Shown piece by piece: positions 1 to 64,000 of a stretch of 64,000 nt of DNA. Source of the stretch: Tangfeifania diversioriginum (GTDB taxonomy: Bacteria > Bacteroidota > Bacteroidia > Bacteroidales > Prolixibacteraceae). A program made the position numbers and the translations under genes. The stretch spans positions 62,001-126,000 of the forward strand of contig NZ_FQZE01000009.1 of NCBI RefSeq assembly GCF_900141875.1, written 5' to 3'. Below the pieces are notes generated by a model that made no database searches, had not been told where the DNA came from, and was given only the letters and a program-made list of their open reading frames with translations. The first letter of the stretch is position 1. Each line of letters starts with the position of its first letter.

Positions 1-1424
1 GCCGCGGTTTCGTTCATCAGCGTGTCGAAACGTTTTACATCTTCCGGGTCTTTAAAATTGATGAGCGGCCGGAAATGGATTTCACCGGTGGCAATGTGTG
101 CATAAAACACGCTTGACAATCCCAGTTTTTCGAGTGCTTTTTTGATGTCGGCCACGTAATCGGGCAACCGGTCGGGCGCCACGGCGGTGTCTTCAATTCC
201 GGGAACTCCTTTGCGGTCGCCGGGAATATTGGCCAGCAGCCCGAGCCCGGCAGTGCGCAGTGCCCATACCCGTTTAATTTTATCATCGCCGGTAACCAGC
301 GGGAAGTGGTAGCCGAGACCGGCATCCCGGAAATCTTTTTCCAGCTCAGCGGCTTTGTTTTGCAGTTCCTCTTCCGTTTCAAACGAAAATTCAATCATGA
401 GCATGGCACCCGGATCGCCTTTCACGAAAAAGCGGTTTTTGCGCTGCTCGATGTTTTGTTTGGCAGCCTGCATCACAGTGTCGTCCATCAGTTCTATGGC
501 CGTGGGCTGGTGCTTCAATGCAATCAAATTCCCCTGCAGCGATTCTTCCAGCGTATCAAAATGGGCACATACCAAACCTTTATGTTTGGGCGGCAGCGGA
601 ATAATGTTCAGCTTAATCCGGTGCGAAAAAGCGAGTGTGCCTTCTGAACCGGCCAGCAGCTTGCAAAAATTGAACTGTGATTCACCGTTGGAAAATATTT
701 CTGAGTTGAGTAGCGCATCGATGGCATAGCCCATATTGCGGCGGGTGAGTTTCGGATCGGGAAATTTTTCGCGGATTTCTTTTTGATTGTCCGGATCGGA
801 AAGCATCTCATGAATATTTTGATAGATGGCTTTCTCGAGTTGGTTGGGGTTTCCGTTCAGCTTTCTCTGAAACTCTTTTTTTGAAAGCGATTTGAAGGTG
901 GTTTCCGACCCATCGGAAAGAACGGCATCCACTTCGAGGATGTGTTCGCGCACGCTGCCGTAAACCAGTGAGTGCAAACCGCAGGAGTTGTTGCCCAGCA
1001 TGCCGCCAATAACACAGCGGTTGGCGGTGGATGTTTCGGGGCCAAACTGCAAATTGTATTTGGCCAGAATCTGGTTCAGCTCAGCCAAAACTACTCCCGG
1101 TTCAACAATTACATATTTTTCATCCACGTTCAGTTCGAGGATTTTATTCATGTATTTTGAAATATCCACCACAATTCCTGGGCCCACCACCTGGCCGGCC
1201 AATGACGTACCTCCGCCGCGGGGAATGATAGAAGTGCCGTTTTCGCGGGCAAAAGCAATTATTTTTTTGATGTCCTCTTTGTTTTTTGGGCGCGTAACGG
1301 CCAGCGGCAATTCTTTATATTGCGAAGCATCGGTGGAGTAGAGGACACGTTGCACGTTGTCGGCAAACAGGTCGCCTTCGAGTTGGGTTTTTAGCTGGTT
1401 GAAATCGGGTTGCATACGGTTCAT
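1..1424 (-). CDS. FAD-binding oxidase (GlcD/D-lactate dehydrogenase type), 3' end missing
   Basis: Reading the minus strand from the ATG at 1424 gives an open frame that runs off the left edge, so only the first ~474 residues are visible. It begins MNRMQPDFNQLKTQLEG and carries the PCMH-type FAD-binding signature: RGGGTSLAGQVVG near residue 65, then a GGMLGNNSCG-like stretch that contacts the flavin. The FAD-oxidase C-terminal fold follows (GSEGTLAFSHRIKLNIIPL, then AFETEEEL-like and HIATGEIHFRP-like segments). Family members oxidise 2-hydroxy acids such as D-lactate or glycolate; many Bacteroidota versions continue into a C-terminal Fe-S/CCG domain of ~950 residues in total, which cannot be checked here. 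An in-frame ATG at 1415 is an alternative start. The substrate is not determinable from sequence. The gene lies 70 bp downstream of the kinase-aminotransferase fusion on the same strand, so co-transcription is possible. Confidence 0.85.
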   Translation of the reverse strand, partial: MNRMQPDFNQLKTQLEGDLFADNVQRVLYSTDASQYKELPLAVTRPKNKEDIKKIIAFARENGTSIIPRGGGTSLAGQVVGPGIVVDISKYMNKILELNVDEKYVIVEPGVVLAELNQILAKYNLQFGPETSTANRCVIGGMLGNNSCGLHSLVYGSVREHILEVDAVLSDGSETTFKSLSKKEFQRKLNGNPNQLEKAIYQNIHEMLSDPDNQKEIREKFPDPKLTRRNMGYAIDALLNSEIFSNGESQFNFCKLLAGSEGTLAFSHRIKLNIIPLPPKHKGLVCAHFDTLEESLQGNLIALKHQPTAIELMDDTVMQAAKQNIEQRKNRFFVKGDPGAMLMIEFSFETEEELQNKAAELEKDFRDAGLGYHFPLVTGDDKIKRVWALRTAGLGLLANIPGDRKGVPGIEDTAVAPDRLPDYVADIKKALEKLGLSSVFYAHIATGEIHFRPLINFKDPEDVKRFDTLMNETA

Positions 1425-1494
1425 ATTTAAGTTCAGTAAAAATAGAAGTTTCGTTGGTTTGGCGCAAATAATGACGATAGGAGAGTTGTTTATT

Positions 1495-3750
1495 TTATTT
1501 TTCTTTCAATATTCTTTCAACTGCTAAAATTACTTCATCCACATTTTCTTTAGAAAAACACAACGGTGGTTTCGATTTGATGACATTGTCGAACGGGCCG
1601 TCGGTGCTCACGAGTACAAATTTTTCGCGCAGTTCGTTTTTTACTTTTTGTGCCAGTTCAGTGTCCGGTTCCAGTGTAATGCGGTCTTTCACAAATTCAA
1701 AACCGATAAATAGCCCTGAACCGCGCACATCGCCAATGCGCTCATTTTTTTGCTGAAGTTCTGTCAATTTTTGCAGGTAGTAATCGCCCACTTTTTTTGC
1801 ATTTTGCTGCAAATGTTCTTCTGCCAGAACATCGAGTACTGCTTGTCCGATGGAGCACGAAACGGGGTTGCCACCAAAGGAACTGAAAAATTCCATGCCG
1901 TTGTTGAACGCTTCTGCAATTTCGTCGGTGCAAATCATTGCGGCCATCGGATGGCCGTTTCCCATGGGTTTCCCAAGAATGACCATATCGGGAACAACGC
2001 CGTGCATTTCAAATCCCCAGAAATAATTTCCCAGCCGTCCGAAGCCGGTTTGTACTTCGTCGGAAATGCAAATCCCTCCCAGCGTTCTGATTTCTGTGTA
2101 AATTTCTTTTAAATACCCTTTTGCTAGTGGTACTTGCCCGCCGCAGCCCACAATGGGTTCGGCAATAAATGCAGCTGGTTTTTCTTTTTCGTTTTGAATA
2201 TGCTGAATGGCTTGTTTGGCAAAGAAAACGCCGGCATTTTCAAACCGAAATTCACCGCGGTAAACGTCTGGAATGGGCAGGCAAATCACATTTTCTGATG
2301 CGCCCTGTCCACCTTTCCCACTGAATTTGTAGTGGCTGATTTCAATGCCGGCCTGCGTATTTCCATGGTAACCGTGTTCCACAACTGCCACTTTTTTTCG
2401 GCCGGTAAAATGGCGTGCCATGCGCAATGCCAAATCAGTTGCCGCACTGCCCGAGTTCACCAGGAAAACTTTGTTAAGCGGTTTTGGGAAACAACTTAAA
2501 AGATTTGCAGTGTATTCATTCAAATTATCGTAAAGGTAGCGGGTGTTGGTGTTGAGCCGTGCCATCTGTTTTTGCCCGGCTTCCACCACCAGCGGGTGCG
2601 AATGCCCCACATGCGGGATGTTGTTGTAGGCATCGAGGTAGCTGTTTCCGTATTTGTCGAACATGTACTGGAAAGCAGCCCGCTCCATGTAAACGGGTTT
2701 TTTGTAACTGACGGAAAAAATGGAGCTGACTGATTTCAGCCGCTCCGATTTGACTTCATTTTCAGATTTTTCAGCGGGTATGGAAAATCTGGCTGCTTTT
2801 CGGAATTCGTTGCGCGCATGAACCGGGTTAATTTTTACCCATTTGTGCAGCAGGTCCCAGGCTGGTTTTTCGCTGATGGCAATGTACTTATTTTCGGGTT
2901 GACGGATTTTTTCGAAAGCCGAATGGCACACACTCATGCACAACCGCGCTGCAATGAGCCAGTAGAGTAAATCAACTTCTCTTTCCTGAAGCGGGAAAAT
3001 TTCATGATATCCCGTAATTATGGACAGTGCCCATTCCACCGGATTTTCTTTTCCCATAACAGCGTAAGTAATTCCAATGGCCAGTTCGTTGATGAGCTGC
3101 GAGTAACACATGTCGCCAAAATCGATGATTCCCGAAACTGCTTCGTTTTGTACGAGCACATTGCGATCGTTGGCATCGCCGTGAATAACGGATTTTCGCA
3201 TGTTGTGCAATTCATGCAGCACATTTTCGCGGTATTGCAACAAAAAATAGTCAACCAGTTTGCGGTTTTCCGGAATTAAGATGAAGTGTCTTTTTTGCTG
3301 AACTACTTCAAGGAAATGTTGCAGGTCCCATTCCGAATGGCGGGCTTCAATGACATAATCCTGATAGTTGCGCAGGTGCAAATTTAGTTTGGCCAGAAAT
3401 TTTCCAAACGATTCAACCAATTTGGATGTGTGTTTTACTTCAAACCAAAAATCGCCATCGAGCCAGGTGAGTAACCTGAAAATGTTTCGTTTTTTAGCAT
3501 CATACGAAAAAGTTTGGGCTCCTTTGGTTAAAACCGGGAACGGAAAAGTGTCTTCGGCTTTTTTGTTTAGCCACAGCAGCAACCTGTTTTCAGCTTCTGC
3601 CCAATTAGCCAAATGCTTTTCATTCGGGTACATTTTCAGAATGTATTTTTTTTCGCTGTCTTCTATTTTAAAGTTGGAATTACTGTAACCTTCAATCTGT
3701 TTTATTTTAGGTGCTTTAAGGTTCCAGTTTTTTGTTAGGAATTGTTCCAT
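1495..3750 (-). CDS. Aminoglycoside-phosphotransferase-like kinase fused to class III aminotransferase
   Basis: This is a 751-residue two-domain protein. The N-terminal half (about 20-300) is an APH/choline-kinase-like fold with the Brenner motif VIHGDANDRNVLV and the metal-binding IIDFGDM. The C-terminal half (about 340-750) is a class III PLP-dependent aminotransferase with NSGSAATDLALRMAR (phosphate-binding region), EHGYHGNT, the ISDEVQTGFGR aspartate that contacts the PLP ring nitrogen, and the Schiff-base lysine in ILGKPMGNGHPMAA. Similar fusions are annotated as phosphotransferase/aminotransferase proteins, and the aminotransferase half resembles AGXT2-like phospho-lyases acting on phosphoethanolamine or phosphohydroxylysine. 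An attractive inference is that the kinase makes a phosphorylated amino alcohol that the PLP domain then eliminates, but the substrate is unknown. No signal peptide is seen, so it is cytoplasmic. Many larger homologues have an M23 peptidase domain between the halves; it is absent here. Confidence 0.88.
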   Translation of the reverse strand: MEQFLTKNWNLKAPKIKQIEGYSNSNFKIEDSEKKYILKMYPNEKHLANWAEAENRLLLWLNKKAEDTFPFPVLTKGAQTFSYDAKKRNIFRLLTWLDGDFWFEVKHTSKLVESFGKFLAKLNLHLRNYQDYVIEARHSEWDLQHFLEVVQQKRHFILIPENRKLVDYFLLQYRENVLHELHNMRKSVIHGDANDRNVLVQNEAVSGIIDFGDMCYSQLINELAIGITYAVMGKENPVEWALSIITGYHEIFPLQEREVDLLYWLIAARLCMSVCHSAFEKIRQPENKYIAISEKPAWDLLHKWVKINPVHARNEFRKAARFSIPAEKSENEVKSERLKSVSSIFSVSYKKPVYMERAAFQYMFDKYGNSYLDAYNNIPHVGHSHPLVVEAGQKQMARLNTNTRYLYDNLNEYTANLLSCFPKPLNKVFLVNSGSAATDLALRMARHFTGRKKVAVVEHGYHGNTQAGIEISHYKFSGKGGQGASENVICLPIPDVYRGEFRFENAGVFFAKQAIQHIQNEKEKPAAFIAEPIVGCGGQVPLAKGYLKEIYTEIRTLGGICISDEVQTGFGRLGNYFWGFEMHGVVPDMVILGKPMGNGHPMAAMICTDEIAEAFNNGMEFFSSFGGNPVSCSIGQAVLDVLAEEHLQQNAKKVGDYYLQKLTELQQKNERIGDVRGSGLFIGFEFVKDRITLEPDTELAQKVKNELREKFVLVSTDGPFDNVIKSKPPLCFSKENVDEVILAVERILKEK

Positions 3751-3938
3751 GGTTTTCAGTTTTTACCTTTTCAAAAATATAAATGTTTTACTGATAGTCA
3801 ATTGAAATTTGAGTTGGATTTAATTGTGATTATTGTGCTGTTTTTAAGCATATTTATTTGTGATTATTGTCAGTTGATTAGTGTGTTGCATTATTTATTT
3901 TTAACCATTAGTTAGTTTAAATTAAAAATGAAAAAATT

Positions 3939-4274
3939 ATGAGTACATATTCAGAACAAGCAAAAGCAGTTTATGATTTTATAGGAACGCTTTCGAAAGA
4001 GAATCCGAAAATAGCTGAAGGATTTGGAGCAATGCATCATGCAACAGCAGAGGATAAAGCTTTGACGGCCAAGCAAAAAGAGCTTATTGCACTTGGCATT
4101 GCTATTAGTATCCGCTGCGAAGGGTGTATTGCCTGCCACGTGAAAGCTGCTATTGAAACCGGCGCATCTCAGGAAGAGATTGTTGAAACCATAGGTGTTT
4201 CTGTGGTAATGGGCGGCGGACCTTCAATTGTTTATGGCGACAAAGCTTACAAAGCAATGAAAGAGATGTTGTAG
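3939..4274 (+). CDS. AhpD-like carboxymuconolactone decarboxylase family protein
   Basis: This is a 111-residue, all-helical, single-domain protein of the AhpD/CMD fold (PF02627 type). The redox motif CEGCIACH gives the CxxCxxxH arrangement (first Cys, fourth-position Cys, His at position eight) used by AhpD-like peroxidases. The family-typical GASQEEIVETIGVSVVMGGGPS segment follows. Members are small thiol peroxidases or uncharacterised cytoplasmic proteins. The start is the ATG directly after an A-rich leader (AAATGAAAAAATT). The gene is monocistronic: divergent from the aminotransferase fusion and ended by a hairpin terminator shared with the convergent Sir2 gene. Confidence 0.9.
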   Translation: MSTYSEQAKAVYDFIGTLSKENPKIAEGFGAMHHATAEDKALTAKQKELIALGIAISIRCEGCIACHVKAAIETGASQEEIVETIGVSVVMGGGPSIVYGDKAYKAMKEML

Positions 4275-4301
4275 AACAGAGGATAAATTGATTTTCAATT
4301 G

Positions 4302-4332
4302 AAACCGGTTGACTTGTTCAGCCGGTTTTTTT
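4302..4332 (+). terminator. Rho-independent terminator, probably bidirectional
   Basis: An 11-bp stem AAACCGGTTGA/TCAGCCGGTTT (one G-T pair) with loop CTTGT is followed by a run of seven T. It lies 27 bp after the AhpD-like stop codon and just before the stop of the convergent Sir2 gene. Confidence 0.85.
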
Positions 4333-4338
4333 GTGCGG

Positions 4339-5082
4339 TTACAAATAGAGCAGCTCCCCGATTTTTTCCATTGCTTCGGTAGCCCGTGCCTGTATGAAAA
4401 TATCGGTAATGGAGTGCGAAAAAGGGGATGGCTTGATGTTTATTTCGATAATTTTTGCCCCGTTTTTTTTGGCAATTTCCGGTATTCGTGCGGCGGGCAG
4501 CACTTCGGCATGGGTGCCAATAATGAGCAGCAGATCGGTTTTTTCGGCTTCTTCGAACGAACGTTTTTTGGCAAAAGCCGGAATTTCTTCGTTGAAAAAA
4601 ACCATATCGGGTTTTAAAATGCCTTTGCAAATGTAGCAGGTGGGCGGCAGGAAATTCAAATCGGCAAAACTCATGTCGTATTCTGTATTGCACTCGGTGC
4701 AAACCAGCCGGCGATACGTTCCATGTAATTCATACACATATTTATTCCCGGCTTTTTGGTGCAGGTGATCGATGTTTTGCGTAATAATCGATTCCAGGAA
4801 ACTGCGCTTTTCCATTTTTGCCAGCACTTCGTGGGCCATGTTGGGCTCAGCGTCGCCAAGCTTGTCGTAAAATATTTCTTTAATTTTTTTCCAGGCCTGG
4901 AGTGGTTTTTTATGAAAATATTCAATTTCAAGAAAAATAGGGTGTGTTGAATTCCATAACCCGCCGGTGCCCCTGAAAGGTGGGATTCCGCTTTCGACAG
5001 AAACTCCCGCCCCTGTAAAGGCGACCATGTATTTTGATTTTCGGATTAGTTTTACTGCCTTTTCTGCTTTTTCAATATCCAT
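4339..5082 (-). CDS. Sir2-family NAD+-dependent protein deacylase (CobB-like)
   Basis: This 247-residue protein has the full sirtuin core. It shows the NAD-binding GAGVSVESGIPPFRG near residue 24, the TQNIDHLHQKAG catalytic loop, ELHGT with the catalytic histidine, two zinc CxxC pairs (CTEC and CYIC), and KPDMVFFNEEIP. Sirtuins remove acetyl or longer acyl groups from lysines using NAD+, and bacterial CobB reactivates acetylated acetyl-CoA synthetase. The GTS motif usual in the late Rossmann region reads GTH (IIGTHAEVLPAARIP). An AMP-forming acs gene and a GNAT-fused acyl-CoA synthetase lie within 7 kb on the same strand, which supports Acs as a likely substrate; that link is inference. A MITE-like element lies between this gene and the upstream synthetase, so the two are probably not one transcript. 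Confidence 0.93.
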   Translation of the reverse strand: MDIEKAEKAVKLIRKSKYMVAFTGAGVSVESGIPPFRGTGGLWNSTHPIFLEIEYFHKKPLQAWKKIKEIFYDKLGDAEPNMAHEVLAKMEKRSFLESIITQNIDHLHQKAGNKYVYELHGTYRRLVCTECNTEYDMSFADLNFLPPTCYICKGILKPDMVFFNEEIPAFAKKRSFEEAEKTDLLLIIGTHAEVLPAARIPEIAKKNGAKIIEINIKPSPFSHSITDIFIQARATEAMEKIGELLYL

Positions 5083-5102
5083 TAAAATTTTTCAAAAAAC
5101 AG

Positions 5103-5256
5103 GAGGCTGCCTAAAAATGTTTACCATCAGCCGTTTTTATTACGTTGAGCGTAGCCTTCCAACGGAAGTATTTTGTAAAAAAACATCTGTCTTTAGCTGT
5201 ACTATTTTTTTTACTACGCTGAGTATAACAGGCATAATGGCTTTTTAGGCACCCTC
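5103..5256. mobile_element. MITE-like element with 15-bp terminal inverted repeats
   Basis: The ends GAGGCTGCCTAAAAA (5103-5117) and TTTTTAGGCACCCTC (5242-5256) are inverted repeats matching at 14 of 15 positions. A second, internal imperfect inversion is formed by GAGCGTAG (5147-5154) and CTACGCTG around 5214-5221. The 154-bp interval has no coding frame of note and sits between two same-strand genes. GAGGCTGCCT-type ends with internal GAGCGTAG-like hairpins resemble small non-autonomous elements of Bacteroidota. No clear target-site duplication is visible. Confidence 0.5.
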
Positions 5257-5281
5257 GAGTTGATTTATTTGTTTTTTGAAC

Positions 5282-7978
5282 TTATTCCGATTCACCGTTT
5301 AACTCTTTTTTTACTGAAACGGTTGAATCTTCATTAAATCTAATTTTAAAATTCAATTTTCTGAAGACAGAAATCATTGGTTTGTTATCGCGGGTCGTTT
5401 CTGCAACAAGTTTTGTTACACCTCTGATTTTCGCAACTTTCATGCAATATTCAGTAATGATGTAACCCAATTCTTTTTTCTGCCACGCATCAGTAATTAA
5501 TATGGCATATTCCATCACCTCCACATCGGGGTCGGCAATGAGGCGTCCCACACCTACAATGTGTTTTTTGCCTTCCTGTTCCACTTCAGCCACAATGGCA
5601 ATTTCACGGTCGTAATCAATAAAACAGAACTGTGTGGCCACTTCATGCGAATCGAAGTAAAAGTCGTACCTGAATCTGTGGTAAATCGATTCTTTCGAAC
5701 AACTGGCGAGCAGGTCAAGCCACATGGGTTCGTCTTCCGGCTTAATGGGTCTTAGCGTAACCGGCGAGCCGTCTTTTAATTCTTTGGTTGTAATCAGGCT
5801 TTCCGGATACGGACGTAAAATAAGGTGCGAGTATTCTTTCACCGGGGTCGCCAGTACCTCTTCATCAACCACAATGCGGGCATCAAGCGCAATAACATCA
5901 TTCGGTGTAACTATTAGCGGATTAATATCGAGTTCTTTAATTTCAGGGTAATCGGCTGCCAGGTACGACATGCGGATTAGCACTTCTACCAGTTTGTCGA
6001 TATTTTTTGCCGGTGCCCCGCGGTAACCTTCCAGTAACGGGTAAATTTTCAATGACTGAAGCATTTGCCTTGCAAGCTGTTCATTCAGCGGTGGAAATTC
6101 AAGTCGCTTGTCTTTGAACAATTCGGCCGAGGTGCCTCCCATTCCCACCAGCATGACGGTTCCGAATTCCGGGTCCTTTTTAATTCCGAGGATAATTTCT
6201 TCGGCATCTTTATTATCAACCATTCTTTGTATGGTAACTCCGTCAATTTTTGCATCAGGGCGTTTTTCAGCCGCAGTTTTTACCATATTCCTGAAAGTGG
6301 CCCTTACCATTTCTTCATCTTTAATATTCAGGGCAACACCGCCAACATCCGATTTATGTGTTATGTCAGGTGAGTAAATTTTCATTACTACCGGATAACC
6401 TTTCTTTTCTGATATTTTAACGGCTTCGTCATCTGTAGCAGCTGGCGTGGGATGAGTTGTATCGATGCCATAATCGTTAATCAGCATCTTTGAGTCGTCT
6501 TCGTTCAGGATTTTAGCTTTTGGGAAAACCTCTTTAAGGTATTTTTCGCGCAGCAGATTTCTGTCGTATTCGAACGATAACGGCACCTCTTTGGGGGTTT
6601 CATAAAGCATCTCCTGGTTTTCGGCATAATGCGAGAGTGTCATAAATGCCCGGATGGCCTGCTCGGGTGTTGGGTAACTTGATAGTCCGGCTTTGTTGAA
6701 TACTTGTATTCCTTCGCGCATGCTGGCACCACCAAGCCAGCCAGTCATAATTGTTTTGGAGGTTTTCTTTGCCATTTCGGCAATAGCTTCAGCTGTTTCG
6801 GTGGGGGCAGTCATTGCCTGCGGGGTGAGCAAAACGAGCACGGCATCAACTTTTTCGTCTTCCAACACAATTTTGGTTGCTTCGGCAAAACGTTCGGGTG
6901 TTGCGTCTCCCAATACATCCACCGGGTTTCCGTGCGACCAGAAAGGTGGCAGGTATTCGTTAAGTTTTTGCATGGTTGATTCAGAAAGTTTTACCAGCTT
7001 TCCGCCCCACGAAATAAGGGAGTCGGTTGCCATAACACCGGGGCCACCAGCGTTTGTGACAATTGCCAGCCGGTTTCCTTTAGGAATGCGCCGGCGACCA
7101 ACCAGGTCGGTAAAATCGAAAATGTTGCCAAAATCGTAAACTCTGGCCAGGCCTGCTCTGCGGAAAACAGCGTCGTAAATTGAATCTTCCGATGCCAGTG
7201 CACCGGTGTGGGATGCTGCCGCGGCTGCTGATTCGGGGAAACGGCCTGATTTATATACGATAATTGGTTTTTCGCGTGAGAATGCACGTGCTGCCGACAT
7301 GAAAGTGCGGGCATGCGATAAGGATTCAACATAAAGCACAATGGATTTTGTGTTGGGATCCTGGCCAAAATAGTCGATTAAATCGCCAAAGTTTACATCC
7401 ATGGAGTTTCCTATTGAAACGAAATAGGAGAACCCAATGTGCGATTCATAAGCCCAGTCGAGCACTGAAGTACAAAGTGCACCCGATTGAGAAATAAAGG
7501 CCACATGACCTTTTTCGGGCATTCCGTTGGCAAAACTCACATTCATGCTTAACCCCGGAACCAAAATTCCCAGGCAGTTGGGACCGATAATCCGCATGTC
7601 AGGAAACTTCGATTTTTCCTCTTTTACTTGTGCCTCGAGTTTTTTACCATCTTCGCCAGCCTCTTTAAAACCTGCCGACATGATGATGATACCATTAATT
7701 CCAGCCTCGCCGCATTGCCGAACCAGCGTGGGAACCAGTTTGGCTGCTGTCATAATTACTGCCAGGTCAGGAACCTTGGGCAAACTTTTTACATCGGGAT
7801 AGCAGGGAATACCAAAAACGGCTTCGCGTTTTGGGTTTACAGGATAAACTACTCCGTTGTATCCTCCTCCAACTAAATTACGCAAGGTAATTCCACCTAC
7901 GCTTTCAGGATTATTGGAAACTCCGATTAATGCAATCCGTTTTGGTTTGAAAATGCTGTCTAACTTCTTGATGGCCAT
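5282..7978 (-). CDS. ADP-forming acyl-CoA synthetase fused to GNAT acetyltransferase (Pat/PatZ-like architecture)
   Basis: This is an 898-residue fusion. Residues ~8-140 form the CoA-binding Rossmann domain (RIALIGVSNNPESVGG), and ~150-460 the succinyl-CoA-ligase-like domains. The phosphorylatable histidine sits in ASHTGAL near residue 257. Residues ~480-710 form an ATP-grasp domain (PVVMKIYSPDITHKSDVGG, MLVGMGGTSAELFKD), and ~735-895 a GNAT acetyltransferase domain. NDP-forming acetate-CoA ligases interconvert acyl-CoA + ADP + Pi with acid + CoA + ATP. The fusion architecture is that of Salmonella Pat and E. coli PatZ, which acetylate Acs and whose ligase half is described as lacking the catalytic histidine. 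Here that histidine is present, so ligase activity is likely. The GNAT pyrophosphate loop reads QKKELG where Q/RxxGxG/A is expected, so the first glycine is glutamate (codon 5471-5473). The protein is cytoplasmic. Nearby acs and sir2 genes suggest a shared acetate circuit. Confidence 0.9.
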   Translation of the reverse strand: MAIKKLDSIFKPKRIALIGVSNNPESVGGITLRNLVGGGYNGVVYPVNPKREAVFGIPCYPDVKSLPKVPDLAVIMTAAKLVPTLVRQCGEAGINGIIIMSAGFKEAGEDGKKLEAQVKEEKSKFPDMRIIGPNCLGILVPGLSMNVSFANGMPEKGHVAFISQSGALCTSVLDWAYESHIGFSYFVSIGNSMDVNFGDLIDYFGQDPNTKSIVLYVESLSHARTFMSAARAFSREKPIIVYKSGRFPESAAAAASHTGALASEDSIYDAVFRRAGLARVYDFGNIFDFTDLVGRRRIPKGNRLAIVTNAGGPGVMATDSLISWGGKLVKLSESTMQKLNEYLPPFWSHGNPVDVLGDATPERFAEATKIVLEDEKVDAVLVLLTPQAMTAPTETAEAIAEMAKKTSKTIMTGWLGGASMREGIQVFNKAGLSSYPTPEQAIRAFMTLSHYAENQEMLYETPKEVPLSFEYDRNLLREKYLKEVFPKAKILNEDDSKMLINDYGIDTTHPTPAATDDEAVKISEKKGYPVVMKIYSPDITHKSDVGGVALNIKDEEMVRATFRNMVKTAAEKRPDAKIDGVTIQRMVDNKDAEEIILGIKKDPEFGTVMLVGMGGTSAELFKDKRLEFPPLNEQLARQMLQSLKIYPLLEGYRGAPAKNIDKLVEVLIRMSYLAADYPEIKELDINPLIVTPNDVIALDARIVVDEEVLATPVKEYSHLILRPYPESLITTKELKDGSPVTLRPIKPEDEPMWLDLLASCSKESIYHRFRYDFYFDSHEVATQFCFIDYDREIAIVAEVEQEGKKHIVGVGRLIADPDVEVMEYAILITDAWQKKELGYIITEYCMKVAKIRGVTKLVAETTRDNKPMISVFRKLNFKIRFNEDSTVSVKKELNGESE

Positions 7979-8280
7979 TGGTATATGTTTTTTTATTTTG
8001 TTGAATATTTGTTATCTGCCTTTAAAGTTGGCAGAAATTTCTTATAAAAATCATGAAAAAAAATCATGATCCGAAATTTTTGTTCTTTGCGGTTTTAGAA
8101 ATTAGCAGGGATTAAAAATACTAAAAATCAGTAAATTAAATGGTTATAAAGTTGGGCTATTTCTGGTTATATGTTTAAAAACAATTTTACAGTCACCTGT
8201 TTGACAACATTTTTTGTTTCCCGGTTATAAAAAACGCCCTTCAAAGAGGACGTTTTTGTATGGATAATCAGTGTCGATAA
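7979..8280. other. 302-bp intergenic region holding the synthetase promoter side and an MFS terminator
   Basis: This gap separates two minus-strand genes. Its right end holds the MFS-gene terminator (8229-8257); the remainder is AT-rich leader for the downstream synthetase fusion, with a direct repeat of AATCATGA around 8050-8071. No convincing TAnnTTTG promoter box or small gene was identified. Confidence 0.5.
8229..8257 (-). terminator. Rho-independent terminator of the MFS gene
   Basis: Read on the minus strand, AAAAACGTCCT pairs with AGGGCGTTTTT (one wobble pair) across a short loop and ends in a T run. It lies just past the MFS stop codon, between that gene and the downstream synthetase fusion. 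Confidence 0.75.
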
Positions 8281-9621
8281 TTATTTTGTTTTACGTTTTG
8301 GTGGTTTTGCAAGCAGAATGATAACTGCTCCTGCAATGCAGGCCACACCTGCAATTATAAAAGGGGTGAGCCATGCTGCCGGAGTGTCGGCCCCCTGGGC
8401 TGCGTCTTTAAATAACCCGGCAATTTGCGGCCCGGCAATACCTGCAATTCCGTATGCAAAAAACACAAACCCATAGTTTTTGCCTACCGTTTTATTTCCG
8501 AAAAAATCGGCAGTGGCAGCCGGGAAGAGTGCGAAATTTCCGCCAAAGTTAAAGCCGATAATGGCTGCGGCAATAATGAAAGTAGAAGTAGTTGAGCCCA
8601 GCCTGTACAACAACAGCATTACAATGCCCTGCAAAAGACACATCAGGAAAATGGATAATTTGCGTCCGATTTTATCAGATACAATTCCCCAGATGATTCG
8701 GCCCAGGCCATTAAGAATGGCATAAACGGCCATTGCTGTTCCGGCAACTGAACTTGCCCAGTTTATTGTTTTGCTGAATTCAGAACTTGAAGGGGTCAGC
8801 GAGCCGAGTTCTTTAAACGTTAATGCATCGATACCGAATAGTTTGATGCAATAGATAACCATTAACCCTGCAAGAGCAGAGAATACAAAAGTTGAAAACA
8901 GCATGTAAAACTGCGGGGTTTTGAGCATCTCGCCGGTATCAAAATTAACTTCGCCGGTTGCCTTGCTGGAATTGGCATCAGGAGGAGTGTAGCCTTTGGG
9001 CAGCCAACCTTCCGGGGGATCTTTCATAACCAGGCTGCCAATTAAAACCATGGCAGCAAAAATTATCCCGTACAAAATAAAAACGCTGCGTACTCCATCC
9101 AGGCCAAAAAGATGGAGGTTGTTCAGAAGGCCACCTCCCCAGGAGCCGGCCCATTTAACCCAAATGGTTGCGCCAAAACCAAAACCGGCAACGGCCAGTC
9201 CGGTCAGCATTCCTTTGCGGTCGGGAAACCATTTAACACCCACGGCGATTGGAACAACATAAGCCAGGCCAATTCCGGATCCGCCAATAACACCGATAAA
9301 AATTAGCTGATTTAAAAAGTTGCTCCCGAAGAAACCGGCCAGGATGTAGCCGAGACCAAGTGTGAAGCCACCTGCAATTGCAAGTTTTTGTGGTCCCAAT
9401 GTGGCTAACTTTCTGCCTGCCCATATCATAACGAGGGCAAAGAAAAAGAGCCCTGCTGAAAAAATCCATGCGGCCTCACCTGCTGAAAAGTGGTAGATTC
9501 CTTCGGCTGAAGTAAGCTGGGGCGTAAATACCGACCAGGCGTAAATAGCTCCCAGCGCCAATTGTATTAAAATAGCCCCGGCAACTACCAGCCACCTGTT
9601 CATTACTTTTTGATAGTTCAT
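8281..9621 (-). CDS. OFA-family MFS transporter (oxalate/formate antiporter-like monocarboxylate carrier)
   Basis: This 446-residue protein has about 12 predicted membrane helices and the first-helix segment GAILIQLALGAIYAWSVFTP that is typical of the OFA (OxlT-like) branch of MFS carriers. MFS loop signatures include GRKLATLGPQK between helices 2 and 3 and GRIIWGIVSDKIGRKL between helices 8 and 9. OFA carriers move small carboxylates such as oxalate, formate or lactate across the inner membrane. The gene lies 72 bp downstream of acs on the same strand, so acetate or another short acid is a reasonable guess for its substrate. A strong hairpin terminator sits between the two, so it may be expressed by partial readthrough or from its own promoter. 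Charged residues at the C-terminus (KPPKRKTK) are expected to face the cytoplasm. Confidence 0.88.
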   Translation of the reverse strand: MNYQKVMNRWLVVAGAILIQLALGAIYAWSVFTPQLTSAEGIYHFSAGEAAWIFSAGLFFFALVMIWAGRKLATLGPQKLAIAGGFTLGLGYILAGFFGSNFLNQLIFIGVIGGSGIGLAYVVPIAVGVKWFPDRKGMLTGLAVAGFGFGATIWVKWAGSWGGGLLNNLHLFGLDGVRSVFILYGIIFAAMVLIGSLVMKDPPEGWLPKGYTPPDANSSKATGEVNFDTGEMLKTPQFYMLFSTFVFSALAGLMVIYCIKLFGIDALTFKELGSLTPSSSEFSKTINWASSVAGTAMAVYAILNGLGRIIWGIVSDKIGRKLSIFLMCLLQGIVMLLLYRLGSTTSTFIIAAAIIGFNFGGNFALFPAATADFFGNKTVGKNYGFVFFAYGIAGIAGPQIAGLFKDAAQGADTPAAWLTPFIIAGVACIAGAVIILLAKPPKRKTK

Positions 9622-9650
9622 AATTTGGTTTTTTTATTGGTTTAAAAGAA

Positions 9651-9679
9651 AAAAGCACCTTCTTGCTGAAGGTGCTTTT
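9651..9679 (-). terminator. Rho-independent terminator after acs
   Basis: A perfect 12-bp stem AAAAGCACCTTC/GAAGGTGCTTTT with loop TTGCT is followed on the minus strand by a T-rich run. It lies 15 bp past the acs stop codon and 30 bp before the MFS start, so it should reduce readthrough between them. Confidence 0.85.
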
Positions 9680-9693
9680 GAAAGAGTTGAATT

Positions 9694-11619
9694 TTATTCC
9701 CTTTTTATATTCACTTTGGCTCCGTTTATAATTTCTTCCACAACTCCCGGGTCGAGCAGGGTGGAAGTGTCGCCAAGATTAGTGGCGTCGCCTTCTCCGA
9801 TTTTGCGGAGGATTCGCCGCATAATTTTTCCTGAACGGGTTTTGGGAAGGCCACTCACGATTTGAATTTTATCGGGCTTTGCAATCGGGCCGATAAATTT
9901 GGTTACAGTAGCCCTGATCTCATTTTCAATATTCTCCATTTCCTCGTCGGTGAGATCCTCGCAAATTACATAAGCATAAATTCCGGCACCTTTAATTTCG
10001 TGCGGATAACCAACAACTGCCGATTCTACTACTTTGGGATGCTGGTTAATGGCATCTTCCACTTCGGCTGTTCCAATGCGGTGACCGGATACATTGATTA
10101 CATCGTCAATGCGGCCAATAATGCGGTAGTAGCCTTCTTCGTCGCGCTTGGCCCCGTCGCCGGTTAAATATAAACCGGGGAATGCCGAGAAGTAAGTTTG
10201 GTAGCATCTTTTGTGGTCGCCATAAGTTGTGCGCAGCATGCCGGGCCAGGGAAATTTGATGCAGAGAATTCCTTCAACTCCGTTTCCTTTCAGCTCATTT
10301 CCTTCGGGGTCAACAAGAATGGGTTGTACCCCTGGCAGCGGGAGCGTTGCAAACGAGGGTTTGGTAGGTGTGAGTCCGGCCAGCGGTGAAATCATAATCC
10401 CGCCGGTTTCTGTTTGCCACCAGGTATCTACAATCGGGCATTTTCCTTTGCCTACAAGGTCGTGGTACCAGCGCCAGGCTTCTTCGTTAATGGGTTCACC
10501 AACTGTTCCCAAAACTTTCAGGGAGCTCAGGTCGTGGCTGTTCACCCATTCGTCGCCCTGCGCAACCAGTGCGCGGATGGCAGTTGGTGCCGTGTAAAAC
10601 TGGTTTATTTTGTATTTGTCAACCACATCCCAGAAACGGCCGGCATCGGGCCATGTAGGAACACCTTCGAACATAACCGTAGTTGCTCCGGCAAGCAGTG
10701 GTCCGTAAACAATGTAGGAGTGTCCGGTTACCCAACCAATATCGGCGGTGCACCAGTAAACATCTCCGTCGGTGTACTGGAACACATTTTTAAAGGTGTA
10801 TTCGGTATAAACCATGTAACCTGCTGTAGTATGCACAACTCCCTTTGGTTTACCGGTTGACCCGGATGTGTATAAAATGAAAAGCAGATCTTCGGAATCC
10901 ATCACCTCGGCAGTGTTGTCTGTACCTGCATTTTTAATTACATCATGCCACCAAACATCACGGCCTTCTATTAGATTGATGTTTTCGTTGGTGTGTTGTA
11001 AAATAATAGAATGTTTTACGGAAGGACTTTTTGCAAGAGCTTCATCAACAATTCCTTTCATTGGAATTGACTTGGTGCCGCGGAAACCGCCATCGGAGGT
11101 GATGAGCATTTTGGCTTCGGCGTCGTTAATTCTGTCGGCCAGTGCTGTGGCCGAAAATCCTGCAAAAACAATGGAGTGGATAGCACCGATGCGCGCGCAG
11201 GCAAGCATTGCAATGGCAAGTTCCGGAACCATGGGAAGGTAAATAGCAACCCTGTCGCCTTTTTTAATCCCCATTTTTTTTAACCCGTTGGCAAACTGTT
11301 TCACTTTGTCAAACAGTTCGCCGTAGGTCAGTTTAATTTCTTTTTCTTTCGGATCATTGGGCTCCCAGATTATTGCAACCTGGTCCTTACGGGTGTCCAT
11401 GTTCCGTTCAAAAATATTTTCGGTAATGTTCAGTTTACCATTAACAAACCAATTTACATCCGGGGCACCTTCCCCTTTAAACTTCCAGTCGAGGACTTTA
11501 TCCCACTTTTTTTGCCATTTGTAGTTTTCGGCAATGTCGCCCCAGAATTTCTCAGGGTTGGAAACGCTTTCCTCATACTTTTGAAAATATTCAGCAAGAC
11601 TGGTTATTTTATTTACCAT
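9694..11619 (-). CDS. acs: AMP-forming acetyl-CoA synthetase
   Basis: This 641-residue enzyme activates acetate to acetyl-CoA through acetyl-AMP in the cytoplasm. The ANL-superfamily motifs are complete: YTSGSTGKPKGVVHT (P-loop), TADIGWVTGHSY, DTWWQTETGG, LTGDGAKRDEEGYYRIIGRIDD, and the catalytic lysine in TRSGKIMRR near the C-terminus. That lysine is the residue acetylated by Pat-type enzymes and restored by Sir2 in other bacteria. The length and N-terminal ACAS segment (FWGDIAENYKWQKKWDKVLDWKF) match full-length Acs. Its neighbours are a GNAT-fused acyl-CoA synthetase, a Sir2 deacylase, an OFA carrier and, divergently, acetate kinase, so acetate can be assimilated by Acs or handled reversibly through AckA. 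Confidence 0.97.
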   Translation of the reverse strand: MVNKITSLAEYFQKYEESVSNPEKFWGDIAENYKWQKKWDKVLDWKFKGEGAPDVNWFVNGKLNITENIFERNMDTRKDQVAIIWEPNDPKEKEIKLTYGELFDKVKQFANGLKKMGIKKGDRVAIYLPMVPELAIAMLACARIGAIHSIVFAGFSATALADRINDAEAKMLITSDGGFRGTKSIPMKGIVDEALAKSPSVKHSIILQHTNENINLIEGRDVWWHDVIKNAGTDNTAEVMDSEDLLFILYTSGSTGKPKGVVHTTAGYMVYTEYTFKNVFQYTDGDVYWCTADIGWVTGHSYIVYGPLLAGATTVMFEGVPTWPDAGRFWDVVDKYKINQFYTAPTAIRALVAQGDEWVNSHDLSSLKVLGTVGEPINEEAWRWYHDLVGKGKCPIVDTWWQTETGGIMISPLAGLTPTKPSFATLPLPGVQPILVDPEGNELKGNGVEGILCIKFPWPGMLRTTYGDHKRCYQTYFSAFPGLYLTGDGAKRDEEGYYRIIGRIDDVINVSGHRIGTAEVEDAINQHPKVVESAVVGYPHEIKGAGIYAYVICEDLTDEEMENIENEIRATVTKFIGPIAKPDKIQIVSGLPKTRSGKIMRRILRKIGEGDATNLGDTSTLLDPGVVEEIINGAKVNIKRE

Positions 11620-12026
11620 AGCTTAGAATTTAAATGATTAATGAATTATAAATGTCTATATTTTAATTATTCAATTGCTTGCAAACAGTATTATTTAACC
11701 AACACTCCGGTAGTTTGTTTTGTGTTTGTAAAATTGGTTACTATTTTTCCTGAATATTTTTGTTTCGAATGAAACTTCGAAGTTTAAGCAATTGAGGTTG
11801 TATGGTAAACAGATGTTATCCACGTTACAGATTTTTGATTTTGAATCAACCCACTTTTAAAAGGCTTTTAAATTAATAGAAAAAATGCTTTTTTAAAATG
11901 AATTTAATATATTGTATAACACCTTGTTGAAATTGTTAAAACCTTAGGATTTATTCGTGCATTTCAATCACTTTTTAGTAACTTAAGAGGCTGTACTGTG
12001 CTTACTTCAAATTTTAGGTTTATTCC
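11620..12026. promoter_or_regulatory. 407-bp divergent promoter region between acs and ackA
   Basis: This AT-rich gap must carry the outward promoters of both acs (minus) and ackA (plus). It contains no open frame with coding character and no strong inverted repeat. Only degenerate matches to the Bacteroidota -7 element (TAnnTTTG) were found, for example TACTGTTTG on the minus strand about 65 bp upstream of acs, so no promoter position is assigned. Confidence 0.5.
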
Positions 12027-13244
12027 ATGAATGTTCTGGTAATTAACAGCGGTAGTTCTTCCATCAAGTTCAGGTTGTTTTGTATGCCTGAAGAAATCCT
12101 CGTTTTACAAGGAGTTGCTGAAAAAAACAGCGAAGGAAATACAACTTTTCGCATCAGTTCCCAAAAGGAAAAGACCGTAAAAAAGTGGAATGGATATTCC
12201 TGTAAAAAAATACTGGATGCTATTTTAAAAGAATTGGTAAGTCCGGCCAATGAATGTCTGTCATCGCTGAGCGAAGTAGATGTAGTTGGACACAGAATGA
12301 TCCATGGAGGTGAAAATGGAACCGGGTGCGTGGAAATAACTGACTCCCTTGTTGCTGAAATGCAAAAATTAGTGTCGCTGGCTCCCTTGCATTATCCGAC
12401 TAATCTTGAAGGAATAAATGCCACTCGTAAGCTTATACCGGATGTTTTTCATGCCGGGGTTTTCGATACTGCATTTCATCATACACTTCCTGAAAAGGCG
12501 TTTTTGTACGGCATTCCGTTCTCGTGGTACCAAAAACATAAAATCCGAAAGTTTGGTTTTCACGGCACTTCACATAAATATGCATCGCAGCGTGCCAGCC
12601 AAATTGCCGGTTTGGATTACCAATCGTCCAAAATTGTTTCGTGCCATTTGGGCAACGGGGCATCGGTAGCTGCCATAAAAAACGGAAAATCAATCGATAC
12701 TTCCATGGGGCTTACCCCGGTGGAAGGGGTGTTGATGGGGACGCGTTGCGGCGATATCGATGCCGGAGTGCTGATATATCTTCAGCAAAATTTTAATTTG
12801 TCGAACAGAGAAGTTCAGCAAATTATAAACAAGGAGAGTGGCTTGCTGGGGATTTCTGGTGTTTCGGGCGATTATCGTGCAGTGGAAAAGGCAGCGCAAG
12901 AAGGCAATAAAGCTGCGCGAACGGCGCTGGCGGTGTATCATTACCGGATAAAAAAATACTTTGGAGCTTATGCTGCTGCAATGGGCGGGCTCGATCTTTT
13001 GGCTTTTACAGGTGGCATAGGGCAAAACAGTGCAAATGCCCGAAAAGAAATCTGCAGTGATTTGGAGTTTTTGGGTGTTCAGCTTTCCGAAAAACAAAAC
13101 ACGGAGCTGAATGGTACGGAAGCAATCATTCAGCAGGAAAAAGCCAACGTGAAAATCGTGATTATTCCGGCCAACGAAGAATTGATGATTGCCCGCGAAG
13201 TGGCCGATCTGGCAAAACGAAAGCAGAAGGACAGATTAAGTTAA
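12027..13244 (+). CDS. ackA: Acetate kinase
   Basis: This 405-residue ASKHA-fold enzyme interconverts acetate + ATP and acetyl phosphate + ADP. Family signatures are complete: MNVLVINSGSSSIKF at the N-terminus, VVGHRMIHGG, the FHGTSHKYAS phosphate-binding segment, CHLGNGASV, DTSMGLTPVEGVLMGTR with the catalytic region, and FTGGIGQNSANAR near the C-terminus. It is cytoplasmic. The usual partner phosphotransacetylase (Pta) is not in the window; the next gene 140 bp downstream is a phosphate butyryltransferase, which may take that role for longer acyl groups or, with relaxed specificity, for acetyl. It is divergent from acs. Confidence 0.97.
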   Translation: MNVLVINSGSSSIKFRLFCMPEEILVLQGVAEKNSEGNTTFRISSQKEKTVKKWNGYSCKKILDAILKELVSPANECLSSLSEVDVVGHRMIHGGENGTGCVEITDSLVAEMQKLVSLAPLHYPTNLEGINATRKLIPDVFHAGVFDTAFHHTLPEKAFLYGIPFSWYQKHKIRKFGFHGTSHKYASQRASQIAGLDYQSSKIVSCHLGNGASVAAIKNGKSIDTSMGLTPVEGVLMGTRCGDIDAGVLIYLQQNFNLSNREVQQIINKESGLLGISGVSGDYRAVEKAAQEGNKAARTALAVYHYRIKKYFGAYAAAMGGLDLLAFTGGIGQNSANARKEICSDLEFLGVQLSEKQNTELNGTEAIIQQEKANVKIVIIPANEELMIAREVADLAKRKQKDRLS

Positions 13245-13384
13245 AATTCTTTGTCGATTCAATAGTGTAGATTTCGTTTTGACATCCGAAAGTTTTTTAA
13301 CTATGGTTAAAAACATAAATAAAACTGAGAAAAGTTACCAATTGGGAAAAAGTATTGTTCTAAATTCGGACAAAAATCCTAAAT

Positions 13385-14287
13385 ATGGAAAATCTAAACT
13401 TTGAAGATTTACTGGAACAGGTAAAAAAGCAACCCGAAAAAAGATTGGTTGTTGTAAACGGTGTGGATGTAAATACACTGGAAGCTTTGAATAAAGCGGT
13501 TGAAATGGGTTTGGTGAAAGCTATTTTAACCGGAGACAGGGAGAGAATTGAAGAAACTTGCAGCAATCTGGATATCGATATCAATAACTATGAGATAGTT
13601 CACACCCTCTCGGAACGCGAAGCTGCCGAGAAAGCAGTTGGCTTGATTCACGACGGGAAAGCTGATTTGATAATGAAAGGTTTGGTTTCTACCGATAAGT
13701 TTATGAAGGTGCTGCTGAAAAAGGAGTATGGACTGGTGCCCCCCCGGGGGATTTTAAGCCATGTGGCCCTGATGGAAAACCCGAACTACCACAAACTGCT
13801 GGTGTTTTCCGATGCCGGTGTGATTCCTTATCCCGATTTGCAGCAGAAAATTACCATGACCCGCTACCTGATTCAAACTGCACAATCACTGGGAATTGAA
13901 AAACCCAAAGTGGCGGTAATTGCCCCTACCGAACAAATTATTATTTCCATACAGTCGTGCATGGACGGAGCCACTATTGCAAAAATGTCGGAACACGGAC
14001 AAATTGAAGGCGGCGAAGTGGACGGGCCAATGGCACTCGATGTGGCCATTAATCGGAATTCAGCATCGATAAAAGGATTTACCTCGTCTGTGGCCGGCGA
14101 TGCCGATTGCCTGCTTTTCCCGAATATTGACGCAGCCAATGTATTTTACAAAACCAACTCGAAACTTTGCAAAGCCCAGATGGCAGGAATTATTGCAGGG
14201 GCAAAAGTGCCTGCTGTGGTTGTGTCCAGGGGAGATAGCGAAAGAATAAAATTTAATTCAATTGCCATGGCCTCGTTAATCAGTTAA
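13385..14287 (+). CDS. ptb: Phosphate butyryltransferase
   Basis: This 300-residue protein of the Pta/Ptb fold transfers the butyryl group between CoA and phosphate. Recognisable segments are KGLVSTDKFMKVLLKKEYGL, LSHVALMENP, FSDAGVIPYPDLQQK, DGPMALDVAINRNSA and LLFPNIDAANVFYKTNS. The length is right for Ptb and short of full Pta. It ends 13 bp before butyrate kinase, the classic ptb-buk operon order. Together they convert butyryl-CoA (or branched acyl-CoA) to the acid with ATP formation, or run in reverse. The start ATG at 13385 follows an A-rich leader. Confidence 0.95.
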   Translation: MENLNFEDLLEQVKKQPEKRLVVVNGVDVNTLEALNKAVEMGLVKAILTGDRERIEETCSNLDIDINNYEIVHTLSEREAAEKAVGLIHDGKADLIMKGLVSTDKFMKVLLKKEYGLVPPRGILSHVALMENPNYHKLLVFSDAGVIPYPDLQQKITMTRYLIQTAQSLGIEKPKVAVIAPTEQIIISIQSCMDGATIAKMSEHGQIEGGEVDGPMALDVAINRNSASIKGFTSSVAGDADCLLFPNIDAANVFYKTNSKLCKAQMAGIIAGAKVPAVVVSRGDSERIKFNSIAMASLIS

Positions 14288-14300
14288 TCAGTTTTTACGA

Positions 14301-15374
14301 ATGCACAGAATATTAGCCATAAATCCGGGATCAACTTCCACCAAGTTTGCTGTTTATTTCGATGATAAATGTGTGTTGAACAAAACCATCCGGCATTCGA
14401 TGGATGAGTTGATGAGTTACAAAAATGTAGTCGAACAGTTCGATTTTAGAAAAGGATTTATTATCGATGCACTGGTAGAGGAAGGCATTGAGGTGGATTC
14501 CATCAAAACGGTTATTGGCCGCGGGGGACTTACCTATCCTCTCGAGTCGGGGGTTTATCGTGTGAACAACCAAATGATTAAACACGCCCACAAAGGAGTT
14601 CTTGGACAACATGCAAGTAATTTGGGGCCTATGTTGGCCGATTACATTGCCTTGCAAATTCCAAATGCGCAGGCCTTTATTGCCGATCCGGTGGTAACCG
14701 ACGAACTGGATGATGTGGCCCGGGTTGCCGGGCATCCCAATTTCGAGCGGGTTTCCATTTTTCATGCACTGAACCAGAAAGCTACTGCGCGGGTTCATGC
14801 CCAAAAAGTGAACAAACAATATGAAACGCTGAATCTGATTGTGGCTCATTTGGGCGGAGGAATATCGGTTGGTGCCCACAAAAAAGGCAGGGTGGTGGAT
14901 GTAAACAATGGTTTTGATGGCGAAGGCCCTTTCAGCCCAGAGCGAGCCGGGACACTTCCTGTTGGACAATTAATTGCAGCTTGTTACAGCGGCAAATATT
15001 CCGAGGACCAAATTCGCCGCATGGTTGTGGGCGAGGGAGGCTACGTGGGCTATCTTGGAACCAACAGTGCCCAGGAAGTGCAGGAGCTGGCGCAATCGGG
15101 CAACGAAAAGGCAAAATTTATCCAGGAAGCGTTGTTTTACCAGGTTTCAAAAATTATTGGTGAAATGGCGGTAGTGCTCGAAGGAAAAGTTGATGCCATA
15201 CTCCTTACCGGCGGATTAGCTTACAACGAGGAACTCGAAAAATACATCCAAATAAAAACCGGATTTATTGCAACAGTTTATACCTACCCTGGCGAAGACG
15301 AACTGGAAGCGCTGGCCATGAATGCCCTGCGTGTGGCACGGGGAGAGGTGGAGGTGAAGGAGTACCAAAAGTAG
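14301..15374 (+). CDS. buk: Butyrate kinase
   Basis: This 357-residue ASKHA-fold kinase interconverts butyryl phosphate + ADP and butyrate + ATP. It begins MHRILAINPGSTSTKFAVY, and has GRGGLTYPLESGVYRVN, IADPVVTDELDDVARVAGHP, the VAHLGGGISVGAHKKGRVVDVNNG stretch containing the nucleotide-binding glycines, DGEGPFSPERAGTLP, and LLTGGLAYNEEL. These features separate Buk from AckA. Translation is probably coupled to ptb (13-bp gap). Branched-chain substrates such as isobutyrate or isovalerate are as likely as butyrate in Bacteroidota; the sequence does not decide this. Confidence 0.96.
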   Translation: MHRILAINPGSTSTKFAVYFDDKCVLNKTIRHSMDELMSYKNVVEQFDFRKGFIIDALVEEGIEVDSIKTVIGRGGLTYPLESGVYRVNNQMIKHAHKGVLGQHASNLGPMLADYIALQIPNAQAFIADPVVTDELDDVARVAGHPNFERVSIFHALNQKATARVHAQKVNKQYETLNLIVAHLGGGISVGAHKKGRVVDVNNGFDGEGPFSPERAGTLPVGQLIAACYSGKYSEDQIRRMVVGEGGYVGYLGTNSAQEVQELAQSGNEKAKFIQEALFYQVSKIIGEMAVVLEGKVDAILLTGGLAYNEELEKYIQIKTGFIATVYTYPGEDELEALAMNALRVARGEVEVKEYQK

Positions 15375-15476
15375 CGTGTAATTCACTGGATTTTATTCTG
15401 TCAAATTCATATTTCTGCGGGGATTTTTCTCGATTATTTGTTAAAATTGTACACTTCAACCTAAATTGACTGTACT

Positions 15477-17375
15477 ATGAGAAAAAATATCGTTTCGTTT
15501 TGGCCGATTTTTATCCTGATTTTCCTTGCATTTTCATTTCAATGTTCGCAGGCCTTTTCTCTATCCGAAAGCGGAGAAGAAGACATTCCAAAATTAAACA
15601 ATCCGGTTACTGAACAGTACCTCAGGAAGAACCTGCGGAAATCGCAACCGCGTCTGGTTCTGAATTCTAAAATTGAAAGTCATCTAAAAAAAGAGTTGAG
15701 AACCAATCCGGTGGTTCAGAATATGTACAAAGCCATTCAGTTAAATGCTGCTGAAATTCTTGACAAACCACTGCTGGAGCGGGTGATGACCGGCCGCCGG
15801 TTACTTTCCGTTTCACGCGAAATGCTTTACCGGATGAATATGCTGGGTATGGTTTACCGGATGGAAAAGGAGGAAGAAATTTTGCAGCGTATAAACGATG
15901 AGGTGATTGCAGTGTGTAATTTTGCAGACTGGAACCCTTCCCATTTTCTGGACGTAGCTGAAATGTCGCTGGCCGTGGCACTGGCACTCGACTGGACAGC
16001 CGGAAATTTGCCTCAGTCAACCATCGAAATGGCCCAAAATGCGCTGATTGAAAAGGGAATTAAACCTTCCTGGCTCGAAAATGGCGACACTTTATGGTGG
16101 GTGAACGGTACCAACAACTGGAACCAGGTGTGTAACGGGGGCATGATCGCCGCTTCCATTGCAGTTGCTGAAAAAGCCCCGGAGCTGGCTGCCAAAACAA
16201 TTCACCGGTCGCTTAACGGAATTCCTTTCGCACTGGCAGAATACATCCCCGATGGTTTGTATCCTGAAGGCTCTACGTACTGGGGATATGGAACCAGTTT
16301 TTCCGTTATCACTTCGGCTATGCTCCAAAGTGCTTTCGGTACCGATTTTGGCATTGCCGATTACCCGGCATTTAAAGAAAGTGCGACATTCAGGGTTTTA
16401 ATGAATGCACCGTCGGGTTGGTATTACAACTTTGCCGATTGTGGCGACAAGCGCAGTGAAAAAGGAGATGTTGCGCTGGCTTGGTTTGCTGCTCAAACCG
16501 GGAATAAAAATTATTTTGAACGTGAACGGTTTTTGATTCAGCCAAACAAAATGGGAAAACTTCAGCGATTAGGTGGTGCGGCACTGGTGTGGATTTCGCA
16601 GTTTGAGAAAAGCACTAACGAGAAATTGCCCACTGCCTGGAAAGGCGAGGGCGACAACCCGGTGGTTGTTTTCAGAGGCGACGATGACAATCCACACCAA
16701 TTTTATTTTGGCGGAAAAGGCGGCCGCGCTACAACAAGCCACGGGAACATGGATGCCGGGTCGTTTATTTTTGAATTGAACGGCGTTCGCTGGGTGATTG
16801 ATCCGGGAAATCAATCGTATCACGAACTCGAGAAAACAGGCTTCAATTTGTGGGGAAGCTGCCAGGAGTGCGACCGCTGGAAACTGCTTACCAAAAATAA
16901 TTTTGGGCACAGCACTATTTCAGTAAATAACGAATTGTTTGTGAACGACGGATTTGCCCCACTCATCAGTTTTAAAAAAGGACAACAACCGGAGGCTGTG
17001 TTTGACTTGTCAGCAGTTTACGGCGAAAATATGAAACGAGTTATCCGCAAATTTCAGAAAGAGAATTCCTCCTCGCTGATAATTGAAGATAATATTGAAA
17101 CTTCGGATGAAACTGAAGTTATTGTCTGGCAGCTAATGACCACAGCCAATGTGCAAATCCAGCCGGGGGGCATTGAATTGTCAAAAAATGGAAAAACACT
17201 GCAGGTGGAAAACTTGTCGCACCCCGATTTTGATTTTTCAGTGGTTTCACTGGATCCACCTCCTTTTGAACTCGACCGGCAAATGGAAGGATTGAAACGA
17301 ATTGAATTGCGTATTCCGGCATGGATAGTTAAAGGAAGAAAAGAAACCATAAAAGTGAGACTGGCTGGAAATTAA
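15477..17375 (+). CDS. Secreted heparinase II/III family polysaccharide lyase-like protein
   Basis: This 632-residue protein has an N-terminal signal peptide (hydrophobic stretch FWPIFILIFLAFSFQ then CSQAFS; the cysteine could instead be a lipoprotein lipobox). The middle part (about 60-380) is an alpha/alpha-toroid of the alginate-lyase/heparinase type (WWVNGTNNWNQVCNGGM, YIPDGLYPEGSTYWGYG). The C-terminal half (about 400-632) is the heparinase II/III-like beta-sandwich (GRATTSHGNMDAGSFIFELN, RWVIDPGNQSY). The family eliminates uronic-acid-linked glycans with Asn/His/Tyr catalysis. The Tyr of TYWGYG, the NGTNNWN asparagine and the His of SHGNMD are plausible catalytic or metal residues. It begins a tight operon with a PL8-type lyase and a sulfatase-rhamnosidase, so a sulfated uronic-acid polysaccharide is the probable target. 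The exact PL family is uncertain. Confidence 0.85.
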   Translation: MRKNIVSFWPIFILIFLAFSFQCSQAFSLSESGEEDIPKLNNPVTEQYLRKNLRKSQPRLVLNSKIESHLKKELRTNPVVQNMYKAIQLNAAEILDKPLLERVMTGRRLLSVSREMLYRMNMLGMVYRMEKEEEILQRINDEVIAVCNFADWNPSHFLDVAEMSLAVALALDWTAGNLPQSTIEMAQNALIEKGIKPSWLENGDTLWWVNGTNNWNQVCNGGMIAASIAVAEKAPELAAKTIHRSLNGIPFALAEYIPDGLYPEGSTYWGYGTSFSVITSAMLQSAFGTDFGIADYPAFKESATFRVLMNAPSGWYYNFADCGDKRSEKGDVALAWFAAQTGNKNYFERERFLIQPNKMGKLQRLGGAALVWISQFEKSTNEKLPTAWKGEGDNPVVVFRGDDDNPHQFYFGGKGGRATTSHGNMDAGSFIFELNGVRWVIDPGNQSYHELEKTGFNLWGSCQECDRWKLLTKNNFGHSTISVNNELFVNDGFAPLISFKKGQQPEAVFDLSAVYGENMKRVIRKFQKENSSSLIIEDNIETSDETEVIVWQLMTTANVQIQPGGIELSKNGKTLQVENLSHPDFDFSVVSLDPPPFELDRQMEGLKRIELRIPAWIVKGRKETIKVRLAGN

Positions 17376-17449
17376 TTTTTCGCATTCTTCCCGGAATACG
17401 TCGGGGGGTAAAACTCTGCGTGGTGGATTTTTGGATAAAGATTGATTAT

Positions 17450-19672
17450 ATGAGAAATTATTTAAAATTACTGACTGCTATTGTGCTTACTGCCCTTGCA
17501 ACCAATTCAATTGGCGCTTCAACCGATTTTGAAATCATTAAAAAACGCGTGGTGGAAGCCCTTATTCAGCCCGGCGTGAATGACGCTGAAATTCAGCCAT
17601 TGATTAACAATTTGCAGGAGGACGGCACCTGGCCTGGCATCGATTACGAAGATGTTTCGAATGAAGGTTTTCAGCACAGCCGGCATTATTCCAATATGGT
17701 TAACCTGGCGTGGGCATACCGGAAAGAATCTTCTGCTTTTTATAAAAGCCCGGAAGTATTAAAAGCGCTGGAAGCTGCATTGAAAAACTGGGTGGACAAC
17801 GACTACATTTGCGAAAACTGGTGGTTTAACCAGATTGGTACACCCGACAACCTGGTTGATGTATTGCTGCTTGCCGGTAACGATCTTCCGGAAGAGTTGG
17901 TGGAAAAAACACAGCCAATTATTGGGCGGGCCAACATTGATGCACCGGGCGCACGACCTGGCGGCGATCGCATTAAAATTGCCGGTATTCAGGCCAAAAA
18001 CATGCTTTTCCTCGGCGATCGTGAAACTTTTGAAAAAGTAGTCAGGGTAATTGAAAATGAAATAAAGTATGTGGAGTGGGTTGGCAAAAAATACGGTTAT
18101 ACCTACCGGCGCCATTCCGGAGGTTTTGGCAACCGATCGGCAGGCGGAAGGGGCATTCAGTACGGAAACAGTTTTCATCATCGTACCGATGGCGTAAATA
18201 ACACCCTCTCTTACGGAATCGGATATGCCAATGCCTTTGTAGAGTGGGCGGTTTACACGGCAGGTACCCGTTTTGCGTTTGCTGAAGAAAAATTATCGCG
18301 GTTAGTGGATTATTACCTCGATGGTATTTGCAAAACTGCTGTTTTCGGGAAATATCCCGATCCGGGGGCTAAAAACCGGAGCGTGAGCCGCCGTGGAACT
18401 TTGCGGCCTTACAGTGCAAAAACTGCTGAGAATTTGCTCCTCACAACCAATTACCGTAAAAAAGAATTACAGGAAATTGCCGATATCCGAAATAATGGGA
18501 TCGCTCCTACACTTTCGCATGCTACTTTTTTCTGGAACTCGGAACATTTTTCATTTCAGCGGCCCGGTTGGTTTGCTTCGGTGCGGATGTATTCAACCCG
18601 CAACCATAACATGGAAGTACCCTACAACAGCGAAGGATTACTCAATCATCACCGGGGCGACGGCGCTAACCACATTTCGCGCACCGGCGATGAATATTAC
18701 GACATTTTTCCGGTATTCGACTATCAAAAAGTGTCGGGAACTACCATCATGCAAAAGCCTGAATTACCTGATCCCAGCCAGATTCAGAAAATTGGGCTGA
18801 CCGATTTTGTGGGAGCAGTAACCGATGGTATTTACGGGGCGGTGGCTTTCGATTTTAAAAGTCCGCACGATCCGTTGATTGCCCGCAAATCCTGGTTTTT
18901 TTTCGATAAAATGTTTGTTTGCCTCGGAGCAGGAATTTCCTGTAAAAATGACAACTCCCCGGTTGTTACTACACTGAATCAGTGCCTGCTGAAGGGCGAT
19001 GTAACCGTTTCTTCAGGAAATAATAGTTCGGTAATTCAACATGGCGAAAAAAAATTGAAAAGCGTGGATTGGATTTTTCATGATGGAATCGGTTACGTTT
19101 TTCCAAACCCGGCAACGGTGCAATTAAAAAACAGCGCCGAAACCGGTTCGTGGTGGAAGATCAGCAAACAAAGCAGTACACCAAAAGATGAAATCAGCCT
19201 CGACATTTTTAAACTTTGGGTACCCCACGGCAAAAGGCCATCGGATGAAACCTATGAGTATATTGTTGTGCCGGCGGCTACGGTCGAAAAAATGAAACAG
19301 AACAGCTCCCAAAATAATATCCGCATACTTTCAAATACCCCTGAAGTACAAGTTGTAATGAACACGAAGCTGGGAATCTGCCAGGCCGTTTTTTACCAGG
19401 CTGGCGAAATCCAGGTTTCTGAAAACCTGAAACTTATTTCTGATAATCCCGGTATTATAATGCTTAAAATGAAGGATGAGAAAGTGACCGAAATTTCAGT
19501 GGCCGATCCCAACCGCGAGCTGAGCAGATTTCATCTTTCTATTTCAGAAAAAATGGAAAAATATGGGGATAATTTTAGCGCTGTGTGGAATGAAAAGGAT
19601 GGACTTACCCACGTGTCGGTTAAGTTACCTCAAGATAATTATGCCGGTGACAGCTTTACAATTGAATTATAA
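17450..19672 (+). CDS. Polysaccharide lyase family 8-like (chondroitin AC/hyaluronate lyase type)
   Basis: Starting at the ATG at 17450 gives 740 residues with a clean signal peptide (MRNYLKLLTAIVLTALATNSIGA); a GTG at 17420 would add ten residues that spoil it. The N-terminal alpha-toroid contains ENWWFNQIGTPDNLVDVLLL (catalytic Asn) and SFHHRTDGVNNTLSYGIGY, giving the catalytic His and Tyr in PL8 order. The central beta-domain has WFASVRMYSTRNHNMEVPYNSEG and HRGDGANHISRTGDEYYDIFPV. Length and layout match PL8 enzymes, which split hyaluronan, chondroitin or xanthan by beta-elimination in the periplasm or at the cell surface. It starts 75 bp after the heparinase-type gene and ends 19 bp before the sulfatase fusion. 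Substrate choice within PL8 cannot be read from these motifs alone. Confidence 0.9.
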   Translation: MRNYLKLLTAIVLTALATNSIGASTDFEIIKKRVVEALIQPGVNDAEIQPLINNLQEDGTWPGIDYEDVSNEGFQHSRHYSNMVNLAWAYRKESSAFYKSPEVLKALEAALKNWVDNDYICENWWFNQIGTPDNLVDVLLLAGNDLPEELVEKTQPIIGRANIDAPGARPGGDRIKIAGIQAKNMLFLGDRETFEKVVRVIENEIKYVEWVGKKYGYTYRRHSGGFGNRSAGGRGIQYGNSFHHRTDGVNNTLSYGIGYANAFVEWAVYTAGTRFAFAEEKLSRLVDYYLDGICKTAVFGKYPDPGAKNRSVSRRGTLRPYSAKTAENLLLTTNYRKKELQEIADIRNNGIAPTLSHATFFWNSEHFSFQRPGWFASVRMYSTRNHNMEVPYNSEGLLNHHRGDGANHISRTGDEYYDIFPVFDYQKVSGTTIMQKPELPDPSQIQKIGLTDFVGAVTDGIYGAVAFDFKSPHDPLIARKSWFFFDKMFVCLGAGISCKNDNSPVVTTLNQCLLKGDVTVSSGNNSSVIQHGEKKLKSVDWIFHDGIGYVFPNPATVQLKNSAETGSWWKISKQSSTPKDEISLDIFKLWVPHGKRPSDETYEYIVVPAATVEKMKQNSSQNNIRILSNTPEVQVVMNTKLGICQAVFYQAGEIQVSENLKLISDNPGIIMLKMKDEKVTEISVADPNRELSRFHLSISEKMEKYGDNFSAVWNEKDGLTHVSVKLPQDNYAGDSFTIEL

Positions 19673-19691
19673 AATAAATAGATAAACAAAA

Positions 19692-22600
19692 ATGAAACTA
19701 AAATTAACCATCTTACTGTATTCTTTCAGCTTCCTTTGCTGCAATTCTCTGTCATTTGCTCAGGAGAGCGGAACAAACGAGTCGGAAAATCCCAACATCA
19801 TTTTCATCCTTACCGACGATCAGCGCTGGAGCGCATTGGGGTATTCCGGAAATCCTTTGGCAACCACTCCCGAAATGGATAAACTGGCAGATGCCGGTGC
19901 ATATTTTCAGAACGCAATAGTAACAACTCCTATTTGTTCGGCGAGTCGCGCCAGTATTTTTAGCGGAGTTCACGAGCGTACCCATAGGTACACCTTCCAA
20001 ACCGGAAATATACGAAGAGAGTTTATGGAAAATGCTTATCCCAAATTGCTAAAACAAGCAGGATATTTCACTGGTTTTTTCGGAAAGTTTGGTGTGAATT
20101 ATCCCGGCAGTGAAAAGATGTTTGATGAGGTGGAAATTTTCGATCGGAACAACCGGTTTGAGGATTACCGCGGATATTGTTATAAATCACTAAACGGTGA
20201 TACAGTTCACTTGACCCGTTATACCGGGCAAAAGGCGCTCGATTTTATCGATGATGCACCTGTGGATAAACCTTTTTGCCTGTCGTTGAGTTTCAGTGCA
20301 CCACATGCGCACGACGGCGCACCGCTTCAGTATTTCTGGCAGGAAGAACCGGACAAACTTTATCAGAACATGGAAATGCCCAAAGCCGATATTTCGGAGG
20401 ACAAATATTTTGAGGTTTTGCCACAACCGGTAAAAGATGGTTTTAACCGCGTTCGCTGGTTCTGGAAAAACGATACTCCCGAAAAATACCAGCGAAGCAC
20501 CAAAGGGTATTACCGGATGATTTATGGCATCGACCTTGAAATTGCCAAAATAAGGAAGAAACTTACTGAAAAAGGCCTGGACAAAAACACGGTAATTATT
20601 TTAATGGGCGACAACGGTTTTTTCCTCGGCGAACGCCAGATTTCAGGCAAATGGCTGATGTACGATAATTCAGTGAGGGTTCCATTAATTATTTACGATC
20701 CTCGTACGCAAAAACATCGTGATATCGACGAAATGGGATTAAATATTGATATTCCTGCCACTATTTTGGATTATGCCGGAATTGATATCCCTGAAATTTA
20801 CCAGGGAAAAAGTTTGGTGCCGCTAATTTCAGGCGAAGAAAAAACACTTAATCGCGATACCATTTTAATCGAACACCTTTGGGAGTTTGAACATATTCCG
20901 CCCAGCGAAGGAGTGCGCACTGCAGAATGGAAATACATGCGCTATATCAACGATAAATCGTCGGAAGAATTTTATAATCTTAAAGATGATCCGAAAGAGA
21001 TAAACAACCTGGTCCAAAATCCAAAATATCAAAAAGAACTGGCATCGTTCCGCAAAAAGATGGAAGAATTGGGACAACGCTATGCCGATCCTTATTCAGG
21101 TATTCCGTCGGATCTAACCGTGGAATATATTCGCGACCCGCGTTTCACAAAAATAATCGACAGCAAACCTGAATTTAGCTGGGTGGTGCCCAAAGAAGCG
21201 GTCATTCAAAAAGGGTATCAAATCCTGGTTTCTTCAACCAAACAAAACATCGATAACAACATCGGCGACGTGTGGGACAGCGGAAATGTACGCAGCAGCC
21301 ATTCGGTTGATATTGAATTTGGCGGCGAACCCCTGTCGGAAAACACGGAATATTTCTGGAAGGTGCGGATTTTTGATCAAGACAACCGCCTATCGGAATA
21401 TTCTTCACCTCAAAAATTTACCACCGGAAGTTTTAAAGAAAAAAGCATCACTACTTCCAACTGGTTTCAAATTGAAAGGATTCAACCAAAAAAAATGGTT
21501 CAGGATTCGGATGGCAGTTATTTTATTGATTTTGGGAAAGCTGCATTCGGAACACTTGAAATTAATTACTCAGCCAAAACATCGGAAACGTTAACCATTC
21601 ATTTGGGCGAAAAACTGCTGGAAGGAAAAATCGATCGCAACCCGGGAGGAACAATCCGGTACCAGAAAGTTCAGCTGGAAGTTTCGCCTGAAAAGAAAAA
21701 TTACCAGATTGAACTGACACCCGACAAACGCAACACCAACGAAATGGCAGTGGCGCTTCCCGATTCCTTTCCAGTGATTATGCCATTCCGTTATGCTGAA
21801 ATTGAAGGGATCAAAAGTTTGTCTTCTGACGATGTAACCCAGGTTGCTTATTTTAATTATTTTGAAGAAGGGACAAGCGCTTTTACCAGTTCCAACACCA
21901 TTCTGAACCAGGTTTGGGAGCTCTGTAAATATTCGCAAAAAGCTACATCATTTGCCGGAGTTTATGTGGATGGCGACCGCGAGCGGATTCCCTACGAAGC
22001 CGATGCTTACCTGAATCAGTTAAGCCATTATTCGGTGGACAACGAATATGCCATAGCGCGCAAAACCATCGAGTATTTTATGGAAAAACCCACCTGGCCA
22101 ACTGAGTGGCAGTTGCATGTGGCGCTCATGTTTTACCAGGATTACTTGTACACCGGGAATACCGAACTGATTGAAAAGTATTACGATGAATTAAAGCATA
22201 AAACCTTGATGGCTCTGGAGGTGGAAGACGGTTTTATATCGACATCCGCGCCCGGGCACACCGGTGAACTGATGATGAACCTGGGATTTGCCGATTCTAC
22301 CCAGCGGTTGCGCGATATTGTGGACTGGCCGCAAAAAGGTGGGTTTGGCGGCGTAATTGGCGAAGACGACGGTTTTGTGTTCAGGCCGGTAAATACCGTA
22401 ATCAATTCGCTGTATTACCAAAACATGAATATTATGGCTGAATTTGCGGGACTGCTGGGAAAAACAGGCGATAAACTCGATTTTAAATTCAGGGCAGCCC
22501 GGGTGAAAAAATCAATTAATGAACAGTTGTATAACCAGGGAAAAGGATATTACAGCGACGGACTGGGCACAGACCACGGATCGGTTCATGCCAATATGTT

Positions 22601-23210
22601 TCCGCTGGCATTTGGAATTGTGCCGGAGGAGTACAAACAAAATGTGGTCAACCACATCAAATCACGCGGAATGGCCTGCAGTGTTTATGGTGCGCAGTAT
22701 TTAATGGAAGCCGTTTACAATGCCGGAGAAGCGGATTATGCACTGGAGCTGATGAACGCCACCCACGACCGCAGTTGGTACAACATGATTAAAGTGGGGG
22801 CAACCATTACCATGGAAGCCTGGGACATGAAATACAAACCTAACTCCGACTGGAACCACGCGTGGGGTGCTGTTCCAGCCAATATTATTCCACGGTATTT
22901 GTGGGGAATTCAGCCCAAAACCGCGGGTTTTGAAATGGTGACCATAAAACCACAAATGGGTACCTTAAAAAACAGCTCCGTTAAAATGCCCACACTCCGG
23001 GGGGAAATTACAGGTGAATACAATCGGGTAAATAACCGGTTTGCAAGATATACTATTGAATTGCCTTCAAATATGGCGGGCGAGTTCATTACAGATTTTG
23101 CTTCTGAAGATGTGGTTACCATAAACGGAGAAACCGTAAATCCTGCGTTTGGCACAATCCGGTTGAGCCCGGGAAAAAATGAAATAGAAATCAGGGTGAA
23201 TTCGTTTTGA
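19692..23210 (+). CDS. Sulfatase (S1) fused to GH78 alpha-L-rhamnosidase, secreted
   Basis: This is a 1172-residue secreted protein with signal peptide [23 protein letters not shown]. Residues ~30-470 are an S1 arylsulfatase: [20 protein letters not shown] (metal-binding Asp pair) and formylglycine site ICSASRAS (C-x-A-x-R form). [12 protein letters not shown] follows with the second metal Asp-Asn. The usual GKWH is GKFG, so the histidine is changed. Residues ~490-590 are a fibronectin-like linker. Residues ~600-1172 are a GH78 rhamnosidase with [24 protein letters not shown] (likely catalytic Glu) and [20 protein letters not shown]. Formosa agariphila ulvan clusters encode a comparable sulfatase/GH78 multimodular enzyme, and rhamnose 3-sulfate next to uronic acid is the ulvan repeat. 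Ulvan or another sulfated rhamno-uronan is therefore the leading target; this is inference. Confidence 0.9.
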
Positions 23211-23326
23211 CAATTTTGCTTGTTAAACTGTTAATGAGAATCCCTGCCATTTCCGCATGTTATTTTCCTTGGTTTATTTTTTGATGGGATCTCGTTTTCG
23301 CCTAAATTTGATTAAGAAAATTAAAT

Positions 23327-25555
23327 ATGACAGAACAGGAGCTCAATAAAAGTTATTCGAAAATTTGCAGAAATTTGGAAAGCCGCAAGCTGAAACCTGC
23401 ATTCGACATGCTGGGAAAACTGATTGCGGATAATAACCTTGGCGTTTTTAACGACGAATACCGCAACCTGGAAGAAACATACCATTTTATGCTAAAATAC
23501 ACCGTTGAAGGAATCCAGGATCCGGAGCGGCAGAAGGTGTACCGCAAATTAATTGTTTCGGTTTTTGAACTGGCCGAAAATGTGAACCAGGCACTGCGCA
23601 CCAAATTTTCGCCATCGGTTGAATACGAAAAAAAACGGTTGTTTAAAAATCAGTATATCAGCAATCTTGAAAATTATATTTCTGAGCTTGAAGATTTTTA
23701 TCTGGATCATGAGATTCAATCAATAGTAAACAACCAGGCAAAAACAAATTCGGATAAAATGACAGCCGCCCGCGAACACCAGCAAAAAATGTTCAGGCTT
23801 TTTTACCATGTTTGGTTTCGCGATAAACTGCAAAACGGCGAGAAGGAAACACTTACCGGATTTTTTACCAATCCGCTCAGCTCGGTGGCTTACCGGTCGT
23901 TTATAATTTCAGCAGTAACACTCAGTCTGCAACGTTATTTCGATGAGGCCAAATTTTCGGTGCTTTTTGAGGCGTATGCTTCCGAAGAGCCAGAAGTGAG
24001 CCAGCGTGCCTTGGTGGGGTTGCTTATCAATTTTTACCGCTACGATGCCCGGTTGCCATTTTACCCGGCTATTACAGGCCGGCTGAAAATCCTGAATGAA
24101 GATCCTGCTTTCAAAAAAAATCTCGAGCGGATTATCGTTCAGTTTATCCGAAGTAAGGAAACCGAAAAAATTCAGCAAAAAATCAGGGACGAAATTATTC
24201 CCGAAATGATCCGCATCAGCCCCAATTTTAAAGATAAAATTAACCTCGACAGCCTGATGGAAGAAGGTTTGGGCGACGATAAAAACCCGGAGTGGGAGGA
24301 GATTTTCAAGGATTCGCCCGGGTTAATGGATAAAATGGAAGAGTTTTCGGAATTGCAGATGGAAGGCGCTGATGTATTCATGGGGTCGTTTTCCATGCTG
24401 AAATCATTCCCTTTCTTCAATGAAATCGGGAACTGGTTTTTGCCGTTTTATACCGAAAATCCTTCCATCTCGAATGTGGTGGACACCAACGACGAAACCA
24501 ACCGGAAGTTTGTGGAAGTTATCAGCAGTGCCCCCATTTTATGTAACTCCGATAAGTATTCGTTTTGTTTCAGCATGCAAAACCTGCCGGAGCAAAACCG
24601 CGAGTTCCTGGCCAAGGGCATGGAAGCCGAAATGGGGCAGCTGGAAGAACTGGGAAAAGACGAAGAGCTGGTTTCACCCGGCCGAAAAGCGGAATTTATT
24701 TCCAATCAGTATATCCAGGATTTGTACCGCTTTTTTAAACTGCACCCGCGTAAAAATGACTTTGAAGATATTTTTAACTGGCGCTTCGATTTTTACAATA
24801 AAATTGCCTTGGGAAATATCCTGAAAGAAGATCCCAAAGTTTTGCGGAACATTGCTGAATATTACTTCGCTAAAAACCATTTTGAAGAAGCCGCCGAAAT
24901 TTACAATTACCTTCTGGAAGAGAAGAAAGACGGCGAATTGTACCAGAAAATAGCTTATTGTTACCAAAAACGGGGCGACTTTGAAAAAGCGCTTGATGCT
25001 TACCTGAAAGCAGAATTGTATGATTTGAACCGTTTGTGGAACCTCAAAAAAATTGCGCTGTGTTACCGCAATCTCAAACAACCGGCAAAGGCGCTGGAAT
25101 ATTACCAGGCAGCCGAAAAAATCGATCCCGAAAGTTTGAATAATCAGCTGAATATTGGTCATTGTTATCTGGAGCTTGAGCAATTTGAGGAAGCGCTGAA
25201 ATGTTATTTTAAGGTGGAATACCTGGCACCGGGAAATAAAAAAGTGTGGCGACCCATTGCATGGTGCAGTTTTCTCTCAGGAAAAAAAGAGCAGGCCGAA
25301 AAATATTTCATGAAAGTGATTGAGGATGCACCCGGCAAGCACGATTTTATGAATATGGGACACGTGCAGTGGAGCTTGGGCAACCGAATGAACGCACTCG
25401 ATAATTATAAAAAATCAATTTCGAAAACCGGTTTTTCGGAGCTGGAATTTCTGGAAGTTTTTGAGGAAGATTTACCGCACCTCAAAAATCAGGGCATCGA
25501 CAGCGAAGATGTGCCGATTATGCTCGACCAGCTGAGGTATTTTTTGGAGGAGTAA
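23327..25555 (+). CDS. Tetratricopeptide-repeat protein
   Basis: This 742-residue protein has no signal peptide or membrane segment. The N-terminal ~470 residues are helical and charged without a family I recognise. From about 495 to 690 come TPR units, including LRNIAEYYFAKNHFEEAAEI, YQKIAYCYQKRGDFEKALDA and NQLNIGHCYLELEQFEEALK, each with the usual G/A-Y-F-A-P spacing. TPR arrays usually hold partner proteins. It stands alone, 116 bp after the polysaccharide operon and 39 bp before the HEPN/MNT pair. A predominantly cytoplasmic scaffold role is the most that can be said. Confidence 0.85.
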   Translation: MTEQELNKSYSKICRNLESRKLKPAFDMLGKLIADNNLGVFNDEYRNLEETYHFMLKYTVEGIQDPERQKVYRKLIVSVFELAENVNQALRTKFSPSVEYEKKRLFKNQYISNLENYISELEDFYLDHEIQSIVNNQAKTNSDKMTAAREHQQKMFRLFYHVWFRDKLQNGEKETLTGFFTNPLSSVAYRSFIISAVTLSLQRYFDEAKFSVLFEAYASEEPEVSQRALVGLLINFYRYDARLPFYPAITGRLKILNEDPAFKKNLERIIVQFIRSKETEKIQQKIRDEIIPEMIRISPNFKDKINLDSLMEEGLGDDKNPEWEEIFKDSPGLMDKMEEFSELQMEGADVFMGSFSMLKSFPFFNEIGNWFLPFYTENPSISNVVDTNDETNRKFVEVISSAPILCNSDKYSFCFSMQNLPEQNREFLAKGMEAEMGQLEELGKDEELVSPGRKAEFISNQYIQDLYRFFKLHPRKNDFEDIFNWRFDFYNKIALGNILKEDPKVLRNIAEYYFAKNHFEEAAEIYNYLLEEKKDGELYQKIAYCYQKRGDFEKALDAYLKAELYDLNRLWNLKKIALCYRNLKQPAKALEYYQAAEKIDPESLNNQLNIGHCYLELEQFEEALKCYFKVEYLAPGNKKVWRPIAWCSFLSGKKEQAEKYFMKVIEDAPGKHDFMNMGHVQWSLGNRMNALDNYKKSISKTGFSELEFLEVFEEDLPHLKNQGIDSEDVPIMLDQLRYFLEE

Positions 25556-25594
25556 ATTATGTGAATCAAAATGTTTTTTTCATACATTTGATAA

Positions 25595-25996
25595 ATGGCC
25601 AATGAAAAAATAGATATCGAAAAAATTACGAATCATTGGGAAAAAACATCCGACAGGGATTTTGAAACAATGATTCATCTTTATGAAAAGAAAGATTTGC
25701 ATTGGTCGTTATTTCTTGGGCATTTGGTTTTGGAACGATTATTAAAAGCTGCTGTTGTGCGGAATATTCAAAACCACGCTCCATATACCCATGATTTACG
25801 CAGGTTGGCAAAATTAACCCAATTTGAATTTAATGATGAGTATAAAATGTGGCTTGATACAATAACCACGTTTAATATCAATGCCAGGTACGATACCTAC
25901 AAACAGGATTTTTACAAAAAATGTACTCCTCAATTTACTGAACGCTGGATAGCTAAAATTAAAGAATTAAGAAAATGGATAAAACAACAGCTATAG
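25595..25996 (+). CDS. HEPN-domain protein, probable toxin half of a HEPN/MNT pair
   Basis: This 133-residue all-helical protein belongs to the HEPN family (PF05168 type). A segment WSLFLGHLVLERLLKAAVVRN covers helix 2, then RNIQNHAPYTHDLRRLAKL with the loop after it. The RX4H arrangement (R-NIQN-H) is the motif class used by HEPN RNases; canonical HepT has RX4HXY, whereas here Y is one residue further on (RNIQNHAPY). It overlaps the following MNT-type nucleotidyltransferase by 22 bp, the typical arrangement of HEPN/MNT modules, in which MNT AMPylates and silences HEPN. Toxicity and RNase activity are inferred from the pairing, not demonstrated by sequence. Confidence 0.8.
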   Translation: MANEKIDIEKITNHWEKTSDRDFETMIHLYEKKDLHWSLFLGHLVLERLLKAAVVRNIQNHAPYTHDLRRLAKLTQFEFNDEYKMWLDTITTFNINARYDTYKQDFYKKCTPQFTERWIAKIKELRKWIKQQL

Positions 25997-26292
25997 AAAT
26001 TGCAAAAAGGTATATAGGATTGGTAAAAGAGAAATATCAGATTGAAAGTGCCATCCTGTTTGGTTCGTTTGCCAGGGGGGCCAATCATTCTGACAGTGAT
26101 ATTGATTTAGCTATTGTTTTTAAGTCAGTTAACGATATTATTGATTTACAAATAGAACTTTTAAATTTAAGGACTGACGATGATTTATTAATTGAACCAC
26201 ATCCTTTTACTGTTCGAGATTTTAATGAAATCAATCCGTTAGTTGCAGAAATAAAAAAGAATGGAATTGAAATAGTTGCCCCGGCTGCCTGA
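25975..26292 (+). CDS. MNT-family minimal nucleotidyltransferase, probable antitoxin
   Basis: This 105-residue polymerase-beta-like nucleotidyltransferase has the signature GSFARGANHSDSDIDLAIVF near residue 27: the GS, then the DxD catalytic carboxylates. A third Asp/Glu is expected near EPHPFTVRDF. In characterised HepT-MntA systems the MNT protein transfers AMP to a tyrosine of the HEPN partner. The frame starts inside the last codons of the HEPN gene (22-bp overlap), so translation is probably coupled. Confidence 0.85.
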   Translation: MDKTTAIEIAKRYIGLVKEKYQIESAILFGSFARGANHSDSDIDLAIVFKSVNDIIDLQIELLNLRTDDDLLIEPHPFTVRDFNEINPLVAEIKKNGIEIVAPAA

Positions 26293-26294
26293 AT

Positions 26295-26762
26295 TCATCC
26301 CACTTCCTCTTTCAACACGTCGCGCACCATCAAAAAGTTTTCTTCGAGGCGGAGCATGTTTTCGATGAAAAAGTTGTAGATGTCGGGCCAGTCTGTGCGG
26401 CGGTGATAATTCACGTTATTCAGCACCGTGTAAATCCGGGCCACTTCCTGTCCGCTGTCTTCGCGTTGGTGAAAGAATTCCCAGATTAACCCATCAGGAA
26501 AACCATCTTCAATAACCACTTTGTAGTTTTCCAGAATTTCGTAGGCTTTCAGGCGTTTGTCCTCGTTTTTGTGGCTGAGTTCCAGTATGACTTTTGCATC
26601 CGATCTCGAAGCCTCAAAACGTAGCGCAACACCCCGTGTTTTTGTGCGATGCAGCATCCACTTTTTCTTCCGTTCGCGCAGTGATGGATGAATCTCGCAC
26701 CGCTTGCCAAACTGCCCCCAGAATTCCAGCCGTAGTTTTTTTGCTTCCTCTATTGAATACAT
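26295..26762 (-). CDS. DUF4268-family protein
   Basis: The ATG at 26762 gives 155 residues starting MYSIEEAKKLRLEFWGQFGKRC; a longer TTG-initiated frame to 26786 is less likely. The sequence RKKKWMLHRTKTRGVALRFEASRSDAKVILEL and NYKVVIEDGFPDGLIWEF fit DUF4268, a family with a restriction-endonuclease-like fold found free-standing or fused in DNA-modification loci. The function is not established. It converges on the MNT gene, with only 2 bp between their stop codons. Confidence 0.75.
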   Translation of the reverse strand: MYSIEEAKKLRLEFWGQFGKRCEIHPSLRERKKKWMLHRTKTRGVALRFEASRSDAKVILELSHKNEDKRLKAYEILENYKVVIEDGFPDGLIWEFFHQREDSGQEVARIYTVLNNVNYHRRTDWPDIYNFFIENMLRLEENFLMVRDVLKEEVG

Positions 26763-26887
26763 GTTAATAATGTTCTGATTCAGCAAAATAAATTTTTAAA
26801 TTTGAATAATGGTTGATTGTCATGTGAAATTTGAATTTTTTGATAATGTCTTGTGTCTATGGTCTAAAAATCTAATTGTCTCCTTTT

Positions 26888-27385
26888 ATGAAAACAGCAG
26901 CGTATTGGATTAAAAAACTGGAATTGGAAAAACATCCCGAGGGCGGATATTTTAGGGAAATTTATTTGTCGGATGATGTGGTGCCCCAAACCGGGCTGCC
27001 GGCCAATTTCCGCGGAGAACGCAGTTTCTCCACTTCCATTTATTATTTGCTCGAAGGCAATGATTATTCAGCTTTTCACCGCATTAAGTCCGATGAAATC
27101 TGGCATTACTATGCAGGTACTTCAGCCATCGAAATCCTTTCGCTTGAAAAAGGGAATTTGAAAAAATACCTGGTGGGCAACGACCCGGACCGTGGGGAAA
27201 CCTTCCAGGTCATTGTTCCGAAAAATACCTGGTTTGCTGCCCACCTGCAAAATCCTGATAGCTATGCACTGGCTGGTTGCACTGTTTCCCCGGGGTTTCA
27301 TTATGAAGATTTTGAACTGGCCGATGAAAGGCTAATCGATGAATTTCCTGAAATGAAAGATGAAATTGTACCATTTTTAAGGTAA
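26888..27385 (+). CDS. Cupin-fold protein of the DUF985 (Cupin_5) family
   Basis: From the ATG at 26888 the product is 165 residues; a TTG four codons upstream is a weaker start. KLELEKHPEGGYFREIYLSDD at the N-terminus, STSIYYLLEGNDYSAFHRIKSDEIWHYYAG, and TWFAAHLQNPDSYALAGCTVSPGF are diagnostic for DUF985 cupins. The HR and HYY residues sit where cupins bind metal. The protein is cytoplasmic and its ligand is unknown. A secreted degenerate peptidase-like gene follows 15 bp downstream. Confidence 0.88.
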   Translation: MKTAAYWIKKLELEKHPEGGYFREIYLSDDVVPQTGLPANFRGERSFSTSIYYLLEGNDYSAFHRIKSDEIWHYYAGTSAIEILSLEKGNLKKYLVGNDPDRGETFQVIVPKNTWFAAHLQNPDSYALAGCTVSPGFHYEDFELADERLIDEFPEMKDEIVPFLR

Positions 27386-27400
27386 TTTCGCTTTTTATGA

Positions 27401-28285
27401 ATGAATTGCTCTATGATTAAATATTTCGTTTTCATCCTTTTTATTGCTGGATACTTCACAGCAGCTGCCCAGCCGGTAGAAGTGCAAGCCAACTACAACA
27501 GTGTGGGCGATGTGGATTTTGTGGCATACAACAATACGCCGGCACCGATTTTTCTGCAAGTTGATTTTGCCGATTTGGAGAATACTACTTTTGATGAGCC
27601 GCTGCCTTACATCAAATTGCTGGAACCGGGATTCAACACGCTTTTTACCTTGTTGCGACGGCCCGATGCCGGAGTGCCGCGTTTCAATTACCAGTTGAAA
27701 ACTTTCCGCTCAAACCCTATGGCGCTGGCCGATCTGGATTTCCCGTACCTGATTCCGCTAAAACCCGGCGAAACGGCATCGGTTTTTGATGTGCAAAATC
27801 TTGATGGATTTTGGGGAACCGACGAACCGGAATCGTGGAACGCAACAGGATTTAACGTTCAACCCAACGATCCGGTTTTTGCCAGCCGAACCGGCACTGT
27901 GGTGGAAATTACCGGCGCTGTTCGCGACGATGACCCGGCAAACTGGTACCACACCTGGACAAATTCGGTAACTATGCTTCAGCCCGACGGAACACTTATT
28001 TGCTACCGGAATGTAATCGACCCGGATGAAAAATTAAAAGTGAATGAAAAAAATTTTGCCGGCCAGCAAATTGGTGTTGTCCCTCCCAATGCGAATGAAC
28101 TCATTCTTCTGATTTTTCAACACAGCCTCAATTCAGATGAATTACGGTTTGTTATTCCTCAATTTATTTTAAGTGAAAATGAAACCGGGCTTTTGATTTC
28201 ATCCCCAAAAACCCCGGTTGTCCATCCCACTGAAATCAGAGGACTTGAAATGAGCAGGCGCGAAAAACGGCGAAACCTGAAGTAG
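27401..28285 (+). CDS. Secreted degenerate M23-like domain protein
   Basis: This 294-residue protein has a signal peptide ending near TAAAQP; an in-frame ATG at 27413 is an alternative start. Residues ~150-245 keep the layout of an M23 (LytM) domain: VFASRTGTVVEIT, then NSVTMLQPDGTLICYRNV, then KNFAGQQIGVVP. The zinc ligands are missing: the HxxxD and HxH pairs are absent and YxH is CYRN. It is therefore probably a non-catalytic peptidoglycan- or envelope-associated relative, possibly a regulator like other inactive LytM proteins. The assignment is inferred from the pattern alone. The tail is basic (MSRREKRRNLK). It converges on the GH53 gene with abutting stop codons. Confidence 0.6.
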   Translation: MNCSMIKYFVFILFIAGYFTAAAQPVEVQANYNSVGDVDFVAYNNTPAPIFLQVDFADLENTTFDEPLPYIKLLEPGFNTLFTLLRRPDAGVPRFNYQLKTFRSNPMALADLDFPYLIPLKPGETASVFDVQNLDGFWGTDEPESWNATGFNVQPNDPVFASRTGTVVEITGAVRDDDPANWYHTWTNSVTMLQPDGTLICYRNVIDPDEKLKVNEKNFAGQQIGVVPPNANELILLIFQHSLNSDELRFVIPQFILSENETGLLISSPKTPVVHPTEIRGLEMSRREKRRNLK

Positions 28286-29389
28286 TTAATTTTCTGCTTT
28301 CCACGCCGAAATTCCCTTAAACGCATTCCCGTCGCGGTTGAAAAGGCTTCTTCCGAGATACGGCACTCCGGTTCCGGGAACTTCCAGTCCGTCGGGTTTC
28401 CAGTAATACACCGAGGTAACTTTCGGGTACTTTTTCAGAATGTCGTTTAGTTTCACTAAAAAATCAAATTGTCCCTGTTCGTTTGGCGGGAAAGGCTGCA
28501 CGTCGAGTATCCATTCTGCCGGCTCAGGATACCAGCCGTTGGCATAATAAGCGGTTTCAACCACTGATATTTCCTGCTCATATTTATTCGACAAAAACTG
28601 GAGGTTGTTTTCCAGGTCATCAAAAGTGCCGTGCCACCAGGGATAGTAGCTCAACCCGATAATATCGAATTCCACTCCCCGTTGAAGAATGTTGCTGTAG
28701 AAATTATCCGACTCAACTAAATTCCCGCCCGTTGCGGCATGGATTAGTATGGGAATATTCGCTCCGTTTTCTGCCTCTTTTACACCTCGGATTCCGGCTT
28801 TCAGTAAAGTCGCCAGTTCTTCCCAATTGGCGCTGCCATCGTTGTTCCACAATTTTCCCTGCGGCCAAATCATGCCGTTATTTATTTCGTTGCCTATCTG
28901 CACCATGTCGGGGGCTGCTCCTGAATTATTCAGTGCATTCATTACTTTTTTGGTGTATTGGTAAACGCTGTCGCTCAGTGTGCCAATATCCAGGTTTTCC
29001 CAGGCTGCCGGCACATATTGTTTGGCCGGATCGGCCCAGGTATCGGAGTAATGAAAATCGAGCAGGAATTTGAATCCGTACGATTTTGCTTCCTTCGCCA
29101 AAGCAATGGTGTATCCCAAATCGTTGCAAACAGGGCCTTCCATGTTGGGAGAGTGAAATATACGCAACCGGCACCAGGTGTAATTATTGTCCTTAAAAAT
29201 TTGTAATCCCTCTTTTGTCTCGCCGTTAATTTTATATTCGCCGCCGGCATCTTCCAGTTTTTTCATGATGGAGAAATCGCCGCCATACTCCAGGATACTT
29301 TCTTCAGGCAGATTCTCGTTATTATTTTCCTTGTCTTTGCAGGAAAACGAAAAAAGCAACAACGCCAATGCTAAAACTAAATTACGCAT
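28286..29389 (-). CDS. GH53 arabinogalactan endo-beta-1,4-galactanase, lipoprotein
   Basis: This 367-residue lipoprotein has lipobox LFSFSC at residue 17, so it is membrane-anchored, probably on the outer surface. The GH53 TIM barrel is complete: GGDFSIMKKLEDAGGEY, WCRLRIFHSP, FKFLLDFHYSDTWADPAKQ, the acid/base Glu in QIGNEINNGMIWP, and the nucleophile Glu in SVVETAYY. The enzyme cleaves beta-1,4-galactan chains of pectic type I arabinogalactan. It is an orphan here: no galactosidase, SusCD pair or regulator is adjacent. Confidence 0.93.
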   Translation of the reverse strand: MRNLVLALALLLFSFSCKDKENNNENLPEESILEYGGDFSIMKKLEDAGGEYKINGETKEGLQIFKDNNYTWCRLRIFHSPNMEGPVCNDLGYTIALAKEAKSYGFKFLLDFHYSDTWADPAKQYVPAAWENLDIGTLSDSVYQYTKKVMNALNNSGAAPDMVQIGNEINNGMIWPQGKLWNNDGSANWEELATLLKAGIRGVKEAENGANIPILIHAATGGNLVESDNFYSNILQRGVEFDIIGLSYYPWWHGTFDDLENNLQFLSNKYEQEISVVETAYYANGWYPEPAEWILDVQPFPPNEQGQFDFLVKLNDILKKYPKVTSVYYWKPDGLEVPGTGVPYLGRSLFNRDGNAFKGISAWKAEN

Positions 29390-29431
29390 AAAAGCAGATT
29401 TTGAAATGAATGGGAAAATTAATGAATTTTT

Positions 29432-29854
29432 TTAATAATGCTGCGTTAATGCCGGGCGGCACCAGCCGAAGTGTTTCGATTCAAGCTCTTTAACCGTTGG
29501 GAACGGGTAATAAAGTAAATGTTTTTTTTCACCAATAAAGAACCCGTTTTTAATGGTACGGTATGAGATGTCTCCACGCAGGAAACGAAGTACTGTTTTG
29601 GTTAGTTTACCTTTTGTTTTGTTCAGTTTTATCAGGCATTCGCGCAGGTGGTCGGGGTTAGGATAAGGCAGGTTATGCAGCGGCGCGCCGGGATCATTGG
29701 CCAGCTCATTAAGCAAAAGTTCGGCAAAAAACAATTTAGGCGTTGAAACCGGTTTGCTTGTATCGGTCAGGAACCGGATAAACTCGTCGGGGATAAGTTT
29801 GCTCGCAACCCGCGTGGTTATCGGGTTGAATTGCTGATAGAGATGAATTATCTC
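29432..29854 (-). pseudogene. Unrecognised open frame without a start codon, probable gene remnant
   Basis: An open frame of about 140 codons runs from just after a stop (TAA at 29855-29857 read on the minus strand) to 29432, with no ATG and only a weak TTG about 40 codons in. The residues look coding (for example DEFIRFLTDTSKPVSTPKLFF, LLNELANDPGAPLHNLPYP, TKTVLRFLRGDISYRTIKNG), but I recognise no family. The likeliest reading is a 5'-truncated gene. A sequencing or start-codon artefact is possible. Confidence 0.35.
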
Positions 29855-29856
29855 TT

Positions 29857-29892
29857 ACTGTCAAAATGATAAATTTTTATCAATTTGATAGT
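29857..29892. promoter_or_regulatory. 36-bp palindrome, operator-like
   Basis: Arms ACTGTCAAAATGATAAA (29857-29873) and TTTATCAATTTGATAGT (29876-29892) are inverted repeats with two mismatches, separated by two T. They lie between the minus-strand remnant and the plus-strand lipoprotein gene at 30036. The size and symmetry suggest a dimeric regulator site or a DNA hairpin. Confidence 0.5.
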
Positions 29893-30035
29893 GTTGTTGA
29901 TTTGTGGTAAATGTTTAAGTGTCATTTATTCAGTGTTTTATGGTTGGTGGTTTGAATGTGCATGAAGGTTGCGTACTTGCTTATTGCAAAACCAGTTTGT
30001 AATTCAAAACTAATAAATACTAAAACGTAAATAGT

Positions 30036-30887
30036 ATGAAAAAAATGAAAAGGATTTTAGGAATTATGGTAGCAGCAAGTTTAATTATCGCAACTTCCTG
30101 TCAGGAAGACAGGGTGGAAGAACAACCACTTCCGGAGGGTCAGGCAGTTGCCCGGCTTTCATTAAAGGCCGGCACCCAACCTCAGACTACGCAACTGAAA
30201 AGTGCTTCAATGTTATTTGATACAATGATCATCGATGAAGCTTTCATCGGGGTTGAAAAAATTAAATTCAAACCACTGGTTGATCGCAAGGAAATGAAAG
30301 AACAACATAGAAATAAGGACCACCAGAAAATTATTTTTGAAGGCCCCTTTGAAATCAATTTGCTCACAGGAGAATCGTATCCCGAAGTTAACTGGCTGGA
30401 AGTTTATCCCGGTGTGTACAAGGAAATTGAATTGGAAACTGAAAACCTGCTCGAAGGTGGGAATTCAATTTTTATAAAAGGTTCAATGGTTGTTGAAGAG
30501 CTGGAAATTCCATTCGAATTTAGTACCCGAGAAGAATTTGAAATGGAAATTGAAAATGATACCGGAATTGTTATTGATGAGGGTGTCTTAAATGAGCTGA
30601 TGGTAATATTTAATCTGCCACAAATGTTTAATGTGATAGATTTTGATGATGTACCCGAATTTGAATTCAGCGAAGAGGGAGTGTTGATTTTTTCCGATGA
30701 ATCAAACGAGGAAATTGCAGGTTTGATGCGGGAAATGATGGAAGAAGTTGGAATTTTCCTTAAGTTGAAACCTGAAGGACATGCGTACGGAAAATATAAA
30801 AACAAGCATGACGATGACGACAACGATGATTGGGATGACCATGAAGATGACGATGATGAAGACGATAATGACGACCATGACGATTAA
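30036..30887 (+). CDS. Lipoprotein with aspartate-rich C-terminal tail
   Basis: This 283-residue protein has a lipobox near residue 21 (SLIIATSC), so it is lipid-anchored. After a short linker it has a beta-rich body (FEGPFEINLLTGESYPEVNW, VYPGVYKEIELETE) weakly reminiscent of DUF4382 lipoproteins. The last ~30 residues are almost only Asp with scattered His, Trp, Lys and Asn, starting NKHDDDDNDDWDDHEDD. Such a tail could bind Ca2+ or other cations, or act as a disordered acidic spacer. No enzyme motif is visible. It is transcribed alone and followed by a hairpin terminator. Confidence 0.7.
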   Translation: MKKMKRILGIMVAASLIIATSCQEDRVEEQPLPEGQAVARLSLKAGTQPQTTQLKSASMLFDTMIIDEAFIGVEKIKFKPLVDRKEMKEQHRNKDHQKIIFEGPFEINLLTGESYPEVNWLEVYPGVYKEIELETENLLEGGNSIFIKGSMVVEELEIPFEFSTREEFEMEIENDTGIVIDEGVLNELMVIFNLPQMFNVIDFDDVPEFEFSEEGVLIFSDESNEEIAGLMREMMEEVGIFLKLKPEGHAYGKYKNKHDDDDNDDWDDHEDDDDEDDNDDHDD

Positions 30888-30924
30888 GTAGGTCTGGGTT
30901 TAGTTTAATTTTCAATTTAGAATG

Positions 30925-30974
30925 CTGCTGTCCTGGCCAATGGTTTTTGCCTTTCCGGGATGGCAGTTTTTTTT
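30925..30974 (+). terminator. Rho-independent terminator after the acidic lipoprotein gene
   Basis: CTGCTGTCCTGG (30925-30936) pairs fully, counting G-U, with CCGGGATGGCAG (30955-30966) over an 18-nt loop, followed by eight T. Confidence 0.75.
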
Positions 30975-31080
30975 GCCTGCGAACGAACTTTTTTGAATTT
31001 GTTTACTTGGGAAGTGCCAGTGATTTAACCATCTTCCTTTTCCGTCAAACCTGATTTTTTTATCTTCACCCCAAATTAAA

Positions 31081-31450
31081 ATGACCAGGCTTGTGAAACG
31101 AATTCTTACCATCGACATCATGCGTGGGCTCACCCTTTTCCTGATGCTTTTTGTAAACGATTTGTACAGGAATAAGTATTCTTCTATTTGTGGTACTTTT
31201 CCTGATTATTGACGTGTGGGGAAAATCCAAATGGTGCAATGTGTTTAAACCTGCGGGTCAAAATTCGCTCACCACATACCTGGCACCAGATCTTATATAT
31301 TATATTGTATGGATGACCGGTTTCCCGTTGCTTTTTTACAAGCAGCTCGAAAGTCCGCTTTTGGTAATTGCCGGGTCGCTGGTTTGGGCATTTGCAATGA
31401 TTGGCTTTGCAGCGTTGTTGTCAAAAATTGGCATCAGGCTGAAGTTGTAA
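31081..31450 (+). pseudogene. Internally deleted DUF5009/heparan-acetyltransferase-like membrane protein gene
   Basis: The ATG at 31081 starts ILTIDIMRGLTLFLMLFVNDLY, the conserved N-terminus of DUF5009/HGSNAT-like inner-membrane acyltransferases, but its frame stops at 31210-31212. A second frame, 31190-31450, carries the family C-terminus: LFLIIDVWGKSKWCNVF, PAGQNSLTTYLAPDLIYY and two further helices ending at the TAA 31448-31450. A full protein of this family is ~370-480 residues; about 250 middle residues are missing and the halves are out of frame, with the junction near 31165-31175. This is a deletion scar, not a short gene. It lies directly upstream of the DUF2961 gene. Confidence 0.75.
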
Positions 31451-31500
31451 CTGCTGTTTTATTACCTTCGTGTTTTATCGCAAAACTAAAATATTCAATC

Positions 31501-33570
31501 ATGAACCGTACATTTCTTCTAATCGGACTAATTGCCTCTTTACTGTTTTCATCGTGTAATAAGGAGAAAGTGACCCTGAATTCACTCCTCAGCGAAATGA
31601 CTGATCGTGAAGTGCTGACACGTTTGCCTGAAAAGCCATACACATTAAAACAATTTAGCAGTTACGACCGCCAAAGCACTACACCAGGCGAAGAGGGCTG
31701 GTGGGCAAATGCCGATTTTACGCAATTTATTCGTGAAGAAGAAAACAGCGGACGACGCGAATTTGTACTTTTCGATGCCGAAGGACCGGGCGCTGTGGTG
31801 CGCTGGTGGATGACGTTTGCAGGCGAAGGTGCTGCGGATGGCACGGTTCGGATTTATCTCGATAACAAACAGGAACCTGTTATTGAAGGAGATATTCTTA
31901 AACTGCTGAGTGGCGAAATGTTGGCAAAGGAACCACTCGCTGCATCGGTTTCGCACGAAACTGAGTACGGCCAGCGCGGACACAATTTGTACCTGCCCCT
32001 GCCTTATGCCAGTCAGTGTAAAATTACATACGAATGCGATGCCGTGGAAATCACGGACGAGGGAAGGCGCCCAAGTATTTATTACAACATTTGTTACCGC
32101 ACCTACGAAAAAGGTGTTGAAGTGGAAAGCATTTCTCCCGAAGTAGTTCAGCAAAACCGCGAACTTATTGATGCAACCGGTCGTTTTTTGCTGGCCGGCT
32201 ATTCAGCACCCGATCAAAAAGAACTGTCAGGTGAAAAAGCATTGGCGCCGGGTGAATCGTTAACGCTCAATTTTGAAGGTTCCGACAAGGCTGTTTCCTA
32301 TTTATCGGCTGCACTTGAAAGCGAAAACCTGCCGCAGGCACTCCGCTCCACAGTGCTTTCCATTTCTTTCGACGGTGAAGAAACAGTCTGGATTCCTGTT
32401 GGCGAGTTTTTTGGAACCGGCTACCAGGTTAATCCATCCAACACTTGGTACACAAAAGTTACAGAGAACGGAAATATGGAATCGTACTGGTTGATGCCGT
32501 TTAAAGAAAATGTTGAAATTAAATTCACCAACTATGGTGAAGAAACAGTAAATGTAAAGGCTGCGGCTGATTTGGAGAGTTATAAATGGAGCAATACAAG
32601 TTTGTATTTTGGGGCGGCATGGAAAGAACATTACCAGATTAATACGGCGAAAGATCCGGATTTGGATAACCACAAATGGCATTTCGATGTGAATTATGTG
32701 GATTTAAAAGGGCATGGGCTTTACGTGGGGGATGCACTCACTGTTTTCAATACGGCCGATGCCTGGTGGGGCGAAGGGGACGAAAAGATTTTTGTGGACG
32801 GGGAAGAGTTCCCGTCCTTTATCGGCACCGGTACCGAGGATTATTACGGATATGCCTGGTGCCGGCCCGAAAAATTTACCCATCCGTTTATTGCACAGCC
32901 TACCGGCGCTGGAAATTTTCATCCGGGAATGACGGTGAACATGCGCTACCGCACTCTGGATGCCATTCCGTTTCAGTCTGAAATAAGCTCCAATATTGAA
33001 TTGTGGCACTGGGCAAAAACAACCATTAATTTTGCCATGTCATCGTTTTGGTACGCCCGTCCGGGAGTTGAAACCAACGCCGAAATCAATGTGGAAAGCG
33101 TAAAAAATCCAGTGGCTCTCGACCGCTCAGCTATTTATCCGCCGGTAGTGGATGAAGATGGGATGATTGAAGGCGAACATCTTGAATTAGCTTTGACACC
33201 TACGGGTACTGCCGGCATGCAAGGAGGTGATTTTGGCTGGAGCGGCGACAGCCAGTTGTGGTGGCGACATGGGAAAACGAACGACGAACTGCTTACCCGT
33301 TTCATTCTGGAAGAGGATGGCAGATACCGGATTTCAGCACGACTAACCCAGGCACCTGATTACGGAATTATCCAGCTTTACCTCGATGGACGTCCTCTTG
33401 GACAGAAATTTAATGGATATTTTTCTGAAGGGGTAAGAGCAGTGGAGGTTGATTTGGGCTCCCGGGTAATTAATGAAGGTGAACACATTCTAACCGTAAA
33501 AATTGTGGGAGCCGATGCAAATGCCAAACCCGGCAACATGGCCGGAATTGATTGGGTGAAGTTTGAGTAG
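31501..33570 (+). CDS. DUF2961/GH172-family lipoprotein
   Basis: Starting at the ATG at 31501 gives 689 residues with a lipobox at LLFSSC; the open frame extends upstream to 31309, but that part overlaps the pseudogene and has no signal peptide. The DUF2961 core holds GWWANADFTQFIREEE, VLFDAEGPGAVVRWW and the family hallmark VDGEEFPSFIGTGTEDYYGYAW near residues 430-450. The C-terminal ~110 residues form a beta-sandwich carbohydrate-binding-like module (GRYRISARLTQAPDYGIIQL). DUF2961 is now glycoside hydrolase family 172, with members acting on fructosides, D-arabinan and related sugars; the substrate here is unknown. Surface anchoring by lipid is likely. Confidence 0.85.
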   Translation: MNRTFLLIGLIASLLFSSCNKEKVTLNSLLSEMTDREVLTRLPEKPYTLKQFSSYDRQSTTPGEEGWWANADFTQFIREEENSGRREFVLFDAEGPGAVVRWWMTFAGEGAADGTVRIYLDNKQEPVIEGDILKLLSGEMLAKEPLAASVSHETEYGQRGHNLYLPLPYASQCKITYECDAVEITDEGRRPSIYYNICYRTYEKGVEVESISPEVVQQNRELIDATGRFLLAGYSAPDQKELSGEKALAPGESLTLNFEGSDKAVSYLSAALESENLPQALRSTVLSISFDGEETVWIPVGEFFGTGYQVNPSNTWYTKVTENGNMESYWLMPFKENVEIKFTNYGEETVNVKAAADLESYKWSNTSLYFGAAWKEHYQINTAKDPDLDNHKWHFDVNYVDLKGHGLYVGDALTVFNTADAWWGEGDEKIFVDGEEFPSFIGTGTEDYYGYAWCRPEKFTHPFIAQPTGAGNFHPGMTVNMRYRTLDAIPFQSEISSNIELWHWAKTTINFAMSSFWYARPGVETNAEINVESVKNPVALDRSAIYPPVVDEDGMIEGEHLELALTPTGTAGMQGGDFGWSGDSQLWWRHGKTNDELLTRFILEEDGRYRISARLTQAPDYGIIQLYLDGRPLGQKFNGYFSEGVRAVEVDLGSRVINEGEHILTVKIVGADANAKPGNMAGIDWVKFE

Positions 33571-33889
33571 CCCCAATTTTTTCTAATGAGTATTAAGGGG
33601 ATTCCAACTAATTAATATTTATTGATTTCCCGCAGATTCCGCAGATAAACGCTGATTATTTTATTTTCTGCGAAAACCTGCGAAATCCCAGCCTGCGTCT
33701 GGCAGGAGCGGGAGATTTACTTTTTATTCACTCAAAGTGAGGCTATGACTAATTTGGTTACTTTTCCAACATCATGAAAAGCCAACTGATTTCTTCATCT
33801 GCAAAATTATCGGAACTAATATTCTGAAGAATTGCATATTTGTTAAATTTATTTTACATTTAAACCGTTTATTTGTAAATTATAGTTGC
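33571..33889. other. 319-bp intergenic region before an ATPase gene
   Basis: No coding frame is seen. It contains a small hairpin CCTGC-GTCTG-GCAGG near 33691-33705 and, at 33735-33747, AAGTGAGGCTATG, which recurs downstream of the next gene. The 150 bp before the ATPase start are AT-rich and may contain its promoter. Confidence 0.5.
33735..33747 (+). repeat. 13-bp direct repeat, left copy
   Basis: AAGTGAGGCTATG occurs here and at 35071-35083, in the same orientation, bracketing the DUF4143 ATPase gene. Confidence 0.5.
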
Positions 33890-35017
33890 ATGATAATACG
33901 AAATTTTTGGTTGCAGCAGTTAAATGAAGCATGGAAAGAAAGATCATTGATTTGGTTATCGGGTGTACGCCGAAGTGGTAAAACCACTTTGTGTAAAATG
34001 GTTCCTGATGCTATTTACATGAATTGTGATTTGCCCTCTGTGGTACGACAAATTGAAGATCCGGAATTTTTTTTTCACAATGTGACAGGAAACAATATAG
34101 TTATCTTCGATGAAATTCACCGAATTGAAAATCCAAGTGCTGTTTTAAAAATTGGGACAGATGAATTCCCCGAAATAAAAATTCTTGCCACGGGGTCTTC
34201 TACACTTTCTGCAACTAAAAAATTTAGGGATTCATTAGCCGGTAGAAAAGTACAGCTCTTTTTACCTCCTGTACTTTGGTCGGAATGCAACGCTAATTTT
34301 GGCATTTCTGATTTGGATCGTCGTTTAATTAGAGGAGGATTGCCTGAATTTCTCCTTGCTGATACAAAAATTGCGGAGCATTATTCGGAGTGGATGGATA
34401 GTTATTATGCCCGGGATATTCAGGAATTGTTCAATGTTAGGAATCGTACAGGTTTTTTAAAACTAATGCAATTAATTTTTTTGCAAAGCGGAGGTATGCT
34501 TGAAATTTCTTCTCTGGCAAAAGAATCTGGGTTGAGCAGGCCAACTGTAATGGCACACATTGAAGCATTAACTTTAGCTCATGCTATTTTCCCTGTGCCG
34601 CCTTTTTATGGGGGAGGCAAAAAAGAGATTGTGAAACGCCCAAAAGTATATGCTTTTGATACGGGTTTTGTTACTCATGTAAAAGGTTGGAATGAAATAA
34701 GAGAAACTGACAGAGGCATTCTATGGGAACACCTTGTTTTAGATATGCTTCGGACACAAAAAGGAAACGTATTTTATTGGGCGGATACCTATGGAAATGA
34801 AATAGACTTTATTGCAAAGGCCAGCACAGGGCAAGTTCATGCTTTTGAATGCAAAATTAATCCTGATAAATTTTCACCGAAAGCGTTGCTGAAATTTCGT
34901 GAATTTTATCCCGAAGGGAAAAATTTTTGTATTTCTCCCCATGTTCAGCATTCTTATAAATTAAGTTTTAAGGGAATTGAAGTAGAATTTCATTCCGGAC
35001 TTTTCAATCAGTGGTAA
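33890..35017 (+). CDS. AAA_14/DUF4143 ATPase
   Basis: This 375-residue protein shows Walker A GVRRSGKTT near residue 26, Walker B IVIFDEIHRIENP, the sensor ATGSSTLSATKKF, and the C-terminal DUF4143 domain with VYAFDTGFVTHVKG, ILWEHLVLDMLR and the YWADTYGNEIDFIAK/FECKIN nuclease-like pattern (D...E.K). The family is common as lineage-specific, often mobile, single-gene insertions in Bacteroidota, and its role is unsettled. Flanking 13-bp repeats (33735 and 35071) support an insertion history. A second, clearly different member lies at 49641-50900. Confidence 0.88.
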   Translation: MIIRNFWLQQLNEAWKERSLIWLSGVRRSGKTTLCKMVPDAIYMNCDLPSVVRQIEDPEFFFHNVTGNNIVIFDEIHRIENPSAVLKIGTDEFPEIKILATGSSTLSATKKFRDSLAGRKVQLFLPPVLWSECNANFGISDLDRRLIRGGLPEFLLADTKIAEHYSEWMDSYYARDIQELFNVRNRTGFLKLMQLIFLQSGGMLEISSLAKESGLSRPTVMAHIEALTLAHAIFPVPPFYGGGKKEIVKRPKVYAFDTGFVTHVKGWNEIRETDRGILWEHLVLDMLRTQKGNVFYWADTYGNEIDFIAKASTGQVHAFECKINPDKFSPKALLKFREFYPEGKNFCISPHVQHSYKLSFKGIEVEFHSGLFNQW

Positions 35018-35053
35018 ATTTATTTCGATGGATAAACAACAGTAGGAGAGCTT

Positions 35054-35086
35054 AGCCATAGCCTCATTTCAAGTGAGGCTATGGCT
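35054..35086. terminator. Perfect 13-bp stem hairpin between convergent genes
   Basis: AGCCATAGCCTCA (35054-35066) and TGAGGCTATGGCT (35074-35086) are perfect inverted repeats with a 7-nt loop, 37 bp after the ATPase stop and 10 bp before the convergent PIG-L stop. A T run follows at 35091-35096. It also includes the right copy of the AAGTGAGGCTATG repeat. Confidence 0.7.
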
Positions 35087-35095
35087 CATGTTTTT

Positions 35096-35968
35096 TCATT
35101 CCCCCAACATCGGAAACAATTTTTTGATCTCATCATCCGAAGGCCTTCTTCCATACTCACAAATTTCGAAGGATTCGGCCACTTTTACATTTTTCGCTTT
35201 TTCTACGCCGTACCATTTTTCGAGCGATTGCCGCATCTCTTCTGTGATACGTGGCTTGCGCAATCCGGCCAGCCATTCCAGCCGTTCGTTTTCGGTTTCG
35301 GGTACTTCATCTAACCTTCCGCTGGTCCAGGGCAACCACTCAAAAAACTGTGATTCGTGTGCGGCCATACCATAAATTTTCTGGTCGTACACATCGGTAA
35401 TGTCCACGGTAATATCCGGTTGAAAAGGATAAGGTTTCTGAAAGCGGTCCTGTGCATATAAAAATACCGGGTTCTTTTTTAGTGGCGGGGTATCAGTTAC
35501 CACGTTCGGCACAATAACCATATAGGCAGCGTCCTGCACAAGTATTGAAGTGTTCCTGTGGTCAGGGTGATAATCGTTGGGGCGGTGGCTGATCACCACA
35601 TCGGCATTCCACTGCCTGATGAGCCGTATAACTTCTTTCCGGTTTTCCAGTGTTGGCAGCAACTCTCCGTCGTGATTTTCTAAAACAATATATTTTACTC
35701 CAAATCTGTTTCCGGCTTCTTGGGCTTCAGCCCGGCGAATTTTGGCCAGTGCGCCGCCGCCTTTTTCATGGTGCCCGGCATCGCCGTTGGTTAACGAAAC
35801 AAACAGCACATTGTGTCCCATTTTTGAGAATTTTATGGCTGTGCCGCCCGCGTCTCCATCGGCATCATCGGGGTGGGCACCAATAACAACTACGTTAACA
35901 GGTGATTGAGAAAATGAAAAAGGAACAAAAAAGAAAAGAGCAATCGAAATAAAAAGTAATTTCTTCAT
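35096..35968 (-). CDS. Secreted PIG-L (LmbE-like) family deacetylase
   Basis: This 290-residue protein has a signal peptide (MKKLLFISIALFFFVPFSFS), so it is periplasmic or surface-exposed. The zinc/catalytic motif AHPDDADGDAGG near residue 32 is followed by SLTNGDAGHH, and SHRPNDYHPDHRNTS supplies the third metal histidine. PIG-L enzymes deacetylate N-acetylglucosamine-bearing substrates. The exported form next to glycan-uptake systems suggests action on a glycan fragment or glycopeptide. It is divergent from the first SusC gene. Confidence 0.88.
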   Translation of the reverse strand: MKKLLFISIALFFFVPFSFSQSPVNVVVIGAHPDDADGDAGGTAIKFSKMGHNVLFVSLTNGDAGHHEKGGGALAKIRRAEAQEAGNRFGVKYIVLENHDGELLPTLENRKEVIRLIRQWNADVVISHRPNDYHPDHRNTSILVQDAAYMVIVPNVVTDTPPLKKNPVFLYAQDRFQKPYPFQPDITVDITDVYDQKIYGMAAHESQFFEWLPWTSGRLDEVPETENERLEWLAGLRKPRITEEMRQSLEKWYGVEKAKNVKVAESFEICEYGRRPSDDEIKKLFPMLGE

Positions 35969-36306
35969 CGGACAATTAGTTTAGTATTTTAAAAAATTAA
36001 AAATAATTTTCTTTTTTTGAGCCAGCTGAATTTTTTTCGTTTTTTTTGAGTCATCTTGCATTAAATCAGTTTAATTATGACCTAAGTCATTAGATTTTAT
36101 GGGGGCTGTAGTTATATTTCCATTTTTCAGCTTTTTTAAGAAAAAGATTGAACATCATTAGAGTTTATTAGTTTATGATGATTTTAAATGAATAATAGTT
36201 TGAAAAGTTCAATTAATTGTGAAAATATGTTAATCACTGAATTTTTTTTTATATTAGCCCTCCTATTTGTGAAAAAGAGTGAGTTATTAATTTTAAAATT
36301 TGATCT
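35969..36306. promoter_or_regulatory. 338-bp divergent promoter region between PIG-L and SusC genes
   Basis: Very AT-rich, with several A/T tracts and no coding frame. It must hold the promoters of both genes. No box matching TAnnTTTG exactly, and no regulator gene next to it, was found. Confidence 0.45.
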
Positions 36307-39300
36307 ATGAAAAAAATTGCACTATTCTTTACGATTCTTCTTTTCATAGGAACTTTGGCATCTCACGCCCAAACGAGGATGATAACCGGTACGGTTACTT
36401 CTTCGGAGGACGAAATGCCAATTCCGGGAGTTTCGATTTCTGTTAAAGGGACAACTTTGGGAACTGTTACCGACCTCAACGGTGAATTCAGCATCGATGT
36501 TCCTGAAGATGCTCAAACTCTGGTTTTTTCCTTTATTGGTATGGGAACCAGAGAAGTTGATATTACCTCAGGTACTACATTTAATGTAGTAATGGAACCT
36601 GATATTTTAGGTATTGACGAAGTTATGGTGGTTGCCTACGGTACATCCACCAAAGGTTCATTTACCGGTTCTGCCGCGGTTATGGACAATGAAAAACTTG
36701 AAAAACGGCAGGTATCCAATGTTTCAAATGCATTGGCGGGAGCAGTCGCCGGTGTTCAGGTATTGAGTGACAACGGCCAGCCTGGTACTTCCGCTACTGT
36801 TCGAGTGCGTGGCGTGGGGTCTATCAATGCCGAAATGGATCCGTTATATGTTGTTGATGGTATCCCGTTTGACGGTGACCTCTCTTCACTTAACAGTTCG
36901 GATATTGAGTCGATGACAGTATTGAAAGATGCTGCATCCACTGCTTTGTATGGTTCACGCGGTGCCAACGGAATCATCATGATTACCACCAAAAAAGGTA
37001 CTGCCGGAGAACCCAGGGTTACACTGGATGTTAAATATGGTGTAAATTCACGGGCGATTGAAAACTATGATGTGTTAACCAGTCACCAGAATTATACTGA
37101 AACTGCATACAGATCAATTTACAATGCTGGTATTTATAACTTAGGCTACACGCCAACCCGGGCCAATGCTTATGCAAACGAAAAAATTATCACCAATACT
37201 GAAGGTGGTTACGGGTACCAGATTTATACTGTTCCCGAAGGTGAACTTATTATTGGTAAAAATGGCAAGTTAAATCCCAATGCTCAGTTAGGATATAATG
37301 ACGGTACTTATTATTATACACCAGATGACTGGGCTGATGAAACTTTTCAGCAAAATCCGAGACAAGAATACAACCTGTCGATTTCAGGTGGTAATGACAA
37401 GCAAAATTACTTCATGTCTTTTGGCTATATGGATGACCAGGGAGTTGTGCCAGGTTCTGGATTTACCAGGATTTCAGGTCGTTTCAACGGTGACCATGAA
37501 GTGAAAAGCTGGTTAAAAGTTGGCGCAAACGTAAACTATAACCAAATAACCAGTGACTATCCGGGAGAACAGGTAACTACCAACTCCAGCGGAAATGCTT
37601 TTTTTATAGCAAACTACGTGGCTCCTGTTTATCCGATTTATGTGCGGGATGGAAGCACTCAGGATATATTATTGAATAATGGTCGTAAAGTTTATGATTA
37701 CGGTGATGGTGTGAGTACTAACTATTCACGTTCGTTTATGCAAATTGCCAACCCTGCAGGTGACCTGGTTTATAATAAAACCGATTATTTGATGGATATC
37801 GTGAATAGTTCATGGTATGCAGAAATTAAGCCTGTCGTAGGATTGACGATTACAGCAAAATATGGTCTTAATGTTGACAATACCAAGTATAACGACCTTG
37901 GTAATGCATACATGGGGCAAAGTGCTTCGTATGGTGGTACGGCCTATCAGGAACAGACTCGTACAACCGGATTTGACCAGCAGTATATTGCTTATTACCA
38001 GCGTGAATTTAATGATGTACACCAATTTGATTTAACAGTTGGTTACGATGGGTATTCCTATGCTGAAGAGTACGTTTTTGCAACTGGACAAAACCTTTAC
38101 AATCCTGAAAGTTATTATGTGAATAATGCCATTGACCAAATTAGGGGCGGAGGTGCAAAAGATACTTATGCAACCCAGGGGATTTTAGGCCGTTTAAATT
38201 ATTCTTATAACGATACCTACTTTGCAAATGTGACGTACCGTCGCGATGCTTCTTCACGTTTTCATCCTGACAATCGCTGGGGAAACTTTTGGTCGGCAAG
38301 TGCAGCATGGATGTTAAACAACGAAAGTTTTCTTGCCGGTGTTTCGTGGGTTGATATGTTGAAATTAAAAGCCTCCTACGGACAGCAAGGAAACGACAAT
38401 ATTGGTAACTATTACGCCTGGCTTGACCAATACGAAATGACAGGTGCCGAAGGTGTTTTCTCTGACGGAACATTAACTTATAAAGGTAATCCGGATTTAA
38501 CCTGGGAAACTTCTACCTCTTATAATGTGGGAGTTGATTTTGGTTTCTTCAAGAACCATTTGTCAGGAACAGTGGAGTATTTTGGCCGTAAATCAGCCGA
38601 TATGCTCTATTATAAGCCGGTTGCTGCAAGTTTGGGATATACTGAAATTCCAATGAATATTGGTTCAATGACCAACTCCGGTCTTGAGGTTGACCTTAAC
38701 TCGAATATTTTGAACCTGAATAATTTAACCTGGAATGTATATGCGAATGCTACCTTCATTAAAAATAAAATTAATGAACTGCATCCCGATTTGGAAGGTG
38801 ATTTAATTGATGGTACACGCATTTATGAAGAAGGTGAATCGATGTACAGGATGTACCTGGTTGATTACGCAGGAGTAGATCCTGAAACTGGGATGGCACA
38901 ATACTGGGCCGAAGATGAAGACGGTGGTGCCATTAAAACAAGTGATTATTCAATAGCAACATCTTACAAAATTGCTACTGAGGACTTGTTGCCAAAAGTT
39001 TACGGAGGTTTTGGTACTTCTGTTGAAGCCTACGGAATTGATGCTTCAGTACAGGTCTCTTACCAATTGGGAGGTCAGATTTATGACTCAGGATACCGTA
39101 GATTAATGCACAACGGAATGTCGAGCTTTGCCGGAAACAATTGGCACAAGGATATCTATAATGCATGGACACCTGAAAATACCAACACCGATGTACCACG
39201 GCTGAATGCAAATGACAGGTATGCCAACTCCACCTCAACACGTTTTATTACCAGCTCTGATTACCTGAGTTTGAATAATATAACTGTTGGGTATTCTTTA

Positions 39301-39480
39301 CCTTCTGACATTAGCAACCAGTTAAAATTTGAAAGAATTCGTGTGTATTTCGCTGCTGATAATGTAGCGCTGCTGACCAGCCGTAAAGGATTAGACCCGC
39401 GCCAAAGTTATATTTCTGCAACTACCGCGCGATATACTCCTATTCGTTCAATTTCGGGAGGTCTTAATTTAATGTTTTAA
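36307..39480 (+). CDS. SusC/RagA-family TonB-dependent outer-membrane transporter
   Basis: This 1057-residue protein has signal peptide MKKIALFFTILLFIGTLASHAQ. A carboxypeptidase-D-like barrel-entry domain follows (ITGTVTSSEDEMPIPGVSIS, KGTTLGTVTDLNGEFSIDVP), then the TonB plug (MVVAYGTSTKGSFTGSA, VRVRGVGSINAEMDPLYVVD, IESMTVLKDAASTALYGSRG) and a ~750-residue beta-barrel ending in aromatic LNLMF. It imports oligosaccharides with the SusD lipoprotein encoded 18 bp downstream. No FecI/anti-sigma extension or HTCS regulator is in the window, so its control is not apparent. Confidence 0.95.
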   Translation: MKKIALFFTILLFIGTLASHAQTRMITGTVTSSEDEMPIPGVSISVKGTTLGTVTDLNGEFSIDVPEDAQTLVFSFIGMGTREVDITSGTTFNVVMEPDILGIDEVMVVAYGTSTKGSFTGSAAVMDNEKLEKRQVSNVSNALAGAVAGVQVLSDNGQPGTSATVRVRGVGSINAEMDPLYVVDGIPFDGDLSSLNSSDIESMTVLKDAASTALYGSRGANGIIMITTKKGTAGEPRVTLDVKYGVNSRAIENYDVLTSHQNYTETAYRSIYNAGIYNLGYTPTRANAYANEKIITNTEGGYGYQIYTVPEGELIIGKNGKLNPNAQLGYNDGTYYYTPDDWADETFQQNPRQEYNLSISGGNDKQNYFMSFGYMDDQGVVPGSGFTRISGRFNGDHEVKSWLKVGANVNYNQITSDYPGEQVTTNSSGNAFFIANYVAPVYPIYVRDGSTQDILLNNGRKVYDYGDGVSTNYSRSFMQIANPAGDLVYNKTDYLMDIVNSSWYAEIKPVVGLTITAKYGLNVDNTKYNDLGNAYMGQSASYGGTAYQEQTRTTGFDQQYIAYYQREFNDVHQFDLTVGYDGYSYAEEYVFATGQNLYNPESYYVNNAIDQIRGGGAKDTYATQGILGRLNYSYNDTYFANVTYRRDASSRFHPDNRWGNFWSASAAWMLNNESFLAGVSWVDMLKLKASYGQQGNDNIGNYYAWLDQYEMTGAEGVFSDGTLTYKGNPDLTWETSTSYNVGVDFGFFKNHLSGTVEYFGRKSADMLYYKPVAASLGYTEIPMNIGSMTNSGLEVDLNSNILNLNNLTWNVYANATFIKNKINELHPDLEGDLIDGTRIYEEGESMYRMYLVDYAGVDPETGMAQYWAEDEDGGAIKTSDYSIATSYKIATEDLLPKVYGGFGTSVEAYGIDASVQVSYQLGGQIYDSGYRRLMHNGMSSFAGNNWHKDIYNAWTPENTNTDVPRLNANDRYANSTSTRFITSSDYLSLNNITVGYSLPSDISNQLKFERIRVYFAADNVALLTSRKGLDPRQSYISATTARYTPIRSISGGLNLMF

Positions 39481-39498
39481 TTATTAAAGTAGATTATT

Positions 39499-41103
39499 AT
39501 GAATAGAAAATATATTATCTTATTACTGGTATCCTTTTTCTTTGCCACAGTAGGCTGCGAGGATCTGGATACACTCCCAGAAGGAGACACGATTACGACT
39601 TCGCAAAAAGAAGAAGTTTTGGATAATGATCCTTCAAAGGCAGTAGCTGGTGTAAATGCCATATTTGCACAGTTCACTCAGTACATGCCTAATGAAACTG
39701 CTCTCGGGGCAGAACGTCACAACGATTTTGGCTATCCTTCAGTAATGCTGTTTACTGACCACAACGGATACGATTTGGTATCGGATGATAATGGTTATAA
39801 CTGGAATGGTAATAACCTTGAATATTCTGACCGTGAATATACTTCCAACGAAGGCCAAATTTTGTGGAATGATATGTATGCCATTATCAGTTCTGCCAAT
39901 AACGTGATTGATGCCATTGATCCGGAAACAGAAGATCCTACTTCCCAGTATTATCTGGCACAAGGCCTGGCTGCCCGATCTTTTAGTTACTGGGTGTTGG
40001 CACAGCTATACCAATTTAATTACGTAGGTAACGAATCAGCACCTTGTGTGCCGATTATTACCAATGAGAATTCCAATGAAGCTGCGCTCGATGGCTCTCC
40101 ACGTGCTACAGTTCAGGAAGTTTACCAATTGATTACATCGGATATTGACAACGCAGTAAATTTATTGACTTCTGCTGAAGAAAACGGAATTGTCCGTGCC
40201 GATAAACGGTATATTAGCCTTGCCGTTGCTTATGGATTACGCGCCCGAGTTAATTTAACAATGCAAAATTGGAGCGAAGCGGCTGCTGATGCCACCAAGG
40301 CTATCGAAGTTTCTGGTGCTACACCTGCTTCAATTGCTGATGTAAGCAAGCCTTCATTCTGGAGTTCCGACGAATCGAACTGGATGTGGGGGATTATTGT
40401 TAAGGAAACCGACGATGTTGTTTCTTCAGGTATTGTGAACTGGCCATCGCACATGGGCTCGCTTAATTATGGTTATGCCAACTTCTCCGGTGGAAAGCAA
40501 ATTAACAAATCGTTATTTGAATCCATTCCCGAAACGGATGTGCGCAAAGGCTGGTGGTTAGACGAAAATGAAACTTCACCAAATTTAAACAAAGCTGAAG
40601 CTGAAGCAGCGGCTGGATATGGTTATCCTGCTTATACCCAGGTGAAATTTGCTCCATATAACGAGGAGCCCAAAACTTCAACAAACGCAAACGATATTCC
40701 GTTAATGCGCATTGAAGAAATGTATTTAATTAAGGCCGAAGCCGAAGCAATGAGTGGTGGTGATGGCAAAACTACTCTTGAAAGCTTTGTGCAGAATTAT
40801 CGTGATCCGGGATATGTTTGTAATGCTTCATCACCCGAAGGAATTCAGGAGGAAGTATTTTTTCACCGCAGGCTCGAACTTTGGGGTGAAGGGATGAACT
40901 GGTTTGATATTATGCGTTTAAATAAAGATGTAGATCGCAGGGGCGGAGCATTCCCAAATGCCACTATGGTATTTAATATTCCGGCCGGAAGCGATATTTT
41001 ATTGTGGCGTATTCCCGAGGCCGAAATTCAGGCAAACCCTGCTTTGACTGAAGGAGATAACAACCCAGCCGTACCGGCACCTTCGCCAGTTGCAGATTTA
41101 TAA
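39499..41103 (+). CDS. SusD/RagB-family glycan-binding lipoprotein
   Basis: This 534-residue lipoprotein (lipobox FFFATVGC) has the SusD helical/TPR fold: AQGLAARSFSYWVLAQLYQFNYVG, YLIKAEAEAMSGG, and the C-terminal FFHRRLELWGEGMNWFDIMRLN motif that is nearly universal in the family. It binds substrate outside the cell and passes it to the SusC barrel encoded just before it. The ligand is not predictable. Confidence 0.95.
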   Translation: MNRKYIILLLVSFFFATVGCEDLDTLPEGDTITTSQKEEVLDNDPSKAVAGVNAIFAQFTQYMPNETALGAERHNDFGYPSVMLFTDHNGYDLVSDDNGYNWNGNNLEYSDREYTSNEGQILWNDMYAIISSANNVIDAIDPETEDPTSQYYLAQGLAARSFSYWVLAQLYQFNYVGNESAPCVPIITNENSNEAALDGSPRATVQEVYQLITSDIDNAVNLLTSAEENGIVRADKRYISLAVAYGLRARVNLTMQNWSEAAADATKAIEVSGATPASIADVSKPSFWSSDESNWMWGIIVKETDDVVSSGIVNWPSHMGSLNYGYANFSGGKQINKSLFESIPETDVRKGWWLDENETSPNLNKAEAEAAAGYGYPAYTQVKFAPYNEEPKTSTNANDIPLMRIEEMYLIKAEAEAMSGGDGKTTLESFVQNYRDPGYVCNASSPEGIQEEVFFHRRLELWGEGMNWFDIMRLNKDVDRRGGAFPNATMVFNIPAGSDILLWRIPEAEIQANPALTEGDNNPAVPAPSPVADL

Positions 41104-41128
41104 AGTTTCACATCTATAAAAGAAAATT

Positions 41129-43135
41129 ATGAAAATTAATAAATTATTGATAGCAATTTCTGTTTTGGTTGCTCTTGCAGTAGCAGCCTGCAGTGAATTC
41201 GAAGATACTGTTGAGCCGAGCCCGGCTGTACCTGATGGATGTCAGGGGGTTTATTTCCCGGCTTCAAATACAAGCGCATATGAATTAGAACCAACAGAAC
41301 CCACTCAAATTACGATAACAATTGCTCGTGAGGTTTCATCCGGTGCAGTTGAGGTTCCTGTAAATGTTGAAGTAAATGATGAAGATGTTTATAACGTTCC
41401 GTCATCCATTAGCTTTGCAGATGGTGAAACAGAAGTGGATTTTACAGTGACTTTTCCTGATGCCGGTGAAGGAACAACTTATAACTTGAAGTTGGCCGTT
41501 GAAGGCGATGAATATGTTAATCCGTATGCATCAGCACTACCCTATGTAACCACCAGCGTGACACGCATCAAATGGGCAGCTGTTGAAGAACCTATGGTTT
41601 ATGTGGATGGAACAGTGGCTTATTTTTATGGGGTAGAAGCCCTGCCGATGTATGTGAATGCTGAGAAAGCTGAAGTTACAGGTATGACCCGCTATCGTTT
41701 CAAAAATGCATACAGAGTAGCTCCAACTGGAGAATGGGTTGGAGAAGAATATGAAGCTATCCCGGATGAAGATGGAATTTATGACGGATTTCCATATAAT
41801 TATCCGGGTGATTTTGATGAAAACAACGATTATTATACCATAATCGAAATCGATAATGCAACCGGTGAGGTATTTATGTATGCTCATGAATTGGGCATGG
41901 CATGGGGTGATGGAATGTTTTCTATAGGATCTGTATATAATAATTTATCTGACGATAAAGCCTCTTATCCATTAGGAACAATTGTGGATGGGGTTATAAC
42001 TTTTCCGAGTAATTCTTTATTTGTAAGTGAAGCAGAATATAATGATGGTGGTAAATATCCAGCTTCTGTACCTACTTATATTTACTTGACCAAAGATGCT
42101 TTCATCGCTGCCAACCTGAAGATTGATGATTTTAACGATGTGGAATACGAAGCCATCGCAGGTGAGGTTGGAGAGTTTGAATCTGCAGCATACAGCGATA
42201 ACTGGAGTCAAACATTGTCAATGGCCATTGATATCGATCCGGAAAATGAGGAGAGTGAATACAAGAACCTCTATTATTTGTCGAATCTCTATGCCGAAGG
42301 TTATGGTGTTGCTTTCTACTACAATGAGGAAGAAGAAAGCGTAACAATTCCTGAAAATCAGTCGATTGGTGCTGAATTTATGGGGAAAGACATTTATGTT
42401 TCACCCAGCGATAGTATTGAATCATCCGTTGTGGTAAATGCCAAAGGGGTTACCATTTACACCCTGGGATTAATATTCCACTTTGAAGATGGAACCATTG
42501 TTGGCGAATTCGCCGAAACATTCTTCTATTCTGAAGATGCCGTATCGTACGACAAAGAAGATTTCCTTGGTGATTTCGTAATGTCAGGATTGAGTCAGTT
42601 CGGTGAAGCAGACGCTAATATGGAAATAAACATTGCCGAAGGTGAAGATGAGAATTCGTTGGTTATAACTGGTATTGATTATGCTGCCGAAGTTATTGCT
42701 TCATTTGATCCGTCAACCAGTATTATGTCTGTTACACCGCAGGTGTTGCCCGATATTGTGACCGAATCGGCTACATATGATGCAACGTTATACACTACCG
42801 ATGCTGAAGGTGTCAGTACAACTGCTGTTATGGATTTCACATTCAATATGCAGGGCAACCTGGTTATGACATCAACAAGCCAGGGAGATGGTTATCTTAT
42901 AAATAGCGAGGCTGCAGGTGGCTGGTTGGATGGATACTACAACTTAGTATTCTCACCATTGCAAACTAAGTCTGCATATATCAATACACAAAACTTTGCT
43001 TCCTTTAATGTTCGTTCCTCAGCAAACCTAATTATAAAACAAGATTTAGGTGCTGGTAATAATTTCGAAATTCAAGGGAAAAAAGCACCCAAAAAATTTA
43101 GAAAGGATAGGACTCAGATAGATATAGTATTCTAA
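41129..43135 (+). CDS. Surface lipoprotein, third gene of the first SusCD unit
   Basis: This 668-residue protein has lipobox ALAVAACSEFED, so it is lipid-anchored. Residues ~30-145 look like a Calx-beta/Ig-like module (TITIAREVSSGAVEVPVNVE, DGETEVDFTVTFPDAGEG), followed by a large beta-rich region rich in Asp/Glu/Tyr without a family I recognise. The position 25 bp after SusD suggests a surface glycan-binding protein, as SusE/F-position genes often are. The last ~14 residues (KKFRKDRTQIDIVF) are unusually basic compared with the body. A strong terminator follows. Confidence 0.7.
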   Translation: MKINKLLIAISVLVALAVAACSEFEDTVEPSPAVPDGCQGVYFPASNTSAYELEPTEPTQITITIAREVSSGAVEVPVNVEVNDEDVYNVPSSISFADGETEVDFTVTFPDAGEGTTYNLKLAVEGDEYVNPYASALPYVTTSVTRIKWAAVEEPMVYVDGTVAYFYGVEALPMYVNAEKAEVTGMTRYRFKNAYRVAPTGEWVGEEYEAIPDEDGIYDGFPYNYPGDFDENNDYYTIIEIDNATGEVFMYAHELGMAWGDGMFSIGSVYNNLSDDKASYPLGTIVDGVITFPSNSLFVSEAEYNDGGKYPASVPTYIYLTKDAFIAANLKIDDFNDVEYEAIAGEVGEFESAAYSDNWSQTLSMAIDIDPENEESEYKNLYYLSNLYAEGYGVAFYYNEEEESVTIPENQSIGAEFMGKDIYVSPSDSIESSVVVNAKGVTIYTLGLIFHFEDGTIVGEFAETFFYSEDAVSYDKEDFLGDFVMSGLSQFGEADANMEINIAEGEDENSLVITGIDYAAEVIASFDPSTSIMSVTPQVLPDIVTESATYDATLYTTDAEGVSTTAVMDFTFNMQGNLVMTSTSQGDGYLINSEAAGGWLDGYYNLVFSPLQTKSAYINTQNFASFNVRSSANLIIKQDLGAGNNFEIQGKKAPKKFRKDRTQIDIVF

Positions 43136-43159
43136 GCTATTTCTGAATTATAATTTTTT

Positions 43160-43198
43160 AATAAAGAGGATGTCAATATGGCATCCTCTTTATTTTTT
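43160..43198 (+). terminator. Strong Rho-independent terminator between the two SusCD units
   Basis: A perfect stem AATAAAGAGGATG/CATCCTCTTTATT with loop TCAATATGG is followed by six T. It separates the first SusCD-lipoprotein operon from the second. Confidence 0.88.
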
Positions 43199-43381
43199 AG
43201 TGCATCAGTAAAATTCAGTAGAATGAATAGATATTATGACTTTCAGCGAGAAAAGTGGGAAGTATTGTTTTTACTCGTAAGGAATATAATAACTTTGCAT
43301 TCCTTGTTTGGTGCAGTGGTTTTTTGGTTCATACCATTGCATTTAAGAGAGAGAGAGAATACCGAATCAAAGCAAATATTT

Positions 43382-46300
43382 ATGAAGAAAATTGCGCTAA
43401 TGCTGTTAACCATTGCCTTGGCTGGTTTTCAGGTGATTAATGCCCAACCTCGGCGCATATCAGGTAGCGTAACCAATTCTGAAGGCAATACGCCAATTCC
43501 GGGAGTATCGGTTGTGGTGAAAGGAACAACTTTGGGAACAGTTACCGATAGTGACGGGAAATATGTTCTTACCATTCCCGGAGAAGCCCGGACTTTAATC
43601 TTTTCATTTGTGGGGATGCAAATGGCAGAAGTGGCCATTCAGGGAGCAACTGTTGATGTGGTTATGGAACCTGATGTTATTGGCGTTGATGAAGTGATGG
43701 TAGTGGCTTACGGAACGGCCACCAAAGAATCGTTTACTGGTTCGGCTTCGAAAGTGGAAGGTGAAAAACTGGCCGGCAAAAATACATCGGAAATTACCAA
43801 AGCACTTGCAGGCGAAGTGGCGGGCGTGCAGGTTATCAACTCTTCCGGCCAGCCGGGTACAACCGCTTCTCTGCGCATAAGGGGATTCGGTTCGGTTAAT
43901 GCCAGTCGCGAACCGCTGTACATTGTTGATGGCATTCCGTTTAATGGTAACCTGGCCTCCATCGACCCGGCCGATATTGAATCCACCACCGTTCTGAAAG
44001 ATGCATCGGCCACCGCAATTTACGGAGCACGGGGCGCAAATGGTGTGGTGGTTATCGCCACCAAAAAAGGATTGAAAAACAAACAGGTTATCGATGTGGA
44101 TGTAAATTACGGAATAAACCTTCGCCTGATTCCGCTCTACAATGTTATTGATTCGCCTGAAGAATATGTGCAGTTGAGCTGGGAAGGACTGAAGAATAAA
44201 TACGTTTCGCAGGGAATTGGAAATCCCGGGCAAGTGGCTGCCGAAGATGTTTTTTCAGTAGGCAACGGTTTGTCTCCCTACTATAATATGTGGAATGCGG
44301 ATGACAATGAGCTGATTGACCCGGCCACAGGGCAGTTTACAACTACCGAAAGAAAATATACCCCGGAAAACTGGGCCGACGAAGTTTTCAGCACGTCAAA
44401 ACGCCGGGAAGCAAGTGTTCGACTGAGTGGCGGCGGAGAAAACGGAAGCTACTACACATCGGTTGGATACCTCAATGACGAAGGATATTATGTGGGGTCC
44501 GAATTCGACCGCTTCAGCACACGGGCCAACATCGATCAGGAGTTGCGGGACTGGTTGTCTGCCAATCTGAACCTCAGCTATTCATACATGGAAAGGAATT
44601 CTCCAGGGCAAAGGGAGGTGGCCAATAACGGGTTTTTCTTTGTAAATGAAATGCCCCCTGTTTATCCGGTTTACGTGCGCGATGAAAATGGAAATAAAGT
44701 AGAAGACTCCAAAGTGGGCGGATTTCTTTATGATTATGGTTTCGACCGTGGAACGGGGACCCGTGGCTTTGGGGCAAATATCAACCCGGCCGGTGCTGCC
44801 CGGCTCGACAGGGATTTTTACATCATTCATAATTTTGCAGGAAATGCCGCCGTGGAAGCTCGGTTTCTGAATAATTTTCGTTTCAATACCAATTTTGGTA
44901 TGCAATATTACGGGCAGAATAATTCCAAACTTACCAATCCGTTTTACGGCGATGCCGAAGGACTCGGCAGAATCTTAAAGCGGCAGGATAACCGGTTTTC
45001 TTACACCTGGAATCAAATTTTAACGTATCGTAATGCTTTTGACAAACACAGTATTGAAGCTTTTATCGCCCACGAAAACACACTTTACCGCGATGCATTT
45101 ATGGAGGGGCAGAAATCGAATATCGCTCGGCCATACAATATTGAATGGACCAACGCGGTAATAATGGACTGGATGGATTCCGAGGTGGTGGATTATGCCC
45201 TGGAAAGTTTTTTCGGACAGGCAAAATACAATTACGACGGAAAATATTACCTGTACGCCACCGCACGCCGCGACGGCACTTCGCGCTTCCCGGATAATAA
45301 ATGGGGCACATTCGGTTCGCTTGGTGCTGCATGGATGCTCAACAAAGAATCATTTTTGGCCGGCACTCACTGGATCAACCTCCTGAAGCTGAAAGCCAGT
45401 GTGGGCACATTGGGAAACCAGGACATCGGTAATTACCCTACCTTCGACCAGTATTCAATTTCAAATTTGAATGATGAATTGTCGTTTAGCTTTGATTACA
45501 AAGGAAATCCGGGTTTAACATGGGAAAGTTCCAATTCATTCAATACCGGAATTGAGTTTGGTTTGGCCAATGTAATTTCGGGGCAGATTGAATATTTTAC
45601 GAAAAAAACAACCAACCTGCTGTTTTACAAACAGGTTGCCCCTTCGCTTGGATTTTCCCAGGTACCCGTAAACGATGGGGAACTTTTAAATTCAGGCTTT
45701 GAATTTGAATTGATTGGACACCTGATAAATACCGGCAAAGTGACGCTCGATTTACGAGTTAACGGAGGAAATTACAGGAATAGAATCACACAGATGCCCA
45801 TTGATGATTCAACCGGTGAAGAAAAAATACTGGAAGTTCAGGAAACTTATGCCTATTCGGAAGGACATTCGATTTATGATTTTTATGTGAGGGAATTTGC
45901 AGGCGTTGACACTGAAACCGGACTCTCGCTGTGGAACCGCTATTATAATGAAGTTGGCGGTGAGCGGGAATATATTGTTGACATGGTAACCTACCGGAAT
46001 GAAAATTCAGTTTCGGAATTGGGGGTTGAAACCACTGCCGATTATAACAAAGCCACAAAAAAATATATCGATAAATCGGTTGTTCCGGACTTAACCGGCG
46101 GTTTTGGGCTCGATTTTTCCTGGAGTGGGTTCGAACTTACGTCGCAGTTTGCCTACAGTATTGGAGGGCACTCGTACGACAACATTTATGCCTCCCTGAT
46201 GGGAAATCATTTGCCCGGAAAAAGCAACTGGTCGAAGGATATTCTCAACAGGTGGCAGCAACCGGGCGATGTAACCGACGTGCCGCGCCTTTCCTCCGAT

Positions 46301-46573
46301 TTCGACAAAAATGTCAATGCTACCTCTTCCCGGTTTATTGTCAGTAACGCTTTTCTCAACTTAACCAATGTGAGGTTATCGTACACGTTGCCAGCATCGG
46401 TCACCAAAACTGTTGATATTGGGCGGGCATCTTTATGGGTTTCCGGCGATAACCTGTTCATGTTGACTGCGCGCCGGGGGTTTATTCCGGTTGGCGCTGA
46501 ATCGGGTAGCTCAAGAACAACGCGGTATGCGCCGTTGAGTACCATCGCGTCTGGAATTAAGCTGCAATTTTAA
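43382..46573 (+). CDS. Second SusC/RagA-family TonB-dependent transporter
   Basis: Beginning at the ATG at 43382, where a proper signal peptide lies (MKKIALMLLTIALAGFQVINAQ), gives 1063 residues. The open frame extends upstream to 43178, but that stretch overlaps the terminator. The carboxypeptidase-like domain (SGSVTNSEGNTPIPGVSVVV) and plug (VMVVAYGTATKESFTGSAS, IRGFGSVNASREPLYIVDGI, VLKDASATAIYGARGANG) are typical. The barrel ends in SGIKLQF. It is related to the SusC at 36307 but clearly diverged, so the two are not a recent duplication. Confidence 0.94.
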   Translation: MKKIALMLLTIALAGFQVINAQPRRISGSVTNSEGNTPIPGVSVVVKGTTLGTVTDSDGKYVLTIPGEARTLIFSFVGMQMAEVAIQGATVDVVMEPDVIGVDEVMVVAYGTATKESFTGSASKVEGEKLAGKNTSEITKALAGEVAGVQVINSSGQPGTTASLRIRGFGSVNASREPLYIVDGIPFNGNLASIDPADIESTTVLKDASATAIYGARGANGVVVIATKKGLKNKQVIDVDVNYGINLRLIPLYNVIDSPEEYVQLSWEGLKNKYVSQGIGNPGQVAAEDVFSVGNGLSPYYNMWNADDNELIDPATGQFTTTERKYTPENWADEVFSTSKRREASVRLSGGGENGSYYTSVGYLNDEGYYVGSEFDRFSTRANIDQELRDWLSANLNLSYSYMERNSPGQREVANNGFFFVNEMPPVYPVYVRDENGNKVEDSKVGGFLYDYGFDRGTGTRGFGANINPAGAARLDRDFYIIHNFAGNAAVEARFLNNFRFNTNFGMQYYGQNNSKLTNPFYGDAEGLGRILKRQDNRFSYTWNQILTYRNAFDKHSIEAFIAHENTLYRDAFMEGQKSNIARPYNIEWTNAVIMDWMDSEVVDYALESFFGQAKYNYDGKYYLYATARRDGTSRFPDNKWGTFGSLGAAWMLNKESFLAGTHWINLLKLKASVGTLGNQDIGNYPTFDQYSISNLNDELSFSFDYKGNPGLTWESSNSFNTGIEFGLANVISGQIEYFTKKTTNLLFYKQVAPSLGFSQVPVNDGELLNSGFEFELIGHLINTGKVTLDLRVNGGNYRNRITQMPIDDSTGEEKILEVQETYAYSEGHSIYDFYVREFAGVDTETGLSLWNRYYNEVGGEREYIVDMVTYRNENSVSELGVETTADYNKATKKYIDKSVVPDLTGGFGLDFSWSGFELTSQFAYSIGGHSYDNIYASLMGNHLPGKSNWSKDILNRWQQPGDVTDVPRLSSDFDKNVNATSSRFIVSNAFLNLTNVRLSYTLPASVTKTVDIGRASLWVSGDNLFMLTARRGFIPVGAESGSSRTTRYAPLSTIASGIKLQF

Positions 46574-46598
46574 TTGAGAAATTTAAAAAATCAGCAAA

Positions 46599-48137
46599 AT
46601 GAATAATCATATAAAATCATTTTTATTGCTCACGGTTATTTCCTTTCTGCTTACAGCCTGCAGCGAAGATTTTCTCGACCGTGAACCGTCGGGGCCAATA
46701 ACGGCAGAACAGTTGCAAGAAGCATCGAAAACCAATCCGGATATATCAAAAGCAATGGTTTCGGGGATTTATTCGCTCACTTTTGCCCAGGGAACCGGAG
46801 GCACCACAGGACACGATGATTACGGACAGAAATCGATTGATATTGCCACTGATTTAATGAGCGGCGATATGACACTGGGCGGTAAAACTTACACCTGGTT
46901 TTCCGGTGTGTATGAATTAAAAGACCAAAAGATGACGGATCTCCGCCCGTCGATGAACTGGCGATATTATTTTACCATTATAAAAGCTGCCAACGAGGTT
47001 ATCGATGGTCTGGGGGGAAGCGATGCCATGCCCGAAGACCCAACCAACCGCGCTTATTTCGGGCAGGCAAAAACCCTGCGTGCGTATGCTTACTTTTATT
47101 TGGACAATCTTTACCAACATACTTATGATGGAAACCAAAACAAACCCTGCGTGCCGGTTTACGAAACACAGTTAACCACCGAAGCACAACCGCTCGCTAC
47201 GGTTGAGCAGGTTTACAGCCTTGTTATAAAAGATTTGGAAGATGCTGTTGAAGCGCTCGAAGGATATGAACGAACCAACAAAGTTGAAATTAATAAATAT
47301 GTGGCGCAGGGCTATCTTGCCTATGCCTATTTAACCACCGGGAATTATGCAGGTGCTGTTGAAGCAGCCAACGATGTAGTAACCAATGGCGGCTTTACGC
47401 TGATGAGTGCCGGTGAAGTAATTGAATCCGGTTTCAGAAATGTTGCCATCCCGGGATGGATTTGGGGAGTAGATTTGACAACTGATAATACTTACGCACT
47501 GGCCAGCTTCTGGGGGCACATGGATATTTTCACATTTAGCTACGCCGGTGTGGGCGATTACAAGGGAATTGACCGTAATTTATGGGAACAAATTCCCGAA
47601 ACCGACGTGCGTAAAGGTCAGTTTGTAAATATGTTTAATGATGGCGGCCTGCTGCCTGTCTGGAAATTTTATCATGAAGCCCGGACACCATTGAGCGACC
47701 GCACATGGACAAATGATTTGCTCTACATGCGTGTGGCCGAAATGTACCTGATAAAAGCCGAAGCTTTAGCGAGAGACGGAAAAGATCCTGAAGGGGCACT
47801 GGCCCTTTGGGAACTTGTTAAAGAACGCAACCCGGCAGCCGAAAACCGGATTAAATCGCTTAGAGGTGAGGATCTACTGAATGAAATTTATTTTCAGACC
47901 CGGATTGAATTATGGGGCGAAGGGAAAAGTTACCTCGCCATGAAACGGTTTAAAGCAACCAATGTTCGCGGTCCGAACCACATGGATTTGGCCGGTGAGG
48001 TAATCGCCCACGACGATCCGCGTATGCGTTTTGAAGTGCCCGAAGATGAGGTGAACAACAACCCGTTCATTTCAATTGGCGAAATTGCTGCCATCCCCGA
48101 AAAGAGCGGATCAGCAACATCATTTTCAAAAAAGTAA
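46599..48137 (+). CDS. Second SusD/RagB-family lipoprotein
   Basis: This 512-residue lipoprotein (lipobox ISFLLTACSEDFLDREP) has the SusD core: GQAKTLRAYAYFYLDNLYQHTYDG, YMRVAEMYLIKAEALARDGKD and YFQTRIELWGEGKSYLAMKRF. It pairs with the SusC encoded 25 bp upstream. A bidirectional terminator follows, so this operon has just two genes. Confidence 0.94.
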   Translation: MNNHIKSFLLLTVISFLLTACSEDFLDREPSGPITAEQLQEASKTNPDISKAMVSGIYSLTFAQGTGGTTGHDDYGQKSIDIATDLMSGDMTLGGKTYTWFSGVYELKDQKMTDLRPSMNWRYYFTIIKAANEVIDGLGGSDAMPEDPTNRAYFGQAKTLRAYAYFYLDNLYQHTYDGNQNKPCVPVYETQLTTEAQPLATVEQVYSLVIKDLEDAVEALEGYERTNKVEINKYVAQGYLAYAYLTTGNYAGAVEAANDVVTNGGFTLMSAGEVIESGFRNVAIPGWIWGVDLTTDNTYALASFWGHMDIFTFSYAGVGDYKGIDRNLWEQIPETDVRKGQFVNMFNDGGLLPVWKFYHEARTPLSDRTWTNDLLYMRVAEMYLIKAEALARDGKDPEGALALWELVKERNPAAENRIKSLRGEDLLNEIYFQTRIELWGEGKSYLAMKRFKATNVRGPNHMDLAGEVIAHDDPRMRFEVPEDEVNNNPFISIGEIAAIPEKSGSATSFSKK

Positions 48138-48144
48138 TTGCAAC

Positions 48145-48179
48145 AAAAAACCGGTAAGCATATACTCACCGGTTTTTTT
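48145..48179. terminator. Bidirectional terminator between SusD and dapA
   Basis: AAAAAACCGGT (48145-48155) and ACCGGTTTTTT (48168-48178) form an 11-bp stem with a 12-nt loop and A/T tracts on both sides. Confidence 0.82.
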
Positions 48180-48195
48180 GTGGTTATGCAACTGA

Positions 48196-49074
48196 TTAGC
48201 TCAGCTTTTGATATTCTTCTTTAATTTTCAGGTAGGTTTCTTCGCTGATACGATACAGCGGCGACCGCAATTCATTTTCAATGATTCCCTGAATATTCAG
48301 CAGCGCTTTAATTCCACCCGGATTTCCTTCCTTAAACAGCAGTCCAAGCATTTCTGTCAGCTCGAAATGGATTTTACGCGCTTCAGCAAAATTCCCTTCC
48401 ATTCCTAAATGGATCATGCTGCTCAGTTTTTGGGGTAATGCATTGGCTACAACTGAAATTACCCCTCTGCCACCAACTGAAAGGATGGGAAGCGCCATGG
48501 GATCGTCGCCCGAAATAACTGAAAAATGATCGGGGCTGTATTTGTTAATTCTGGTGATTTGGGTCAGGTTGCCCGAAGCTTCTTTTACAGCAACAATTTT
48601 CTCAGATGCTTCGGCCAGCCTGATGGTGGTTTTGGCTTTCATGCTCACTCCCGTGCGCGACGGAACATTGTATAGGATAATGGGCACAGGACTCTCTTTT
48701 GCAATGGCCTTGTAGTGGTTGAACATCCCTTCCTGCGAAGGTTTGTTGTAGTACGGCGTAACAATAAGCAGCCCGTCAACTTTGTTGAAATTGAATTTAT
48801 TGATCTGTTTAATGATTTTGCGGGTGTCGTTTCCTCCCATGCCAACCACCAGCGGCAAGTCGCCTTTTTTCTCTTTTACAAAAGTTACCACTTCGGCCTT
48901 TTCGGTTGCCGTGAGGGTAGGGGTTTCGGCAGTGGTTCCCAGAGCTACCAGGTAATCCATGCCGCCTTTTTTCTGGTTGTCGATAATTCTTTCAAGCGAA
49001 TTAAAATCAATTTTATTTTCAGTGGTGAATGGCGTTACCAAAGCTACGCCGGCACCTGTAAAACGATGATTCAT
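48196..49074 (-). CDS. dapA: 4-hydroxy-tetrahydrodipicolinate synthase
   Basis: This 292-residue class I aldolase-fold enzyme condenses pyruvate with aspartate semialdehyde in lysine/diaminopimelate synthesis. Its motifs are GVALVTPF, ALGTTAETPTLT, the catalytic tyrosine in LYNVPSRTGV, and the Schiff-base lysine in IVAVKEASGNL. ISGDDPMALPILSVGGRGVISV matches the C-terminal barrel. It is 2 bp from the upstream small gene, so they are one transcript. Confidence 0.95.
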   Translation of the reverse strand: MNHRFTGAGVALVTPFTTENKIDFNSLERIIDNQKKGGMDYLVALGTTAETPTLTATEKAEVVTFVKEKKGDLPLVVGMGGNDTRKIIKQINKFNFNKVDGLLIVTPYYNKPSQEGMFNHYKAIAKESPVPIILYNVPSRTGVSMKAKTTIRLAEASEKIVAVKEASGNLTQITRINKYSPDHFSVISGDDPMALPILSVGGRGVISVVANALPQKLSSMIHLGMEGNFAEARKIHFELTEMLGLLFKEGNPGGIKALLNIQGIIENELRSPLYRISEETYLKIKEEYQKLS

Positions 49075-49076
49075 AA

Positions 49077-49589
49077 TTATGTAGTTTTATTTAATTGTGC
49101 AAGATAATAAATTTGTTGCTGAGCAAGGTATAATGCATCCTGCTTGCCGGAGATGTTAATATTGAGGTCAAAAAAATTGCTTTTTTGGGGCGACCAGCCA
49201 ATTTTGAATTTGGCACGACTGAGTGCTGTGATGTAATCGAGCACAAGGTTTTGTTCCAGTGCGATGTTGAACAAAACATCGAACTCCGTTTCAATAAATT
49301 CGTCAACCGGCCCGGGTTTAGGCAATCCCAGCCAGTTTAAATCTTTTGAAGTAATGATGCTTGTGTCTGCCGGCACACCGGCGTGATCTTCGTACACGCA
49401 AATATTTCTGAAAATGACTTTGTCGCGTGCAAAGTAATCGTGAAGGAATTGAAAGGCCGCTTTTTCATCAGGCCGCCAAACCACTCCCACCTTCCTGGCT
49501 TGATCCGGATGAAGTAGTTCAACCTGCCTTTCTGTGGCTTTTATTTTTTTGCTGAGCGTGTAGTACGCAATTTTTTCAATTATCTTCAT
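49077..49589 (-). CDS. Conserved hypothetical protein upstream of dapA (DUF6913-like)
   Basis: This 170-residue cytoplasmic protein has no recognised catalytic motif. The sequence (KVGVVWRPDEKAAFQFLHDYF, EFDVLFNIALEQNLVLDYI, SRAKFKIGWSPQKSNFFDLN) resembles a small family found directly upstream of dapA in Bacteroidota. The tight coupling (2-bp gap) suggests a link to the same pathway or only shared expression; function is unknown. Confidence 0.75.
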   Translation of the reverse strand: MKIIEKIAYYTLSKKIKATERQVELLHPDQARKVGVVWRPDEKAAFQFLHDYFARDKVIFRNICVYEDHAGVPADTSIITSKDLNWLGLPKPGPVDEFIETEFDVLFNIALEQNLVLDYITALSRAKFKIGWSPQKSNFFDLNINISGKQDALYLAQQQIYYLAQLNKTT

Positions 49590-49640
49590 CGGTAGCGCAA
49601 ATGTAATGAAATGAAAAAATACTTTTTAAGCGCAGTGTAT

Positions 49641-50900
49641 TTAATTTGAGAAATTCAAAAGCCATTTCCAAACCGGGATAAAACTAATTTTGTTTTTTCC
49701 TGAATCCACTTTCTTTTCAATGTCGAGTGTAATAATGACCATTGATCTTGTTTCAACAGTTTCTGAAAGTGCCTGCATTGCATTAATTTCACGGTTTTCT
49801 GTTTCGGGTTTGGTTAGTTTATATGAAACCTGTAACATTAATTTCTCCTCAGGAACATAAAAATCAACTTCATAATTTTTTTTCAAAAAATAAAAATCAT
49901 TTCCGTATGTGCGCTTCAATTGCAGTGCAACTATATTTTCCAGTAATATTGTTTCGGGATTCAAAAGAAAGAGTGATAAGATTCCATTATCAATAAAATA
50001 GTACTTTCCAGATGTTTCCTTTTCGGTAATTTTTGCAAAGTAATTTTCTATTTTAAAAACCAGCCATGATTCATGCAGGTGGCTCAAATATTCAATTATT
50101 GTTGCCGTTCCGATTTTTATCCCCAATGACTGAATTATGTTTCGTATCCGTGTAAAAGTTATCTCATCGTGTACGCTTTCGGCTAACTTTTTAACCAATA
50201 TTTTGAGTGCAAAATCGTTTCTGATTTTATAACGGGTAATAATATCTCCAAAGAATATTTTACTGTATAAATTTCTTAGCCATAGTTTTTTTTCATCAAA
50301 CTTGTTTATTTCAGGAAAGCCGCCAAAATAAAAATAGGTTTCAAATAGTTTTCTGATCTCAAACCGTTGAGATGAATATTCCCAATTTTTCTCAGGAATT
50401 AGTTGGTTCATCTTTAAATATTCTTCAAATGATAACGGAAAAACTTCATATATCTGAAAACGCCCACCCAGTATAGTAGCAATCTCACGGCTTAACATTT
50501 GAGCATTACTTCCGGTAATGAAAACCTGATAATTTTGATCAGCGAGTCTGCGTGCAAATTTTTCCCAACCGTGGATGTTTTGAATTTCATCTAAGAAGAT
50601 TAAAGGTTTATCATTAAAAAGTTCGCGGAATGCTTCAATTATTTGATTTAAGTCATTTGTTTTAAGTTCAATCAGCCGCTCGTCTTCAAAATTGATATAA
50701 AGTATCTGAGATAAATCAGTTCCTTCAGAAAGTGTGTCTTTAATGTATTTCAACATAGTATAGGTCTTCCCGGCGCGCCGGGCACCTATGAGTACGTAGT
50801 TGCCCTGTTTTTCCAGTTTGTTGTCCCTTTCATAAAGATTGACATCTTTTATGAACTCCTGATTTTCAATGATTATTTGTTTTATTATTTCTTTATCCAT
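49641..50900 (-). CDS. AAA_14/DUF4143 ATPase (second copy in the window)
   Basis: This 419-residue protein shows Walker A GARRAGKTY near residue 39, Walker B PLIFLDEIQNIHGW, the sensor FITGSNAQMLSREIATILGG and the C-terminal DUF4143 domain (KYYFIDNGILSLFLLN, NIVALQLKRTYGNDFYFLK, VDFYVPEEKLMLQVSYKL). It differs strongly from the 33890-35017 protein. An inverted-repeat operator candidate lies in its promoter. It is probably a stand-alone unit, separated from ligA by 88 bp on the same strand. Confidence 0.88.
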   Translation of the reverse strand: MDKEIIKQIIIENQEFIKDVNLYERDNKLEKQGNYVLIGARRAGKTYTMLKYIKDTLSEGTDLSQILYINFEDERLIELKTNDLNQIIEAFRELFNDKPLIFLDEIQNIHGWEKFARRLADQNYQVFITGSNAQMLSREIATILGGRFQIYEVFPLSFEEYLKMNQLIPEKNWEYSSQRFEIRKLFETYFYFGGFPEINKFDEKKLWLRNLYSKIFFGDIITRYKIRNDFALKILVKKLAESVHDEITFTRIRNIIQSLGIKIGTATIIEYLSHLHESWLVFKIENYFAKITEKETSGKYYFIDNGILSLFLLNPETILLENIVALQLKRTYGNDFYFLKKNYEVDFYVPEEKLMLQVSYKLTKPETENREINAMQALSETVETRSMVIITLDIEKKVDSGKNKISFIPVWKWLLNFSN

Positions 50901-50915
50901 CTATTTTGTTTCGTA

Positions 50916-50988
50916 TGTAGAACAAATATAGTGTAATTTGTTCTGTATATAAAACGATATAAATAATATTTATTTTGTGTGTAGAACA
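50916..50988 (-). promoter_or_regulatory. Operator-like repeats in the ATPase promoter
   Basis: AGAACAAAT (50919-50927) and ATTTGTTCT (50936-50944) are perfect inverted repeats 8 bp apart, and TGTAGAACA occurs at 50916-50924 and again at 50980-50988. They lie 16-88 bp upstream of the ATPase start codon, suggesting a repressor site in that promoter. Confidence 0.5.
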
Positions 50989-53278
<2,290 letters not shown>

Positions 53279-53863
53279 ATGGCATTTACACTGGAAATTG
53301 GAGAACAAGCAATTGATTTTAACCTGCCGGCAACCGACGGGAAAAATTACTCGCTCAGCAGTTTTAAAGATGCGAAATATTTGGTGGTGTTTTTTACCTG
53401 CAACCATTGTCCGTATGTGATTGGCAGCGATGAAGTCACTCGTAAAACAGTTGAAAAATTCAAACCAAAAGGAGTTGAATTTGTGGGCATTAATTCAAAT
53501 AGCGCCAATACCTACGAAACCGATGATTTTGAGCACATGAAAAAGCGGATGGAAGAGCACAAATTTCCGTGGAAATACCTGCGCGACGAATCGCAGGAAG
53601 TGGCACTGGCCTACGGTGCGTTACGAACACCACATTTCTATGTGTTCGATGAGGATCGTAAGTTGGTTTACACCGGTCGCGGTGTGGATAATCCTCGGGA
53701 TACTTCAAAAATGAAGGTAAACGACCTGGAGCGGGCGCTCGATGAGCTTACTTCAGGAAAACCGGTTTCGGTTCAGGTAACCAATCCCATTGGCTGCAAC
53801 GTAAAATGGGAAGGCAAAGACAAACACTGGATGCCACCCGAAGCGTGTGATTTGGTGCTGTGA
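53279..53863 (+). CDS. Thioredoxin-fold (AhpC/TSA-like) protein
   Basis: This 194-residue protein has no signal peptide. Its active-site region [18 protein letters not shown] gives a CxxC motif with a conserved proline-tyrosine after it, and [21 protein letters not shown] supplies the cis-proline region. The family is close to alkyl hydroperoxide reductase/redoxin domains and is found widely in Bacteroidota as a predicted thiol oxidoreductase. Stop codon and first REP-like repeat overlap by three bases. Confidence 0.9.
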
Positions 53864-53934
53864 CTCTCCCCTGGCCCCTCTCTACACGTAGAGAGGGGGA
53901 ATTCCGGCATAGCCGGAATTGGGGTGAGTAATTT
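53861..53934 (+). repeat. REP-like palindromic repeat, copy 1
   Basis: A 74-bp unit TGACTCTCCCC...GGGGTGAGTAATTT holds two nested hairpins: CCCCTCTCTAC/GTAGAGAGGGG and AATTCCGGC-ATA-GCCGGAATT (perfect). Its ends CTCTCCCC/GGGGTGAG are nearly inverted. A second copy at 54314-54386 is in the same orientation, and the units are identical except for a few substitutions and one base deletion. Confidence 0.8.
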
Positions 53935-54301
53935 AACCTTCCACAAACTCCCTGATTTTCCTCAAAACAGCGCTGATATTTTTAAACTCCTCGTTTTTAA
54001 ACCGAATAATTTTCAGACCTATGTTAGTTAATATTTCTTCCCGTCTTTCATCATAATCTTTTTGAAATTCGTGAATTTTACCATCAATTTCAATAATTAA
54101 CTTTTTTTCAGCGCAATAAAAATCTGGAATAAAAAATTTGGGTTTGTTATTGATCGTATCATAAACAATTGGGTGCTGTCTTAAAAATTTAAGCCCTTTT
54201 AGTTTCCGGTTTCTCAAATTTGCCCACAAAAGTTTTTCTTCCGGAGTCATTTTTTTTCGCAATTTTCTGGCACGACTGATTGGTGTATGGTTTTCGCTCA
54301 T
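53933..54301 (-). CDS. DUF559 (endonuclease-like) protein
   Basis: This 122-residue protein has the DUF559 pattern: KLRKKMTPEEKLLWANLRNRKL, FLRQHPIVYDTINNK, then FIPDFYCAEKKLIIEIDGKIH, giving the restriction-endonuclease-like D...ExDG arrangement related to Vsr repair nucleases. DUF559 proteins are usually single genes of unknown role. It is bracketed almost exactly by two direct REP-like copies (53861-53934 and 54314-54386), so it is probably a recently acquired cassette or carried with the repeats. Confidence 0.85.
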   Translation of the reverse strand: MSENHTPISRARKLRKKMTPEEKLLWANLRNRKLKGLKFLRQHPIVYDTINNKPKFFIPDFYCAEKKLIIEIDGKIHEFQKDYDERREEILTNIGLKIIRFKNEEFKNISAVLRKIREFVEG

Positions 54302-54313
54302 TTTAGTTTAATT

Positions 54314-54386
54314 TGACTCTCCCCTGCCCCCTCTCTACACGTAGAGAGGGGGAATTTCGGCTTGCCGGAATTGGGGTGAGTAGTTT
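54314..54386 (+). repeat. REP-like palindromic repeat, copy 2
   Basis: A 73-bp unit TGACTCTCCCC...GGGGTGAGTAGTTT, direct repeat of 53861-53934 with one missing base and a few substitutions. It retains the central CCCCCTCTCTACACGTAGAGAGGGGG palindrome in slightly altered form. Confidence 0.8.
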
Positions 54387-54675
54387 GATTTGATGCAATT
54401 TATGAATTTTATCACAAGATTTCTGGATTTTGAACGCCAAAAAACGCATTTGAATTAATTCGGAGCTCTTAATTATATTTTGCCTATTCTTCTTACCATC
54501 ATTTGGAATGGAAAGTGATTCAAATCGAGGTGGTTGGATGGGTGATTCACCTAAGCACTCTCTGTCCGCAAGCTGGTGGAGGAGAGATTCCGACTTTGAT
54601 TGAATTGAGCTAAGTCAACTGATTTTTTGTAAATTTGTTGAAACATAAATTTAAATCAAGTAAACCTTAAAAAAA
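54387..54675. other. 289-bp gap before the DUF1080 gene
   Basis: AT-rich, no coding frame or clear promoter box. A GAGAGATTCC word near 54571 is only weakly like the REP element. Nothing else is visible. Confidence 0.4.
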
Positions 54676-55674
54676 ATGAAAAAGTTATCAGTATTAATTG
54701 TAGCCCTCATTTTGGCAACCGGATTCTCCAACGCCCAAAAACCAGATGGCTTTTACGGGATGTGGAACATTGAAATTGAAGGCGGCTCGGTGGGGTGGCT
54801 TCATGTGTTTGAAAACAAATGTTTTTTGGATGCCAGGCTGCTTTGGCAGGGGGGAAGCGTGCTACCCGTGCAGCATGTTTCAGTAATTGATGGAAACCAC
54901 CTGATGGTAATGCGGGCCGGGGAGCTTTCGCTTGACGGTGAAAACGGTGAACGGAAAATGATTCAACCCCATTATTTGAAAATAACCCGCAGTGGCGACC
55001 GTATTTCGGGCGTTTCGATGCAGGCGGCCCGGAACGGGATGGGAACACATAAAATGAAATTTTATGGCTGGAAATCGCCTGGTGTTCCTTCGAAACCTAA
55101 TCTTTCGGATGCGACATACGGCAATCCTGTTGAATTGTTTAACGGCAAAAACCTCGACGGCTGGAAATTGCTGAACCCGAACCAGGTCAATGGTTTTAAA
55201 GTAGAAAATGGCGTTCTGGTAAACGACCCTGTACAAAAAGAAGGGGAACACATTTGGTATGGCAATCTCCGCACCGAACAGGAGTTTGAAGACTTTAACC
55301 TGACATTGGAAGTGAATATTCCCGAAGGTAGCAACAGCGGCGTTTATTTGCGCGGAATGTATGAAGTTCAGGTGGTGGATTCATATGGGAAAGAGGTTGA
55401 TTCGCATAACATGGGCGCTTTGTACAGTCGAATCACTCCATCGGAAGCTGCTGAAAAACCTGCCGGCGAATGGCAAACAATGGACATTACATTGTACAAA
55501 CGCCATTTAACGGTGAAACTGAACGGAACGACCATCATTGACAATCAACCGGTTTACGGACCAACCGGTGGAGCTATTAGTGCTGATCTTTACAGTCCGG
55601 GTCCCATTTATCTGCAGGGCGATCACGGAAAAGTGCTGTACCGGAATCTGGTGCTGACACCGATTGTTGAGTAA
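54676..55674 (+). CDS. DUF1080 (3-keto-disaccharide hydrolase-type) secreted protein
   Basis: This 332-residue protein has signal peptide MKKLSVLIVALILATGFSNAQ. The first ~140 residues have no family I recognise, although GFYGMWNIEIEGGSVGWLHVF is beta-rich. Residues ~148-330 form a DUF1080 (PF06439) beta-sandwich: VELFNGKNLDGWKLLN, EQEFEDFNLTLEVNIPEGSNSGVYLRG, QVVDSYGKEVD and GPIYLQGDHGKVLYRNLVL. Characterised members cleave 3-keto-glycosides or bind glycans. Two Tat-secreted Gfo/Idh proteins are encoded 3.4-5.8 kb downstream. Confidence 0.85.
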   Translation: MKKLSVLIVALILATGFSNAQKPDGFYGMWNIEIEGGSVGWLHVFENKCFLDARLLWQGGSVLPVQHVSVIDGNHLMVMRAGELSLDGENGERKMIQPHYLKITRSGDRISGVSMQAARNGMGTHKMKFYGWKSPGVPSKPNLSDATYGNPVELFNGKNLDGWKLLNPNQVNGFKVENGVLVNDPVQKEGEHIWYGNLRTEQEFEDFNLTLEVNIPEGSNSGVYLRGMYEVQVVDSYGKEVDSHNMGALYSRITPSEAAEKPAGEWQTMDITLYKRHLTVKLNGTTIIDNQPVYGPTGGAISADLYSPGPIYLQGDHGKVLYRNLVLTPIVE

Positions 55675-55729
55675 TCGGGGAATAGGAGTTTTCAGACTCC
55701 TTCCCATTTTAAATATTTTATGAAATAAT

Positions 55730-55756
55730 AACCGTCGGAATGTTCCGGCGGTTTTT
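55730..55756. terminator. Terminator between DUF1080 and SDR genes
   Basis: AACCGTCGGAA and TTCCGGCGGTT form a stem of nine or more pairs (one wobble) with a very short loop, followed by T5. It lies between convergent genes. Confidence 0.65.
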
Positions 55757-55766
55757 GTTTGATATC

Positions 55767-56687
55767 TCAATTAAATTTTATCCCCGTCAACTTCTCCGAA
55801 ACCTCCCACAATTTCCGGGCATCTTCTTCATTGTACGAAGCGCTGTTGGATTTTACTTTAACCGGATGACCCTTCATTTCCCTAAAACCTGATGGCCCGT
55901 AATATTCACCGCCTTTAACTTCCGGATCAACGGCAGCCCTGATTTCGGGCAAAGCGCCCATTTTACTTTCCTGTGAAATGGCTTTAAACAGTGGGCGCAC
56001 CATCCGGAAGTACCATTTTTCATCGAGATAGCGAAACAAGTCGGTTTGCGAAACACCCGGGTGCGCAGCCACCGAAACACTGTCGATGTTGTTTGCTTTA
56101 AAAAAACGCTGCAATTCGTAGGTAAACAACAAGTTGGCCAGTTTAGAACGGCCATAGGCCTTCATGGGTGAATAACCTTTTCCATTTTCAAAAAGCAGGT
56201 TCCTGAAGTTCATTTTGCCCTGCTTGTGCGCTACACTACTCACATTCACTACCCGCGACTGCGATGTTTTTTTCAGAACCGGCAACAACAACCCTGTTAG
56301 TGCAAAATGTCCAAGGTGATTGGTTCCCACTTGCCCTTCAAAACCGTCTTTGGTTTTAAAATAGGGTGTTGTCATTATTCCGGCGTTGTTCAGCAGCACA
56401 TCCAGCCGGTTGTGGTTTTGCTGAAAATTTTTGGCAAACCCGCGTACCGAATCCAAATCAGCTAAATCGAGTTTTGCTACTTTGATTTTTCCTTCAGGAT
56501 GTTGCTGTAAAATTTCAGCCTTTGCTTTTTCTCCTTTTTCTACGGAACGGCTGGCCAGAATCACTTCTGCACCTTTCGCTGTAAATGCTTTTACCGATTC
56601 AAAACCAAGTCCGCTGTTCCCGCCGGTCACGATAATGATTTTTCCCGTAAGGTCAGGAATATTTTCTGTCGTCCAGTTGTCTGCCAT
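55767..56687 (-). CDS. SDR-family oxidoreductase (retinol-dehydrogenase-like)
   Basis: This 306-residue short-chain dehydrogenase has the NAD(P)-binding TGGNSGLGFESVKAF, the NNAG motif (LNNAGIMTTPYF), and the catalytic Ser-Tyr-Lys in YGRSKLANLLFTYEL. LASRSVEKGEKAKAEI after beta2 with Ser-Arg suggests NADP+ preference. The substrate is unknown. It is expressed alone, antisense-convergent with the DUF1080 gene. Confidence 0.93.
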   Translation of the reverse strand: MADNWTTENIPDLTGKIIIVTGGNSGLGFESVKAFTAKGAEVILASRSVEKGEKAKAEILQQHPEGKIKVAKLDLADLDSVRGFAKNFQQNHNRLDVLLNNAGIMTTPYFKTKDGFEGQVGTNHLGHFALTGLLLPVLKKTSQSRVVNVSSVAHKQGKMNFRNLLFENGKGYSPMKAYGRSKLANLLFTYELQRFFKANNIDSVSVAAHPGVSQTDLFRYLDEKWYFRMVRPLFKAISQESKMGALPEIRAAVDPEVKGGEYYGPSGFREMKGHPVKVKSNSASYNEEDARKLWEVSEKLTGIKFN

Positions 56688-56771
56688 TGTTAACTTTTTT
56701 GTCTAATTTTTTAATTACAAAATAAAACAAAAAAATCCTAAATATGTTTAGAAGATAAACAGAAGTTCAAT

Positions 56772-57728
56772 TCAGATTTCTTTTGCCACCAGCATGGCCG
56801 TGTATCCCAGGTAAATTAGCAGTAAGATAGTTGCTTCCCAGCGATCCAGTTTCTTTTTTCCGCCGGTAAACATGGCAATGAAAAGGAAAAGCGTTCCCCC
56901 GGCCAGCAGATAGATGTCGATATTAAAAACAGGATTAAACGTTACCGGGGAAACCACTGCACTGGTAGCAATCACCAGAAAAATATTGAAGATGTTGGAG
57001 CCGATAATGTTTCCCACGGCAATGTTGGTGTTCTTTTTCAGAGCGGCCACCACCGAAGTAGCCAGCTCAGGCAGCGAAGTGCCAATGGCCACAATCGTAA
57101 ACCCGATGATTTTTTCGCTCAACCCGAGAATTGTGGCAATTTCAACTGCATTGTTTACTACCAGCCTTCCGCCCAAAATCAGCCCGGCCAGTCCAATTAC
57201 AATTAATGTTATCATTTTGAATGACGACATTGCGTTCACCTCAACCTCCACTGGTGCCTTGTCGGTTTTTGTGAGCCGGTAAACATAAAACATAAACAGG
57301 CCAAACATCAGAAACAAAAACAGTCCGTCGAGCCTCGATATTACCGGGTTATCAAGTATAAAAAAGTTATTGGCCAGCAGGAATAAAATCACCACCGCCA
57401 ACAGCGAAAGGGGAATTTCTTTCCAGGTTGTACTTGACTGCACCACCAGTGGATAGATGATTCCGGTAATGCCCAGAATTAAAAAGAGATTGGCAATGTT
57501 GCTTCCCAGCACATTTCCCAAAACAATATCGTTGAAATTTTGCGATGAGGCAATCACATTTACCACCAGTTCAGGTGCCGATGTTCCAAAGGCTACAATA
57601 GTTAATCCAATTACCAAATCGGAAACATGATATTTTTTGGCCAGTGCCGATGCACCGCTTACCAACCAGTCGGCGCCCTTAATTAAAACCGCAAGGCCTA
57701 AAATCAACAATAAACTGTTTACCAACAT
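56772..57728 (-). CDS. CaCA-superfamily Na+/Ca2+ (or cation) exchanger, YrbG type
   Basis: This 318-residue membrane protein has about ten helices and two alpha-repeat signatures, GTSAPELVVNVIAS and GTSLPELATSVVAA, with GNVLGSNIANLFLILG and GNIIGSNIFNIFLVI, typical of bacterial YrbG-like exchangers. It likely moves Ca2+ against Na+ or H+. It is divergent from the LacI gene, and operator-like repeats lie in the space between them. Confidence 0.92.
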   Translation of the reverse strand: MLVNSLLLILGLAVLIKGADWLVSGASALAKKYHVSDLVIGLTIVAFGTSAPELVVNVIASSQNFNDIVLGNVLGSNIANLFLILGITGIIYPLVVQSSTTWKEIPLSLLAVVILFLLANNFFILDNPVISRLDGLFLFLMFGLFMFYVYRLTKTDKAPVEVEVNAMSSFKMITLIVIGLAGLILGGRLVVNNAVEIATILGLSEKIIGFTIVAIGTSLPELATSVVAALKKNTNIAVGNIIGSNIFNIFLVIATSAVVSPVTFNPVFNIDIYLLAGGTLFLFIAMFTGGKKKLDRWEATILLLIYLGYTAMLVAKEI

Positions 57729-57787
57729 CTGTTCACATATTTAGATGCATGTAAAAAAACAAATAATCCGCCTGATACCCAAATAAT

Positions 57788-57801
57788 GTGTGCGAGCACA
57801 C
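57788..57801. promoter_or_regulatory. Operator-like palindrome GTGTGC-GA-GCACAC
   Basis: A perfect 6-bp inverted repeat separated by two bases, 59 bp upstream of the exchanger start. A similar one is at 57898-57913. Both fit a LacI-family dimer site. Confidence 0.55.
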
Positions 57802-57897
57802 TTTTCTGTTTTAAAACATTTTTCTTTTTTTTGCTAAACTATAAATCATTTATTTTCAGTGAAAAATAAAACGTTGTAAAACGCTCAGTAATTTTAT

Positions 57898-57913
57898 TGT
57901 GTGTACGCACACA
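57898..57913. promoter_or_regulatory. Operator-like palindrome TGTGTG-TACG-CACACA
   Basis: A perfect 6-bp inverted repeat with a 4-bp centre, 60 bp upstream of the LacI-family gene. It shares GTGTG/CACAC half-sites with 57788-57801, suggesting autoregulation or control of the divergent exchanger gene. Confidence 0.6.
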
Positions 57914-57973
57914 TTTTTGTTTTGATATTGATTTTCATTTCATTAGATTTGATGATATTTAATTGAAAAGGCA

Positions 57974-59074
57974 GTGGAGCGAACTAAAAAAGTAACCATC
58001 CAGGATGTAGCCCGATACGCCAATGTTTCGGTGGGCACCATCGACCGGGTTATTCACCACCGCGGCAAAGTATCCCCGGAAAAAAGAAAAAAGGTTGAGG
58101 AAGCTATCGAAAAACTGAACTTCAATCCGAACATGCTAGCTCGTGCACTTGCACTTGGCAACCAGTTTACAGTTTGTGCGCTGATTCCCTCTGCTCCATA
58201 CCCGGGGCATTACTGGACGATGCCACTAAATGGACTGGAAATGGCGACGGCGCAGTTCAAAGATTACGGCATCATCACCTCATATTATTATTACGATTTA
58301 TTCGATGAGAAAAGTTTTATTAAACAGGCAGCTAAAATTGCAGAACTTGGGCCAAGCGGAGTTGTGCTTGCCCCTCTTTTTCTTCGGGAAAGTAAACATT
58401 TTACAGCGAAACTGCGGGAAAAAAGCATTCCGTATATTTTTATCGATGCCGATATTCCCCATGGACAAAGCCTTTCCTACATTGGTCCCGACGTGAAACA
58501 AAGCGCCTACATCGCTGGCCGGCTGCTCAACTCCATGCTGCCTGAAAAAGCTGAAATCTTAATGGTGAACATGGTCAAAGGATTTGAGAATGCATCGGCA
58601 CTCCGGCGAATGGAGGAAGGGTTTAGAGGTTATTTCAATAAAAACGGGCTGGAAGAAAGTAAAACCATTCATGCTTTAACCATCCAGTCAACGAGAAAGG
58701 AGGAGGTTTTTCGCGAAATCACCAAATATTACATCAAAAATCCGGAAATAAAAGGTGTTTTTGTCACCAATTCCAAAGCTTTTCTTATTTCAGAATTCCA
58801 CCGTAAACATGATTTGGATATCCGGCTGGTGGGGTATGATTTGGTAGAAGCGAATATTGCACATCTGCGCAACGGGGGAATTGACTTTGTCATCTCACAG
58901 AGTCCGGTACAGCAAGGGAAACGCGCCATTCAAACATTGTTCGATTTTTTTGTATGGAAAAAAGAACCGGAGAAAATTCAATATGTACCGCTGGACATCA
59001 TCATTCGTGAAAACCTTGACTTTTACATCAACTTTAACCGGCACAATCAAAATGGAATAAAAAACAATCAATAA
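57974..59074 (+). CDS. LacI-family transcriptional regulator
   Basis: This 366-residue protein uses a GTG start preceded by AAAGG. The LacI HTH and hinge are VTIQDVARYANVSVGTIDRVIHHRGKVS then LNFNPNMLARALALG. The rest is a periplasmic-binding-protein-like sensor (ITSYYYYDLFDEKSF, IFIDADIPHGQSLSYIGPD, VGYDLVEANIAHLRNGGIDF, VISQSPVQQGKRAIQTLF). The GTIDRVIHHRG recognition-helix region is typical of Bacteroidota members linked to carbohydrate loci. The next gene starts 11 bp downstream, so it may regulate its own operon. Confidence 0.92.
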   Translation: MERTKKVTIQDVARYANVSVGTIDRVIHHRGKVSPEKRKKVEEAIEKLNFNPNMLARALALGNQFTVCALIPSAPYPGHYWTMPLNGLEMATAQFKDYGIITSYYYYDLFDEKSFIKQAAKIAELGPSGVVLAPLFLRESKHFTAKLREKSIPYIFIDADIPHGQSLSYIGPDVKQSAYIAGRLLNSMLPEKAEILMVNMVKGFENASALRRMEEGFRGYFNKNGLEESKTIHALTIQSTRKEEVFREITKYYIKNPEIKGVFVTNSKAFLISEFHRKHDLDIRLVGYDLVEANIAHLRNGGIDFVISQSPVQQGKRAIQTLFDFFVWKKEPEKIQYVPLDIIIRENLDFYINFNRHNQNGIKNNQ

Positions 59075-59085
59075 AAGAAAATATT

Positions 59086-60438
59086 ATGACTAAAAATTTC
59101 AATTCGAGAAGGGATTTTATTAAGAAATCGGCAGGAGTTTCTGCCGGACTGATGGTTGGTGGCGTTCTCCCGGGCTTCAGTGCATCGAGCTATGCACGCA
59201 TTATGGGCGCCAACGACGTGTTGCGTGCTTCTGTAATGGGGGTAAATTCACGCGGAAATGCGCTGGCGCAAAACTTTGCCTTCCAGGAAAATTGCGAGGT
59301 AATTCATGTGTGCGATGTGGATTCGCGTGCCATTGAAAAATGTACTGCCAATATTCAAAAAGTACAAAACAAAAAGCCACAGGGATTTGAAGATTTCAGA
59401 AAGTCGCTGGAAAGCAAAGATGTGGATATTTTAGTTGTTGCGGCGCCCGACCACTGGCATGCTCCGGCAGCGCTGCTGGCCATGCAGGCAGGCAAAAACG
59501 TTTACCTGGAAAAACCGTGCAGCCACAATCCGCGCGAAGGTGAAATACTGGTGGAAGCAGCCAGGCGGTATAATAAATCCGTGCAAATGGGCAACCAGCG
59601 CCGTTCTTACCCAAATGTGGTGGAAGGAATTCAGGAGCTGAAAAACGGAATTATCGGCAGGCCATACTTTGGAAAAGGCTGGTACACTAATAATCGCGGC
59701 CCCATTGGCGTGGGGCAAAAAGCGGCTGTGCCCGGCTGGCTCAATTGGGACCTGTGGCAGGGGCCGGCGCCGCGCACGGACTACAAAGATAATATTGTAC
59801 ATTACAACTGGCACTGGTTCTGGCACTGGGGCACCGGCGAGGCGTTGAACAACGGTACCCACATGGTGGATTTGATGCGCTGGGGCTTCGGTGTAGATTT
59901 TCCGGTGAAAGTAAGTTCAAACGGCGGTCGATACCACTATTCCGACGACTGGCAAACACCGGACACACAGGTGATTAATCTCGATTTTCAGGAGAATATT
60001 TCCATGACCTGGGAAGGCCGCAGTTGCAACGGGAAACCCATTGAGGGGAGTTCGGTTGGCGTTATTTTTTATGGCGAAAAAGGAAGCATGTTTATCCCCG
60101 GTGGTAACGAGTACACCGTTTTCGATCTGAAAAACAATGTGGTAAAAGAAGTAAAAGACACCCAAAAAGTGGATGCGCGCGATGCCGCCAATCCGTCGAG
60201 CCATCTCGATTCGCTGCATATTCGCAACTTTTTCAACAACATCCTTTCAGGAGAAAACCTTGTAGCCGATATCGACTCAGGACATAAAAGTACCGCGCTG
60301 GTACAGCTCGGCAATATTGCACAACGCGTGGGCCATTCGCTGGAAATCAATCCTGAAAACGGGCACATTAAAGGCGATAAGAAAGCGCAAAAACTCTGGT
60401 CACGCGAGTATGAAAAAGGATGGGAAATGAAACTTTAA
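59086..60438 (+). CDS. Tat-exported Gfo/Idh/MocA-family oxidoreductase
   Basis: This 450-residue protein has a Tat signal (RRDFIKKSAGVSAGLMVGG) and so is exported folded with its cofactor. The Rossmann motif is MGVNSRGNALAQ, the EKP motif is YLEKPCSHN, and the catalytic stretch EALNNGTHMVDLMRWG follows. Such proteins oxidise or rearrange sugars using tightly bound NAD(P). Bacteroidota secreted relatives are proposed to form or interconvert 3-keto-glycosides. The operon is LacI, this gene, second Gfo/Idh, NagA-like. Confidence 0.92.
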   Translation: MTKNFNSRRDFIKKSAGVSAGLMVGGVLPGFSASSYARIMGANDVLRASVMGVNSRGNALAQNFAFQENCEVIHVCDVDSRAIEKCTANIQKVQNKKPQGFEDFRKSLESKDVDILVVAAPDHWHAPAALLAMQAGKNVYLEKPCSHNPREGEILVEAARRYNKSVQMGNQRRSYPNVVEGIQELKNGIIGRPYFGKGWYTNNRGPIGVGQKAAVPGWLNWDLWQGPAPRTDYKDNIVHYNWHWFWHWGTGEALNNGTHMVDLMRWGFGVDFPVKVSSNGGRYHYSDDWQTPDTQVINLDFQENISMTWEGRSCNGKPIEGSSVGVIFYGEKGSMFIPGGNEYTVFDLKNNVVKEVKDTQKVDARDAANPSSHLDSLHIRNFFNNILSGENLVADIDSGHKSTALVQLGNIAQRVGHSLEINPENGHIKGDKKAQKLWSREYEKGWEMKL

Positions 60439-60447
60439 TATGTTTTT

Positions 60448-61485
60448 ATGATGTCAACAAGAAGAAATTTTATCAGAAACAGTGCATTAGCAGGTCTGGG
60501 GATATCAATCTCTGTGCCTTTGATTGCAAAAAATACCGGATCGGTTGAGGCGCAAGGTAAACGCGTGGGAATTATCGGGTTGGATACGTCACACAGTATT
60601 GCTTTTACAAAAACTTTGAATGGCGAGGAAGCAAGTAGTGAATATCTTGGTTACAAAGTAGTTGCCGCTTATCCAAAAGGGAGTCTCGATATTCCCTCAA
60701 GTGTAGAACGCATTGAGGGTTATACCCGGCAAATTAAAGAAATGGGAGTTGAGATTGTGGGATCCATTGAGGAACTGCTCTCAAAAGTTGATGTTGTGCT
60801 CCTGGAGACCAACGACGGGAGGCGCCACCTGGAGCAGGCTTTACCTATATTAAAAGCAGGAAAAAGGATGTTTATCGACAAACCAATGGCTGCTTCCCTC
60901 ACTGATGCTATGATTATTTTTAACGCAGCCGAACATTATGGCGTTCCTGTATTCTCCTCTTCATCGCTACGGTACATCGGTGGCATGGATGAGATTAAAG
61001 CCGGCTCGGTTGGAAAAATCCTGGGAGCCGATGCTTTTAGCCCTGCAACTCTGGAAGAGACACATCCCGACTTGTTCTGGTATGGAATTCATGGTGTTGA
61101 AACACTGTTCACTGCAATGGGAACAGGTTGCCAAACTGTTTCCAGAGCATTCACTGAGGGAGCTGATTTTGTTACCGGCATCTGGAAAGATGGACGAATT
61201 GGCACCTTCCGGGGTATCCGAGAAGGGAAAAGAGGCTATGGAGGTACGATCTATGGTGAAAAAGAAAATGTCAACCTGGGAACCTATGCCGGATATAATC
61301 CTTTGTTAAAAGAAGTAGTTAAGTATTTTGATTCGGGTATTATTCCAGTCACTCCTGAAGAAACACTGGAGATCCTTGCTTTCATGGAAGCTGCCGATCT
61401 CAGCAAAGAAAAAGGCGGGAAACCGGTATCTATGGAACAAATCATGGAGAAAAGCCGGAAAGAGAGTAGGGAATTTAAACTTTAA
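60448..61485 (+). CDS. Second Tat-exported Gfo/Idh/MocA-family protein with altered dinucleotide loop
   Basis: This 345-residue protein has a Tat signal (RRNFIRNSALAGLGISISVP). The nucleotide loop reads RVGIIGLDTSHSIAF, replacing the GxGxxG-type loop of typical family members, and the EKP motif is IDKPMAASL. FSSSSLRYIGGMDEIKAG and LFWYGIHGVETLFTAM match the C-terminal domain. It could bind its cofactor differently or act as a non-redox partner. It starts 9 bp after the previous gene. Confidence 0.88.
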   Translation: MMSTRRNFIRNSALAGLGISISVPLIAKNTGSVEAQGKRVGIIGLDTSHSIAFTKTLNGEEASSEYLGYKVVAAYPKGSLDIPSSVERIEGYTRQIKEMGVEIVGSIEELLSKVDVVLLETNDGRRHLEQALPILKAGKRMFIDKPMAASLTDAMIIFNAAEHYGVPVFSSSSLRYIGGMDEIKAGSVGKILGADAFSPATLEETHPDLFWYGIHGVETLFTAMGTGCQTVSRAFTEGADFVTGIWKDGRIGTFRGIREGKRGYGGTIYGEKENVNLGTYAGYNPLLKEVVKYFDSGIIPVTPEETLEILAFMEAADLSKEKGGKPVSMEQIMEKSRKESREFKL

Positions 61486-61545
61486 CAGGATATGCAAATA
61501 AAAAATTAACGCTGAATGTTGAAATGAATTGAAAAATGGCACAAA

Positions 61546-62784
61546 ATGAACAAAATAATTCGAACAAAAATCTACATTGTAATTGCATTTCTAATTTTTT
61601 TTGGAACAGTTGAAATGAATGCACAACAGGTAATCGAAGGAATTCATTACTTCACCGGACAGCCGGTGCAGGTAAAAATCAACAACGGAATGATTGAGGA
61701 CGTCACAACCCTGGATAAACCGGTTAGTGATAATCCGGTGTACATTGCACCGGGCTTTTTCGACAACCAGGTGAATGGATTTGCCGGTGTGTCGTTTGCT
61801 TTTGGCGAAAGCGACCTCACACCCGAGGGGATTGAAAAAGCAACTAGCGAGTTGTGGAAAAAAGGAGTTACGACCTATTTGCCAACGCTTACCACCAATA
61901 GCATCGATGTATTAACCCGTAATTTTGAACTGCTTTCCAAAGCGGTGGATGACAAAAAACTGCGGGGTTCAATTCCCGGGTTTCACCTCGAAGGACCATA
62001 TATTAACCCGGAAGACGGATTTCGCGGGGCGCATCCCAAACAGTTTGTAAAATTGCCAGACTGGAACGAATTTCTGAAACTTTACGAAGCCTCGGGCAAA
62101 AACATTCTCCAATTGACGCTGGCACCCGAAATGGAAGGAGCCCTGGATTTAATCACAAAATGCAGTCAGGAAGGCATTGTTATAGCACTGGGGCACCACA
62201 ACGCAGATATGAAAACGGTAACTGCCGCCATCGACCGCGGTGCAAAAATTGCCACACATTTGGGCAACGGCGCTGCTAATATGATCAACCGTCACCGCAA
62301 TCCGTTCTGGCCGCAATTATCCGACGACCGGCTGAACATCAGCATCATTTGCGACAGTTTTCATCTGCTGCCGGAAGAAATACAGGTGTTTTACAAAGTG
62401 AAAGGAGTGGAGAAAACCATCATCACCTCCGACGTTACCCATTACGCAGCGCTGGAACCGGGCGAGTACAAAACCTCCACAGGTGAAACCATCGAGTTGA
62501 CCAACGACGGAATGTTGCGTTACCCCGCCCAGAATGTGCTGTACGGTTCGGCATCGCCCATAACCAAAGGTGTAGGTTATATTATGAAAGTAACCGGCTG
62601 CACCCTGGCCGATGCGGTGCAAATGGCCAGTACCAATCCGGCCCGCCTTTATAACCTGAACGACCGCGGAACACTGGAACCCGGCAAACGCGCCGACATT
62701 GTGTTGTTTACCCTGGAAGATTTTCAGGTGAACATACAGGAGACTTGGGTGAAGGGGGAGAAGGTGTATAAAAATTACAAATAA
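61546..62784 (+). CDS. Secreted N-acetylglucosamine-6-phosphate-deacetylase-like amidohydrolase
   Basis: This 412-residue protein has signal peptide MNKIIRTKIYIVIAFLIFFGTVEMNAQ. The NagA-like TIM barrel is complete: FHLEGPYINPEDGFRGAHP (metal Glu), ALGHHNADMKTV, ATHLGNGAANMI, and TIITSDVTH with the catalytic Asp. Classical NagA is cytoplasmic and acts on a phosphosugar; an exported copy is unlikely to see that substrate, so it may deacylate a non-phosphorylated amino sugar or another amide. It is 60 bp downstream of the Gfo/Idh genes. Confidence 0.86.
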   Translation: MNKIIRTKIYIVIAFLIFFGTVEMNAQQVIEGIHYFTGQPVQVKINNGMIEDVTTLDKPVSDNPVYIAPGFFDNQVNGFAGVSFAFGESDLTPEGIEKATSELWKKGVTTYLPTLTTNSIDVLTRNFELLSKAVDDKKLRGSIPGFHLEGPYINPEDGFRGAHPKQFVKLPDWNEFLKLYEASGKNILQLTLAPEMEGALDLITKCSQEGIVIALGHHNADMKTVTAAIDRGAKIATHLGNGAANMINRHRNPFWPQLSDDRLNISIICDSFHLLPEEIQVFYKVKGVEKTIITSDVTHYAALEPGEYKTSTGETIELTNDGMLRYPAQNVLYGSASPITKGVGYIMKVTGCTLADAVQMASTNPARLYNLNDRGTLEPGKRADIVLFTLEDFQVNIQETWVKGEKVYKNYK

Positions 62785-62867
62785 CAATAACCAAAATTCA
62801 AATAAATTACAAATAGCAAAAGACAAAAGACAAACAAATACCAAAACTCAATTGCCAGAAAAAACAA

Positions 62868-63254
62868 ATGGCTATGAATCAGGAAGATATAGTTGAAGAA
62901 GGAAAACCGGTTTATGATTTGGAGGAAAGAACTTTTCAATTTGCGAAAAGAATAAGAAAATGGATTGAAAAATTGACTCATTCAGTTGCAAATCTTGAAG
63001 ATTCTAAACAATTGGTGAGAGCTTCAGGTTCCGTTGGTGCAAATTATATTGAAGCGAATGAGTCACTTAGCAAAAAGGATTTTATTTTTCGTTTACGAAT
63101 TTGTAGAAAAGAAGCAAAAGAATCGGCTTATTGGACCAGATTAATTATGGAAAGCAATGAAGTAATCACAGACGAAAAGGAAGGAAAAGCTTTATATCAG
63201 GAATCTGTTGAATTGAAAAAAATCTTTTCATCCATCATCAGCAAATCTGAATAA
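62868..63254 (+). CDS. Four-helix-bundle protein (S23/IVP family)
   Basis: This 128-residue helical protein matches the family first seen in 23S rRNA intervening sequences: ERTFQFAKRIRKWIEKL, the diagnostic LVRASGSVGANYIEANES, FIFRLRICRKEAKESAYWTRLI. An in-frame ATG at 62874 is an alternative start. No rRNA is nearby. An A-rich leader of ~85 bp precedes it. The function is unknown. Confidence 0.9.
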   Translation: MAMNQEDIVEEGKPVYDLEERTFQFAKRIRKWIEKLTHSVANLEDSKQLVRASGSVGANYIEANESLSKKDFIFRLRICRKEAKESAYWTRLIMESNEVITDEKEGKALYQESVELKKIFSSIISKSE

Positions 63255-63408
63255 TTAATCCCATTTTATGACGAAGTTTGGAGTTTAATCAATTGATTAA
63301 TTGAGATTTATTTGAGATTTGCTATTTGAAAAATTGGAATTTATTTGTCCGAAGGACTCCTATAGAGGAAATTGTCTTTTGAATTTTGGAGCTTATAAAA
63401 AATTTAAC

Positions 63409-64000
63409 ATGAGCAAATTATACAAAAAAATACTAATCTCCCTCGCAGCAGTCGGACCCGGACTGTTTCTCATCGGTTACAACATCGGCACCGGAAGCGT
63501 AACCACCATGGCCAAAACAGGTGCCGAACACGGCATGGAACTGTTTTGGGCCTTGGTATTGTCGTGTGTTTTTACCTTTGTATTAATGGTGGCCTACGGT
63601 AAGGTGACCCTGGTTTCAGGGAAAACCGCACTGACCAACATCAAACACGAATTTAAATTCGGTTGGGTACTGGCCCTTTATATTTTAATCGCGCTGATAA
63701 TAGGCGAGTTGCTGGCACTGATGGGCGTAATGGGCATTGTGGCTGATTTGGTACAGGAAGCCATCCGCCTGCTTTTCAACGAACGGATTGTTGGTCGCGG
63801 CTGGATTATCCTGGTGCTGGCCACCGGTTTGTACCTGCTGCTTTGGTTCGGTCAGTACAAAACCTTCGAAAAAGTACTCACCATTTTCGTAATTTTTATG
63901 GGGCTTTCCTTCATTGTAGTATTTTTTATGGTTAGTCCCGATTGGTCAGTTATTGCCAAAGGTTTGGTTCCCGGAATACCCGACACCCCGGGGGCCATGG
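63409..64000 (+). CDS. Nramp-like transporter lacking the DPGN motif, 3' end missing
   Basis: The frame from the ATG at 63409 runs off the right edge after 197 codons. It begins MSKLYKKILISLAAVGPGLFLIGYNIGTGSVTTMAKTG. At least five hydrophobic helices are visible, for example LVLSCVFTFVLMVAYGKVTL, GWVLALYILIALIIGELLAL and WIILVLATGLYLLLWF, fitting Nramp/LeuT-fold carriers. Canonical Nramp proteins have DPGN in helix 1 to bind Mn2+/Fe2+; here the same place reads NIGTG. The helix-6 MPH region is beyond the window. Metal specificity is therefore open. Confidence 0.8.
   Translation, partial: MSKLYKKILISLAAVGPGLFLIGYNIGTGSVTTMAKTGAEHGMELFWALVLSCVFTFVLMVAYGKVTLVSGKTALTNIKHEFKFGWVLALYILIALIIGELLALMGVMGIVADLVQEAIRLLFNERIVGRGWIILVLATGLYLLLWFGQYKTFEKVLTIFVIFMGLSFIVVFFMVSPDWSVIAKGLVPGIPDTPGAM

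What the first reader, a model, noticed from the sequence alone, without database searches (positions are those of the whole stretch)
15477..23210. Compact secreted operon: heparinase-type lyase, PL8-like lyase and sulfatase-GH78 fusion
Two uronan lyases with a combined sulfatase/rhamnosidase suggest degradation of a sulfated rhamnose- and uronic-acid-containing glycan such as ulvan. PL8 is unusual in such a context and no SusCD pair is adjacent, so this is a regulator-free mini-cluster with possible new substrate specificity.
Basis: partly seen in the sequence, partly recalled or inferred. Interest (0 to 1): 0.6.

Follow-up and report, generated by a model that had tools for sequence, protein, structure and literature searches.

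The report
Shortened Prolixibacteraceae uronan-lyase locus with odd PL8
Three neighbouring bacterial genes encode two sugar-acid-cutting lyases and a two-in-one sulfatase/rhamnosidase whose nearest studied relative degrades seaweed ulvan; they look like a stripped-down copy of a larger gene cluster found in related bacteria, and one lyase belongs to a group in which the usual catalytic histidine is replaced by arginine.

Summary
Three same-strand genes encode a PL35-type lyase, a PL8-type lyase and an S1 sulfatase-GH78 fusion. The fusion matches the solved Formosa agariphila ulvan enzyme P36_S1_25 over the whole sulfatase domain (E 1.5e-206).

A rhamnose-3-sulfate/uronate glycan such as ulvan is the best guess, but PL8 is not unusual here. 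In relatives of the same family (Draconibacterium, Mariniphaga), PL35 and PL8 open a larger multi-lyase locus (extra PL35, PL12, second PL8, GH145/PL42-like BNR_4, often SusC/D) that can end in the same fusion. Some copies sit beside the same Acs/ptb/buk genes. The window keeps only the first, second and last genes, and its genome lacks BNR_4 and other Hepar_II_III lyases, so it is probably a contracted locus.

New point: the window's PL8 belongs to a clade (61 of 61 examined, several Bacteroidota families) in which the PL8 neutralizer Asn is Asp and the catalytic-His column is Arg. The ~30%-identical paralogs in the same loci and chondroitinase AC keep Asn/His (15 of 15). Chemistry and substrate are untested. 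A glycosaminoglycan-like substrate remains a real rival, because PL8+PL35+PL38 clusters are known GAG loci.

The parts
15477..17375 (+). PL35-type (alpha/alpha) toroid + Hepar_II_III lyase, 632 aa; 'N-type' subclade. Catalytic N213/N214, Y268 and H422 kept; one Mn-ligand His of GAGase II (His403) is N424
   Evidence: GAGase II residues from PMC12088678
17450..19672 (+). PL8-type lyase, 740 aa from the likely ATG (ORF opens at GTG 17420); member of a clade with a changed active site
17966..17968 (+). Asp183 codon (numbered from GTG 17420): column of the PL8 neutralizer Asn (N175 of chondroitinase AC)
18068..18139 (+). approx. 22-residue insertion just before the catalytic motif, shared by the window's PL8 subclade only
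18182..18184 (+). Arg255 codon: column of the PL8 catalytic His (H225 of chondroitinase AC), within the motif FHHRxDxVNNTxSYG
18212..18214 (+). Tyr265 codon: catalytic Tyr (Y234 of chondroitinase AC), conserved
19692..23210 (+). S1 sulfatase (about residues 26-467) fused to a GH78 alpha-L-rhamnosidase (about 472-1170), 1172 aa; relative of F. agariphila P36 (S1_25|GH78)
19935..19949 (+). sulfatase active-site motif C82-S-A-S-R
12027..15374 (+). ackA - ptb - buk, the upstream neighbours; ptb/buk or ackA/ptb/buk flank the same locus in L116 and L109
23280..23310 (+). Bacteroidota-type promoter-like match (TTTG-N19-TAAATTTG) before the next gene (TPR protein, 23327), suggesting the trio's unit ends at 23210
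   Evidence: consensus match only

Best explanation
The trio is a contracted, largely vertically inherited version of a Prolixibacteraceae multi-lyase polysaccharide utilization locus for a sulfated glycan containing rhamnose and uronic acid (ulvan or ulvan-like). Proposed flow: (1) secreted PL35 and PL8 cut uronate linkages by beta-elimination, leaving unsaturated uronate at the new non-reducing ends (inferred). (2) An unsaturated uronyl hydrolase of GH88/GH105 type, encoded elsewhere in the genome, removes it (gene shown, role inferred). (3) The S1 domain of the fusion removes the 3-sulfate of the exposed rhamnose and the GH78 domain then removes the rhamnose (shown for the F. agariphila relative, inferred here). 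The cycle repeats. The sequence facts, family assignments and synteny are shown; substrate, order of steps and co-transcription are inferred.
For: Fusion: PDB 6hr5 hit at 690 bits over residues 26-467 with the Cys motif kept. P36's two domains act in sequence on ulvan oligosaccharides Rha3S-X-Rha3S (PMC8511951). Locus: in D. sediminis (L116) the order is ptb-buk-PL35-PL8-S1-BNR4-PL12-BNR4b-S1GH78; G111 (L109) has Acs-ackA-ptb-buk-SusD-PL35-x-x-PL8; Mariniphaga (L107) has acd-x-Acs-x-PL8-PL12-BNR4b-S1GH78. The window fusion groups with the Mariniphaga one (support 0.997) among fusions mostly from lyase-rich loci. BNR_4 members of these loci are closest to GH145/PL42, families that cleave Rha-alpha-1,4-GlcA. 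The own genome has one PL8, one Hepar_II_III, no BNR_4 and two strong GH88-family genes. GC matches the neighbours.
Against: PL8 and PL35 members characterised so far act on GAGs, alginate or xanthan, not ulvan. No PL24/25/28/40 ulvan lyase was identified in the genome; BNR_4 is absent, while PL28 and PL40 were not searched with a dedicated profile. The PL8 clade occurs in more family genomes without the fusion (24) than with it (18), so its substrate need not contain Rha3S. No close SusD of the larger locus exists in this genome (best 39%). The direction of change (loss in the window rather than gain in relatives) rests on parsimony, not a formal reconstruction.
Confidence: 0.5

Rival explanations
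1. The PL35-PL8 pair degrades a glycosaminoglycan or GAG-like glycan (hyaluronan, chondroitin, heparosan-like), and the sulfatase-GH78 gene is a neighbour serving another substrate.
For: A marine Bacteroidota GAG locus with SusC/D, PL8, PL35, PL38 and CE19 has been reported, and its enzymes cleave HA/CS (PMC13027841). Relatives' loci here also contain PL12 (nearest PDB: heparinase III) and PF05426 Alginate_lyase-domain genes. The pair occurs without the fusion in many genomes.
Against: The fusion follows PL8 by 19 nt in the window and closes the lyase run in several relatives. PL8-A and fusion co-occur more than expected across 140 family genomes (odds ratio 4.9, Fisher p 2.6e-4, not corrected for phylogeny). 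GH145/PL42-like genes in the larger loci point to Rha-GlcA linkages.
Confidence: 0.25
2. The substrate is another Rha-GlcA glycan (arabinogalactan-type side chains, rhamnan sulfate, diatom or cyanobacterial sulfated exopolysaccharide) rather than ulvan.
For: GH145/PL42 relatives act on Rha-GlcA caps of gum arabic. D. sediminis has a second fusion copy beside GH88-type (c18), GH43 and BNR_4 genes (L154), so the copy in the lyase-rich locus may have another target.
Against: The fusions at the two D. sediminis loci are close relatives nested in one clade, and the characterised member acts on ulvan oligosaccharides (PMC8511951).
Confidence: 0.15
3. The window's PL8 is not a conventional lyase: with the His column changed to Arg and Asn to Asp it is inactive, or has become a dehydratase or C5-epimerase.
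For: 61 of 61 clade members have Asp/Arg where the paralogs and the aligned chondroitinase AC have Asn/His. A dehydratase is part of the ulvan pathway (PMC8511951), and an epimerase shares the general fold (PMC11848413).
Against: Tyr, both Arg columns (three Lys), Glu and Asn of the active site are kept in the whole clade. Arg serves as neutralizer in PL15 and Asp in PL8 chondroitinase ABC II (PMC12088678 table 4). An invariant His lies one residue before the Arg and could fill the role.
Confidence: 0.15

Closest known systems
Formosa agariphila ulvan PUL H, protein P36 (S1_25 | GH78), PDB 6hr5 (PMC8511951)
   Same: Same domain order; strong match over the whole sulfatase domain with the Cys motif kept
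   Different: PUL H has SusC/D, PL28/PL40 lyases, GH105, GH3 and dehydratase P29; the window has PL35 and PL8 instead and none of the rest adjacent
PL35 GAGases (GAGase II 8khv, GAGase VII 8khw, BcPL35 9o3q)
   Same: Full-length match; catalytic Asn-Asn, Tyr and His columns identical
   Different: Window subclade has Asn instead of the Mn-ligand His403; the window protein has His instead of Glu428; substrate untested
PL8 chondroitinase AC (1hm2/1cb8)
   Same: All three PL8 domains; NWW, Tyr, Arg, Arg, Glu, Asn columns kept
   Different: Asn175 is Asp, the His225 column is Arg, one extra residue before Tyr, and a 22-residue insertion in the window subclade
Roseihalotalea indica GAG-PUL (PL8, PL35, PL38, CE19; PMC13027841)
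   Same: PL8 next to PL35 in a marine Bacteroidota locus
   Different: RiPL8 is 1066 aa with an extra N-terminal domain; no sulfatase-GH78 fusion is described; the substrate there is HA/CS

Membership tests
Ulvan PUL (F. agariphila PUL H type) | S1_25-GH78 fusion | tested here: met
Ulvan PUL (F. agariphila PUL H type) | adjacent SusC/SusD | tested here: not met
   nearest pairs at 36-48 kb, and the genome's best SusD match to the relatives' locus SusD is 39%
Ulvan PUL (F. agariphila PUL H type) | ulvan lyase of PL24/25/28/40 | tested here: inconclusive
   PF15892 (BNR_4, which PL25 members carry) absent from the genome; PL28/PL40 not profiled
Ulvan PUL (F. agariphila PUL H type) | GH105/GH88 in the locus | tested here: not met
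   two strong PF07470 genes, both on other contigs
PL8 | three-domain PL8 architecture | tested here: met
PL8 | catalytic Tyr with Arg/Glu/Asn | tested here: met
PL8 | catalytic His and neutralizer Asn (chondroitinase AC type) | tested here: not met
   R255 and D183, invariant in the clade
PL8 | lyase activity | not testable with these tools
   needs assay
PL35 | full-length similarity and catalytic Asn/Tyr/His | tested here: met
PL35 | Mn site (His403, Asp405, Asp421, His457 of GAGase II) | tested here: inconclusive
   three of four kept, His403 is Asn
S1 sulfatase | C-x-P/A-S-R formylglycine motif | tested here: met
   C82SASR
GH78 | (alpha/alpha)6 catalytic domain plus Ig-like, ConA-like and C-terminal domains | tested here: met
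   PF17389, PF25788, PF05592, PF17390
GAG PUL (PL8+PL35 type) | PL8 adjacent to PL35 | tested here: met
GAG PUL (PL8+PL35 type) | induction by or activity on GAGs | not testable with these tools
   needs growth or assay data

The most novel reading that the evidence does not exclude
The window's PL8 clade is a catalytically rewired branch of PL8 in which an Asp-Arg pair replaces the Asn-His pair, giving a Tyr-driven elimination (or another uronate reaction) on a rhamnose-linked uronate: a lyase specificity not known for PL8, working with the N-type PL35.
Probability: 0.35. Interest if true: 0.6.

Novelty: new variant of a known kind. Interest (0 to 1): 0.42.

Why it matters
If active, the PL8 clade would show that the PL8 catalytic His can be exchanged for Arg together with Asn to Asp, and could add two lyase groups to the tools for rhamno-uronans. 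It also shows how a multi-lyase locus can shrink to a three-gene core at a fixed chromosomal site, which matters for predicting glycan use from partial loci.

Tried and rejected
AlphaFold of the PL8 with 7 sequences gave mean pLDDT 59.6, with 217-268 and 302-333 below 50, so it says nothing about the active site and was not used for fold search. Recent horizontal transfer of the trio: GC and GC3 match neighbours, no support. A BNR_4 = PL25 reading of the relatives' genes was dropped after a profile search put GH145/PL42 far ahead of PL24/PL25. Literature searches for a PL8 with Arg at the catalytic His found nothing relevant. Sigma-70 promoter and terminator scans did not exceed shuffles usefully. 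PL35-N hits outside the family gave little extra context: two of three contigs were about 4 kb, and the third had the PL35 without PL8. A labelling bug in one script was corrected.

Full report
What is there. Three same-strand genes, 15477-17375, 17420-19672 and 19692-23210, encode a PL35-type lyase, a PL8-type lyase and an S1 sulfatase-GH78 fusion. They lie between ackA-ptb-buk (12027-15374) and a TPR gene at 23327. The PL8 start is probably ATG 17450. N-termini look like export signals by eye only. A Bacteroidota-type promoter-like match at 23280 sits before the TPR gene. None of this shows co-transcription.

The fusion. Its sulfatase half aligns over residues 26-467 with PDB 6hr5, P36_S1_25 of F. 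agariphila (690 bits), with motif C82SASR. In that bacterium the sulfatase removes sulfate from the non-reducing Rha3S of Rha3S-X-Rha3S and the GH78 domain then removes the rhamnose (PMC8511951). Relatives of the window fusion occur in 75 public genome loci; about 25 carry both domains, including loci of Zobellia, Maribacter and Pricia with SusC/D or GH88-family neighbours.

PL35. All catalytic residues reported for GAGase II (Asn191/192, Tyr246, His401; PMC12088678) are conserved. The window protein belongs to a subclade where Mn-ligand His403 is Asn; the other subclade (HGHMD, as in characterised GAGases) often sits just downstream of the PL8 in relatives.

PL8. Nearest solved relative is chondroitinase AC. 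Aligned to it, Asn175 is Asp183, the catalytic His225 column is Arg255, and Tyr234, Arg288, Arg292, Glu371 and Asn374 are kept (Y265, R320, R324, E399, N403). A profile search of the PDB places the same Arg under the His of chondroitinase AC and hyaluronate lyase; in the PL8 mannuronate lyase 7r2x the printed gap shifts the pair by one residue. Over 76 PL8 sequences including chondroitinase AC, 61 of the window's clade have Asp+Arg (3 of them with Lys for Arg292) and 15 have Asn+His, with no mixtures; the set includes some duplicate copies of the same gene fetched twice. The clade reaches other Bacteroidota families at roughly 45-50% identity. The motif FHHR keeps an invariant His one residue upstream, so a register shift is possible. 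The AlphaFold model was too poor to decide.

Locus history. In 21 family genomes with this PL8, a window-type PL35 is in the same stretch in 16 and directly adjacent in 11 (my count; several stretches end at contig edges). Larger loci read [SusC-SusD]-PL12-PL35-PL8-PL35-BNR4-PL12-PL8b-BNR4b-fusion with variations. Three have neighbours of the window's site: D. sediminis L116 (ptb-buk), G111 L109 (Acs-ackA-ptb-buk) and Mariniphaga L107 (acd, Acs). The window retains PL35, PL8 and fusion in the same order. The window fusion is sister to the Mariniphaga one (0.997). The own genome has a single PL8, a single Hepar_II_III gene and no BNR_4 gene, and no close SusD of the locus (39% best). Contraction is therefore the simplest reading; gain in relatives was not formally excluded.

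Substrate. For a rhamnose/uronate sulfated glycan: the fusion, and the BNR_4 genes of the larger loci, nearest to GH145 and PL42 that act on Rha-GlcA. For a GAG-like glycan: PL35, PL8, PL12 and alginate-lyase-domain genes, and the Roseihalotalea GAG locus (PMC13027841). PL8-A and the fusion co-occur above expectation (18 of 140 genomes with both, odds ratio 4.9, p 2.6e-4), but that test ignores phylogeny and more genomes have the PL8 without the fusion. Unsaturated uronates could be handled by GH88-family genes on contigs C52 and C38.

Verdict. Observation confirmed. Interpretation partly supported. Individually the proteins are members of known families; the altered PL8 active site and the contracted locus make it a new variant of a known kind.

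Noticed in passing
window 23327-25555; L025:2289-4496: The TPR-repeat gene downstream of the fusion has a 70%-identical relative that also directly follows a GH78 gene in a Bacteroidales MAG (L025), so this neighbour may be an old one.
   Followed up: partly
L154 (D. sediminis second locus) and L116: Draconibacterium sediminis carries two sulfatase-GH78 fusions: one in the lyase-rich locus, one beside GH88-type (c18), GH43 and BNR_4 genes.
   Followed up: partly
L004:5109-6506, L114:8717-10153 and relatives: BNR_4 proteins of the larger loci are nearest to GH145 rhamnosidases and PL42 Rha-GlcA lyases, not PL25 ulvan lyases; uncharacterised.
   Followed up: partly
window 36307-48137: Two SusC/SusD pairs around a 668-aa protein (41129-43135) with no Pfam match.
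   Followed up: no
window 31309-33570 and 28286-29389: A DUF2961 protein and a GH53 galactanase-family protein lie between the trio and the SusC/D pairs.
   Followed up: no
window 25595-25996, 26295-26786 and 33890-35017: A small HEPN-domain gene, a DUF4268 protein matching PADLOC PDC-S11 weakly, and a DUF4143/AAA_14 ATPase matching PDC-S01.
   Followed up: partly
L133:2799-3902 (G000 C38): A GH88/GH105-family gene with an export-like leader stands alone beside fumarase-like and histidine-biosynthesis-like genes, a candidate partner for the lyases.
   Followed up: no
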